A stretch of DNA of 64,000 nt from Sanderia malayensis (lineage: Eukaryota; Cnidaria; Scyphozoa; Semaeostomeae; Pelagiidae). Both the position numbers and the translations under genes were made by a program. Numbering within the stretch: position 1 is the first letter of the stretch; each line of letters begins with the position of its first letter. Location: assembly GCA_013076295.1 (NCBI GenBank), contig RQOL01000718.1, positions 4,526,001 through 4,590,000 on the forward strand, in the 5' to 3' direction. The notes under the pieces were generated by a model. It searched no databases, was not told where the DNA came from, and worked only from the letters and a program-made list of their open reading frames with translations. This document shows positions 1-64,000 of this stretch, one piece after another.

Positions 1-1721
1 AGTATCATATATTGTTATATTTTCATACATTTTTTGTTTAGATTGAGTGCCTTTACAATCGATTACCTTCTGTCCAATAAAGGCTAAAGAACTAATTGCT
101 AACTATTGAGCTAGACAGCCACAGATGAGATGTTCTTTTGACCCCCAAAGCAACTATTCAAAACTTAGATATAAAAACGACTTATAATGGAATGCCTACA
201 TTGTGTGCTGCTTGCGTTATTGAGGGTTAGTAAAATGCGTACTTAATAATTAACAATGCGTATTTAACAAACACGACCCCCCTTTGTGGGAAACAATGTT
301 ATTTATTCGCCCAAATTAACAGCTTGATTCCTTCCTAGTCCCTGGCCTTGCTGGGCCACTTGTGATGATTCTTTGTGATTGCTATCCGGTAAAGGAACTA
401 AGTGCGGGGACGGAAATAAATGTCTAATTTTGGGGGGTCGTAGAAGGATGAAAAAACCAACTATACTTCAGAAATTTTTCAGTTGGACTAATAAATATAC
501 TGGAGGTACCAAATTTACGTTTGCCGATGTGACGAATTCACAACTAGACGCGCGATCCGCGCAAACGACGATAAAATAATACAGATATTCCGCTTTTCTC
601 TCTATCATTACTCAAAAACAAAATCGCCATTCTCCTCGTCGTTCTCTCTTCTCTGTAACTCCCTTCTTAATCCCTACCTCCGGTGGAACCCAGTTCACCG
701 ATACGTTTATAAAAAAAATGTCCTCCTACAAATACCACACCGACTGCTCTATAATATTCGTTGGATGTGCTGTAGAAACAAGATTAAAGACGAAACAAAT
801 GTTATCAATTATTAAGTGAATAAAAAAATCTTTGAAATGCTTACAGGTGTTATTATTGAGGGACCTTTTTCATTTGAAAACTCCAACTAATTCATTCGAG
901 ATTTGAATATAGAATGAGTTAGTTGGAGCTTGAAAACCAAAAAATTCCAATTGTACTGCTATGATTTCCAAGTGTAATACATCAATCCCTAAAAATTTTG
1001 GACGGCTTAATTTTCGGAGAAATACACTGTCTGAAAATTTTACTGCCAATAAACCGTATACTTGCGAAGCATATTTCCTCAAGATTCCGATATGATGACT
1101 AAGCAATAATTTAGAAAGTTATTGCAATATCCTTTATAGGGTAGACACAAGTAAAAATAATACCGCCGTAGGAAAAAGATTTAGGGCATGACGTGGAGCC
1201 AAAGATCAAACACGAGACACACCGCAATTAAACTACTCTAAACTAATAAGAACGAGGCTGGCTAACTCGTTTCCAGAATGAATGAATGAACCGCATTACA
1301 ATTTTTTGGCCCGAAATTTTCTGTCCGAAAACTAAATGGTCGAAATTTAAACGTCCGAAAGTTTGGGGGATTAATGTGGGAGTTTTCAGCCTTTGGGGGC
1401 GTCAAGCCCACCTGCTATTTACGTGCCTGACTAAATTCACTCTTTTTCTCCGCAAAGTGGACCTTACAATCCTGGCCAAAAATGCTGCAGACTGTGCCTA
1501 GCGGACAACTGCCCTCCACGAGTATGTTAGATACCATACAAGCAAAAATCAACATTTTTGGGGGGAGGGGAAGGGGATGGACAGTGACATGACAAGAATT
1601 TGTTGTTTGTGCCCTAATAGGCCGCATATATTTTTTCACTTAGTAATACTTTGAACCGTTCCAAGGTTTTTGGCAAGGATTGTAGCAGTAAAACTGGAGA
1701 GATTAAAAGACCGATAAGTTA
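1..1721. other. No gene recognised
   Basis: AT-rich sequence with only short open frames and no recognisable domain. The one structured item is a short inverted repeat at 873-936, listed separately. The stretch lies upstream of a broken gypsy element and may hold unrecognised repeat debris. Confidence 0.5.
873..936. repeat. Short inverted repeat (hairpin)
   Basis: Two 25-base arms, 873-897 and 912-936, share the complementary core CTCCAACTAA / TTAGTTGGAG with a few mismatches and a 14-base loop. It could form a hairpin. No adjacent coding region explains it; it could be a small foldback repeat. Confidence 0.55.
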
Positions 1722-1774
1722 TTGCAGAAGACGGATGTGTATATAGAAAGCGCGATACGAAGGATGGCTCGGCG

Positions 1775-2580
1775 AAGAAGCAGTTTCTTGTTCCAAAGTC
1801 AAGAGTTGGACAGTTGCTGGAGAAGTATCACGACAACCCTCCATCTGCGCGTCCTGGATTCTACCGTTGTTACAGAACTAATCGTTGTTAAGTACAAATC
1901 TACGAAACCAGCTTGCAAGACACCATTGAAGTCTATAACCACAGAAAGACCGATGCAAATCGTTGCGATGGACTTTGTTGGCCCTCTACCAAAGTCAGAC
2001 CAAGGACATTTGTATGCGCTCGTGATGACCGATCACTTTACTCGATGGCTGAACGTTTACCCGACCGAAAACCTGGAATTGGCACGCTACACTTTCTTCA
2101 ATGCTGTAAAGGTGTACGTTTCGAAGAAACCTTCTGTCTGGGACGAGTATCTGGATGCAGTCACGTTTGCCTACCGAACAACGCCACACTCTGTAACTCA
2201 GCACACACCAGCTGATGTTTTCTGATGTTTGGACGAGAAGTGAATTCACCGTTTGACATGAAACAGCCAACCCGCCTGTACTCCGACGAATATATGAAAG
2301 TCATGCAGAACGAGCGGCAGAAAGCACATTCTTTGGTCAAAGATCTGGTTGCGAAAGAACAGCAAAGGCAGAAATCACACCACGACAAGAAGATAAAGCA
2401 GCTGAATATGAAGGTTGGAGACAGTGTGGATCAGAGACGTCCTTGTGAAAAAAGGAAGGTCGAAAAATTTTCATCAGCCTTGGGTGGGGCTGTATGAAGT
2501 CTCTAAAGTATGGGGAGAAAACAACGTCGAAATAATCATTCCGGGAAAGAAAAACAACAAGACCATATAGAGGAGATAAG
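1775..2580 (+). pseudogene. Ty3/gypsy integrase remnant
   Basis: Broken 3' part of a Ty3/gypsy-type pol gene. In order: an H2C2-region piece (LEKYHDNPP, about 1805-1845), the start of the DDE integrase core (MDFVGPLPKSDQGH, VMTDHFTRW, about 1969-2050), then after an internal deletion the core end (TFAYRTTPHS, about 2165-2200) and MFGREVNSP. The chromodomain-side tail (VGDSV...QPWVGLYEV) is in a shifted frame. The second and third catalytic positions of the core are missing because of the deletion, and several frame changes separate the pieces, so it is dead. It is followed by a polypurine tract and an LTR. Confidence 0.8.
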
Positions 2581-2878
2581 AATATAGAACAAGTGAAGTG
2601 GGTGAAGGAAATAAATTGGAAACCCGAAGACATTATCAAAATTCACAACAAATTGCGGACAAGACTTCTGGGACAACGACTTAGTCCAGGACAGCTACAA
2701 AGTATCTTGTCACCTCAAGATACTTAGTCGGTTTTCATAATGGCCACATTCAATAGATCGACCCAGAGGTTGTGCCGGATAATCTGCTGAAATACTTGAG
2801 AACTGTGCAAGTGAACAATGATGAGAACTGCACTTTGTTAGATTAATATGATATAGTATCTTCAATAATATAATTAAT

Positions 2879-2893
2879 CTAAGGGGGGAGGTG
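2879..2893 (+). promoter_or_regulatory. Gypsy polypurine tract
   Basis: The run AAGGGGGGAGGTG lies directly before TGTCACAG, which starts the LTR. This is where a plus-strand primer would sit in a Ty3/gypsy element. It supports the gypsy assignment of the upstream integrase remnant. Confidence 0.65.
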
Positions 2894-3370
2894 TGTCACA
2901 GTTTAGTTATATTTAGGCCCGTTGGTATAGTTCAGTTAGTTCCTTTTCGTTCATTCATTTAGTTAGGTTTCTTTTTGCATGTCTTAGTTTTCTCATTAGC
3001 GGGAATGCCACTGCGTCATTCGTGGCTGAAAGGTATCCCGATAGTGTTCGTCATGTGGGTGCAGTATTTTCTCAGTGTTGTTGAAGTCATAGTCATCAGT
3101 TTTAGTCGTATATTATTTGCTTTTTCATGTAGTTTTACGTTAGTTGTAAGTCATTAGTTAGCCTCTTCCACCCTTCCTTTTAACTGCTCTGTAGATTTAC
3201 GTTTCTTGTATGTTTAATTTTAGATTTAGATTTAGTATATATGTAGCTCGATTTCTATAGAATTCAGTCAGTTTGATCGAGAGTTAAGATCAGGTGAAGG
3301 CAGAAAACAAAGATACTGGAAAGTTAAAATCTGTTTCTATTTTTGAGTTATACGCTGCCTTGTGTACGTG
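2894..3370 (+). repeat. 3' LTR of the gypsy remnant (3' limit approximate)
   Basis: Starts TGTCACAG after the polypurine tract. An inverted second copy of the same LTR family lies near 55780-56043; shared words include TAGCGGGAATGCC and GTCATTCGTGGCTGAA. The right end was not fixed because there is no full second copy in the same orientation. Confidence 0.65.
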
Positions 3371-4502
3371 ATGGCTGCTTTACTGAAATACAATGGAGAG
3401 TCTTGTAGTCAATACCTGAAAAGAAAATTCCTCATAATTAATGGAAATGCCTCTGCAGAAGATCTGCATCATCTTCTTACACTGCGCATATTATGAAGAA
3501 TATAAAGAAGCATGCCGATCCCAGGAAAGATGATCCCAAGACTTCCTCGAGGGAACATTTAGCAATGCACTTTTTGGGAAGACTAGTGCATACGAAGTTT
3601 GGAGGAAGCTGCTTTTATTGTGAAATTTGCTTTCATAGTATTCAAGTCACGGTGTGTAACACAAGAAGCTTCCACCACAATATACAGCCAGGCAGGCTAA
3701 ATCAACTCGTTTTTCTCAGACGATGAAGCCCACATGTCTGCAGGAAACGAAGAGTGCTCTAACAGTTAGGTGGCCAATATGGAGGGACAAACGCCTGCCG
3801 ATTATTCAGGGTAACCTTTCTCGTGTTGAATTTTTGTCGATAAATTAATATCATTTACTCACGTTGCTATGTCACATGCCTATGTTGCTATCAATTCTAG
3901 AAAATTTATTTCTTGTAATCCCGCAAAAAAGCCATGCATTTAATAGTTTGTCAATAACATTCAAATTACTCCTCTTTGTAGTGGTAAAAGGCAAAATGGA
4001 AGATGAAAATGTTGGGGTTGTGGTGCGTGCGCTCGTGCAACCAGTATTTAGTTGATAACGATGACGCGAATGCCGTAAGCCAATAAGGAAATTGAACATG
4101 GGACATTGTGGAAATGTGTTTCAACTACTTTAAGATTGGCATTGTGATTTCTGTCATTCAACAGCTTAATTGGATAACAAATGAATAAAGGAAATGACAT
4201 TTGGCTCAGAATAGTCTTAGACGAATAGAACCTGGCAGCATTCACTCTTTAGAACGGCCTTTCAAGCCATCCTGGTATATAGTTGGTGCAGTTTGTGAGT
4301 CAAATACGCTGTGGTATCTTTGTTGTAGTAGATCACATACGAAATCAGGACAATATATTACTACGCTTTGCAGCGGACGTAATTAAGGACATCAGGTAAA
4401 TTAGTTGTTGGTTTAGAGATTTCGCTTATTTTTTCCCGTGTTTAATGCTATTTTTAACAAGCCTTCCACTTCTTATATCATTTGTACCGTATATCCTCTA
4501 GT
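3371..4502. other. No gene recognised
   Basis: Only short open frames without recognisable domains. Probably intergenic or retroelement debris between the LTR and the foldback repeat. Confidence 0.45.
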
Positions 4503-5690
4503 TCGATCATCGGTTGCACTAGCGTGGAGGCAGTGCTACGGGAAGTGTGACCAACAAGGCAAGTGGTGCAAATTGCGTCACTTGAGAAATGAATTTATTA
4601 CATTTAAATCAACTGAAATAATTAGAATGGAATGGCATTGACATCTGCATCATTTCCATCATCCGTGGCAGTAGCGTGGAGGTAGTGCTACGGGGTGTGC
4701 ACCGACCAGGTAAGTGGTTCAAGAGCCAGGTAAGTCATCCAAGTTGATATGCAATGTAGCTCTGACTATCACAAAACAAATAATTAAATAAATAAGATCA
4801 ATTAGATAAGTAATGAAAGATAATGAAGTATAGTTGTCGGATAGGACAGGTTCGAACCATAAATACTATTAGGGACAGTTTATCTACCAAAACGCTGATA
4901 TTAGACTTGAGACATAGTGATAGTGATATAGTGGCGCATAACAGTAATGGGATATCGCGCAAATGGCCTCACTTGCAAGGGGTCATACGCTGGCGCATAA
5001 AAATCTAAGTGGAGGCGGATCAACTTTTTGTTGCAAGAAAGCACCTCTAGAGAACACGCAGAGTGAATTTATCCTCCCCTTGTATTTTCACGCATCGATC
5101 AATGTCCCCTTGCTAAATTCAACCACTTGCGCGATGCCTCCCTTGGCTTTCAATGCTAGCGTGGTAATGTGCTTGCGATAATTTGCGCTTTATTTTACGG
5201 GAGAATGACCGAAAGTAAGTTAAACATTTAGATATTAGAGTAATCAGGGATAAATGATAATTATGCTTATTTTAATGTAATTGTCTTACCTTCACTTGGT
5301 GCCGAACCACTTACCTGGTCGGTGCACACCCCGTAGCACTATCTCCACGCTACTGCAACCGATGATTGCAATGATGCAAATTTCAATGTCATTCTATTCT
5401 AATTATTTCAGTTGATTTAAATGTAATAAATTCATTTCTCAAGTAACGCAATTTGCATCCCTTACCTTGTTGGTTACACTCCCCGTTGCTCTACCACTGC
5501 ACTACTGCAACCGATGATCGAAATAATGCAAATGTCAATATCATTCCATTCTAAATATTTCACTTAATCTAAATGTAATAAATTCATTTCTCAAGTAACG
5601 CAATTTGCATCCCTTACCTTGTTGGTTACACTCCTCGTAGCACTACCTCCAGGCTACTGCAACCGATGATCGAAATAGTGCAAATGTAAG
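4503..5690. repeat. Foldback repeat with unequal arms
   Basis: The left arm (about 4503-4725) contains GATCATCGGTTGCACTAGCG, then AGTGCTACGGG, and an AAATGAATTTATTACATTTAAA block. The right arm (about 5296-5690) carries the reverse complement of the same blocks in about two and a half tandem copies with a period near 152 bp. The marker GCAACCGATGAT recurs near 5355, 5507 and 5659. The 0.57-kb centre has no recognisable gene. This is a non-coding foldback element or inverted array. Confidence 0.7.
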
Positions 5691-6470
5691 TTTACTTGTG
5701 CACTCAATCCATTTTATTAAAATTCATACCTGATCTGAATTTTCCAGGAGGGCATTATCCGTAGTTCTTTAGGTAAATTTCCATAGGGTGAAGAACGGCC
5801 TTAATTGTTTAATATTCAATTATGACTTTGTAGTTTTCAGATATTTATTTAATCAAACAGAAATGAAGTCATTAAAACAACTTACCATTATCATTATTAG
5901 ATTGTAATAGGTAAGCCTAAGATTACACAATTCACATAATTCTAAGCCCTCTGGCATAAATTAGTACTCTATTATCTGAATAGAACAAAAAAAGTTTAAT
6001 AAATTACAAGGGTTTAAAATTAGAAAACTATATTTAAATAATAAGAATTTTAATACAAGTCACTAAGAGAAAGGTTCCTGAAACACTCAGAAAAGCATGA
6101 TAAAAATGCTATTTCCCTGCCAATTTAATTCTCTGTTAGTTCCATTCCCCTCAAAACCCTCTAAAACAATGTTTACCTTGCAAAAAGCTTTCATTTTACT
6201 TTAAGGATTTTTCAAACCTGCTCTTGAAAATAAGGTAAGATTCAAAGAAGTACTTTATAACTATATTTCAGAAATTGTGAATTGATACATATTTTGTTGC
6301 AGATTCTAAAATACATGAACATGGACAAATCAATTCTAAAATCTTCTGGGTAAACTCTGCACGTGCCTTGAGTTAGTAGCTAACACTTGATTGTGATATG
6401 TTGTTTGGAGTTGTTAAGCTTTCACTAAGCTGTACCCTGGGAGTGGGCCGAGGAAATTTTAGAAGCTACC
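5691..6470. other. No gene recognised
   Basis: Very AT-rich stretch between the foldback repeat and retroelement remnants. No domain, RNA gene or clear repeat was recognised. Confidence 0.45.
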
Positions 6471-6494
6471 CTCCACAGTGAAACAGATGCTGTA

Positions 6495-6690
6495 AAGTAA
6501 TAGTAAGACCCACAGTTGAGTGTTCAAGCACAGCCTGGGATCATGATCATCATACTTCCCAAAATATCGAAAAGTTAGAGAGGATTCAGAGGAGAGCAGC
6601 AAGATATATCAACAACAGCTACGACTGGTCGAAAAGTCCCGTGCCATGTTTAAAGAGCTTGCATGGGAGCCGTTGAATAAGAGAAGAGAA
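6495..6690 (+). pseudogene. Non-LTR reverse transcriptase C-terminal remnant
   Basis: A short frame reads VIVRPTVE..STAWD, then QNIEKLERIQRRAARY. This is the signature just after the reverse-transcriptase domain of Jockey/RTE-type non-LTR retrotransposons. It ends in a frame break, after which the other frame gives LAWEPLNKRREE, also typical of that region. Only about 65 codons remain and upstream catalytic motifs are absent. Confidence 0.7.
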
Positions 6691-6699
6691 GAACCAAGG

Positions 6700-8152
6700 T
6701 AAAAGTAATGATGAGATATGTTTAGATCAGCTTAAATTAGCTTTACATCAACTGAATAATCAACATACAAACATTATTTTTGGTGGTGATTTCAATCTCC
6801 ACACATTGATTGGAAAACAGGGTGCTGCAAACCTTGTTGCTCAAGTGATGAAAAAGTTACGTTCCAATATCTTGATGAACTATCTAATGAAATGTTTCTT
6901 CATCAAGTTCTAAATAGTCCAACCCACAAGGATGGAAATATACTTGATCTACTGTTTACAAATAATCAAGACAATATTCACGATATCCTTATCTCACCTA
7001 CCATCAATTTGATTTCGCACCATTCTCGTGTAGAAATCTTAACTGAAATCAATGTACCCTTACAAGTAGAAAGTTCGTTACCACCTCTTAACTCCTTCAG
7101 AGGACTTGATTTCTTTGAGGAGAGTATCGATTGGAATGGACTTACAGAGTGCATTTTGAATGTTAATTGGAAAAGTGGATTTAGAAGATGTGATGAAAGT
7201 GAAATGCTCAAGCGTTTCTACTCAAACTGCCTTGAAGCAGCAGAAAAATTTGTACCATCAAAATCATTATCAAAAATTAACAAAACGATGAGTTTCAAAG
7301 CGAAACTCATTAGACGTCGGCACAGAATCAACAAAAGGTTAATCAAAAGCCACTCTCAGGGAAAGAAAGACGAATTAATAAAAGAACTCATATTGATTGA
7401 AAAAACCCTCCAAAAATCTTATGAAAAAGAAGAAAATTATGCAGAGAAGAAAGCACTCGATGCTATTCAAGTGAATCCGAAATTCTTTTACTCCTATGTG
7501 AAGAAAAAATCAAAATCAAAAACCAAAGTTGGTCCGTTGCATAATGGCCACTCATTGACAAATGATTGCTTCTCTTTTGGAAAATGTATCTTGTCCCTCA
7601 AATTGAGTACTGCAGTGTATTGTGGTCTCCATCCAAAAAAGGTTTGATTCAAAGCTTGATGCATTGCAATGGTCGTTTTTAAGAAAGATAAAACTCAATA
7701 AAAAGATGAACTACTGGGAAGCTCTTAAGAGCTGCAGAGTATATTCTCCTCAGCGACGTCGCGAACATTACCGTATTATATATGTGTGGAAAATTCTTGA
7801 AGAGCTTGTTCCCAACGTTAACTCAGAAATCATATCATATCACCATATTCGACACGGAAGAAAGTGCGAAGTCAAGAGAATTGTTGGAAAACATAAAATT
7901 TGCTCATTAATGGAAAGAAGTTTTTGTATCCAGGGTCCAAAATTGTTCAACTTGCTACCTAAACACCTCCGGACTTAAGCGGGGTATCTCTGGAAGTTTT
8001 CAAGAAAGGCTTGGACAATTTTTTATCTCAAATACCCGATGAGCCTCAACTTAATGGTTACACGGCGTTTAGAAAAGCGGATAATAACTCATTGGTTGAC
8101 ATGGTCAAAATTGGACCTTTTTCAAGGGATGGACATCTAAGTGTCAATCCTT
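6700..8152 (+). pseudogene. CR1-like non-LTR retrotransposon, internally deleted
   Basis: The first part (about 6700-7575) is the C-terminal half of an apurinic endonuclease-type domain: GGDFN near 6785, DLLFTN near 6945, and SHHSRV near 7012 where the family normally has SDH. A basic linker follows. The reverse-transcriptase core is missing. From about 7622 the other frame carries the C-terminal domain (QRRREHYRIIYVWKILEEL, near 7755-7810), and after another frame change at about 7977 IPDEPQLNGYTAFRKAD, ending near 8152. The whole catalytic RT segment is deleted, so it is a dead copy. The CR1 clade assignment is from motif recognition. Confidence 0.8.
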
Positions 8153-9538
8153 AAGATAATGTATTTTTTAATATGGTAATAATAATAGATATAAAACTTT
8201 CAATTGACTCATGGACATACCACAGGAAAGCTCACTCGATCAAAAATTCCAGATATTGCACTGTCAAAAAACATCTACAAATTTTCACACTTTCCTAATA
8301 CTGTGAAATTATGAAACACTGTGCCTCAGAACGCCAAAAAACAAATGTCAATTATAGATTTATGTACAGTATTTTTGTAGATACATAGATAGATAGTAGA
8401 TAGACATTAAGATAAAAAATGGTGCTTCGGGTCATTTCGTCCATCCTCTTCTTCGGCCAACGCAGCAATGACAGAAAAATCATGAGAAAACGTGCTGATG
8501 CTAAATTAATTTGTCATTCTTAACTATGGACACACGCAAAATATTGAACATTTTGAGAAGTAGAAAAATTGCTTTTCTTGCCAAAAACTCTCAATCATAC
8601 GACAACCAAATTCAAATTGCGTCCAAAGCCATCGGTTCTATTGGGAGTTTGGTGGCTTTGAAAAAATACGTTCAAATTGTCAACAACCAGAGTTTAAGCA
8701 ACTGGACCATTCAACTCCGCGCAAGTGCGAAATAAGCCAAGTGTCGTTGTTAAACCTTCGATGTATTTGTCCGAGATTGCGAAGAACTTTTCTTGTCTAT
8801 TTCTGTATACCTTTCTTTTATACCCTTCCAATTGATAATCTTTCACGTTCACCAGCCTGGCCTATAAAAAACTAAGCGTGATTCATTACGGAGAACGGGA
8901 ATGAAAATGGAAATTGAATCCGCCCCCTTTAACGTTTAGAGCTGATTCGCCAATGCCATCCTTCTACATCGTTGTTGGTACGTACCTGATCACGAAAGAC
9001 AGACCAAGTTGCCGGTGACCAAACGTCGTAATCAATCCATGTGTTTCTGATGTAGGCTGTACAAGATTAAGAAGTAGGTGTGGCCTTTTCTGCCAAATGA
9101 TGGAATTTTTCTTGTATCTGCTTGGCCGGTAAAAATGGCAACACCATCAGCGAGCAAATGTTCTGAACTAAACCTCAGTCCGTGCTCTTGGACGTTTCTC
9201 CAAATTGCCTGCGTCCAGTGAAAACAGCGGGCTTGAATATTGTTCGTAAGGATCTTTCTGCAAGCATTCCAGGTCTTTCGTGTTCATTAGAAGAAAACTT
9301 TACAGGCTGACTAGTTTTTCCGATTCTTAAGTGTTCCTTGCTGCGAGTTACTAAATAGCGGGATGTCTTCCCATATAAACAGGCATTACATCATGTGCTC
9401 TTAAATTTATGCACAATGAGTTTAGTTTAAGGGCTAGGAAGGCTGGCGCGCTTCGTGCACCACCTCCGTAGTGTTTGGGCTTTCGATATGAGTGGAACAG
9501 CGATCGTCAAAAAAGTGGGATAGACACGTAAAGTAATA
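8153..9538. other. No gene recognised
   Basis: No coding domain or RNA gene recognised. An open frame at 8511-8735 has no recognisable motif. Confidence 0.45.
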
Positions 9539-10046
9539 TACCGTAAATCCCCGAATTAGCCCCCTGGGGGCTTATTTATTTTTGACATTTTCAGAGGGCG
9601 GCTCATTCGAGATGGAGGGGCTTATAAAGCTATCGGAAATATGGCACAAAAATTGATGTTGATACTGGGAAAAGAAAACGGGGAATTGGTTTAGCTGTTC
9701 CAGCTTAGTATTTTGCATACACAGATTATCAGAAGATTGCTCAGATATTGGTTAAAAACCTGTTAGAAAAACAAAATCTTCTCGAACTCGCTGTACGCAA
9801 CGAAAGCATTGTTAAAGAATCTCGTATATTAGTATCTATAATTGTTTTATGAGGATTAAATGTCCAAAGGCATGAATATTTTGTGGTAAAACTCGCTAAA
9901 ACGCCATTGGGAAACTCAGAAAACAAATATCAGTATGTCTGGGATGGGGCATATTGGGCTTATTAACAATTTGTAGTCCTAGGGTGGGGGTTTTTTCAAA
10001 GGGGGGGCTTACTCGAGGGAGGGAGGAAATTCTAGGATTTACGGTA
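9539..10046. mobile_element. MITE with CCGTAAATCC ends
   Basis: The left end reads TA-CCGTAAATCCCCGAAT and the right end reads ATTCTAGGATTTACGG-TA, giving inverted ends flanked by TA. Inside each end lies a G-rich block (GGGGGCTTATT and GGGGGGGCTTACTCGAG), again inverted. About 508 bp, no coding capacity. The pattern fits a non-autonomous DNA transposon with a TA target duplication. Confidence 0.7.
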
Positions 10047-10439
10047 ATGTTAATTGTGGAATAAATATATAAAGGAGTGGCCTCGTATGAGAGTGCCCAC
10101 AACGTTGGCATGACAATCCCGAAGAAAGATACCAATGTACGCAAAGAATGGTAACCATGATACGTCAATCATGACAATGATGCTGAACATATCATAGTTA
10201 CTATGAATCCCTAATGACAGATTTAGAGGTAAACAAGCATGAATCACTGAATAATTACATTCCAAATAATAAATATTTTTTATTATTAGAAATTTTGAAT
10301 TCTTTTACATTTGATAAAAATCAACCTTACAAGAAACAAAAACAAATAATAATAAATGGTGACAGAAAAACTATATATAAACAAATAAGCAAACAAACAA
10401 ACAAAAAACAAAGGCAAGTGACACATTTCATATTTTTAA

Positions 10440-11352
10440 CATTCGTTCTCTATCTTGACCGAGCCAATTTGACATTCATTCTTGCCGGGGAACCTTGTAA
10501 ACGTTTCCCATTCATCTCTGCAATTGCGGCGTTTGCTTCTTGGGATGACTATAATAGTAAACAAAGACAAGTGGCACATTTTAATAGCTTTCAGAGTTTC
10601 AACATTCAAATGGAATTATATCATAGATATTTGACTCCCTTGAGTTATTTCCATTCTGAACAGAAACTTACAAATATTTCTTCTCAAATAAAAAATTATT
10701 AATCTGCATTACAGCCCTATGCGCATCAGTATTAACTGAAGAAGTTCAAAAATCTATACCTTTACATGGTTTTTCTGGTTTGGCGAGATCCCGAGCCAAT
10801 CGAACACTGAGAATAGCACCGAATAGGGCAAAAAGCATATACAATGTTGTCTCAGCCACTGTTGGCTGCAAACCATATATATAGATTGAGTAAGGTCCAG
10901 TTGCTGTAGATGAAGTCCCGTCCAAGATTGACACATTGTGGACCGGTGTTTTGATGGCTAGGCCCATAATACCAGCCACTCCAGAAGCTGAGATCTTAAC
11001 TGCAGCGGTCAGAGGGTTGAGCCAGACGTTTCCATTTCGAGAAATTGAATTGACCGGATTCTTTGGATTTGCAAGCATGCCAAGAATGGGCTTCTTGGCG
11101 TTTTTTATCTATAGGCGACGAGCATACTTCACATTTAATTTAGCGGAAGTACCATCTAGGAGTCTATCGTTTATTGCAGCAGTGGCGGCTTGTGCTTCAT
11201 TTGATGTTTTGTATTTCACAAAACCAATCCCTCTGCTTTTTCCAAAAGGATTGTAAAGAATTGTGTGACATATAAATTCTGCGAAGGAAGCAAAGAGAGT
11301 ACTCGGATAACCTTTATCTACATCTGAAGGAAGATTGTTTATGTATAAATTA
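10440..11352 (-). pseudogene. ELAV/Hu-like RNA-binding protein pseudogene
   Basis: Reading on the minus strand from 11352, one RRM is almost complete: RNP2-like LYINNLPSDVDKGY, then RNP1-like SRGIGFVKY, ending KLNVKYARRL followed by an in-frame TAG near 11110. A linker leads to the start of another RRM (SIYIYGLQPTV, LARDLAKPEKPCKG, about 10890-10755), and its end (SQEANAAIAEMNGKRLQGS) appears after a gap near 10545-10490. The RRM2-linker-RRM3 order is that of ELAV-like proteins, which regulate mRNA stability and splicing. The stop codon and shifted pieces argue for a pseudogene. The CKG|GTATAG break could be an intron. Confidence 0.6.
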
Positions 11353-11454
11353 GTATTTTGCTACTACACCTGATGAAGAAGACATGCCGGAAAGTGCAAT
11401 CAACACGACGCGCCACAAGTAGTGAATGAATTGTCAATGATGCTTAGTATGACG

Positions 11455-11960
11455 CAGAGTGTTACCAGATCCTAATCTGGAAATTATGCCAAAAATGTCC
11501 TAAAATTATGCCAGATTTACAAAAATTATGCTAAATTTCAAATCTGAGCTACATTGTTTGAAAAGGAGGCTGACGCATGTGCAAAAGAGAAGGAGTAAAA
11601 AAGGTTGGACAAAATAAGAATTCAACTTGGACTTGGACAGTTCATGAACCAAAGCCATCACTAAATCCTGGACCATGCCCCAGACCTTCGCTTGTCTCAT
11701 TTCGAAAATAATGTTCCCTTATTTGATGACAGTGGATACGCATGGATGATATCGGTATGCTTTCAACATCGTATTCAAACCGACTGAAACACCTGCCCAA
11801 TACTTATAAACGGAAACGTCACCTTTTGATAAAATGATTTTGAAATTAGGCCAAAATTATGCCAGATTTCAGACCATGCCAGATTTTATGCTAAATGACA
11901 ATTTTTGGTCGAAATTATGCCAAAAGAATAATATTATGCTAGGTCTGGTCACGCTATAAA
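11455..11960. repeat. Possible non-autonomous DNA element
   Basis: Near the left edge is GTGTTACCAGATCCTA and near the right edge CTAGGTCTGGTCACGC, roughly inverted to each other. Inside, the word AAATTATGCCA recurs at both sides. No coding region. I read this tentatively as a degraded MITE. Confidence 0.35.
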
Positions 11961-12129
11961 AATCTTTGTGCCTATCACAGACTCAATTTTCTCTGTCCCA
12001 GGACCCCCCTAAAATATATTCCCAATAGTTCAGCAATTATGAAATTCAGCAAAATGCAGTTAATACAAAACAAAACCAAAACGAAATTGTTGATTCCAAA
12101 AGAAGATTCCATAGCACACATCAATATAT
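11961..12129. other. No gene recognised
   Basis: Short gap between the degraded repeat and the Penelope-like remnant. Nothing recognised. Confidence 0.4.
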
Positions 12130-13700
12130 TAGTTAATGTGAGTCCCTAGGGGAGGCCATAGCGACACCGTCAATTTGATCAAAAAGCTGACCGTTAAGCA
12201 AAAAATGACAATCCTTAGTGACGAATTCGCGAAAGTTATCACGGGAAAAGGAAAAATTATTAGAAGCAGCTCTATCCTTGTCTCTAAAAGCTAAATTGGT
12301 TTCATCAAATCCTTGACCTAAATTGACTAGAGTGACTTGAAATAATAAACTAACTCCCAAAGAAACGCAAGCAATGTGAGCACAGCATACCTCTTCCCAA
12401 TGTTATATTTCATACCTGGGGAAACAATTGCACCAAATTATTACCCTTTGCTATGATTTTAAATTTCCAATTTTGAAATTCAAAGTAATGAGGATAATCT
12501 GCATTAGAAGCACCACCTGTTCTAATATTTCCAAAGTGAACGTTTCACCATAACTCTCATTTGTGGCACTTTTTGCTAACTCCATTGCTTTTCTGTAAAG
12601 TAGCCTAGCCTCCTAAGAATGCTGTTCACTGACTGCACTCTGCAAACGACAACACAAATTGCATAAAAATCATATATTTTGAATATTTATACAGTATGAA
12701 GATCCTGAAAAGTTAACCATTGACATTTACCCGTGCTTTGGTGACAGAGTCATGTATCTGTCTTGCTTTTATACTAAATTGTATTCTTTCGTTTCTTTTC
12801 TTTGCATCATAACAAAAGTAAACTACAAAGGCGGCACCTAGAAATAGAGTTGGAGTACAATGAATAAACATGGAAGCGAGTAAAGATGTTAAATTAACAT
12901 CCTGTATTGACAAACATCAGCAATAAGTACGAATTTCTTGAATAGCAAGTAATCAACAATGTATAATTAATCCAACAACAAATCAAGAAGGGAAAAATCA
13001 AAATTATTTTATATTTTTAAATGAATAAAATATGTGTTTTAGAAGCTATTCCTAATGAAAACATCTTTATTGGACGAAGAGTAAATTCAAAAACCACAAT
13101 CAGATACAAATACAAACGACACAACAATTTACTCAAACCACTGTGGACAATAAGAGACACTTAAAATATAGTGCTCTGAAAAACCTGCTTATGGAAATGC
13201 GTTATTTTTCAGTCCAGGAAATCGCATCCGTTTGTTCTCACGTTTCAGGCAAAAATCCAGAATATCGACATTCAAGTTTTTTAAATTTAATGCAGTCAGG
13301 AAGAATATGATTAATTTTGTTCAAATAGTCAGTTTTATTAAGAATAACAACACCATTCCCCTTACCAGGCTTGCAAACGGTGATTTTACTTTTTTTATTC
13401 ATTAATTTTCGCGTTTTTTAGTATCATTAAGAATTTAACAAGAAAGATTAAAGATAACTTTATTACAGTCAATTAAATTTAAAGGTTTGGTTAGTTTGAG
13501 GCGGAACAGTTTCTTGCCATGAGTGGTCTGTTCTGTACAGAGGTAGCATACCTCTTCTTGTTTGATTCGATGCGTGAGGAGAGGAAGTTGTAGTCAAAAC
13601 GGGAGGTCAGGGTTTTGAGTTGTTAATAACCATGTTGAGATCTGGTTTGCAGCGTTTATTCTTCGAATGCAGTTCTTTTTGAAGAAATCTTCTTTGGCAG
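12130..13700 (-). pseudogene. Penelope-like element remnant
   Basis: Minus-strand fragments in Penelope-like order. Near 13540-13460, GKKLFRL..KPLNL..NKVIFNLS is the N-terminal region. Near 13390-13330, VCKPGKGNGVVILNKTDYLN is the reverse-transcriptase finger motif. Near 12250-12150, FLLNGQLFDQIDGVAMASP is the RT core motif preceding the catalytic block. The frames are broken by stops and gaps and the YADD-type catalytic block was not found, so it is inactive. The BEL element is inserted just upstream. Penelope-like elements are known to carry hammerhead ribozymes, which is relevant to the ribozymes in the MSH4 introns. Confidence 0.7.
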
Positions 13701-13915
13701 TGTTTATGAGATTGGCCATGACGCAGCCGAGAGTTAGGGAGACATAAATTCAGGAAGGTCGGACATAAATCATGACTTAACATTCCTGTAAAAACTTGGC
13801 ATCACACAGCGTCTTCCTAACTTGGCGGTCAGCTTTTTTACGTCTGAAGGTGTTTAACACGTGCTTTCCATATCGTCGTTCAATAACAAGTCCAACAGAA
13901 ATACCAGAAGGGAAG

Positions 13916-14393
13916 TGTAGAGAATCTTAAATTCTCTTCTTACTGATTCGCAGAGAAACACGAATAAGACGCAGCTCTATTCCCACTGTATAATCATATA
14001 ATTCAAGACAACGCTTTCTACATCATGTTACTCTTCTTTGATCTAACTACCAAGTTACACAGAAGGGTTTTTTATAAGTGAACAACAAGATCTATAAATT
14101 TAGCCATCCAATCAAAAGTAAGAAAAACAGTTAGTCAAACCAATCAAATTCTACGCTGCTTAAGCCTTGATACAATAGATTGACGTTAAAGGAGATGCTA
14201 GAAAGTTCTAAACTTTTACTCATTTCCTTGTCTCTACACGAAAACGAGGTTATTACGCACGAAGCGCTAAGCATATAGAGTAAAGAGGAACTTCTAACTG
14301 TTCGGTGTGCAAAAATAACATTAATATACGGTGAGTCATACGAATAAGATAATAATAATAATAATGAGATAATAACGAGGGCTTTTCCCAACA
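13916..14393 (-). repeat. BEL 3' LTR
   Basis: 478 bp and nearly identical to the copy at 25487-25964. I noticed only two differences, near 14104 and 14110 (GCCATCCAATC versus GCTATCCGATC). It is the 3' LTR because the genes run on the minus strand. Confidence 0.95.
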
Positions 14394-14408
14394 TTCCCCC
14401 CTCCTTGA
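14394..14408 (-). promoter_or_regulatory. BEL polypurine tract
   Basis: On the minus strand AAGGAGGGGGGAA lies directly against the 3' LTR, the expected primer for plus-strand DNA synthesis. Confidence 0.8.
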
Positions 14409-14414
14409 CCCAGG

Positions 14415-17400
14415 TTATGGGTCAAGCATAAGTTGGGACTTCCAACGCGCATCCTTCGCCGCTGCACGAACTGGGCGATTCCCGGCAAGGCGCCCCCCTA
14501 CTGACTCCACATTCCGTTCCTCCCGTTCATTCTCTCCGCTCTCTCCTTTCTCATTCGTTTCCTCATTCCTTGTCACTTCTTTCGCTTCTGTATTCACCTC
14601 ATTCTCCTTGGAAGAAATTTCTAGAGGAAAAAGTTTTTGTAAAGGTCGAGTAAGACGTTCTGACTTACCTTTACCGGACTTTCGAACCACTGCTCCTCTA
14701 CATTGACCATCCTTTCCAGTTATCAGATCCTCCACAATACCTACCTTCCATAAAGCTCTCTTTACATTATCTTCGTACAGAAGTACAAGATCTCCTTTAC
14801 CAATCTTTGAAGGGTTGTTGTCTTTTATCTTGTGAAATTCTCTAAGGTCAACTAAATACTCCTTTCTCCATCTATTCCAGAAATAAGAAGTCTGTCTCGT
14901 TAGGTATAAAAATCTTTTAGACAATTTATCTTGAGAACTGTCAAACATATCCTTATTAGGGGTTGTACCTTCAGCTAATGAGGATAATCGATAACCATGA
15001 ATTAAATGCGAGGGAGTTAAAGCTTCATCAAGTTCATCATATATGTACGTGAGTGGTCTAGTGTTCAAGGTACCTTCAATTTCTGTTAATACTGTACTAA
15101 GCTCATCTTGACTTAACTTAGCATTTCCTAATACTTTCCTTAAACACCGCTTGACACATCCAACCATACGCTCAAAATAACCGCCCCACCAAGGTGACCG
15201 GGGTAGGTTAAAATTCCATTCAATTCTATGTAACTGTTGGTATGCAAGAAAACTACTGTCTGTAGGGGTCTTGGTAAGCAATTTGGCTGCAGCCTTGAAG
15301 GTCTTGGCATTGTCTGAATTGACAAGCCTCGGAGTTCCTCTCCTGGAACAAAATCTTCTAAATGAATTCAAAAATGTACTTGTATTAAGATCATTAACTA
15401 ATTCTAGATGCAAAGCTCTCGTGACACAACAGGTGAACAGACATATATAGACCTTACTCATTTCCCCCTTTTTAGCCTTGACATACAGGGGTCCTGCGAA
15501 ATCGATACCAACATTCGAAAACGGTTTGTTTTCCGTCACCCTAAAACTTGGTAAATCTGCCACAGGTGGTGATTGAAATGCCTTTGCTTCCAACCTTTTG
15601 CAAACTTGGCACCTATTGATTACCTTCTTCACTTGCTGTCTACCTTGTGGGACCCAGAAACGAGATCTAAGTTCAGTTAGAGTAGACCTGAGTTTGTTGT
15701 GATGAACTCTGACATGGCAATCGAAAATTACAAGATCAGTGAAACTGTTGTTCTTAGGCAAAATCATAGGGTATTTGGACCTGAAATCTAGATCTGACTG
15801 ACTCAATCTCCCTTTGCAAACTAAAATACCTTTCTCATTCTGAATGCCTAACTGCTGTGATGTCTTCTGAAAGCTTGCATTCTGTCGCATATTATTCTGA
15901 ACTTCTACAATCCATGCTTTTTCTGCTGCTTCTATCTCCTCAACTCTTATGCTACTCATAATGCACTGATCACCAGCCTTCTTCCTCTTCAAGTTCTCCA
16001 CAAAACGCATCACCAAAGCAGTTACTCTTAGAAGCTTCATCAGACTTCCATACCTCTCTATCTTCACTACTTTACTCAATCCAACTTCTTCTTGTTCTAC
16101 CGTTAGCATAACATTAGTCTCTTTCCTTTCATCTTCAACCTCTAATGAATCATCTGGACAGAATTTATCCGGCCAATAATCTTGTCCTTTCTTTAACCAT
16201 TCTGGACCTTCCCACCATAATTTACTACTCTTTAGATAACTGGCTGTCACTCCTCTAGAACCCAAGTCTGCTGGGTTCTCTATTCCAGCTACATGTCCCC
16301 AATCTTCTTTCTTACTAAGTCTCAAAATTTCATTCACTCGGTGTTGCACAAACTGCTTCCATTCGCCGTTATTATAAATCCAGTACAGGGCAGTTTTGCT
16401 GTCTAACCAGTACTTCACCTGATCTATTCTAACTTCTGTACCAATTGCATCTAAAACTGTATTCATCAACGTAGCTACTACCCTAGCTGACATTAATTCT
16501 AAACGAGGTATCGTGAGCTTCTTCAAAGGTGCAACTCTAGTTTTTGCACTCACTAGACTAGTATGTATGCCACTGCTGGTTTTATAAACAAGAAACACCA
16601 TTCCACAGTATGCCTTTTGACTAGCATCTGCAAATCCATGCAGTTCGCAACTAATAATATCCTCTGCATTAGTATTGATTATACATCTATTCACTAAAAT
16701 ACTCTTTGTATCTAACAAGTCACGCAACCATGCTTCCCACCTTAAGCATTTATCCTTGGGTAATGGATCATCCCAGTTAAGCTTTTCAAGGCATAGTTCC
16801 TGGAAAATTATTTTAGCAGTGACTGCAACAGGACTAGTTAATCCGAGTGGGTCGAAAAGAGAAGCTAAGATACTAAGAATACCTCTCTTAGTAGTGCAAT
16901 GCATATTGTTTATCTCCTTTCCTATCTTACACAACTCAAACTCTATCAAATCCTTCTGGTTGTCCCATGTTAATCCCAAAACCTTAGTCCTCCCATTTGT
17001 GCTATCAGCAATCCCTAGAGTCTCCTTAACATATGAATAGTCCTCATTCACTGCTACCACCCTGGTTTCTCCTTGGCCAATTTTCCCTGCAAGAATTGAA
17101 TCATTGGTTTTCCACTTCCTTAAGGTAAATCCTCCTGCCTTCATTCTATCCTTAGATTTTACATACAAGTCATGGGCTGACTGGGTATCCTTGCAAGATG
17201 TTACCAAATCGTCTACAAAGAATGATCGCACTAACTTATTCGAAAATTCAGGGTCAGTTTCCTTGTACTTATTTATATGATGCCGAAGTGTGCAGTTCAA
17301 TAGAAATGGTGAGGAATTGCACCCAAAAACTACTCGGTTAAACCTATAAACAACTATCTCTGGCTCTTTAGCATTTACATCCTTAAACCAGAGAAATCTT

Positions 17401-19080
17401 AAGCAATCTCGATCTTGCGGGTGAATTTCAATATTCAAAAATGCCTTCTCTATGTCGCCTACCAGTGCTATTGGGTTAGACCTAAATCTTAAAAGAACAT
17501 CAAAGATCATAGGAGTTAGGGAAGGACCTACATGTAAGCAATCATTTAATGATACCCCTGCTTTTCTGTCTTTGCTAGAGGCATCGTAAACTATACGGAC
17601 CTTAGTTGTTTCTGCACTCTCTCTAATGACTGCCCTATGTGGAAGGTAGTGGACTTTACTTACTGATTCTAACTCAGAAACTTGCTCAATAATGCCTTCA
17701 CTAGCTTGTTCTGAAATGATTTCATCATATTGCTTAAGCACCTCAGGATTCTCTTTCAATTTTCTAGCTTGATTGTTTAATCTTATTTGACTAATATTAT
17801 AGTTTGAAGGTAAAGATTTATGTCCCACCTTCCATGGAAGGCCAACAGAATAATGAGTTCCATTAAACGTGATATCATCTAACACAGTCTCATGTATGGG
17901 ATCTCCTTCACGAATACCCAAGCTATCCAAATCCCATAATTTGTGGAGGTTTGAATCAATTTCCTTCTGGCTTGCAGCTTGAGTTACAAAATTTACATTG
18001 CAAGCATTAATGGAAGCAGATAAGGTCTTACCTTTCAAAGGTCCTGACAGCACCCAACCAAGGCTTGTCTTCACAGCAACGGGCTCTCCTGGCCCCCCTC
18101 GTATTGTCTCGTCCTCTTGGAAGGCCCAAAGAAAGTCTGAGCCAATCAGACAATCTATTTCCAGCATACTGCTACACCTAGACACATCTGCAAACCATAC
18201 CTTATTTAAGTGTGCAAAATCCTTTTTAACTGTTTCAATATGAATATTAGGAATAGAAGAAATATCTTTAACTACATAAGCTTCTATTTCCACATTCTTC
18301 TTTCCTTCCTTTCCACTCAGAGACATTTTTATTACATCTCTCATTGCCACTTCCATCTCTTCACTTCCAAATGCCTTTATACCCAGTCTTTCTTTCCTCA
18401 CAGGCTTTAACTCAAGTTTGCTCACAGCCTTGGAAGTGATAAAGGTTTTGTGGCTTCCTGTATCAAACAAAACTCTCACCATTCTATCACTCTTGCCATC
18501 TACTACTGCCAAGGCTGTTTGCAAAGCCACTCTCCCTTCTGAGCCAGTATTACCTACCCAAGATGTTGCCTGGGGGTCCAGTTGTGGTGCAATAGGTTTC
18601 GGTTGCGCTTCCTTACTGGGGTTGGAACCAGGGCAAATAGAAAAATGGTGATTCCCTTGTTTACAACTCTTACAAGATACTTTACTTGTACACTTGAATG
18701 ACCTATGACCTGGTTTTAAACAACTAAAGCATCTACCGTATTTTATAAGAATTTTCTTACGCTCTTCTGCATTCTTGTAGGATTCGCAGCTTTCCGATTT
18801 GTGCTCTCCCAAGCAAAATGCACACTTGCTCTTTCCCTCATTTCCAGTAAATAGTGCTGAAGCTGTTGCTGGTTTAGGCTCCAAAAGCTTAGGCCGTAAT
18901 TGTTGATCGCTTCTTCTTCCTCCACTCTGTCCACTTTGACCGTGACCATGCTGAAAAATTGGAACATGTCCTTCCAGAACTTCCACTTCTTTGCCCAGGG
19001 CTGCCAACATTTCGTCAAGGTTCCATTCCATATGATTTGATCCAAACCTTATCATATTGTTCCTGATGATCTCTGGAATC
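14415..19080 (-). CDS. BEL/Pao gag (3' part) and pol polyprotein
   Basis: The downstream piece of the split gag-pol frame. In order from the N terminus: nucleocapsid Cys-rich knuckles (CAFCLGEHKSESC, CFSCLKPGHRSFKC, CKSCKQGNHHFSIC); a retropepsin-like aspartic protease with FDTGSHKTFI; a BEL reverse transcriptase (ALVGDIEKAFLNI, then the catalytic box as FFVDD); RNase H (HGFADASQKAYCG); the zinc-binding integrase N-terminus (HVRVHHNK...CQVCKRLEAK); the integrase core (VGIDFAGPLY, VNSDNAKTF); and the C-terminal domain with TPSHLIHGYRLSSL. The frame is open for over 1550 codons to a stop at 14415. The part upstream of 19080 continues in frame at 24601 across the nested transposon, so this copy cannot make an intact polyprotein. 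Confidence 0.93.
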
Positions 19081-19350
19081 TATGGAGTCAGGTAGTGGAC
19101 AATATGGCGCTTTGTGCTTTGTCGCGGCAGTCTTCAGTTAGTGGAGGTGATTTTCAATTAGTGGCAGTGAAATTCTTCAGTTAGTGGCAGTGGTTTTCAA
19201 TCTGTGGCAGTGAATTTCAATTTGTGGCGTTGAATGACTTTGATTGACAAGCAACTTCGTAGTGGCGCTTTGATTGACAAGCAACTTCGGAGTGGCGCTT
19301 CGATTGACAAGCAACTTCGGAGTGGCGCTCAGTCCCGGGGGTCGGTCAAT
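19081..19350 (+). repeat. Left inverted repeat of copy A
   Basis: It contains sub-repeats. GTGGCAGTG words recur at 19160-19220. A 28-bp unit built on GACAAGCAACTTCG.AGTGGCGCTT repeats three times, ending AGTCCCGGGGGTCGGTCAAT. Confidence 0.93.
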
Positions 19351-19556
19351 AACGACTGAAAAAGAGTTTTACACACTGCATGTAGACCATGTAAGTATAG
19401 TGTAGAATGTATAAAATATTTTAGGGAATTGTGGGTCGAAGATTGAGTTGCACCGTTCTCTGCCATTTTTATATAAAAAAGAGTGTAGGGCGTTGGCAGC
19501 CATGAGTCTAAAGAAAAACTAAAATCACGCTCTTTCCATTCCGAAGTTTCAAAATA

Positions 19557-21035
19557 ATGACGACACCCACGGAAACACCGCAAAAGAACTTAAAAAACTT
19601 TGTTTTGAATGTTTTGAGACGAGTGAGAAGAGACCTCGAGAACTTTCCTATTTTTGCTGATAGAGACATAGTTGATCACGCGTTGTACAAGTTAGAGTAC
19701 GTAGCAGTTTTGTTGATTCGATGCATGGACACATGGCCTAATTTTGTTGACCAAGAAACTATAAATTTGATACTATATGCACATCAACTATTGGATATCT
19801 CAACTGAATCCTCAGATGGAAGCTTTATTGCAGAATCAGGTTCGGGAAAGCCTGGCAGACCGCAGATACAGATTCCCTGTGAAACACTAAAGCTCTATTT
19901 AAGTTACGGCTTTTCAAAGGCAAAAATTGCCAAGTTGTTTTTTGTTAGCCCTAAAACGATCACGCGCAGAATCGAGCAGCTCAATTTGCAAAATTCAGTT
20001 GTGCAATATTCGGATATAACCGATTTCGAGTTAGATGGAAATGTGACAGAAATATTTTCCCAATTTCCAAACTGTGGAATTCGTAGAATGAAAGGTTTTT
20101 TACAAGCACGTGGTTTAAAGATACAGTGGGACAGAGTTCGGTTATCCATGTGGCGCATTGACCCAGAGGGAATTCTACTTCGTACGACTCAGCTGAACGT
20201 CATAAAAAGGAGAAAATATTCGGTTCCAGGGACTTTAGCCCTTTGGCATTTAGATGGGAACCACAAGTTAATAAGATGGCGTTTCGTTGTACACGGCTGT
20301 ATTGATGGTTTTTCACGCAGAATTGTTTTCTTAAAATGCTCTACTAACAACAAAGCAGCCACTGTTCTCGCATTGTTCCGGGAGGCTACCGAGCGTTTTG
20401 GTCTACCTTCTCGTGTAAGGGGTGACCAAGGGGTGGAAAATGTGGATGTTGCGTATTTCATGCTGACTCATCCTCTGAGAGGTCCTTCGAGGGGCAGTTA
20501 CATGGCTGGCAAAAGTTGCCACAACCAACGAATCGAGAGGTTTTGGCGAGATTTGTTCCAGGGCTGTTTATTTCTTTTCTACTATCTCTTTCATTACTTA
20601 GAAGACAACGGGCATTTAGATATCAATGATGAAGTTGACTTGTTTTGTCTTGAATACGTGTACCTGCCCAGAATCAACAGGCATATGGAAACTTTCTTGG
20701 AAGGATATCATAACCATCCCATTCGTACTGAATGCAATAAGACGCCTTTACAGCTTTGGGTTGAAGGCATGCACAACTACACCCCTGGAGATGATGTTAT
20801 TGAAACATATACATCACATGGTGTAGATTGGGATGGACCTTTGCCATCAGAGAGATTCGATGGGCCGGTTACCGATGAAGCAATCTGTATTCCAGAAATC
20901 ACGAGCATATCCAGAAATGCCCTAGAGAGTCTAAACATTGACCAAATGCGGTATGATCATGTTGGTAATGATAGTGATGGAATTAATACATACTTATATG
21001 TGAGAGAACACCTCAAAAACACAATATATACTTAA
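19557..21035 (+). CDS. DDE integrase-like transposase (copy A)
   Basis: A 492-residue single-exon protein. Residues 1-100 are helical with no known domain. Residues about 108-142 look like a helix-turn-helix ([19 protein letters not shown]), suited to binding transposon ends. The retroviral-integrase-like core follows with D233 (WHLDGNHK), D290 (RGDQGVEN) and E327 (NQRIERFW), a D-56-D-36-E spacing, plus conserved [10 protein letters not shown] between the first two. It probably cuts and joins the element ends. It begins 207 bp inside the left inverted repeat and converges on the HECT gene with a 230-bp gap. The core is shared with the copy B protein at 56987-58547. No break was seen. Confidence 0.9.
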
Positions 21036-21265
21036 TCGTCAAAATAAAAGATTATCCAGCGTATCACAAGCAAGTTAAAAGCAAAATGATTTATATTTAA
21101 AGTATAATTCATCACAATATGGTATACATATACCTAGGAAATACCAAGGAAATATACCTAGGATATATATAAATAGGAAATTATATATAGTATTTTAAAA
21201 AAAACTGATAGTTATATAAAATCGAAATTGTGTGTATGCGTCTGACTTTTCCCGAGTTGGTGGCC

Positions 21266-24064
21266 TCATGGGTTGGGAAAGCCTTTCCGTCCAAACTTTA
21301 ATGCTATCATTATAGCATCTTTGAATTTACCTTGTGTTGAATGCACAGTCGGAATCCGTATTATTTTTAGGCATGCAGAGGAGGTTGGAAGCTCATGGCT
21401 GTCATCATCTGGGAGAAATTGAACTCTCATCGTCGGTTTTGCGTTCACCATAGGCATTGTTTCCCAACTTGTTGTAAATGACAATATAGCCTCTGCTATA
21501 TTGTAAGTTGGATCATCCTTCTGTAATGGATCATCAGAGTCGGCAACAAGGCTCGAAAACCAGTCACGGGCTTGCTCCTCTGCAAAATCTTTCACCGCAT
21601 CATACTCAAGCAAATTTTGCAAGTCTTTCGATCCAAAGCGCTCACTTCTGGCCACGAATAACTCTTTGAGCCTCTCAGGGTATGATGCAATGGCTTTGAA
21701 AAATCCCAGCGTTTCAAGACCTTCTTTGATTTCTTCAATCAGATCTTTTCTTGATCTAATTACCTCGTTGTAGATAAGCTCCTGAATTAGACTAGATTTA
21801 TTTCGGGGAGTGATTGATTCCTCCATTGGCCAGTGGCACGCATTAACTATTTGCCAATAAGCGTCGCATTTGCTACCAGCAAATATGGATTGTACAACAT
21901 CATTTGACTTTGCTGTATCCAGCTCTTCAATAAGGGTATGAAGGTTTTCCGTTGCTGCATTCATCGGGATATCATGCTTACTCAACAGATTGTGAATTTC
22001 TTCAACACTTTCTCCCAACATACAGGACACGATGGCAGGCGACAACTGCGGGATTTTTTTAACTGGACCATTTTGTAAGACAGTATGTACGATCATTATT
22101 CCAGTCATGCGGAAAAGGAAAAGCTTGCTAGAATCTCTAACAGGAACCATGCTTTGAAAATTCCCTTCAAACAGTCTCTTGACAATCTGTTCCCAAGCGG
22201 AGTTAAAAAACTCGATCATGACGGCTCCACCATCCAGACCATCTTCACTTTTAAATTTGACTTCTAAACGATTGCACAGCACAGATGGCTGTTGACCTTT
22301 CTTCTTATAGAACTTTAAAACTTCAGACCAAAGTGCATCCCTATCCACTGTCAATTCTTCTGGCATTTGATTAGCATGAGCGATTTGGAACTCATCCAGC
22401 AATGTATGGAGCGTAACATTTTTCGTTGCTGTACAGCTGCTTGTTGAAGGTAGGATCTCTCTGACATCTGTTGTGCCATACGAATCAAGAAGAGTATCAG
22501 CAGCTTCCTCCAAAGATTTTGCACCTTTCACTGAACACTGCAGGTGCTCTTCTTTGTGCATGGGGAACAGGCTTTGCAACGTTTGCATCCAGACATTTTC
22601 CTCTGCGAGTGTTGTTTGAATAGACGACGAGGCCTCTGCAGATTCAGGTCTTGTGACGGTTGAGCTGCTGCTGGTTTTCATACAGTCCAATTGGAACGAC
22701 TCAGCAAAGCAGTCGTCATCTGATGAATCTTCAAAATATGCTGATGAAGATGTCGCAGTCGATGTGCATCGCGAAAGATGACTCTTCATATCTGCTAGCG
22801 ATATACTTGAGTTGCAGGTACGGCATGTAGTTTTTATGGAAACGTCCACATTCTCTGTCACCTTTGACAATGACAAATCACTTTGCATTGGCCGTATATA
22901 CAACACAGCGTTTGAACTGACTTGCTCTTTCAGGTAGGGAACGGTATATCCATCCTGTGACATGGGTATAAGCACTAAGTTGACAGATACACCTCCACGC
23001 TCACCTCGCAAAATTTCAAACGCTCCGTTCTGGCATTTCATCTTCGGGTAGATAGTTTCGAGGACCTGGCGCACTTTTCCATGTCCAGACTTTTTATTGT
23101 CGAACGTAATTCGTCTTTTGCCAAGACCTGCCTCCTTCAGCCTCGTAAGTTCTGTCAAAGATGGTGTTTTGGTTGCATTTTTTTGTGCCAGTAGACAAAA
23201 ATCATGAGTATATGTCTCTTTTGGAGCCACAATTACGCAGGACTGCCTTCGTGCTTTTTTGGGCACTATTGCATCCCTTCTTCCACTGCCTCCAAGACTT
23301 GGAAATGAACGCCTGTAGAGAGTAAAACGCCTTCTTAGTCATAGGCTAATGCTATGTGTTTTCTAATCAATTAATCGACAATAAATAATCATACCGGGTG
23401 AGTAAAAAAATGTTAGACGTTTGCTGATCTTATAATAGTTGATATAATAAATGTTCCAAATGTTTCTGAATTAAATATCGTATTGTAGAATTCGGCTTTA
23501 AAACATATGCCATCCAGTTGGTTTTCAACCATATATAATTTCATAGAAAAATTTTGTTTCTACAAACAGTCTACCTTCAAAAATTTGGCTAAAATAAATA
23601 GGGGTGGGTTCTTCTTTTTGTGGAAAAAATGGTATTTCTAAAAAAAAACTTTTCTCCACCCTCTGGACTTGAGAATAATAAAAGGGTACTATGTGACGTC
23701 ATTTTAAAAGACGTAAGACCATTCTTTGAAGAAAATTTCTTTTTTAATTCAATTCTTACCTAAAATCCTGGTTCACCGCAGCCATGTGGCTAGTAGTGCG
23801 GCTTGTTACTGCCACTGGAAGTCTTCTCATAGGTGGATGAAATGGTCTGCGATTTTCTCCAGTACTAGTGGACCTGGCAATAGGCCTCGTATGTTGATGT
23901 GTTGCTGTTTCCGTCTCTTCTTGCGCTCGATTGAGATCCCCCATCCCCGAATCCGTTTGTTGCATCTGAAGGAGTCCATGGTTCTCCTCCAATCTTTCGA
24001 TTCGTCTGATTGCTGCTTCAAGCAAAGTCGGAATCCCTTCGCTTGCATTTAATTCCTTTTCCAT
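21266..24064 (-). CDS. HECT-domain E3 ubiquitin ligase (copy A)
   Basis: My splice model has two exons, 23760-24064 and 21266-23312, joined in frame, giving 783 codons. Exon 1 encodes a helical, probably coiled-coil segment (LLEAAIRRIERLEEN). Exon 2 has a basic start, a C-x2-C...H-x3-C finger-like patch (CRTCNSS..LADMKSHLSRC), a serine-rich linker, and a HECT domain over about the last 330 residues. The presumed catalytic cysteine lies in LPTSSACLKIIRIP, 35 residues from the C terminus, where HECT enzymes carry the thioester-forming Cys. Its substrate is unknown; linkage to a transposase suggests a role in transposition or host interaction. It lacks the zinc-ribbon first exon seen in copy B. 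Confidence 0.85.
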
Positions 24065-24403
24065 GTTTCATTCAGATCATAAGGACAATATAATATCGGA
24101 GTTAAACAGAAATTGGAAAGGAGAGATTGGGAAAGGAACACAGCGGGAAAGAAAATGATAAAAACACAACCAGTCCAAGTGTGTTGACAGATTCTTCCCT
24201 TTTTCGTTCCTGAAGAGTCCCTAACATTTCTTTGTTTTTCTATTTTACTCTACGTTTCTAAATGTTTCTAATTCCTTAATTGTTTCTTCATTTTTTATCA
24301 ATTACTATAATTCCTTATGATAAAAAAGGTGCCGTGTACCTGCATTTCAAGATAAAAAAAAATTTCACAAGAAACCATTGCACAAAAAAATTTACTTCAA
24401 TAG

Positions 24404-24600
24404 ATTGACCGACCCCCGGGACTGAGCGCCACTCCGAAGTTGCTTGTCAATCAAAGCGCCACTACGAAGTTGCTTGTCAACCAAAGTCATTCAACGCCAC
24501 AAATTGAATTTCACTGCCACTAATTGAAAATCACCTCCACTAACTGAAGACTGCCGCGACAAAGCACAAAGCGCCATATTGTCCACTACCTGACTCCATA
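24404..24600 (-). repeat. Right inverted repeat of copy A
   Basis: Mirror of the left end with one fewer GTGGCAGTG block and one fewer 28-bp unit. The outer about 90 bases are identical to the left end. Confidence 0.93.
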
Positions 24601-25457
24601 GTAATCTTCCCCATAAGAACAGGTACGATGACGCTCGAGTATGACTTCTGGTTAATTTCTTGAGCCTCCATTGCACGGAAACGGGTCTCGATCTGATCGT
24701 GAAGCACTCGCAACCGCTGTACATTCTTTTCGCTGTAAACTGGAGCCAAGTTGATGAGGTCATTAAGGTGTGCCCTCTTAATCACGCTGGGTTTCGCATA
24801 TCTCTTTCTCAATAGCTCCAGTGCTGCGTCATAATCTGCATCAGTCAGGGAAAATCCCGTTACCACACCTTTGGCCGGCTCTTCTAAGTAGCTGCGTAAA
24901 TACTTAAACTTGTCGACCTCTGCTAGCTGATCATCATCATGTATTGAACTCTTAAAACCGTCCCAAAACTCCGGCCACTCTGCTATTTTGCCGGAGAATT
25001 TTTTCAGCTCTAATTTAGGTAGCTTAACTTTTCTGCTACTCGCTCCTTCAGCAGCTAGGCTTGATCTTACACTTGCTACACTTTCCACTGAACCAGCTCT
25101 ACTCAGTGATCCATTCTCAGAATGCCTTGAACTGTTATCACAATTAGTTTCATTTAAAGCAGCTTCAATCGAGTTAAGACAAAATCCAATTTTTTCACTT
25201 ACTTCGCTTGCCTCTGCTACTTCGTTCTCGCAGTTTTCATCGTCCAGATCTTCTTCAATCATGAGATCAAGAATCGCCTCATCCAAACCCTTCAAATTCT
25301 CCTTCCTTTCTCTTAACTCGGTAGCATATTGTCGTAGCTTACCATAAGCGAGATTATCCGGGTCTTCGTTCAAATGTGCGTCCACTTTGTTCACGAGTCT
25401 TGTTACAACTCCTCGGTGGACCTTTCGTCCCTTTTTCGTTTTCTCTATTTCTTCCAT
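24601..25457 (-). CDS. BEL gag N-terminal part, truncated by insertion
   Basis: Starts at the ATG at 25457 (MEEIEKTKKGRKVHRGVV), 25 bases inside the primer binding site; a longer open frame begins in the LTR and is ignored. It contains an acidic, helical N-terminal region, a serine-rich linker and the gag segment LPKLELKKFSGKIAEWPEFW near residue 145, typical of the BEL/Pao gag DUF1759-like domain. It runs into the nested transposon after PVLMGKI and stops about 20 codons inside it. The rest of gag lies upstream of pol at 19080. Confidence 0.9.
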
Positions 25458-25466
25458 TGTCTTTAT

Positions 25467-25482
25467 CCGGCTCGGTGGACCA
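25467..25482 (-). promoter_or_regulatory. BEL primer binding site
   Basis: On the minus strand, four bases after the 5' LTR, TGGTCCACCGAGCCGG would pair with a tRNA 3' end. I did not assign which tRNA. Confidence 0.7.
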
Positions 25483-25486
25483 TTTA

Positions 25487-25964
25487 TGTAGAGAATCTTA
25501 AATTCTCTTCTTACTGATTCGCAGAGAAACACGAATAAGACGCAGCTCTATTCCCACTGTATAATCATATAATTCAAGACAACGCTTTCTACATCATGTT
25601 ACTCTTCTTTGATCTAACTACCAAGTTACACAGAAGGGTTTTTTATAAGTGAACAACAAGATCTATAAATTTAGCTATCCGATCAAAAGTAAGAAAAACA
25701 GTTAGTCAAACCAATCAAATTCTACGCTGCTTAAGCCTTGATACAATAGATTGACGTTAAAGGAGATGCTAGAAAGTTCTAAACTTTTACTCATTTCCTT
25801 GTCTCTACACGAAAACGAGGTTATTACGCACGAAGCGCTAAGCATATAGAGTAAAGAGGAACTTCTAACTGTTCGGTGTGCAAAAATAACATTAATATAC
25901 GGTGAGTCATACGAATAAGATAATAATAATAATAATGAGATAATAACGAGGGCTTTTCCCAACA
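25487..25964 (-). repeat. BEL 5' LTR
   Basis: 478 bp, nearly identical to 13916-14393, and followed by the target duplication GGAAG at 25965-25969. A short open frame covering it (about 25702-26010) is also present in the other LTR and has no known domain. Confidence 0.95.
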
Positions 25965-25969
25965 GGAAG

Positions 25970-27238
25970 CGAATGGTATACAGAAATTTCAAAATGTAGA
26001 CGACAGCCAAGTTTCATTGTTTTGTCAATGCCTGGTTGACCTGGATGGATATGTGCATTTCGTCCCCTCGTGAACACTTCTCCAATTAGCTGTACTGTTG
26101 TGCCACATGTAAGGTTTTTGCCTCGTACACTGCACCTCCACGCAGCTTTTCCACTGGGCTACGTGTGAACGTGTGACGCAAGTTGTATGTACATCCATCC
26201 TGGTCAACTAATTTCGGCCTTCCTCTTTTTGATTTGACAGCGACAATTTGGAGTGGATGATTTTATTTTATCTGCAGTCGAAATCTTCCTCATCTTCTAA
26301 ATCTCCTGGAACGTTAGGCAACGTCTCTTCCTCCACTTAGACGGGGACTGTAAATTGCGTTGTTGCAACAAATGAATTCTCAATGGCGGTGCTTTCTGCT
26401 AATGCTGGAAAAAAATAAAACATCATTAGTCTTTTGCGGATAAGAATTAAAATCAAGGCACATTATGTGATAAAAATAAATAAGAGAGTCTTCGTGTTAC
26501 CTGCAGGTTGTCTTTGCTAAACACAACGGTGCTACCGTCTTTGCAGCTTTCACACAACCAATCCAATTCCATGTCTTCTTTGCTTAACCAGCAGTATTCT
26601 TCTCTGGTCATACCGCTGTGGAAGTGCAATGTTGTCATCTTTTGCATTCATCGCATTCCATTGCCTCTTGTCTTGTCTTCGCTTTTGCATACAACGCAAA
26701 AGAGCGCCATTTTTAAAAATTTCTTGATAATGCTTGCTGGCGTATGTGTCAGTTTGATATGATTGTATTAAATATTGCATTGTATTTTGAACACATTTTG
26801 TTTCTATCATCTTCCAAAGGATCGATGTTTTTTGAGGTTTGTTGTGGCGCCAAAACATTGCTTGCAAAGTTCCAAGGATCAAAATCGAAACCACACAAAA
26901 TCTTTCCTAAACTTGTAAAGTTAAAAACACTTTCACAACTTTCACAACTCAGATCTTTGAGATTTAGATAATTCTGATCTGGATCATTTAGATGATATTA
27001 CTTGTTTTTCTTGTTTCTCGTATCATAAGAAACACAAAATGAAGTTCCCAAAAAAATTGCACTCGAGCCCCCCCCCCCTTGGAGAAAATATAACTCTACT
27101 CTACGCCTATGTCTGACAATGCTGGATGAAATCGAGGAAATTTTTATTTAAAATGAAAAAAACTGCCTGGGAAAAAAGAAAAATAAATCTTGAAGGAGGT
27201 TGGGCAAGCAAAAGAAATAAAGAAATTATTTATGATAT
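25970..27238. other. Region with a possible FLYWCH-like zinc finger trace
   Basis: On the minus strand near 26230-26010 a frame reads KRGRPKLVDQDGCTYN followed by Cys/His/Trp-rich sequence in a shifted frame, as in FLYWCH fingers. Near 26647-26490 a frame reads EEYCWLSKEDMELDWLCESC, a PHD-like Cys pattern. A short acidic tail (DLEDEEDFDCR) ends at 26279. These may be exons of one degraded zinc-finger gene. A repeat shared with 33988-34086 lies at 26998-27111. No complete gene is supported. Confidence 0.3.
26998..27111 (+). repeat. Dispersed repeat, copy 1
   Basis: Shares long blocks with 33988-34086 in direct orientation, for example CTTGTTTCTCGTATCATAA and TTGGAGAAAATATAACTCTA, around a poly-C stretch. 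Origin unknown. Confidence 0.7.
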
Positions 27239-27517
27239 TTGCTTTTAAAAAATTCCATCCCAGAAAATCATTCAGTTTGCTGTAAATGTAACCTAAATGA
27301 GGCTGTCCTAAAGTGTCTACAATGTAGTAAGTTGCTCTGTTCCGAGTGTGATGGCGTAATTTCAAAATCGCAACGTGTGGATAAATGGAATAACGAAGAA
27401 GTCTTTGATTCGACGTTACAAAAAGACAGAACACACCCGAATATGCCAGAACAATCCAAGAACAGACTGAACACTCCAAGAACGTGTTTAAATAATCGCT
27501 TCGCTGAAAGCCAATAA
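27239..27517 (+). CDS. Short ORF with Cys-rich finger
   Basis: About 92 codons without a convincing ATG (the frame opens at TTG). Residues 13-38 give the spacing C-x2-C-x8-C-x2-C-x4-C-x2-C, close to a B-box or related treble-clef zinc finger without its distal histidines. The tail is polar and has no domain. It may be an exon of a larger gene or a fragment. No neighbouring exons were identified. Confidence 0.3.
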   Translation: MLLKNSIPENHSVCCKCNLNEAVLKCLQCSKLLCSECDGVISKSQRVDKWNNEEVFDSTLQKDRTHPNMPEQSKNRLNTPRTCLNNRFAESQ

Positions 27518-30322
27518 CAACCAATTCCGATTAATAACTAGCTAGAAAGAGCAATATATTATTGTAAAATTTCTTCTACTGTTTCTGATGTGTTCTTTTA
27601 AGTTATTGATATATTCTTGTAAACAGATTCTTCAAAGAAACGCATTAAAATTCGCAAGCAAATTTCGACCAATACAAGCGTACAATCAGAAAAAATAAGT
27701 ACATTCAAAAAATAATTGGAAAACTTATTTTAAATTATTTTCTGAACTAATTTCCCTCTAGAAAAACATTGGTAAATTACTGCCTGTTACATCCTACATC
27801 TCTATCTCATAAATAACTCGTGGCAATATCGAGACAACGAAAATCGACATGCAAGAACATGATCATATCGTAAATATAAACGGGGAAACGGGGAAGTAAA
27901 GCATAAATGTGAAAGCTGTAAAAAAACACACATTTATATATATACTTTTAAAAAGAATTGCGAAGTTTTTGTTAGTTGTCAGAGCCGGCGAGTTTGGTAT
28001 GAATGGGGGAACACAAACAGCGAGGGTTAAACACACAGAAAAGGTTGAAAATAACATTTCAAAACGTGAACTACAACAAGAATATGCACACCTAAGGCGA
28101 ATGAAAGTTGCTTGACAAGACTCATGCGTGACAAAAAAAAGAAAATTTGTGTGGTCCCGCGAGACACCAAATAGTAAATTAGCAAATGTAATGAATGCGA
28201 AAAAATGAGGAGTTGAATGAAAACCTTGTCCACCTTAAATCTATAAACAAGTGGCTTAAATTGTGAAACAAAAAATAATATCTCGAATGACATAAACGAG
28301 AGGCTTGAAGCAGAGAAAACAACGACACTCGGAAATACAAAACTTCCCAGGTTAAATGTGGCAACAGCGCCTGGTCATAAAACCAAATTAAAAAGCTAGA
28401 AAAAAGACACTCACATTCTTGACGGGCTGTAGCGGCTCAGAAATAAACAAATTTGAGCCGAACCGATAAGGCGAGTCATCAAAAGCAGGAGACAACAACG
28501 TTTAAGCAAATTATAAATGGCCAAAAGCTGTGGTAGGGGCACACTTTTAAATCCTCTTGAATCTTTTACATCGATGCAGCAAACATGGTAATCTCATCTT
28601 AATACCATAATACAGATAGGATAGCAACATCTTATTACTAAATATTGGTACATAATCACCTGTAAAGGCATGCATTTGACATTGCGAAGTTGTAATAGGC
28701 CACAAGTGCGTGCGTCCATGATGGCGAGTCACAGGCAAGGAAAAGACTGCAGGCGGCATTCAGGAGTGTCAGCAACAAACATGAACGGCTTTAATACGGG
28801 CTGATTCAGCTTTGAAATGCCAGCCAAAATGTTCAAATCTTCATAACTAAATCCAAAGTGTTGCCAAAGACATTTGTGGGCAGCGATGGAATAATATGAC
28901 TTTAAAGCTCGATCTTGCAACTTTATTTTTGAAGAAATGGGGGAAACCAACCACGCGTGGGCCAATTTATATCTTAACCTATGACGTCATCGAATATTTT
29001 ACAGTGACCATAGCACAACTATTGACTTCCCACGCCTTCATGCTAAAATGCCTTTAACCAAATCTGCTCATTGATTTCTCCAAGGACTATTTCCATCGCA
29101 ACTTGGTTGGAAAAGTACAGCAAAGTTTGAATGCCATGACCTGCTTGAGTCATGTGATTTATATGTGCGAACATCGACTTGGAATGGCAGCCTTTTATTT
29201 CAATTCAAGAAGGCTCTTGGATTGGATTCAATCCTGTTGAATTGACAATCACCAAAGGGGAACAAAGACAAGCCAGAATTCTCCGATGAAAATGACGAAG
29301 TATATGATGAAGAATTCCATGCTAATATCATAGAAAGTGATATCGACAATTTGACACAGTGAATGTAGAATATATATATATCGAAACGTCATATGTTACA
29401 ATATATTGTAGAATATGATTTTAATAGAATATGAAACACTTTTGAAATTAAAAAACATATATAGCTACGATTATTAATATAAAAAGCAGGTTCCCGCCAA
29501 CTTCTGTAAAATGTAACAACAATTCGTCTGAGAATATCGATAAGCAATCATATACACGGCACTTATAAATCATGGATTTTGCGTTTGTCTATAGTGGATA
29601 TAATAAGAAGGAGAGTATGTTGGCCATCGAGAAATAACAAATTTGCCCAAGGCTTTCAGCATCATTGATATGGTTGCAACGTGCAGGGTTTCAGACACTA
29701 GTACAGCTTTATAGGGTCACATAAATCTAGCATCTAGCACATTTTGCAACTCCCTTAAAAAATTGAAAGGTTATAAAAGATTTTTGCTTTGGAAATAGAT
29801 AGGGAAATTGTTAGTGCGTAAAAAATAACTGCGTTCAAAATAGGTAAATAACAATGGCTAAAAATCTATTTCCATTCGTTATGTTCCCTGAGCACTGGTA
29901 AGTCAGCAAAATGTTACTACCACAAATTAAAAAATAGTGAAAAAGCTACCATAGGTGACAAACGTCCTGAGACACGCATACTTATTATTCTCAAAAATTG
30001 TGCACGCATCCTTCACCCCCTTCTCCAAAGAATGTTATCTTTAGAAACAGTCTCACACAATATCGTGAAAACACAGTCTCACACTATTTACCCATATATC
30101 ACAGGGGTCTTCAAGAGAGAACAACATTCTTTTAGGGGGGGGGTGTAAAAAAGCACATGACAATTATGTAAGCCATGCGAATATGCAATAATTATTGTTT
30201 GGAGACAATTATTAGTTTTTACAGTTTTTCATCCCTGTCTATAATGAATAAAGCTTAGTGAAGTATCATAATTAACATAATTAATGAATTGTTATCAAAC
30301 ACGTGTTCAATGAATTGTTGAC
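27518..30322. other. No gene recognised
   Basis: About 2.8 kb of intergenic sequence. A stretch near 30000-30140 (ATCCTTCACCCCCTTCTCC, then inverted words near AGAATGTTAT and ACAACATTCT) resembles 53640-53765 and may be a MITE-like family. Otherwise nothing recognised. Confidence 0.45.
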
Positions 30323-33300
30323 TTAGCTGTCAAATGATGCATTTACAAAGTTCTTTGGATCAGAACTTTTGACATTTAGATCATACGTTACTTCTATACG
30401 TTTTGTTTTTTGTCTTTGTTTCTTATTCTTTTTCTTCTTTGTTATTATGAATGCAGCCACAACGATAGCAATAAACACAGCTCCACCCAAAACACCACAA
30501 ACAATAACAACAACACTGTTATTTGTTTGTTTTTCTTGTCGCTTGTTGTTTATCTTCTTCGATGTTGCACACTGTGGCTCAGGTGCTACAATAGAATAAA
30601 TCAATTGATACAAAAAAATGAAATCGATAAGAAACATCAAAATTACAAACAAGAAATATACATTCTGCGAGTTGAATACAAATTGAGATGACATATAACA
30701 TAGATGTTTAAAAATCTACATATTTTATAACAACCAACCAGTTGAGAATGACTTGACATTTTGAGTTGAATCGCAGACTGCGCATACGTCCGACGCATGT
30801 TTTTCACCATTTTTGAAACAGTAACCATTTATTAAACATGTCCCAGGCTGAAATATGGAAATGAGAAATCGCCAATGGAAACTAAAGAGGAGGACTGAAG
30901 AGAGTGCTTGCTAATTGCTAGACATTCTCAAAGTCTATTGTGTGAAATCACTTACGCGAGGTCACTCCAGACGATTGGAAAAAGAGCGTAAGATCATGCA
31001 TATTTCTATATTTTGGTGATGAAGCAATACAGTGTATTGCTTGAACATCGCTGTTCAAATGTATTGGAGATTCATAAAAACACTTTATCGCTCCCCCCCG
31101 CAAGACCTTTAGCATCATAGAGGTGGGAGAATAGAAACACTAGGTTAGGAACAAGGCTGTAAGATGGTAGTTTGTGCACCATCTTGTCAAGGATAGTTTG
31201 AAGGGTAAAAATCCCAAGCTGAGGCGTAAAACGTCTATCTTAGTTCGTTCGTCACTTCTACCAATATTCTCACCTTGATTGAGCAAGTACCGGTATATGG
31301 CGTGCATGTAATGCATTTTGAATCATACACGTGATACAATGCAGATTGACGACTGAATGTTTTGCCATCATTTGAGACGTCGACCGCATATCCCGCAAAT
31401 GCAACACCTGTGCTGTTCTTCGCATCGCCTTTGATTTTCACTGCATGACCTTTCAACTCACATAATACCTCAGCAAAACTCAGAAGAAATGCAGGGCCTA
31501 CGATTTTAATCGACGACTTCTCAAATGGCTGTTTGTCTGATATCTAAAAGGAGAAAGGATATGAGAAAAAGCCAAAGAAATAGAAAGATATGGTTGATAA
31601 AGCAAATACACTCACCTTCAACTGTGTTGCACGACATTTTAGCTGATCAGAATCGAGAAAATCATATCCATTAATTCTTATCTTGAAACAATCGCTTCGC
31701 TTTCTTACGTCACATATTCCATCAAAAGCAATTGTCTGAACTGTTGGTCCTTTATTCTTTTCAATCGAACAGTCAGCAGACACAAATCCAACGTTACATA
31801 CACACGTAGCATTCACACATTTGCCATTGCCACTGCATAGATTGGGACAAAGAGTGTTGGCAATGGCAACTGGAGGCTGTAAAGAATTATTCTTTGACGC
31901 ATCCAATTCCCAAAATGATGTATTTGTCAAGAATACTTCTTCACAAGCATCTTGCATTGTTCTTATTGCAGATCCAACAAATGTATAATTATCGGTTATC
32001 TATAATTTGAATAGAATAATAAAGCATTTAAATGTCAAATCAACAGAAGTAAACTTTAAAAAAGTAATTGGTATGTATAGAAGCTAGAGAAACCTGCACA
32101 TCTTCAATGCATTGTTCTATGAAAGGACTGAAGTCGAAATCAGGAATTGATTTGCAAACTTCTCCAGGCTCAGATGACATAATTCTATCAGTGCAATGTG
32201 AAGTCACATTATTTTTCGTCTTTCCAGAAGCAGTAGGCCACTGCGGAGGTGTGAATTTGATGATAGGTGATGGATCATATATGTATCCTGTAGCAACATT
32301 GTCTTCTGGTAATACAATGTCAGTTGTTGTTGATCTGCGCCTTCTTCTTCTGCCACAATGCTGTCCGCCAGGGAATTTCAGATTCTTCCAACCTTTCAAA
32401 CCCTGGTAGTATTTTGGCCTGTGGGCAATGTTCTTGAAATTGCAATCGACAATTCTCTTTCCACAGCACAGCTCTTTGCATGTGCAATAATGTTTTGCTC
32501 GTTTTGCATCGCACTTTGGTGTGCCTCCTTTGTAATAAAACAAACTGCTGCCAACAGGAAGTCTATTGGACGTAAAGAAACATGCGTAACTCGTTGTCGT
32601 AACTCTCAATATGATATACGGTAATGCTTCGACTAAACGCCACCTCTGTTAAACGTCCCTTGGAATAGACCCCCCTAAAATATCAAAAATTAATGAACGC
32701 CCCAGGCGTTTAATCGAAGCATTACGGTATGCTTACCTTAAAAAACTCTCAAGTACATGTAACTATGTAACTTGACTATCAAATGCTACAATGAAACTTA
32801 CTTCCAACTTTCAGCAAAGCCTGGTGGTGCCACATTACCTCGTCCAAGTGATTTGTATACTTTGCCATTTTTATCAATCATTTCGTTGCTTTTTTCTCCA
32901 TCAAATGTTCCGCAAAGACCATTCGTACAACCGTGGTCATCGCTTGGCACTTGGATTACGAAATTCGCATAATACCAACTACCCCAAGGTAAAATATCCA
33001 CTCTCACAAAGGCACCAGATGGAAACGTTACCTGTACACAACAGTATCGTTCTCAACGTCTTCACACAACTCTTTCAAATGGACTCGATACTCGAGTCCA
33101 TTTGAAGGAGCTGGGCTGCAACCCGACTTGGGTTAGATTAAGCAATTACAAGGGAAATCGGGAGGGTGTAGCACTAGTTTAGTAAACTAGGAATGATAGA
33201 ACGATATCTTACGATGAAACTTTTTCCATTATTATCCCGTTTGATAGATGTTCCGTCTGCAGGATTACTTGTACTTGCAAACCTTGCTCTGGGTATTTTA

Positions 33301-36300
33301 TCACGACACATGTCAACAACAACAACGTCATCTCCTTCTCTTACTGCTACTCCGCAGTTACAAGAAACACTTGAACACTTCCACGTCCTCACATGTACCT
33401 GGCGATTAAACAGTCAGCCCTTATGTCTTGTGAAATGCATTTTTTACGCTTATGCTTGTAATTATAGGTTCAAGAGCTGGTTATTCAAAACAAACCTCGA
33501 ATCTTCTGCATGTGCTGTTCACTAGAACATAGTCACCAACTTGATAATGATTATAATACCTAACGAATACAAGGATATACATAGCAGTGGCTATATCTAT
33601 TAGTGTACAATGCATTTTGGACAATCTGGTAGATTATCTTAAAACGTAAAACGAAGTATTTGAGTGTATGGAAGCCGTGCGTCAATACAATAAAAGCTAC
33701 TCACAGTTTATCGAATGTTAACAAATGAGGGTCCCCACTTGAGCGACATTGGGCTGTACCGACATCAACAGCCAAAATCTAAAAGTATAGAAGCATACAG
33801 AATATACAACTTTTAAAAGTTGAGCATGTATTGAACATTAGAGTGCATGCTCAAGTCCCCCCGAAAAATTAACAGTCCATTCAATCATCTAGCTGTTGCT
33901 ATAGTCCAAGTAGACAACTTTTGCTTCGACTGCGAAAATTTCGTTTTTGGTATCCAAGTAGACAGCTTACTGCTTAAAGTGATACTACTTGTTTTTCTTG
34001 TTTCTCGTATCATAAAGAAATACAGAATGAAATTCCCAAAAAAATTTCATTTGAGCCCCCCTTGGAGAAAATATAACTCTACACCTATGAGTGCATGAAT
34101 AAAATTAGGAGCACATACCTGTATATTAGGAACTGGTTTATGCTGATTCCAGTCAACAGGGTCAATATGTTCCAATACATCAACTTTTAGTATCATCATT
34201 CTATCGCCATCATTAATGAAATCCCTTTTTGCAACGACCTCCACAATTCTCGACTGACCAGCTGGTCCTGGTTTGAAGACAATGGTGCACAAATCAAGGA
34301 AATTCTGCGTATTGTCCTGTCCCAAATCAACCAATACACTGCAAGCTTTGTTTTGTTCGCATACAATTGGGACTGTTGACTTAACTGTCAGTTTCAACGG
34401 CTTGCCAGCCTCAGTTGTCTTAAACTTCAACTGACGAGGCTCAACCTGAAAATATAAGAATCTTAAAAATAAATAAAAAAAAAGATAAAAAAATCACTTG
34501 TCGGGGCAGTGAGGTTCAATTGACACAGTTAATTTAGAAATTAATTAAAGTTGATAAAAGTAATGGTTTCTTACAGTTATTCCCGCGTAAAAATGGTTGC
34601 TTTCCTTGTATGAACTTGTTTTATTTGACGAATAAGAAAACCAGCTTCGCACTCGGCATGAGATCTGAAAAACATTAAACCCTCGCAATGATGAAAAGGA
34701 ATCATGAAGCTTAACTTGACCATATATTACTTTGATAGCTATTCCTTGAAAACACAATTATATTCAACAAGTATTTACAACAAAGCTTCTTACAGTTTGG
34801 CCCAAATAAAATGTGGGATCATTGGGGTATTTATTCGTATTTTGAATTGTTGCAATTCTTGAATTTCCTTTCAAAATGGTCACGTCACCGATGTTGATTG
34901 AGGGTGCGCCTTGATACCACGTGACCTCGAATACGGAATGCTGATCTTTATCATCACTTTTGAATTCGCATCTGAACTGTAATCGATTGTTATGGGTTGC
35001 TGGAGTCACAACTGGATTGCTTGTAACCAAAGGAAAGTTCTCTGAAGCATCAAGATATCATGGTGAATAATATGCTATATTCTTAGGACTAGAAGTAAGT
35101 GCACGCATACTTGTGTTAGCATTGTTTACACTCCAGGGAACCCTATAGGAAGTTCGGACAATAACAAACTATAGGAAGTTCGCTCCCGAAATAAATTTCA
35201 ATGAACAAAAGTCGGTATTACTGGTTGGTGCAATGAATCAAAATGTTACTTTCACAGGGAAAAAACGTAAAAGTGTTTTGAGAAACTCGAACTTAGGAAG
35301 CAAAAAAAACAAGAATTCGCCCATTTCTGAATGTTTGTAGCATTTTTCCAGCCCAGCCAAAGGCAACATTAAAACTGTGCCCGTGATGCCTAGAAACCTT
35401 TAGTACAGCGGATCACACCCATAACAAAAGGCAACAAAAGAAAACAAGTAACTTATGCGCGGTCAGCTGAGGAACTAAAGCTTACTTGTACAACCAGGTG
35501 TAAAACCATTTGGAGAATTTGTGCCCACAGGACAAGGTTTCTCAGATCCTATAAAATATAAATAAATCCTATCAACAATTAGTTCAAAGAGGCAGAAGAA
35601 ATATTGATAGCGTGCAGTAATATGAGGCCATGTCAGGACTTGCAGCGGATTTGAACGTGGGATTACGACCAAATAAAGTAATGTGATAACAAGGACCTTG
35701 ACCAAACTATGTGGCAATAAAATACAGCAGTATTATGTAATAAATTAGACATGTGATTCATAGTGCAAAATGTAAGCATCGAGAATCACATATACCTGCA
35801 CAATATGCCATTGAACAACCAGTTGGTCTTTGTAACAAATACACAAAATACTCTTTGCTGTCTTTGCTACACTTCTTCACTCTGATGGGCCATGTAGCTG
35901 CGCAGCAATTTCCTCTTACCCGTACGCAGGCGTTCATTGCTGAGTAATTGCCAACAGCTGTAGGTAGTGTCCCATCTGACCAAATTGAACCAGTCGTACC
36001 TGTTTTAAAATAACAATTTCATCGATATTTCAATGTTATAGTTATTATAATTTAACGAGTCTTGTCTTGGTACAATAATAAGCTTCCTGGTTTTATTTCT
36101 GCTGTTGTTTATCAGAGCATCACCATTCCATGCGGAAATACAATTTGCTAGAGGATATGGTATATGGTAAAATAAGGAGAACATGCCTAGTTGATAAAAC
36201 TGCAATGTGATGCAATTGATGATGAAGGTATGTATAGGATTAGTGATATGATAACAACTGAAAACAAACGGATGACTTACCGCATGAATTAATTGGTGGA

Positions 36301-36599
36301 CAGGTTGTCGGGATTTGTTGGCCAGCTTTACTCGTAAAATGGTACCACCCATATCTCCATGGAATGTCACAGAATGCAGAAGTAGACGTTGGATCAATTA
36401 TAAACGCAGTGCTTCTTTGGTAGTTGTTCACTTCGGTTGCTGTATCACACTCGTCTGCAAAGTGAGAATAACAATGTACATTGTACACATCCTGTTGACG
36501 TTATATTAACAAAAACAGAGAAAATTTAGTCTTACCAGCGTAAATATGCGACAGAGATGAAGTGAAAACTAATATTATAAAGCAAATTGATTTCTCCAT
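30323..36599 (-). CDS. VWDE-like membrane protein (D8C, vWD and EGF domains)
   Basis: Splice model of 16 exons, 1072 residues, all phases consistent: 36536-36599, 36281-36454, 35796-35999, 35486-35548, 34794-35041, 34575-34664, 34119-34445, 33705-33778, 33496-33559, 33213-33398, 32802-33031, 32094-32562, 31616-31999, 31274-31543, 30739-30847, 30323-30585. Order: signal peptide (MEKSICFIILVFTSS); D8C/uromodulin-like Cys domain (DECDT...CSMAYC); two beta-rich regions; vWD domain starting SSGDPHLLTFDKL and including CTNGLCGTFDG; a Cys-rich part with a six-arginine run (GRRRRRR), a possible furin site; an EGF module (CSGNGKCVNATC.C); a juxtamembrane region; one transmembrane helix (about VVVIVCGVLGGAVFIAIVV) and a basic cytoplasmic tail. 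The set matches von Willebrand factor D and EGF domain proteins, cell-surface or extracellular-matrix proteins. Exact ligand unknown. Confidence 0.85.
32617..32729. mobile_element. 113-bp MITE in a VWDE-like intron
   Basis: The left end TACGGTAATGCTTCGACTAA and the right end read on the other strand TACCGTAATGCTTCGATTAA are inverted with two mismatches, extending to AACGCC. No coding content. It lies in the intron between the exons at 32562 and 32802. Confidence 0.8.
33988..34086 (+). repeat. Dispersed repeat, copy 2
   Basis: Direct copy of the block at 26998-27111. It sits in an intron of the VWDE-like gene. Confidence 0.7.
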
Positions 36600-37436
36600 T
36601 TTTAACACGACGTAAGTTTGGCTGCATTGAAATATCTGCAGCCAACAGAACGCCAATCTCCCAGGATGTCTGCTGAAAATGAACAAAAAATGTCAGCATC
36701 CAACGCAATTATTTGATGTCGCTTTACTTTAACTTGTCAACATCAACATTATTTGCAATTCCGATATCAAGCTTGTTGTGGACAAAATGTGGATTCGGGA
36801 AATATGGATCTTTAACCAAGTAATGCACAAAGAACATAGAAAACAAAAATATGAAACCATTTATCGTACTTGTTTGTGCGTATAAGTGTGATGGCAATAA
36901 TTTCTACTATTTCTTGACATATGGATGGCGTTTTACTTATCTCGAACTAATATTAACATGAATATGTTCAAAAGTAATATATACAACATTTAAAGCATTA
37001 TTATGAATATGTACAATAAATTTACAACATTTTTTTATATATACAACAATTAAGAAAGATGAAGAATCTACAAATATTGTCAACAAGTGAATGAAGATGC
37101 TATTACGATTAAAAGTATTATCTAATTAACCTTACATAACTATACTACAAGCAAATAAAATGTGTGTTAAATGTGATTATATTGTGTAAGCGAGTTTATT
37201 ATATTACTTTCTGTTCAACTGATATATCACAACTACATAATGATGTGTGGAATTTTGCATTTTTTGGCGCCCATTTTCGAAGTGTTTTAAAATAACAAGC
37301 CAAAGGCCTAAATTAGCAGTACGATGTATCTGTTTACTTTTTTAAATTTTCAAAACGCCTTTATCCAAGAAATAGTTCTCCTGCCTCACTCATCTGAGCT
37401 TAGTATGATTTTTTAAATCTGGTTCCATGCTTCAAA
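36600..37436. other. No gene recognised (upstream of the VWDE-like gene)
   Basis: AT-rich stretch that should contain the promoter of the VWDE-like gene. No motif was identified with confidence. Confidence 0.4.
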
Positions 37437-37835
37437 TTAGCTTTCATGTATTTCGGCTGAAGAATAAAGCAATTTGCGCTTACTTGCAGAAGGATAAAAT
37501 GAGCCACAACTTTCAATACTTTTTGTTTTGCTGCATGGTGTTTTGAACTGACGCATATTTGAGCATGGAGTCGACTCATCTGAAATTTTATTCTGGCTAC
37601 TCTCTATATCTTCGTTTGCATAGAAGTTTAATTTTCGGTTGGGTTGTTTTTTCATCCCTGTTTCTTCTGAACACTGGCAACTAATTCCATCAGACACGCA
37701 ACGGCGGCAAAAATTTGCAAAGGAAGGATAACTCTTTTCTTTTCTTGGTGCCCAAGTAATCCTCTCATTTTCATATGATGAAAGTGGTGTGTTGGTGAGA
37801 AGGACCAAGTTCTGTTGTTCTTGCGCTACTTCCAT
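37437..37835 (-). CDS. Small uncharacterised protein
   Basis: A 132-codon frame from the ATG at 37835 (MEVAQEQQNLVLL); an upstream in-frame ATG adds a 27-residue unlike segment and is not preferred. The protein is Ser/Lys-rich with a Cys cluster (CRRCVSDGISCQC, residues about 42-54) and a basic C-terminal part (SASKRKLLYSS). I recognise no family. The Ser/Thr-Pro content (NTPLS, STPCS, KTPCS) suggests phosphorylation. It could be one exon of a spliced gene. Confidence 0.4.
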   Translation of the reverse strand: MEVAQEQQNLVLLTNTPLSSYENERITWAPRKEKSYPSFANFCRRCVSDGISCQCSEETGMKKQPNRKLNFYANEDIESSQNKISDESTPCSNMRQFKTPCSKTKSIESCGSFYPSASKRKLLYSSAEIHES

Positions 37836-39685
37836 CTTGGTGTGAAACAATATGCTTGCAATAAACTTGATTTGATTTGGAAATAAAAGTTTTATTGTTG
37901 TTGATGAATGAAACAATAGTTAGTTGCAATTTTATCGCAAATCTGTGAATGAAATTGAAAGAGGCTTCTAATTCTAAAACGAATGAACAAACGACTTTCA
38001 TTGGATTACTCATATGTCACGTGTTTAACACGTCGAATTCTCAAATACATTGCGTGATACAGTCAAGGAGTAAATCTGTCTGAATTCACCTACAGTTCAG
38101 GAAATAAAAAAAACACGCGTGAATAGATGTCTGTACTTTTTGATAATATAAATTCTGACTTCCTCGGATGTCTTTATTACAATGTCAGCCATTCATTATA
38201 ACACAAGAAAAGATTGACCAGTCAACCATTTACAAAATCCCGAAGATATCTGTCTTGGAGAGAATTGACTGGAATTAAATTACATTGTTTAACAATTATC
38301 GGTCAATTATTTTGGTGAAAAGTTTTAAAGACCTTTTTTAAATTACAGAAAACTGTGTGGTTTTGAGGAAGAGTTTTATATTTATTGCTGTTCTCCTTAC
38401 TGTCATATATTTTTAAACAATTAAATTTCCAAAGTTCTATTACAACGCGATGTAATCTAAACAAGAGATATTCCTATCCGAAGATTTCCGCCAGGATAAG
38501 ATTTACGGTATTTGCAAATTGGTTTAACGAGAAGGAGATATGCAAGAGAACAAATCGTATCAAAGCTGTTTGTTAAAAACGATAACAGTGGTAATTGGGA
38601 GTTAAAATAAATAGAATATAGCCATAAAATGAGAAAATGGTGCAATTTATTTTTGTCAGGGTTTTCAGACCTTTTCAGCTTCACAACTTGTGCAAATGTT
38701 TTGATGCTTGTTATTTTCGATTTATGCTTGCGAAATAACTGGTGAATAGTTATTTGCAAATTGCAAAACATGATTGCTGTGTACGTTTCAAATGAATTTG
38801 AATATCAGTGTCAATAGAAATTGTCAATGCATTGTAATAATCTTTTTCAGGTACACGTTTTTTTTTATAAGAAACCGGTTTATAAGAAACCTAGATCTAG
38901 ACGGCCTAAAATTTAAGAAACTTTTAGAACTACAAGGAAATATTTAAGAAACATTAGAAATTTCGGAAACACGTTTTTCCTTTACGGATTCAACAAATAT
39001 CAACTACAGTAAGTGTGTTTTATGTGCTAAGCATAACACACACTTGCAACGAACGACATCACATGACGAACGACATCAGATGCGTATGCGCAAGAGTTTC
39101 CATCGTACGTTGGCAATTCAATGGAAGATCAACAGGGGGTGAAATTAGAACTTCGCTCTATTGTTTCAAAGGAAATCTGAAAAATTCCATTGGCCGATTT
39201 CTCACGCATCGACGATCCTCTGAACTTCCGTCGATAGCGTTTTAAAGATTCCCGACTGCTCCGCAGCGGAAATCAATAATGCGTAAACGCGGAGCCTTAA
39301 ATCCACGGAGGAGGATTTGAGGCCCCGCGTCCGCGCTCGCTAGAATGACACAAACAGGAAAATGTATGAAATTTTGATGAGTTATTTTCTGTGAAAGAAA
39401 TTTGTTATTGATGAAACCCGTTTGGTGTGGTGTCCACTGTATATTTTATTCTGCTGAGTGCTGTGCTGTGTTTTGCCCGAAAATTCGCACGATGTCATTG
39501 TGCTTTGCAATACTTTTGTCTTTGTCCAAAATTGAGGTACAAGTTCTATTTGTGGAAAAGTTGAAAATTTACGAAGCTTCAAGCTATGGACCCGTTATCA
39601 AGTAACATTATTTTTGGTAAAGTTTTCTATTCGTACAAACCTGCACGTTATTTATAATTTATAAAATTTTTTCACCACAACAAAT
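37836..39685. other. No gene recognised (upstream of the Kelch-like gene)
   Basis: About 1.85 kb. Around 39290-39340 a GC-richer block (GGAGGAGGATTTGAGGCC) resembles, in inverted form, the sequence near 56300-56335, possibly the 5' end of a retroelement family. Nothing else recognised. The start of the Kelch-like gene is at 39686. Confidence 0.4.
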
Positions 39686-41533
39686 ATGGCGGCAACCTCA
39701 ACTGTTGGTGATGTTGAGTGTGAAGAAGGAATGGTTGATAAAAACATGTCTTCGGCGATTTTAAGCAATTTGGACAAGCTGAGAAAAGATGGAATACTGT
39801 GTGATGTTGTGATAAAATGCGGGACAAATAGTATAATAGCCCATAAAGTTGTTTTGGCCGCAGCAAGTCAGTACTTTTGTGCCATGTTCTCAAACGGTAT
39901 GTCCGAATCGCAGCTATATGAAGTGAGTAAAATTTAATTTAATTTTATTTTATGGGAAATGAAAAGTTAATTCTTTGTTTATATTAGCCCGGAATTCTCA
40001 TCAAAGGTTGTTATTTTTCAGATTGAACTCAAAGATTTGGATTATGAATCTATGAATGTTTTGGTAGATTACACATATACTGGAGTTTTGAAAATACAAA
40101 ATGACAATGCTCAAAGTGTTTTGGAAGCATCAGATCTTTTGCAGTTTAAAAACGTTAAGCAATGTTGTTCTGAATACATCAAAAATAAAATTGATATCAA
40201 TAATTGTCTAGATATACATGAACTTGGAGACAGATATTCCTGTGAAATTCTGTCAAAAGAAACATCTGAATATTTCAATAAGCATTTTGTTGAAATAGCA
40301 AAATCAGCAAAGAAATTCATGGATCTGAGTAGCATGAAACTGAAAATTCTCATTCAAAATGATGAAATAAATGTTGATAATGAAACCCAAATTTTAAATG
40401 CCTGCATGTTATGGGTTGGGCATGATGCAGAAAGAAAGAAATATTTACCAGAACTTCTCAGGCACCTGAGGTTGCCATTTGTACAACCATCAGAACTAAA
40501 GAAGATTTTATTAATTGACAGTTCTTTATCACATATTTTGAAAGAAGACTTGCTTCTTGTGAAGCCAAGAAGTAACAAGTTGCATCATTATAACGATGCA
40601 AGCATGCGGAATTCTTACAAACAATGGTTGTACATCCTTGGAGGTGAAAAATCATTTCTTACAGAAATTAATGATGTTGAGTGTTTTGAGCACAAAATGA
40701 AGACGTGGACCTTATGCCAACCGTTGAAAAATGCACGATCTTCATTTGCAGCAGTTGTGGTGAAAGGAAAATTGTACATTATTGGTGGGATGCGAAAAAG
40801 CAAGAAGTTACGAAGTGCCAAATGTTATGATCCAGAGACAAGAAAGTGGACAACATTGCCCCCTCCTTTGAAATGCATGGGGGACATTAAAGCTGCAGTT
40901 GTAAGTGATATTTTGTATGTAGCAGGAGGCTCAGGTGAAAGGGAGTTTGCATGTCGGTATCTGGAGAAATACGACCCAAATGAAAAGAGATGGGAAAGGT
41001 TGGAGAATATGATTAAGAGAAGAAGAAGATTTAATTTGGTTGAATTGAAAGGATTGATTTATGCCCTCGGAGGTTTTGATGATATTCATGGTGATTTAAA
41101 AAGTATGGAACATTATGATCCATCAACAAATTGCTGGACAAGAGATGCTTCAATGATTACAGCAAGAAATGATTTTGGTTCTGTTGTTTTATCAGGCCAT
41201 ATTTATGCAGTGGGTGGGGCTAATGGTAGCCAGGGCTCAATGAATTTGGTAGAAAGGTACAATCCGGTAACTAATGTTTGGTCACAGTGCGCAAGAATGA
41301 ATAATTGTCGTGGTGGTCTATCTGTTGCTGTGTACTTTGGAAGAATTGTTGCATTGAGTGGTATGAACATTTACATGGCATTGTTAGAAACTGCTGAGTA
41401 TTACAATGAAACTGAAAATAAATGGTTCCAATTTCCTTCATTGCAAATTGCACGATTTGGAAGTGTTGCTATTTGCCTTCCATTTGAAATGCCTTCAAAT
41501 GTGTTATCCGTTATAAACGATAATACTGAATAA
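39686..41533 (+). CDS. Kelch-like BTB-BACK-Kelch protein
   Basis: Two exons, 39686-39922 and 40022-41533, joined at a GT-AG intron of 99 bp, giving 582 residues, the usual length for KLHL proteins. Residues about 22-130 form the BTB domain (CDVVIKCGTNSIIAHKVVLA, then DYTYTG). Residues about 135-240 form the BACK domain (WVGHDAERKKYLPELLRHLR). From about 275 there are six Kelch repeats (LYIIGGMRK, LYVAGGSGE, IYALGGFDD, IYAVGGANG and others). KLHL proteins are substrate adaptors for CUL3 ubiquitin ligases; the BTB domain binds CUL3 and the Kelch propeller binds substrate. The subtype is not resolved. No defect seen. Confidence 0.93.
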
Positions 41534-43889
41534 ATAGAACGCTAGAATTAGTTTTTCAGATAATTTTTACAAATTAATTTATATACGTATAAAAATACGT
41601 AGTTTGCATAATTTTGCACAAGGAGCACATTCCAGTATCCGTGTGGAATACACTATTTTATCATACCATATTGTGGGAAGCAAATTAGTCACTATGAAGA
41701 GAAATAATTTGAAGCTTCAAGCCTGTTAATATATATTAGATGTTTTATAACAGCAATGAAATGCTTATATGATTAATCTTGTAAAGTGTCAAGTAATAAT
41801 GTATATATTGGGAGTTTGTTGAACCCAGTAAATTGTACTATGAACCATTTCAAGTGACCATGTAAAATTTTAAGAGTGCACTGTGCAGTTATAACATCAT
41901 GGCAAAAACTAACGATCATGAACTCTGTTTTGGTTAGAGCTACAGTCAATGTTTTTTAATAATAGATATGAATATGTCTTAATTACTTATTTAATTAAGA
42001 CATATTCAGGATCAGGGTAAAGGACCATTCTTTTTTCTTGTGAATGATAAAAAATTTTGAAAGAAAACAAAAAGTTTTGCTTACCAGGGCTTGCACATAT
42101 TTAACGAACATGCAAATATTTAAATATGCCAGGACATGGATCTCCAAATCAACCATTTGTAACATGTAGAAGACAGCTGGCATGACCCTCACATCGCGCT
42201 TTCATAACAGACAAAGAAATGCTCGATCTGCAATTTGTATTGCCTGTGTTCGATGCGGGCCAAGTAATTGCTGTCAAGCGACTTGGTTATATCTAGCGTC
42301 GCAGTTGAATAAATCTACCATGAAAGAGCAACAACAAAGCAAAGAATAGAAAAAGCGAAGAAAAGACAAACCGCAACAAAATTTATGCCGCCCGTTCATA
42401 AGGAATTATGAACTGACAAAAGATGTCCTTTTTATGGATTGAAAAGCATATGAGATTTGTAATGGACACTGGGGTCATGGAACCGACAACCATGAAGAGT
42501 TTCTCAACAACTGACTGAGCCAGCTAACTCAACCCAAAGCAAAGATTGGAGAGACAAAATCAAACCCAGTAAAATCTGCAAACGATTGGGTGCAGTAGCC
42601 TTCAAGTTCTTAAAGGGCATCGCATACCCTAAACTCGGGTACATGGAATGAATGATGGTAAAGAATTTATAAGCTAAAAACGATGCAAGTGATCTCATTC
42701 AATAGCCCCTTAGAAACAACGAGCGAGAAATTTTCCGACTTTTATTATTAAACTATAGAGCTGAAGGATCAAGATCAATTTGAGACTATTGGTCTTGTCC
42801 ACATAACTCTTTAAACACATGGCAAAGGCAAGTACAGAGTCCAATAATTTTCTCACATTAAGAACAAATCTTCGTTGATTTTGGTCAAATCAAGGATTTA
42901 TAGCGAATTAATGAAAAATGTTAAATTTTCATAAGTTTTGTTCACCGTGACTTCAGATTGAACCAAGTTATTTTCCCCCAGCTATTGTTGCCTCTTAGCA
43001 TGACAGAGTAAAGCAACAGTTTCCGAAACTTGCGATACTTTTTAAAATTTCAGATATCGATTCTGAAAATAAGTTCTAGCTCCGGGACAATGAAACAATA
43101 AATAAATCTTCAAAATTTAACAACTTCAACAGTTAAGCTTGTACGACTGTCTCTATCGACGCTGCAATAATGACTGACTACGTTAATTAATATACGAACA
43201 CACAGTAAATTACGCAACAACTGCAATCACTCAAATAACTGATGACAAACCTATCTAAGGGTGCATTGAGCAAATTTAATCAACCAGCTATAAGCGAAAT
43301 TAGCCACCCAAGGCCTCTTTGTCACACCATGTACTGCGCGCAGGCTAACAATACCTGGTCTCTGATGTGTCCGGTTTTTGACATAAACGTTAATAGTTAA
43401 AGCTCTATTTAGCAATACTACCAGTTGAGTTCCCATCTTCAATAGACTCCTACATTTTTTTCAGACTTTTTAGTCCTTCCTAAATAATTACACTAAAGCC
43501 CCCTTTATTTCAAAACATAACGTGTCTTGTTCGTTATGAACGATAATACTACATAACTATAGCGACAGATTATTTCTATAGTTACACCTCAAACTCTTTA
43601 TAGATTTACCTGTTCCAAATTAAAGTAATATGCGTCTCTCAAATTAAGAAAACATCTAACTCCATCCGACGCTTTCAGATAATCAGAAAATGTTTGTCTC
43701 AAATATCCTGCAGATATTGTTGCTTGAGACCTTGTAAATAGGCTCTCAATGCTGATTGGTCAAGACGTGAATGCTTAGATACTTGCAACAGTCTTGTACC
43801 TAATCTGAAAATGGCATTATGTTTCCGAGACTCAGTCGATATTGGATGAAGCATCTATAAATAGAACATATACCAAAATCACCTCTGAT
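41534..43889. other. Intergenic region between two convergent genes
   Basis: Lies between the 3' ends of the Kelch-like gene and MSH4. It should hold both polyadenylation regions. No gene or repeat was identified. Confidence 0.45.
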
Positions 43890-46800
43890 TCAGGACATAC
43901 CAAATCGAGTATGAACATAGAATCTGCTTCGATGAAATAGTGGTCGATTTTTGAATGCTTTTACACGAGTTAAAAATGTTGATTTTAGAAGTGCCACGAT
44001 AGCCAACAACCTTATCAAAGTTAGCATTGCACTGCGTTGCTGAAAGCTTCCACGCAATTCATGCAAAATCTGAATAGAACAAAATATGAATAAAATACGT
44101 CGATTTATCATCTTCTGTATTCGTCGTGTAAAAAATAGCCCAACTCTGACCAGGAGACAGGAGAGCAAAAAGAACAAAATACGAAGAAGAATGAAAGAAC
44201 GATGCATGTTTGTTTCACATGTGAAAAAGTACCATTGGGAAACTTGGATCTGACATTCGATGGGAAATGAGACCAATCAAAACGCAAAACACTGGTCACA
44301 TGATCCTTCTCAAATTAAACCAACATTTCGATTTAAATCCCCTTGCAAAACTATTAGGCTGACTTCGTCGGCATTGACTACATATTAAATGAGAGAACTA
44401 AATAAGTGAAGGAGAGAAAGAAAAATGTAAAGATAAACTCACCGATCTTTCTTTATCTTTGATGACTTGTAATACTTCTTTTGCAGCATTGATTAATGAA
44501 CTTGGTAATGAAGACATTTCAGCTAAACGAACTCCTGACAATAAAATGCATATTTAAAATTTAGTATATGATGTTAACAGTTGATTCTCTAGCCTTATTG
44601 GACAGAAATTAATTGATTGTAGCTAAGCAAACTAAATCAGTAGAACAAACCATAATTTTCTTGCATTGTTTTTCCTTTTGCTAATGAATGGCTGAAATGA
44701 AGTGTTGGTGCATCTGCAAAATCTGTCTAAAAGAGTATTTCATTCTTTGAAATGCGAAAGGGCACATGAAAGATATACAAGTCACTGAGATAAAAGAGAC
44801 GCAGCAATTGATGCTTAAGTTGTAATGTTACCGTGTAGCTGTCAAAAGTGTTTAGATTATTGCAAGAATTTTCATCCAATATGAAATTATAAGATATGTT
44901 TTGTTCAAACAAACTCACCTGCACTTCCATGTGAAATCTAAAAAATGTTAAAGTAAACAATTGTTAGTTAAGAAAAAATAAAAAATATCATATAAATCGA
45001 TGCTTTAAATAAATAAACGCATATACTTACACTTGGACATTTGGATAATTGTGCTCAAGTCTACACAATTCAATAAAATGTGTTGCAAAGAATGTGAAAA
45101 CCTTCAAAAAGAGATAAAAATGTCTTAATTCTTATAACTTGAATTCAATGCAGTATTGGTAAAGGGGAATCAAGATATAGTGTTCATTATAAAAATAAAT
45201 TTATTTATATTCTATTCTTCATGTAAGAGTATTGAATCGTGGAAGAGTTAAAGTGACCATGTGGCGACTTTGCTTTACAAATATTATCGTGCAACCTTTA
45301 TGGCGAAAAGACAGTTAACATGGAAGGGCAAAGAGCATAGCACTGGTGACAGGAGTGTTTGTTGCTCTTGACAAGTTTTTTTGCAGGGACCTTTTTGTAC
45401 TCCTTCTAACATACTTGATACTACGTCTCAATGAGATTAACATTGAAACTCGAGGCAAGAAGAGAAGAATAGGAGGAAGCGACTTTCCTGTTATGATCTG
45501 CCTATAGTCAATTTGACGATTGCAACCACAATTATGCATATATGATTACAAGTAGTTTGTAAAGTTAGAACTTTGACATTGGCAATAAAAAATTGAACAT
45601 TCCAGAGTAATAGCAACAAGACGTGAACGATGGTAAGTGTCTTAGCAACGAGCCAGGGATTTTGCCAAGTGGGGGCACTTAGAATCGTGGTTAGCCGATT
45701 AGCAATAAATACTCCCCATAAAATCTCATGGCTACCCACTAGCTTCGAACACAAGCATGACATATTACACCACCTGAACTAATTTTCAATTCGGAATTTT
45801 CAATTGCAAGTAGGTTATTGTAACATTTTAAGCCACAAACAACAACCTACAACTCGTAGATTTGTGTGAATAAAAACATACTTAGATATTTGCTCTCTCT
45901 CAACTTAAAACAGTTATGTTTAAAGCATGGGACAGTGATCTAAAAATTGTTTGGAGACCTTCTTATATGAAGTCTTTCCACATTCCAAATTTATTCCAGA
46001 TTTGTACAAACTTGCTGGTTTAGTTTCATTCGCTTGCTCTCATGATCGAACTACCATGAGCTACCACGTGAACTACATCAACCGATGATTCAAGAAGGTG
46101 ATCCTCTCCTTTGTCAAACCTTCATTCGTCTAGCAAGACGATTATTCATCAAACTTATCCTAGTAAGACGATCGCGTGATGAATTCAAATAGAGATAATA
46201 CAGACCAAACGATATCCCCGTGAATTTTCTGGAATCTGTCTGTTCTATGATGTTAGATTGCATTGTGTTCACGCTCCACTATTTTAGCTGGAACTATTCA
46301 AGCTCTTTTAACAGAGTAGAATACAATGGATAGTAGCCAACAACACTTACCTTCTTCTGCAGAAGATGTTCGCAAAGGCTGTAGGATAAACCAATTCCCT
46401 CATCAACACTTGTGCCTCTGCATAGTTCATCAACAATCACTAGCGATCTCTTCTGCACGTTCTAGCATCAAGAATAGTAAGACATGTTTTCAAGTCTTTC
46501 AGCAATGCAAATCGCAATTAAATGTAACACTCTTGGAAAATATAGTCTTGAGCAAATAAATATAATTTGTATTTACAGCATAAAAGTATCAACGAATTAC
46601 TAAAACTACAAAACAACCTACCCGTATTATATGGTTGATTTCTTTCATCTAAAATGTTATAAAAGTTTAAAACATTTAGCACACATCAAGGCAACATTTG
46701 CAGCAGTGGACAAACGTCCTCGGGGCACTCGTAAAAACGCAACAACAAAACCAACACCCAGTAAACTCTTTTTTCGTGAACATTATCCAAGCCTCACTCC

Positions 46801-49800
46801 CTCTAAGACTATGCTGTTTTGTTCTCTCAATGAGACCCTTGTGATCGTTGTCAACTGGAATTTCGCCGACAATGTATGTGCCTTTCTCTAGAGACAACAT
46901 TGTTCTGTTATCACAAATGAAACAGAAGGTTGTGATTTGTAGCATACCTCAAGCGTAAATGTTGACGAATTTGTTTCAATGTCGTCATCAGTTCCAACCC
47001 TTGCAAATATCTGATCAGCTGCACGAAACGAGGCGTATTCGGCTGGTACAAACGAGCCAACTTGAGCCATGATTTGCAGGAGAACTATTTGCCTTAAGTA
47101 CGTTGATTTTCCGCTCTGCTCATACAAATAAAGAAAAAAATAGTATTGGCTATGTGGCATAAAACACGTTGCTTAAAAGCCTACATATCTCTCGAGTATA
47201 CATGCATTAAGACTGATAGTAATTCATACCATGTTTGGTCCAGTAATAATGATGAAATTTGAAGAATTTGAAGCATACTAAGGAAGGAAAAATTTAGTAT
47301 TAAATTCAGTTGAATATCAAAGTTGGGAACTCATTGAGTTAAACTGTTAACTGATTTTAAATCATTCCGAAAGCTTGAGCAGTGAGTGTAAATATCCTCT
47401 GGTTGTGTATGCTTCTCACAGAGATGAGCTATATGATATAATGGGATAAAGGGAAACAGAAACATCTTAGAGATAGGATATTAGACATCAGCTAATCTTA
47501 TACTATGCACAACACTGTCTTAAGATATAAACAATTGTAGAAAAATAAAGACAAGAAAATTTGATGACATTGCTATTACATTACGGAAAATGGTCGACGG
47601 CACATTAATGTTGTGTATTGCAGGGTACATGTATAAATAATCTGAATATATAAGCCATAACAAGTATAGTCTGTCTGATGAGTGCGCAAGCATGAAACTC
47701 AGAGTCGCAGAGAACATGTCTTTTCATTGAGTGCAAATTCTACATTATAAGCCATAACAATAATTATTATAAATGTCACAATAAGACTTACCGCATCATT
47801 TGGTATGACTTCACCTGCCGGAAGAATCTTTTCAAGGATTGGATGTCTTCCTTGCTTTATTCCCAATGTGTCTGTAAACTCTGGCCTTACTATGGTTAAA
47901 TACAAGCAAGAACAATTAATGTTAATACTAACATATGGCGTAATATTGAAATATATGAAGCAATTATCAATATGCTTAAGAGAATTAAAAAATGTGAAAT
48001 GAAACGTACCATAATTTGATATCGTACACGCATGCGCCAATGAGACAATCATATCCAAAACTGATACACATTCAGCTAATTTATGCAAACATCCAATTTG
48101 TTCCCTGATATTCACCATCATTTCTGATATCACCCTTTTCAACGGAAGCCAGAGTGTAGTGTCAATACTCACAATATTTTTATGTAAACTAATTTTCACA
48201 ACGCATAACACCTTTCCTAACAAGCGTCCCACAAGTCTACAATTCCACAACCCCCTTGAACCACAGATCCACAGCTCCACAACTCCACATCAACCCAGGG
48301 TACCAACTGATTAAACTGAATAATTCCACTGCCTCATTTAATGAAATGCAGGTACTTCTTTGCTGTGAGTAAAACTCGCAATTGTAATTTAATTTGAGTA
48401 CAGTAAAATCCCCCATATAGAAACTAATGGATGAAAGCAATATGTTTTTAACAAAAGGCCTAGAGACAAAATTTCCACCTTCTTATATGTAGATTTTTAA
48501 AGCCTATGCTTTCCCGTATTAATGGTTACTATATTAACAAACTTACAAATTTGTCAGGGTGTAGATTTCATTTAATGCTTCGTTAACACGACCTAGAACA
48601 AAAATCAACGGAATAAGCAAATAGTCTGAACAACTTGCAAAGCTCTCTGGGTAGGCTATTTTTGGTAGAAAACGTCAGAGAAACGTCGGAGTCAAATACT
48701 AATCGCTCGAAAGGCAGCATTTGCAACTATTTTGTGAAGTTGAGAAAAGAATAATGTTCAGCATGCCGTTTAACTTTATCTGTAAAGAAAAAGAGGAAAT
48801 TATTAGATGATAATGAATGTGTTATAAGATGAAGTATGTAGTAGCTACATTAGGACAAATCGATGTTTCGATGTTGTAGTCACAAGGTCTTACCAGATCT
48901 TCAGTCGTACAACTGATACTGCTTTTAGATTTGACCGTTTTGATAAATTGATCAGGTAATGTTTCGATTGGTATGTCAGCATCAATTTGAATAAAAAATC
49001 CCCTAGTTGTGTTGTAAGCTGTTTTTATCATAAAATCAAACTGATTTGACAGTTGCTTGGTTAATTCTGTGAAAGAAGATATCTGAGATGGTAAGATTTA
49101 CTGATAATCAATGCAAACATGGAAGAAAATTGAGATGGAAATTTATGATTCACCATTTATGTCATCGATGCATTCGGTATAAACTCTTCTAACAACATCT
49201 AATAATCCTGGAAATTAAGAGAATCTCAATAGGTCTAATGTTTTCAAATATGACATCTTCCACAACCAATAATTCCGAAATAAATAATAAAAATTTCATA
49301 ATGGTTTCTTACCCTTAACACCATCCTGTTAAGAAATATAATTGTCATTAGTTTATCGCACTTACATGAACAAACAAATTAACAAAAGAAAGAGGTTATA
49401 ATAAAATAAGCAATGAAGATGAAGATGTCGTTAATACCTTGATAAGGAAGACCTTCTGAGTTCTCATGTTTAAAGTTCCCTTTTGACAAACCGTTTCTTC
49501 ATTGATAACAGAAAAAATGATTTCCAGTAACAGTTGAAATCGCTCATCCTCCAACGACTACGAACAAATAACATTTTTGTTACATTATATCAAAATACAA
49601 GTACCCTGTATCACAATCTAATGCTACCAGCTCAGAGCATAGTAGCTAACACATACAACGGACGCTTTTGACCCTTTTGTTCATAAATATATACAAAGCA
49701 TAACAACTTCGAACTAAACCGACTGTCTAGCTATTGATCTACGACTCCACTTCTTTTCCACCTTGTTAGAGTTTCTTTTCTTCTCAAATTTTACAGTGCC

Positions 49801-52800
49801 CACATTTAAATAGGGTGGATCACGATATTCATGTACGTAAATCTGTTTTCTGACAACAACAGAAAAAACCTTGAAAACACATTCAAATGTCCAAATTTTC
49901 TTAAAAGCCGAATGCCTGTGAACTATTTGGGGTCTCTGAATAGATTGAGAAAACTTCCAGTTTTCTGCAACCATTGGATCGAGGATTTTGGATTTTGGAC
50001 CTTAACGCCAATGGCCCTGGATTTATCGTGACAAAGTCATAACAAATGCAGACCAGGATTAACACGATAGCACTGTGACTGCTAGTTTACCAACAGAGAA
50101 AAGACCAAAATTTTAATGCGATTTCTTCGTATCGATTAACAAATGTCACTATCTTTGATCGGTACAGAACTTCAAAATTGCTTTGAAAATCGAAAACATA
50201 GCGAAACATAATAAATACTAAAGCTTTTCGTCTGACACTCATCAGAGAGAGAAAGAGTTCGTTTTCCCACTGGGACTCTTTCAATAACCTATTGTTCGCC
50301 AATGGCCAATGATTGGCCAATTTCGATCCTCTTCTGGGTATAATTGTTCGTTAGGTTTTCATTTTCGTTCTCTTTCTGACGTACTACTCTGATGAGTGTC
50401 AGACGAAAAGCTTTAGTATTTATTATGTTTCGCTATGTTTCCGATTTTCAAAGCAATTTTAAATGTCACTATGCTACTTCTCTGTTCAAACACATCACAG
50501 ATTCGCGTGTAGCTTTGCCTTGAAGGCAACCTCTGATTTAATCTAAAATTATACGGCTATTTATGTGACAATTCTACCCTAAATGTACATTGGAGACAAG
50601 CACTTTATTGATGTTTCAAGCAAAAGAAAGAAATAAGTGTCAATCTTGCAGTGAACTTTGTAAATAATATGATCACTTTATTACTCATTCCGATTTGAGA
50701 CCTTTTCATTTCTCTAGCCCAAATATTTCAAAAGTTAGTGTAGTTATTACGTCATCGTGAATACGAACAAACTTACAAGTTCTGCCATTGATAGGGATCA
50801 TACCACATCTATTTAAGTATCATTCTCCCGAATCATCTATGCAATTCTGGCTTTCAAACCTTCTATCAGTAGCCCCTTCTCTTGATAAATAACATAAGAC
50901 ATTGTAGGGGTTGTGTAACATACCTCTGCATACATTCTAAAGAGCGAATGTTCTCCCGCGGAAACAGATTGCTTTAACGGCTGCACGAGTTCTAGGACAT
51001 GCTTCAACTGGATAATTTCTGTTATTCTTGTTTCAGCTGATTTCTTGTCATCTTTTCTTGGCACTTGAATGCACAGTGATATCAGATGTTCTACGTCCAA
51101 AAACTTTGATAATACTGCAATGACAATTAACCTCTGGATTAGAAGAAAAATGCAAAGTTAATTAACAACAGAAAGACCTTACAAGTTGTTAGTTGACAAG
51201 AACAAAATTGTAGTTACCGGATTGCAAATTGAGAAACATGTCCTAAAAGAAAAATATTTCATTTTTTGGAGAACTATTATAATAATATATGTGAAGATTT
51301 GTTTTATTTTTTGCACAGTGCTGTTTAACACAGTTATGTAGTTCTAAATGTCAAATTTTGCGGCAGTAGATTCCCTCTTCGCTTTTCGGATACACAGTTA
51401 AAACTACCATTAAAACTGGTTTTTCAAGCGTAAATAATTTGTTAGGATGCCTCTGAGACCTTAGAATAATGGATGGAAATGAAGCAAAACGAAACGGACC
51501 TCCTTTCCCAAGAGTTCTGAAAATTAAAATAAAAGTCGATGAAAGAAAAATTTGTGGCACACTCGGCTAAACCGAGTTAAGCAAAAATATTTACACAGAA
51601 GAGTAAAAAATGAAATAAAACACAAACCTTCTATGCAATCAAATCTTGAATTAATTGTTTCAAGATCTGTTAGCATAAAAAAGTCATATAGCTTCTATGT
51701 TTTAAAATGAAAGAGCGAAATAGTCAAAGAAATGTGAAAATTTACAATTATGGATTAAAATCTAGGTTTTAGCTACCATGAGGTGGTTGAAGGATGTTGG
51801 CTCGCAGCAATCTTGCTGAAATGATAAAAAGATACTTTCTAAAGCAACAACCCAATCTGTCCCTTCTGACATCTTAGTAAATATAGTTGTAATAAGAATA
51901 TATTTAAACAAGTATCTATAGATTCTTACTGTCTATACTGGCATCATAGTGCTCAATGTACAGACGTACAGAGCAATAATATAGTCTGTCTGATGATTGC
52001 GAAAGTATGAAACTCAGAGTAACAGAGAACTAAGTCTACTTTCTTGCTTCTATTCTATTTAAATAAGTATATATAACATTAGAGTAAGTTTTCTTACAAC
52101 CAGCGGCCGTTTTAGTGTAATTCATAATTCCAAACAAAGAATGGCGGCTTCTGGGATCTTTCGAGTTTTGCACTAGTTCCAGATGCTTTGCAACTGATGT
52201 ATCTATCAATTGGAGGAAAGTGCAGCAGTAGCAAAACAACTTGAATTGATTAACTCGTTTAATTCCTTCTGTTCTTATGAAATAAAATAGCTTACCAATC
52301 AGGGTTGTGTTTTCACTTGCTTTGAACACAATCTTCAGTGAGTTTGGTGCGTACATTACATTTTGGATGAATTCGATGTACTTGAGTAATGCCTTTCAGC
52401 GAGCAAAATAATATTATGAATAATCAAATAAATAAATATCTGGCTTTTCTTTACGCTTGGCTCAGTCAACTCTTAACACTTAATGTTTTGAGATTCAATA
52501 AATGCGAAATGCATCTCTTTGCCGTATTTCGTTTGAACTGTACTAAGTGAATAAGAAATAAAGTTTAAACTTACCGCTGCAGTAGCTAGACAGTAATACC
52601 TAACAAGAAAATATTTTATGAATCAGCTATGAATAAAACAACATAAAATAGGAAATGAAGAATAAATGTTGCACCTTACTTGCTTTTAACTGCAATTTCA
52701 ACTGATTTGTACTCACTGACACACAAATCTTTAACGTACTGAAGACCTTAAATCACAAACCAATAAATAAATGCATGAACGAAACTTTAAAAATAATAAA

Positions 52801-54484
52801 AAATAAAAAAAATATCTTTCAAAAATATCTGTTGAAGGGGAAGTGGCTTTGGAATAGGTCATACCTGTAGCTTCGTTAAAATATTTTCTCTGCACAGTTG
52901 TCAATGTAATATTTGGAAATTTTTCTTTGATCTGAATGAAAACATCTGCCATTTGACCATTCTCACAAGCTGTACTTGGCATCAAAACCTATGCATCAAA
53001 TCATCTTGGTAACTATACATCAAATATGGCTGCTATAGCTATCAATTATAGGTTGCCTTAAAAATAAATCCCAACTAATCCCAAATGAATTAAAGGTATA
53101 AATAAAAATAAGAAGCAGATATAATTTTATGTTCTTACCTCAGTAGGCTTGAGGACATTCAACTTTGTCAGAAGTTTCACATAAGAAGCAGTATCTGAAA
53201 ACTATGTAACATGCACCTATTCACATCACTATAACTTAAACCTAAAACAATACTCAAACAAAGACTTTATTCAAACCCAAACTCTAAAAGGCCCCATGTC
53301 ATGTGCATGTTATGTTCAAAACCAATTGACTTTACCAAACAAGAATTTCCCAAACAGACTTGTAGTCTTTGCGCTTTCCATAATATAACTCACTTTAAGC
53401 CTTGTAAGCTTTTGATATAAAGCAATATCTCATGCTTCTTTCAAAGCCTGTTGTATCAATACCTCACCAAAGCTATATTGAATTTAAATTGAATTTAAAT
53501 GCCTCACCTGAAGTAGTGTCAATTCAGATCCTTTTAAATCGATTGCAGCCATTCCAACTTCGCCTTTAGCCAGACCCCTTCCTTCCACAATGGCTAAATT
53601 GACAATAAATTGTGATAAACAAAAGTAGCAAATTTAGCACATATCCTTCATACCCCTCCTCCCCAAAACAATGTTGTCTGTAGAGACAGCCTTATACATA
53701 TTGTCAGAACTCTTTTCGGACAATGATCACACAAGGGTCTGATTGAGAAAACAACATTGTTTCAGGAAGAGTGGGGTTCAATAAAACCCACAAAAAGTGT
53801 CCAAATGACCTTTGTCCACTATTGTAGTAAAGTCATATATGGAATTTACCAACAATGTAAGAAGATTCCATGGCTCTTGAAGCAGCAGGGGTTGTGGCTA
53901 AATTCTGACGAGGTGTTCTCGCTGATAAAGATAATGATGATGTTGTTGATGGAATGTGAGATTGATTTTTGTTTGATAATAATGATGATGAATATGACGA
54001 TGGAGTGACCATGCCTCCAACACTAATCAGAGAGGATGTTGCTCTTCGTTTAGCAGAGCTGAAATAAACCAAATTCAAATATAGAGAATTTGCATTAGTT
54101 AGAGTCTCTATCATACTACTTTGCCAACTCCAGCTTTTTCATTTCATTGACTTTATTTTTAAATTCAATGACATGACAAGCTAAAGGAAAGGAAAGGAGG
54201 TGACAGACAAGAAAAATAAAACAAAATAAAACAGGCCTTTAGATTGTATGTAGTAATAAGCAACAAACCATTGCACAGGAAATTTTCTACTAGTAGCAGA
54301 AGGAGTTTTGAATATAAATAATTCTTCGTTGGTAGCTTTTGGTGTATCTGTTGTTACTTGAGTCCCTGGAGTCTTCTTCGTTCCTTCATTTCGATCTAAA
54401 AAGGACGTCATTTTCACAAATTCGAAGAATAAGCAAATCGACTGAAATCATAAAGCTATGCTTACCATCTAAAATCCAAGACAT
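43890..54484 (-). CDS. MSH4: MutS homologue 4 (meiotic crossover protein)
   Basis: Splice model of 32 exons, 888 residues, every phase consistent: 54466-54484, 54269-54395, 53850-54058, 53508-53593, 53139-53201, 52865-52988, 52680-52746, 52576-52600, 52296-52392, 52098-52202, 51777-51815, 51628-51666, 51500-51516, 51218-51242, 50924-51114, 49438-49557, 49313-49325, 49154-49207, 48894-49066, 48767-48779, 48547-48592, 48010-48134, 47792-47889, 47230-47277, 46948-47115, 46622-46648, 46351-46461, 45031-45101, 44919-44937, 44651-44726, 44443-44534, 43890-44069. MSH4 forms a heterodimer with MSH5 that stabilises recombination intermediates. Visible family marks: [49 protein letters not shown], Walker A GPNMSGKSTYL (split by an intron), [11 protein letters not shown], Walker [22 protein letters not shown]. 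As in the family, the mismatch-recognition N-terminal domain is absent. The weakest exons are 51500-51516, 48767-48779 (needs a GC donor) and the last one. Confidence 0.93.
47670..47711 (+). ncRNA. Type I hammerhead ribozyme, copy 1
   Basis: The core fits the hammerhead consensus: stem I strand UCUGU, CUGAUGA (47675-47681), stem II GUGC-GCAA-GCAU with a GNRA loop, GAAA (47694-47697), a 2-bp stem III (CU-CAG-AG), cleavage triplet GUC, then the stem I partner GCAGA. Predicted cleavage is between 47706 and 47707. Stem I is the open stem, so type I. It lies in an MSH4 intron on the opposite strand. Confidence 0.8.
50113..50470. repeat. Inverted repeat in an MSH4 intron with a hammerhead-like core
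   Basis: Two arms of about 80-90 bp (about 50160-50245 and 50388-50470) are inverted copies, both containing AATAAATACTAAAGC on one strand, separated by about 145 bp. On its outward strand each arm reads CTGATGAGTGTCAGACGAAA, a hammerhead-like core with a very short stem II. It looks like a foldback or a pair of retroelement ends. Confidence 0.6.
51985..52026 (+). ncRNA. Type I hammerhead ribozyme, copy 2
   Basis: Same architecture as the copy at 47670: UCUGU, CUGAUGA (51990-51996), stem II UUGC-GAAA-GUAU, GAAA (52009-52012), CU-CAG-AG, triplet GUA, stem I partner ACAGA. The stem I change G to A turns a G-U pair into A-U, and the cleavage base changes C to A, still allowed. Stem II has one U-U mismatch at its base. 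Also in an MSH4 intron, antisense. Confidence 0.75.
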
Positions 54485-54680
54485 TGTTCCGTTGGTTGTT
54501 GAGCAATTCTCACTGTTTGTAATCATTTGTTTATTTCAATTCCTTTTGAAAGGGGTGCATGTTGAGTTGAATCGCGTCATTAATAATTTCAAATAGCGCT
54601 AACAACGCGCCAAATATTGTCAAACCGAGGCTGTTTAAAATAGCGAGACGGAGACGAGACGAAATAAAATAACTTTCCCC

Positions 54681-54773
54681 GTTAGGCAGGTAGATGAAAG
54701 ATATCAACGGTTCAAAGTAGGTAAATTTTCGGATTCCAAAATCGGAAACATAAACGAAAACTTGCTTCGGTCG
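54681..54773. promoter_or_regulatory. Mirrored upstream element, MSH4 side
   Basis: About 90 bp lying 200 bp upstream of the MSH4 start, nearly identical (about 90 percent by eye) to the reverse complement of 61652-61740, which precedes TMEM183. Shared core words: AGATGAAAGATATCAACGG and AAAACTTGCTTCGGTCG. The orientation is the same relative to each gene, which suggests a promoter or 5' leader element. It could instead be a repeat. Confidence 0.55.
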
Positions 54774-55779
54774 TAACATAGCTCGGTGCTCCAATAGTTA
54801 CTCGCACAACTCGGAACAGTTAGTGAAATATCAGACTTCGGTGAAAAGCATCATATCCTAGTTTGTGAGTATATATGTATGAAATTTCATCATTCCACAT
54901 TAATTATAATAATTAGCAATAGTAAATTCTAAGTTCCCCACTTACACAAAGCAAGTTGACAAAAGTTGGTAAAAGAAAAAGAATTTTTTCCTTTTGATTG
55001 AACAATAACAGAGCAAAACAAGAGTATATAATGCGATATATTATGTAAAAATATTACTGGCTGTAAAATATTGTTTGTGTTAAAAGCTGGAATATAAATG
55101 TCAGTATAAATGTATTTGAAAAACAAAACAGAGAACATGAAATTGAAACTGAAAAAGCAGCAGCGATGATGACTCTTTCATAAACTTCAAAAAACAAGCC
55201 TCCAACAGCATACACTCTTTTTTTATAAGAATACTTAATTTTTGTTGAGTCTCAATATTCTTAATTTTGTTCTATTTTGAGCTTTGGAATTTTATTAAAT
55301 TATTCTTAGCGCGGCGTTCGATACTTCTGTAAAAACATGATTTAGAACACAATGTCAAAGTTCCAAAAAATCAATGACACAGGAATATCTTCCTGGATAA
55401 ACTTTTACTGAATTCATGGAGTCCAACAGAGACCCTGTTTGATTCGTCCGAGAATATGTCACGTCAATGCAAAAGTTGTCATCATCCTATCCTACAGCTT
55501 CATAAACCAGATTCATAAGCAGGCCAAACCTGTTTTACCAAGAGGAAGTTAAAGAATGCACTTTCTCAGAGTCCTCTTGCCCCATTCTATTCAACCTCTT
55601 ATTTACGTGCGGTGGACTATACTGGCCCCGGTGGGGCAATGATACGCAATGATAACTACCATAAATTTTTGAGTTGTAAATATCAAAACACAAAACCTGA
55701 AATATAGCCATCCCAATGCAATTACTTGTATTTTGAAAATGATTTTTTGAAAATTTTTCAGCCAGGGGGTTCGTCTATA
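54774..55779. other. No gene recognised
   Basis: AT-rich stretch between the MSH4 upstream element and an LTR remnant. Nothing recognised. Confidence 0.4.
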
Positions 55780-56043
55780 ACTCAACTCATACAGTCAAAA
55801 AGAAGGGAGAGTCCAATTAATTACTTACATCCAACGTAAAATTACATGAAGAAGCAAATAATAAATATGACTAAAACGGATAACTGGGACTACAACAATA
55901 CTGAGAAAATACCGCACCTTCATGACGGACACTAACGGGGATACCATTCAGCCACGAATGACGCAGAGGCATTCCCGCTAATGATATGCAAAAAGACCTA
56001 ACTAAATGAAACTGAATGGGCCTAACTATAACGAAACTGTGAC
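55780..56043 (-). repeat. Gypsy LTR remnant, inverted relative to 2894-3370
   Basis: The minus strand starts TGTCACAG at 56043 and follows the 2894-3370 LTR for over 200 bases (for example TAGCGGGAATGCC, GTCATTCGTGGCTGAA, TATTTTCTCAGT). No internal coding part is attached, so it is a solo or truncated LTR. Confidence 0.7.
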
Positions 56044-56388
56044 ACTGACACCACCAATGATTAAACTACAACGTGGGCAACGGATTGAGTAACCTATGAA
56101 AAGGCCTAAACAATGCTGGGAAAACATTCTAAACAGGCCTAAACAACAATCCTACCACAATTAGCCAAGCCTTTAGGGACGTAATAATTGCTGCTGCGTA
56201 GCGGAACGAAGTGAAGCGGCTGCGCAGCAGAATATAATCGAGTTCTTCTCGAGAAAAAATCTGTTTGTGTAAATATGTGTTTGTTTGTCGGATTTTAGCC
56301 TGCGCGTGGCCTCAAATCCTCCCTCCTCCGTTTAGCCGCATGCTGGTTTTATTATCAATTCATCAATGGCGGTCATCTTTTTGCTGCA

Positions 56389-56757
56389 GTGCAGCGATTC
56401 GTTTTAGAAACATTTGGAAAACGATATTTGGTTGGCTTATCTGGTTTGGTTATTAACTTTAATTCGTGGTCAGAATCGAGAAGGCCAAAAAAGGCCAATT
56501 TTATTTCGACAAGAACACAGGAGTTGCTTTCTTGTCGTGGGGTTAACTTGACAAAAGTGAATGCCTGGAAGGTGTGCGGAAGTGTAGTAGGCTCCCAAAA
56601 CTATTGTGTCATCATTTTCACCATCATTATGTATTTTATTGTTTTAGCAGGGGATATTGAAAGTAATCCCGGTCCAGAAAATCTTGACTTCAGATTTCAA
56701 GGGGTTTCCTACATTTATTCCCCTGTTTTTGGTATTGTTTTGTACGGTGGCCCATAA
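56389..56757 (+). pseudogene. Truncated retroelement-type ORF ending in a 2A ribosome-skipping motif
   Basis: A 122-codon frame. A hydrophobic run leads to GDIESNPGP at 56651-56677, matching the 2A consensus D-x-E-x-NPGP, where ribosomes skip a peptide bond before the last proline. 2A-like sequences are known at the N-terminus of CR1/L2-type non-LTR retrotransposons of marine invertebrates. Only about 27 codons follow before the stop at the edge of copy B of the integrase+HECT transposon, so the downstream partner is lost. No endonuclease domain is attached. The start codon is uncertain. Confidence 0.55.
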
Positions 56758-56760
56758 CTG

Positions 56761-56892
56761 TCACATCAAATTCAAACCTTCACATCAAATTCAAACTCTC
56801 ACATCAAATTCAAACTCTCACATCAAATTCAAACTCTCACATCAAATTCAAACTCTCACATCAAATTCAAACTCTCACATCAAATTCAAGCG
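56761..56892 (+). repeat. Left 19-bp end array, copy B
   Basis: Seven near-perfect tandem units of TCACATCAAATTCAAACTC beginning at 56761, 56780, 56799, 56818, 56837, 56856 and 56875. The first unit ends CCT and the last is altered. It probably serves as transposase or regulator binding sites. Confidence 0.95.
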
Positions 56893-56986
56893 AAGAATGA
56901 AAGCGAGGCTGACCACGTGGTCTATACATCAGACTCTTGATTTGCTCTGTACATCAGAATCCAGCCTGCCGTTCTCTTCACACAAA

Positions 56987-58547
56987 ATGTTTTGTTTTTC
57001 ATGTGGCCATGACTTGATTGCAAATACCAATTTTTGTACCAGATGTGGATTAGGTAAGAACAAAATATATGTAATGTTTATGCCAATGAAAGTAGCGCTG
57101 GAATAATATATAGGCCTAGAAGAAAATAATCTTCAGATTCCCCGGCCAGCTAGTTGTCATTTCTCGGCTAGTTGTCATTTTGCGCAGATCCTGGAAGAAA
57201 TAAGCATAACTTTGAAGATAGGGTCTAGCCACCTCTTTAGTGCCTGACAAAAGTGTTGGAAGTACATGCTGAAAGTCCCCTTGTGGGTGGAGATGTTTGA
57301 ATTGTCAATATTTTTAAGTTTATTTTTTTTCCTTGCAAACAGCTACTGGAGGCAATGCTAATCATGAACATGATATGCTGGATGACGAGTACGAGGATGA
57401 GAACAATCCAGCAAACTTTAATGAAGAGGATTTAATAAGATATTATTTCAACCGAGGATTCAAATACGAAGAAATAATTCAATTTCTCGCGAAATATTAC
57501 AACCACAGCATAAGTTACAGCACTCTTCTCAGAAGGCTTAAGCAGTATGGACTGAAAAGACGAGATCAACTCACGAACGACATTTTCATCAGAGCACGGG
57601 CAAGAATTTCAGACATCATAAACGGCCCTGGATCAGCTGGTGGTTATCGGACAGTCTGGCACACTCTAGAGCTTGAAGGCATGCGGGTTCCCAGAATCGT
57701 AGTCCAAGAAATGTTACGTGAATTAGATCCAGAAGGATGCATGCTAAGAAGCGCTCGCCGACTGAAAAGGAGAGAATACATAAATCCAGGTCCAAACTAT
57801 GCTTGGCATATGGACGGGTATGACAAATTAAAGCCATGGGGATTTCCAATACATGGCTGTATCGACGGTTTCAGTAGACGTATTTTGTGGCTAAAAGTTT
57901 GCAAATCAAATAATTTCCCAAGTATTCCTGGCTCTTATTATCTGGGAGTTGTAACTAAACTTGGTGGCTGCCCCGCAGAATTGGTGTCTGATCTTGGTAC
58001 TGAGAACAGTCTTGCAGCTACAATGCAGTCTTTTTTCCGCGATAATCCCGAATCACACAGGTACGTTCCATCCCCCAGGAATCAAAGAATAGAAGGGTGG
58101 TGGTCTTTTTTCAGCAAAAACAGGACAATTTGGTGGAGAAATTTGTTTAAGGATATGGAATCAGAAGGTGAGATAGATCTTTCTTCCGAATTGAGCAAGG
58201 CTTGTTTGTGGCATAGCTTCCATGGACTGCTGCAGCAAGAGTGCGATTTCATTAAAGAGCATTGGAATACACATTATATTAGAAGATCACGTCATGAAAC
58301 TGTCAGTGGTCGCCCAGATTCATTGTTTTTCCTACCGGAAATGCACAACGCTGAGAATCTGATCAAAGCAGTCGAAGCAGCTGATATAGCATATGCAAAG
58401 AATCACCTACTGACCCTGGATGTATGTGAATATACGGAATACGTTGAATACATCGCCCAAGAAATGTCTGCGCCAAAGCCTGCTACATGGCAAGAAGCCT
58501 GTACTCTAAATAGAGAGCTAATGAACAAAATTAATGAAATTAACTGA
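56987..58547 (+). CDS. Zinc-ribbon DDE integrase-like transposase (copy B)
   Basis: Two exons, 56987-57053 (67 nt) and 57343-58547, giving 423 residues. The downstream ATG in the intron near 57333 is not used in this model. Exon 1 encodes a zinc ribbon: C3, C6, C17, C20 in MFCFSCGHDLIANTNFCTRC. Exon 2 has an acidic stretch, a helix-turn-helix-like segment (YEEIIQFLAKYY...YSTLLRRLKQYG), then the core with [26 protein letters not shown] and NQRIEGWW holding the D, D and E. Same core as copy A. The ribbon probably binds DNA or a partner. Converges on the HECT gene 250 bp away. No break seen. Confidence 0.9.
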
Positions 58548-58797
58548 TAATTTTTTGGTATAAACAACCACGGTGGAATCAAGCTGCTTGAGTAAACAGT
58601 GGAAGGCCCTGCCCTTGCAAGAAGGGAACATTTGATTATTTTCTACCTATCATAAGGCATAAACCGAACAATATCAAAAATTAATACACTGAACAGTAAG
58701 TATAAAAACTACAATTGTTTGAATAAAACGTTACAAAACGGAACACTGGTCATTGTTTGTTTGTCCACTTGGTTCAAATTTTAATGGAACTTAGAAG

Positions 58798-61095
58798 TCA
58801 TGGTCGTCCAAAACTCTGTGCCTGTGAAACCGCCAAAGAAAATAGGGAATAAAACTCCTCTGTTGTTTTGAAGTGTGCAGTGGGAAATGTTATTTCTTTT
58901 GCACAGGCACTCACAACAGGAAAACATATTCTATGAGTGGGGTTTCGTACCAGACACTCGTGATCGAAGAATACACTGATTTTCATTTCATCACCATCCA
59001 GTGGCTTGTGCGAGCTACCTGTTATCCACTTCAAAACTGCTTTGGGACTTGCTTTGATCTCTTCGAACTTCTCATCCAAACTCTCTGGTTTCTTTGTTTC
59101 ATCTCCTTCGTCAGATGTATCTGGATAATTCCATGTGATGGCAGACAAGTGGCTTTTGATTTCTTGGGGGTTGTCTTCAAGGTGAAACAAATAATCCTGG
59201 AACAGGTCCATGGTATGCTCTTCAGTCTTTCTCCTTGTACTACCCATCTCTGAGAAGTTTGGACAAAGCAATGAAAACAAATAGTTGGCGTTAATTATCC
59301 CATCATCACCACCTTTTACAAATAGCTCTTTGCAAACACTTCCATTTTTCAAGAGGATATCTTTCAATCCATACAGGTTTAATCCTTCCATGAACTCTGC
59401 CAAATAGACTGCCCTCTGACTTACTATACTGACCATCACTGACCCCTTGATTTCTTCAATATGGTTGACATCAATTACTCCGGTGTATCCATGATCAATG
59501 ATTTGATCTGTGCTACTATCTAGATCTGCAGTTAAAATTGTTAGCTGCTTCTTTTCATTCTCAGTGAGGCTTTTGTCACACAGCTCTTTCATGTCAATCA
59601 TTGGGTGAATGAGTTGTTTATATACACATTCTGCAAGGAAGGTTGGCGCTGGCCCACCTTGTGCAATACTAGCAGCAACTAATTGACCACATGCCTTAAA
59701 ATTTCCATTCTTCACGTGCAATGTTGAGGAAAGTGGACTTCCAAATGGAAACATCTGCCTCCCAATGTCTGAAATCGAATTAGAGAAAAATTCTTTGGCT
59801 ATGGCCCCACTGTCAATTCCATATTCACCAAGGTAATGCACACGAATTGCTCTTTCTGGGCTTCCGAGTCTTACTTGACGTTGCCACAAGGATAAAATTC
59901 TGAAGATATCAGCACCTCTTCTAACAGTGAACAATAAATTCTCTGAACGGTCCACTTTGCTTGCAAGGCTCTTGACAACATCCTGGACACTGTTTATGTT
60001 CATTGTGATTTCAATACTCTGCTTTGGAAGGATTGCTTCATTCAGGCTTCTGTGAAGCTCTAGGGCTACCTTTTCATCACTCTCTGTGTGAGGTTTCTCA
60101 ATAACACTTTCAACCTGCTCTATTCCTCCTCTTGTTTCTGTTTTCCTTATTTTAAAGGCAGGAAATTCCAAATCAAAATCATCATCACTTACGCTGACAA
60201 CATCCTTCTCAACATGTGTGAAATCAGTCTTTGTGCAGAGATAAAGAGTTATTCTATTGTAATCGTGACCCTTCTCTTCCCTGTACCGTTTCAGAGTAAA
60301 TTTTTCATTGCTGCCAGGCAGGAAGTTGGCTCTCTGCCCATCTTCATAACAAAGAATGTATTCTTCATCTTCATCATAAAGATCACTTTGGTATGCCCGC
60401 CACTTTTCTTCGGCCTTAGCCAGAAATTCCTCATAGCCAATACCACTCTTGACTTTCAAAGCCAGCCGTTTTCCTCGCTTTGCTTTAACCTTCTCAATCT
60501 TGTGATTCCATTCCATCAGGCCTATGAAAATTGCCACATCTGGATCCTTGGCTTTCTTTTTGCTGTTCACTTTGGCCTTCCACTGCTTTCCTTTTCCCAA
60601 CTTGAAGTCATGGAAAGACTTGAACCGAGGTGCAATTCCAGCTGGGCCTTCTTTCGAAGAACTTGCAACAGAGCAATTTGTCATTGAAGAGCCTGCAGGA
60701 TATCCTGGCACTTGGCCAACATTGTCCAGTTTTACATCTAGTGTGAAAATATGATTTCCAATTGAAAAAAACCCTCAACATACACCCATCAATAGTGGTA
60801 GGAAAAGTCATTTGGATTTCAGTTTTAGATGAGGTATTCTTATGAAACATCCACTTTATCATTTTATAAATAATTTGCATATTTTACTGTTCATCATTTT
60901 CACACATTGTTCTATAGACTTAGGTCTGCGCCAATTCCACCTTCCACACATGCAATTAGGCCCTCATTCAAATATGGTTTCGTAATGAAAGCTCGTGTTC
61001 AAAAACAAGTAAATGCTAATATTCATACCTGCTCCACATTGTGCGCAAAAGTTCGCTTGCTTGCCAAGTTCACTGCCACATGAATGGCAAAACAT
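58798..61095 (-). CDS. Zinc-ribbon HECT E3 ubiquitin ligase (copy B)
   Basis: Two exons, 61029-61095 (67 nt) and 58798-60737, giving 668 residues. Exon 1 encodes a zinc ribbon, C3, C6, C17, C20 (MFCHSCGSELGKQANFCAQC), with exactly the spacing of the transposase exon 1. A Lys-rich region and a mid region follow, then a HECT domain over about the last 370 residues, including YLGEYGIDSGAIAKEFFSN near its start. The presumed catalytic Cys is in FPVVSACAKEITFP, 35 residues from the C terminus, the same distance as in copy A. It would transfer ubiquitin to an unknown substrate. Confidence 0.9.
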
Positions 61096-61208
61096 TTCGT
61101 TGTTTTCAGCTTCACACACTCAAAAGAGACCTTGTACATACAACAGCTCACGAGCTCAGTGGACACAACACAATCCACTCCACGTGCTCAGCCTCGCTTT
61201 CATTCTCA

Positions 61209-61322
61209 GAGTTTGAATTTGATGTGAGAGTTTGAATTTGATGTGAAGGTTTGAATTTGATGTGAGAGTTTGAATTTGATGTGAAGGTTTGAATTTGATG
61301 TGAGAGTTTGAATTTGATGTGA
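61209..61322 (-). repeat. Right 19-bp end array, copy B
   Basis: Six units in inverted orientation; GAG- and AGG-type unit starts partly alternate. Beyond 61322 is GATTCAAACACATCAAAT, which can fold back on the last unit. Confidence 0.95.
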
Positions 61323-61651
61323 GATTCAAACACATCAAATATAGAGAAACGACCTGTTACCAATATAGATATCTGGGCTTCCAAGCACGCTAAACACCCC
61401 CTCTCCATATTTTTTGAAGCACTCATTTCAAAACATATCGTTTTAATCAAATGCTAGATGCTTTAGTCCTGGTTACATCACAGCAGCACTCATTTTAACA
61501 ATGTTAACAGCTAGTCTAAGCTATAGAAACAGGAGAATATTTCTATTCTCATGTCTTCTCATGTAAAAAGCCACAGCCAGAACAATTGAATTGGATGCTC
61601 CTGTGTTGTGGAAATGCAAGCAACTTTTCGGATGTAAGTTATCGGGATGAG

Positions 61652-61740
61652 CGACCGAAGCAAGTTTTCGTTTTTGTTCCCGATTTTGGTACCGAGAATT
61701 TACCTACTTTGAACCGTTGATATCTTTCATCTACCCGTTA
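61652..61740. promoter_or_regulatory. Mirrored upstream element, TMEM183 side
   Basis: Reverse complement of the 54681-54773 element. It ends 40 bp before the TMEM183 start codon and probably lies in its promoter or 5' leader. An ATG-TAA start-stop pair at 61775-61780 overlaps the A of the main ATG. Confidence 0.55.
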
Positions 61741-61779
61741 GGCAAGGCAATTAAGCCGTTTGGTGGAAACTGAAATGTA

Positions 61780-62776
61780 ATGGCAAAGAAATCGAAGAAA
61801 AAGGCAATAAAAACTGGATGCAAGAATGGGAATAACAGAAAATGCATCTGTTCGGTTCATCTTGGACTACCTGTTACATCAGAAAGTAAGAATAAAGTTT
61901 GATAATTCATTTTGTGAATGGCTTAACCAAAATTTGCTTGCATGGTTTTAAAAATTATTTTACATTACAGCTTTGCCTGTTACAGAAGACGAGGGCTTAA
62001 CTATAAACAGGAGGAGAAATAAGAGATACATTGCGAAAAGTAAATCAAACCCATGTTCCTTGCAACCAGAGGGGAAAGAGTATCCGATTGATTTGTGGTA
62101 TCACGTTAGTCGATATATCAAACCTAACCAAATCAAAACCTTTTCTTTGATTTGTCAAAGCTCGTGGAATATAATAAATACATCACAATTTTGGCTGGCA
62201 CTCTATCGAAAATATGTTTGCAACCATCATTGCCTCCCATTGAGTTTACAGCCTCAGAATATTGATGCAAAACCAGGCATAAAATCTAGAGTTATCCGTG
62301 CATTATTTCATGCATACAGTCCTTTTAAGAGCAAAATAGTAATTGAAGATTACTCTCCTCATATCATCAACAAGAAATGCATACTTTTCTGGTGGGAAAA
62401 AGAATTCTCCACCAGGAGAAATAATATGATGTGGATATACAACTTCAAATTTACTACATGCTCAAATAATGTGAATAATTTGAGAAAAGGAAGCGAGGAT
62501 GCAAATCTATTGTGCTCAAATAAAGAAGGAAATAATTGTGTTCTTAAAATAAAATGCCCTAATTATATCTACTTATCATCAGTTAATGGATTGATATTAA
62601 CTTCTTTTAATGTTAATATGAGTTCTGATATGAGATATCAACAATTGAAAATGGTTTTTCATTCTGAGAAAAGGGTTGCGAAATATAATAGAAACGAGGG
62701 ATTTCTCTTAAACATCAACCCTGTAATTGATTTTGATGTAGTTCATTGGTGGCATCCATTCTATCCATGTAATTAA
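61780..62776 (+). CDS. TMEM183: TMEM183 homologue
   Basis: Two exons, 61780-61885 and 61971-62776, in phase, giving 303 residues, shorter than the vertebrate protein (about 376). The basic N-terminus (MAKKSKKKAIK) is followed by an F-box-like stretch (EYPIDLWYHVSRYIKPNQI..FSLICQSSW..FWLALYRKY), then family positions LPLSLQPQNI, VIRALFHAY, LFWWEKEF, FKFTTCS, NVNMSSDMRYQQLKMVFH and the end VVHWWHPFYP. Assignment is from resemblance along the whole length. Function is poorly known. The start is taken at the first good ATG; a two-codon upstream ORF precedes it. Confidence 0.85.
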
Positions 62777-63453
62777 CAAGTTTTGAAATTGAATTGATTT
62801 TCCTATATAAGATATATTTTATTATTATTATTATACATAAGCTTTTACAGTCAAAGACTGATTGGTGGTAGAGTCATCTCATCCATCAACTAGTGAACAT
62901 CAAATCTCTTCCAGGGACACTGTTTCGAATTTAAATGTAAAGTCCTTATAATGCCTTGTAAATCCAATAAGCTGTTCGAATCTGTTTTGCACATTGCTGT
63001 ATATCCAGGTACAAGAGGTTCATCTGGAACTAATCTGAGAAAATTATCCAGATTTTGTTAATGCTCTGCCCAGACATATCTCGTAGACTTTTGGGTGGAC
63101 AGTTTTGTATTTATTTTTCACCTTTGAGCCTTGTTTCTCGCATATCACCATCAAGGATATCAAAACATGATATGGCAATACACAGTGATAAACAAAAGGA
63201 TAAAACAGGAATTCAATGCATATTTCTGAAAAGATTTCATATCTTAGAAACAAACTTCTCATAGAGTCATAATAAAAATCCCCAACAATAAGACACCAGA
63301 TTGTTACAACATTGTACATTATCAATATCTTGCTCTAAAATTAGACATTGAATAGTGAAGTTAGTCTTAAGAAAAGAATAAGTTAAAAAATGAGTAAATT
63401 CTGCAAAGCAGAATGTGTTGTTGTCAACTTGTATTCCAATACATAAAGAATAT
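62777..63453. other. Intergenic, convergent gene ends
   Basis: Between the 3' ends of TMEM183 and the acidic gene at the edge. No gene recognised. Confidence 0.4.
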
Positions 63454-64000
63454 TTACACTGATGTTTCGCTTGCAATTTTAACGCCATTTATTTCCATTG
63501 ATTTTTGATATTCTGGATGTGGCTTTAGTACTTCAGCAGTTGTTGATGATATTTCATCAACCACAGCCTTTTCCAAAATATCTGAACTCTTTTCATCGTT
63601 ACAAAGTCTTTCCTGTTGCTTATCAATAACATTTTCACCAATTTCTGCCACATCTTCCACCTCATTCACTGTAAAATTATCACCTTGTTTACTATTTTCT
63701 TCTTCTTTTTTAATATCTTCTTCTACTGTTATTTCCTCTATCCTTTCTTCTGTACCTGCTTCTTTTTTACCTTCTTTCTCCCCATCTCCATCTTCGCTAT
63801 TTTCATTTTCATACCTTGCATCTTTTTCAGATGAAAGCAAATTGCTTTCTTTAAAAAAGTCTTCTTTGATTGCAGAAGCATCTTCTTCTCCTCGTTTCCT
63901 TTACCTCTTCCATCAACAATTTCATCATTTTTCTCTCCACCATCTTCATCTTGAATTACATCATATTCATTCATCATATCTTCTTTTAAATTTGTTTGAG
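63454..64000 (-). CDS. 3' end of an acidic, low-complexity protein (cut by the window edge)
   Basis: The frame from about 63900 to 63454 encodes a Glu/Lys/Asp-rich tail ending PHPEYQKSMEINGVKIASETSV. Upstream, at 63977-63880, a second frame is also acidic (MNEYDVIQDEDGGEKNDE) but runs into Lys-rich, probably non-coding translation. A TAA lies in the first frame near 63903. A splice junction or frameshift must lie near 63890-63910; I could not place it. Family unknown. Confidence 0.45.

Follow-up and report, generated by a model that had tools for sequence, protein, structure and literature searches.

Copy B, which lies in the window analysed here (the whole 64-kb stretch of S. malayensis DNA), is a two-gene DNA transposon that, judged from its sequence, shows the hallmarks of IS3EU elements. 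Its transposase and its HECT ubiquitin ligase both start with a predicted Cys2-Cys2 zinc ribbon. Related elements retain such a pair, have only one half of it or bear a different shared module, a pattern hinting that the two proteins may act as partners. The reading we prefer, in which we place about as much belief as doubt, is that copy B is an IS3EU-type transposon whose ribbons were duplicated together with the inverted end, and that ribbons or SAM-type modules dock the ligase to the transposase.

Copy B would move by a cut-and-paste mechanism and would belong to a young family with at least five insertions. Its genes lie tail-to-tail and are read from the two ends towards the middle (Table 1). 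The first-pass annotation had assigned the element to 56759..61330; the two-gene transposon is indeed there, but its left end falls at 56743, outside that span. The right tip of copy B is lost, and the related copies L051, L052 and L053 end with ...CCACCGTA.

Table 1. Positions in the window of the features of copy B and of the related copy A
Feature	Position	Strand	Remark
Copy A, ribbonless relative of IS3EU type	19081..24600	.	
Copy A transposase (PF24764), no ribbon	19557..21035	+	
Copy A HECT protein, main exon	21266..23266	-	
Left tip of terminal inverted repeat, TACGGTGGCCCATAACT, where copy B actually begins	56743..56759	+	From relatives' ends
Left array, seven 19-bp units	56760..56892	+	
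Inner block of inverted repeat, GAATGAAAGCGAGGCTGACCACG	56895..56917	+	Runs on from array in L051 and L053 end-to-end alignments
Transposase exon 1, predicted zinc ribbon MFCFSCGHDLIANTNFCTRCGL	56987..57053	+	67 nt, donor G|GTAAGA
Transposase, putative phase-1 intron, GTAAGA...AACAG	57054..57342	+	Inferred from sequence
Transposase exon 2, helical region and DDE integrase core (PF24764)	57343..58547	+	
HECT exon 2, N-terminal domain and HECT domain, catalytic-Cys motif CFPVVSACAKEITFP	58798..60737	-	
HECT gene, putative phase-1 intron	60738..61028	-	Inferred from sequence
HECT exon 1, predicted zinc ribbon MFCHSCGSELGKQANFCAQCGA	61029..61095	-	67 nt, donor G|GTATGA
Second-end inner block of inverted repeat	61183..61205	-	
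Right array, six inverted 19-bp units	61210..61323	-	Terminal CCACCGTA absent in copy B

All 10 complete copies found in the S. malayensis genome, which represent seven families, have TACGG..CCGTA ends and carry a 12-base core, TACGGTGGCCCA, at both ends. They are flanked by 6-bp target duplications, nine of them exact and one with 5/6 positions alike. The TA..TA ends expected of IS3EU (TAYGG..CCRTA) are present in 10/10 complete relatives, while copy B has the left end only. Shuffled windows gave 0.11 matches on average for the arrays of copy B and no matches for its inner block. The end arrays appear unrelated between families. A matching GAATGAAAGCGAGGCTGA block beside each first exon had been noticed initially, and it is present at both ends; however, it forms the innermost part of the long terminal inverted repeat, independently of the exons. 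In family F7 (L062), whose transposase lacks a ribbon, both ends carry an inner block of the family's own. Because the block is the inner part of an inverted repeat, it provides no evidence of exon duplication.

The copy B transposase matches PF24764 (E 3e-30), and its core has an IstA/retroviral-integrase-like fold. Residues D157, D216 and E250 (numbering of the exon-2 protein) are invariant among 30 aligned sequences, including copy B. The HECT protein matches PF00632 (E 2e-7), and its top Foldseek matches are HECT domains, covering both lobes. The HECT E3 ligases nearest by fold include HUWE1, Smurf2 and Nedd4, which have both lobes and the catalytic-Cys motif in common with it, although sequence identity to the 50 listed structure matches is 11-15%. 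Unlike these enzymes, the copy B ligase is transposon-encoded and has a predicted zinc-ribbon N-terminus. The catalytic-Cys motif is also present in L051-L053, L055, L058, L060, copy A, L009 and L012; a search for the pattern came up empty for L054, L057, L059 and L061-L065. A HECT gene is a common neighbour of this type of transposase: among the best 100 of 150 listed PF24764 matches, 34 had a HECT match tail-to-tail within 4 kb, and 1 had HECT in another arrangement.

As first proposed, each gene of copy B begins with a 67-nt exon encoding a C-x2-C-x10-C-x2-C ribbon, and both putative introns are in phase 1; joining exon 1 to exon 2 yields an open frame in either gene. The gaps between array and ATG, estimated earlier at ~95-115 bp, are 94 and 114 bp. 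Both proteins contain the CxxC-x(9-12)-CxxC cysteine pattern, and their ribbons are alike at 12/22 residues and 41/67 nt (ungapped). The pattern M-x(1,2)-C-x2-C-x(9,11)-C-x2-CG has two matches in the window, which are the two ribbons of copy B, and none in 60 dinucleotide shuffles of the window. Matches to Pfam Zn_Ribbon_1 fell below the cut-off of 25 bits for both the transposase exon 1 (E 0.001, 19.2 bits) and the HECT exon 1 (E 3.4e-5, 23.9 bits). In the genome scan, the ligase exon of copy B reached 26.1 bits, with other exons scoring up to 33 bits. The public gene models nearest to the copy B proteins (P0122, 100% identical; P0004, 90%) begin in exon 2.

Comparison with other copies had been suggested at the outset, and both proteins carry a ribbon in eight families of the S. 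malayensis genome; in F5, F7 and F8, however, the ribbon is on the ligase only, and ribbon pairing is therefore not universal. A ribbon is present on the ligase of 12/12 families, and on the transposase of 8/13, among the nearer relatives; F1-F9 were selected by their ends, whereas F10-F12 were selected for having two ribbons, and the families selected by ends have a ligase ribbon in 9/9 cases. The transposase ribbon is missing in 5/13 lineages (F5, F7, F8, L065 and L010), indicating that neither pairing nor end binding by the transposase ribbon is obligatory. The transposases of F5, F7, F8 and L065 start near the first conserved helices; both F5 and F7 are represented by complete elements whose target duplications are exact. 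No part of L010 (L010/L011 lineage) shows a ribbon, and L056 gave neither a gene match nor a ribbon match. The ribbon lies in one unbroken frame with the transposase in F2, F10, F11 and F12, and with the ligase in F7, F8, F9 and F12. Since the Cys pattern served to pick out the ribbons that were aligned, and F10-F12 were chosen for two ribbons, the invariance of the cysteines in part reflects that selection. One Cys has been lost in both copies of the F10 ligase. Among 120 Zn_Ribbon_1 matches in the genome, pairs 2.5-8 kb apart comprised 22 inward, 0 outward and 1 same-strand, the 22 including repeat copies and double counts. Strand shuffles (2000) gave a mean of 5.6 inward pairs and a maximum of 14.

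A sister clade has a different module. SAM-type modules begin both proteins of two elements, one of which, L012, has the target duplication CAAAAT. The L012 ligase matches SAM_1 above the cut-off of 23 (1.1e-6, 29.3 bits), and the ligase of the second SAM-type element scored 25.5 bits in the genome scan. The sister-clade transposase module matches SAM_2 weakly, below the cut-off (E 0.045, 14.4 bits), and gave 84.7% in a SAM profile comparison. Transposase and ligase modules within the same SAM-type element share 30% identity (E 1e-6). Of 78 SAM_1 matches, only three lie 8 kb or less from one of the 100 PF24764 matches examined, and all three belong to the two SAM-type elements. The ends of copy A, TATGGAGTC..GACTCCATA (TATGG..CCATA), were read by eye, as were its flanks, GGAATC/GTAATC, which are alike at 5/6 positions. 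A universal rule of a shared N-terminal module was considered and rejected: judged by eye, the transposase and ligase N-termini differ from one another in copy A, L009 and the elements at C436, C824 and C45:113k, F5, F7 and F8 have a ribbon on the ligase only, and L010 is ribbonless.

The first-pass annotation had proposed that the inverted end, ribbon exon included, was duplicated as a unit. The position of the splice donor argues for a common origin of the ribbon exons of both genes, because the GT lies exactly 7 nt past the last Cys codon in 8/10 split ribbons, from both genes. The exceptions (2/10) are the F6 transposase, which has GC, and the F11 ligase, which is assigned to its ribbon by position only. 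Transposase ribbons also match ligase ribbons with 98% probability in a profile comparison. Furthermore, L079 is a foldback element with a 67-nt ribbon exon in both inverted arms, identical at 66/67 nt; therefore, the S. malayensis genome does contain an instance of an end being duplicated whole. The proposal gains from the shared donor position and from L079, but not from the matching block, and ribbons of the same element are not closer to one another. Co-variation of ribbons within elements was not significant, with 26/120 pairings equally good for five pairs and 9403/40320 for eight pairs, nor did ribbons sort significantly by gene (898/5000 shuffles equally good). Since same-element ribbons are no more alike than those of different elements, any duplication must be old. 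The ribbon exons probably descend from one ancestor, through an inverted-end duplication that long preceded the split of the present families.

The most likely function of the matched N-terminal modules, ribbon with ribbon and SAM with SAM, would be docking, in line with the pairing of the two proteins that the first-pass annotation had offered as its second option. The ligase would thereby reach the transposase, or the complex at the ends, and might there ubiquitinate the transposase itself or host proteins close by that act in chromatin or repair; such ubiquitination could control turnover of the complex or silencing by the host. For families with a ribbonless transposase, the ligase would be recruited otherwise or not at all. 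We advance only tentatively the broader idea of a clade-wide system, in which exchangeable matched modules dock a self-encoded HECT ligase onto the transposase for ubiquitin control, the match arising from inverted end duplication. The idea raised at first, that the ribbon is a DNA-binding module by which both proteins bind the transposon ends, draws on the ribbon exons adjoining the end arrays and on the fact that Cys2-Cys2 fingers frequently bind DNA. We consider it improbable, given that the arrays vary by family while the ribbons have no element-specific pattern, that five lineages have a ribbonless transposase (among them F5, F7, F8 and L065, the first two with complete elements flanked by exact duplications), and that in two sister-clade elements the ribbon's place is taken by SAM-type modules, which usually serve protein-protein contacts.

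It is doubtful, too, that the ribbon is common to both genes simply as a leftover of an end duplication that gave them the same promoter and first exon, contributing no more than an initiation codon, a splice donor and stability at the N-terminus. Such a history would agree with the common donor position in both genes (8/10), with the ribbon exon in both arms of L079 and with the ATG, which stands one codon ahead of the first Cys in 11 of 14 ribbon rows compared. Nevertheless, ligase ribbons have been retained in every end-selected family (9/9), ribbons persist also where no intron follows, and a second module type, SAM, is likewise common to both proteins; conservation of the cysteines points the same way, weakly, since the aligned ribbons were chosen by Cys pattern. 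Independent capture of the ribbon exons from host genes, with their likeness convergent, seems very improbable. Ribbons are widespread, since Zn_Ribbon_1 is present in 12/14 control genomes, and the ribbons are neither sorted by gene nor more alike within elements than by chance, but donor position and phase are equal in both genes across families (8/10), as is placement relative to the ends.

With ligase and transposase carrying a like module in a like place in eight families and in the SAM sister clade, the purpose of the ligase becomes directly testable: does it join the transposase, and which target is ubiquitinated? Inverted end duplication, of which L079 is a snapshot, offers a concrete route by which one exon can come to stand in two genes of one element. 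RAG1/RAG2-type transposons, like copy B, encode two proteins, which act jointly; to our knowledge, RAG2 is not an enzyme and has no N-terminal module in common with RAG1. As IS3EU is described in the main text of the two papers compared, the copy B clade resembles it in its DDE integrase-type transposase without an HHCC motif, its TA..TA ends (TAYGG..CCRTA in the rust families) and its 6-bp target duplications. The clade differs in that it encodes a HECT ligase and has N-terminal modules common to both proteins; fungal IS3EU of those papers carry alpha-kinase and TET/JBP genes, and the words HECT and ubiquitin do not occur in the main text of either paper. HECT is likewise absent from the main text of PMC4255032. 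Helitron VTD deubiquitinases (PMC9741609) are another case of a mobile element with its own ubiquitin enzyme, but there the deubiquitinase domain lies inside the Helitron frame, whereas copy B encodes its ligase in a separate gene, and ligase and transposase have a module in common.

A scan of viral contigs found no relative. A query with the first 92 residues returned three proteins: P0004, whose start lies past the ribbon, plus P0196 and P0197, with matches that span 47% of the query. The search of other records for N-terminal ribbons, suggested at the outset, did find them, in the transposases P0065 and P0003 (2 of 120 listed) and the ligases P0149, P0168, P0159 and P0176 (4 of 74 listed). 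Predicted transposases and ligases of other animals also start with a ribbon, the named sources being the anthozoans Dendronephthya and Oculina.

Both genes of copy B, the two-gene transposon in the window, had been described in the first-pass annotation as opening with a 67-nt first exon, and the sequence does contain both exons with their phase-1 donors and C2-C2 zinc ribbons, together with the 19-bp arrays and the block that matches between the ends. The element itself starts 16 bases further out than had been given, its true left end being 56743, and it lacks the right tip CCACCGTA. The ribbon pattern matched only twice in the 64-kb window, at the two ribbons of copy B, and never in 60 shuffles. 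Joining exon 1 to exon 2 gave open frames of 423 and 668 residues. Exon 2 of the first gene encodes a PF24764-type DDE transposase, whose three acidic residues were invariant across 30 aligned sequences, including copy B, and whose predicted model resembles IstA and retroviral integrases. The predicted model of the second gene matched both lobes of the HECT domains in HUWE1, Smurf2, Nedd4 and others, and the catalytic-Cys motif was found in this gene. Elsewhere in the window, a 267-aa open frame with no Pfam match lies to the right of copy B (61973-62776), and an ordinary BTB-BACK-Kelch gene lies at 40037-41533.

Further copies of the copy B family (F1) were located by DNA search using the left end as query. 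Both ends are present in L051, L052 and L053, whose target duplications are AGAAAC, CAAACC and CCAAGA/CCAAGG, respectively; another insertion on contig C773, with identical flanks on C758, has the duplication AATTTC. Compared with copy B, the exon-2 protein of L051 showed 100% identity for the transposase and 99.5% for the ligase, which makes this a young family. The pattern TACGGTGGCCCAYAA occurred 157 times in the genome (reversed control, 0), and six end-bounded elements and three partial ones were taken as additional relatives. All 10 complete copies, from seven families (F1-F7), had TACGGTGGCCCAYAA-type ends, and 9 had exact 6-bp duplications. These features agree with the IS3EU hallmarks given in PMC10045372 and PMC12730594.

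Ribbon-side element families, their members and how they were picked
Family	Members	Picked by
F1	window copy B, L051-L053	ends
F2	L054, L055, L058	ends
F3	L057	ends
F4	L059	ends
F5	L060	ends
F6	L061	ends
F7	L062	ends
F8	L063	ends
F9	L064	ends
F10	C45:935k, C581:58k	ribbon pairs
F11	C479:470k	ribbon pairs
F12	C616:1740k	ribbon pairs

The 5' end of the ligase gene was visible in F1-F12, and a ribbon was present in 12/12 (9/9 of the families picked by ends), the F11 ribbon being given to the ligase on position alone. In F10 each of the two copies has lost one Cys of this ribbon, at different sites. For the transposase, the 5' end was visible in F1-F8, F10-F12, L065 and L010 (n=13); F1, F2, F3, F4, F6, F10, F11 and F12 carry a ribbon (8/13, or 5/10 without the three ribbon-picked families), and F5, F7, F8, L065 and L010 do not. 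Whether exon 1 is really spliced to either gene was a concern that the relatives largely answer, because their ribbons belong to the same proteins without any intron: ribbon and remaining protein form a single uninterrupted reading frame for the transposase in F2, F10, F11 and F12, and for the ligase in F7, F8, F9 and F12. Contigs C859, C131 and C648 have ribbon scores matching that of F12 and may hold the same family. L010 and its sister copy L011 fall on the ribbon side of the transposase tree; tblastn recognised no HECT gene in either, and the ribbon pattern did not occur in L010. This lineage (PF24764 E 3e-37, without ribbons) has an adjoining opposite-strand gene whose first frame has no Pfam match.

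A genome scan gave 120 Zn_Ribbon_1 matches at E up to 10. Neighbouring matches 2.5-8 kb apart comprised 22 inward-facing, 1 same-strand and 0 outward pairs, whereas strand shuffles averaged 5.6 inward pairs and never exceeded 14; the 22 include several F1 copies, one site on two contigs, and double-counted split or tandem matches, so that independent loci are fewer. Of the best 100 of 150 listed PF24764 matches, 34 had a HECT match in tail-to-tail orientation no more than 4 kb away.

The first-pass annotation had proposed that the inverted end was duplicated as a unit, ribbon exon included. A GT lies exactly 7 nt past the last Cys codon, in phase 1, in 8/10 split ribbons (both genes of F1, F3 and F4, and the ligases of F2 and F6); the F6 transposase has GC at the same place, and the F11 ligase exon continues past it. 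Profile comparison matched transposase to ligase ribbons at 98% probability. The foldback element L079 (about 986 bp, TACGGTGG ends) has a 67-nt ribbon exon in each of its inverted arms (66/67 nt identical, GT 7 nt past the last Cys codon in each) and no matching 6-bp duplication in its flanks. Thus, inverted duplication of an end with its ribbon exon is possible. Ribbons within one element were no closer than those of different elements, and gene label also failed to sort them, so that any duplication, if one occurred, would be old; its history cannot be read from 22 residues. In L080, a 1.4-kb stretch, two ribbons that differ from each other face inward, with about 0.8 kb between them. Short elements of 1.2-1.6 kb with inverted TACGGTGG ends (C479:3975490-3977035, C569:3943212-3944443, C571:3742448-3743800) hold a Zn_Ribbon_1 match scoring like that of F7, as if they were non-autonomous copies that kept the ribbon exon. 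Three same-strand ribbon matches spaced 993 bp apart (C686:3584054, 3585047, 3586040), near one end of the TIR pair 3577756-3587281, perhaps reflect tandem triplication of an end.

In a 33-row transposase tree, copy A, the window's other IS3EU-type element, and its relatives split from the ribbon side with 100/100 support, and the ribbon label needed 2 changes. By eye, transposase and ligase N-termini were unlike in copy A, L009 and elements at C436, C824 and C45:113k. In L012 (TATGG ends, target duplication CAAAAT), a SAM domain scoring over the cut-off (1.1e-6) forms the N-terminus of the ligase, and a SAM-like stretch scoring under it (SAM_2 0.045) that of the transposase; the two share 30% identity (E 1e-6; profile probability 84.7%). 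A second element, at C675:5.17 Mb, is organised in the same way, with modules 46% and 55% identical to those of L012. Transposase and ligase of these two elements thus have a second, SAM-like kind of N-terminal module in common. SAM_1 had 78 matches in the genome; 3 lay within 8 kb of the 100 PF24764 matches tested, all in these two elements. Copy A seems to sit inside a BEL/Pao-type retroelement, with minus-strand pieces on both sides (window 14415-25532; Pao peptidase/RT frame 14415-19055, DUF1759 frame 24540-25532). L009 (C686:3243000-3252900) appears to be a copy-A-type element nested in a ribbon-side one, its A-type transposase (4155-5606) being flanked by TACGGTGGCCCA at 3390 and by a transposase of the ribbon side (9890-9136).

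The sequences show an element with two genes, whose proteins both carry a ribbon in family after family, a donor position common to the two genes, and a second type of shared module; we suggest that the shared N-terminal module would dock the ligase onto the transposase. Obvious candidates for ubiquitination would be the element's own transposase or else host factors located at the insertion complex. That both proteins bind the ends through the ribbon, as had also been proposed, fits less well than docking, because the end arrays vary from family to family, the transposase ribbon is missing in five lineages (including the complete elements F5 and F7), and SAM-type modules occupy its place in two elements. 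IS3EU is already known; among the open-access papers listed, we found none joining IS3EU with HECT, none joining HECT, zinc ribbon and transposase, and none joining GingerRoot, ubiquitin and transposon.

N-terminal ribbons were also present in predicted transposases (P0065 from Dendronephthya gigantea, and P0003) and ligases (P0149 from Oculina patagonica, P0168 from Dendronephthya, P0159 and P0176). Among the matches listed, the pattern occurred in the first 60 residues of 2/120 transposase relatives and the first 90 residues of 4/74 ligase relatives. Many of the remaining records have the look of genes predicted as a single exon, in which an exon 1 would be missed, and the gene models nearest the copy B proteins, P0122 and P0004, start in exon 2.
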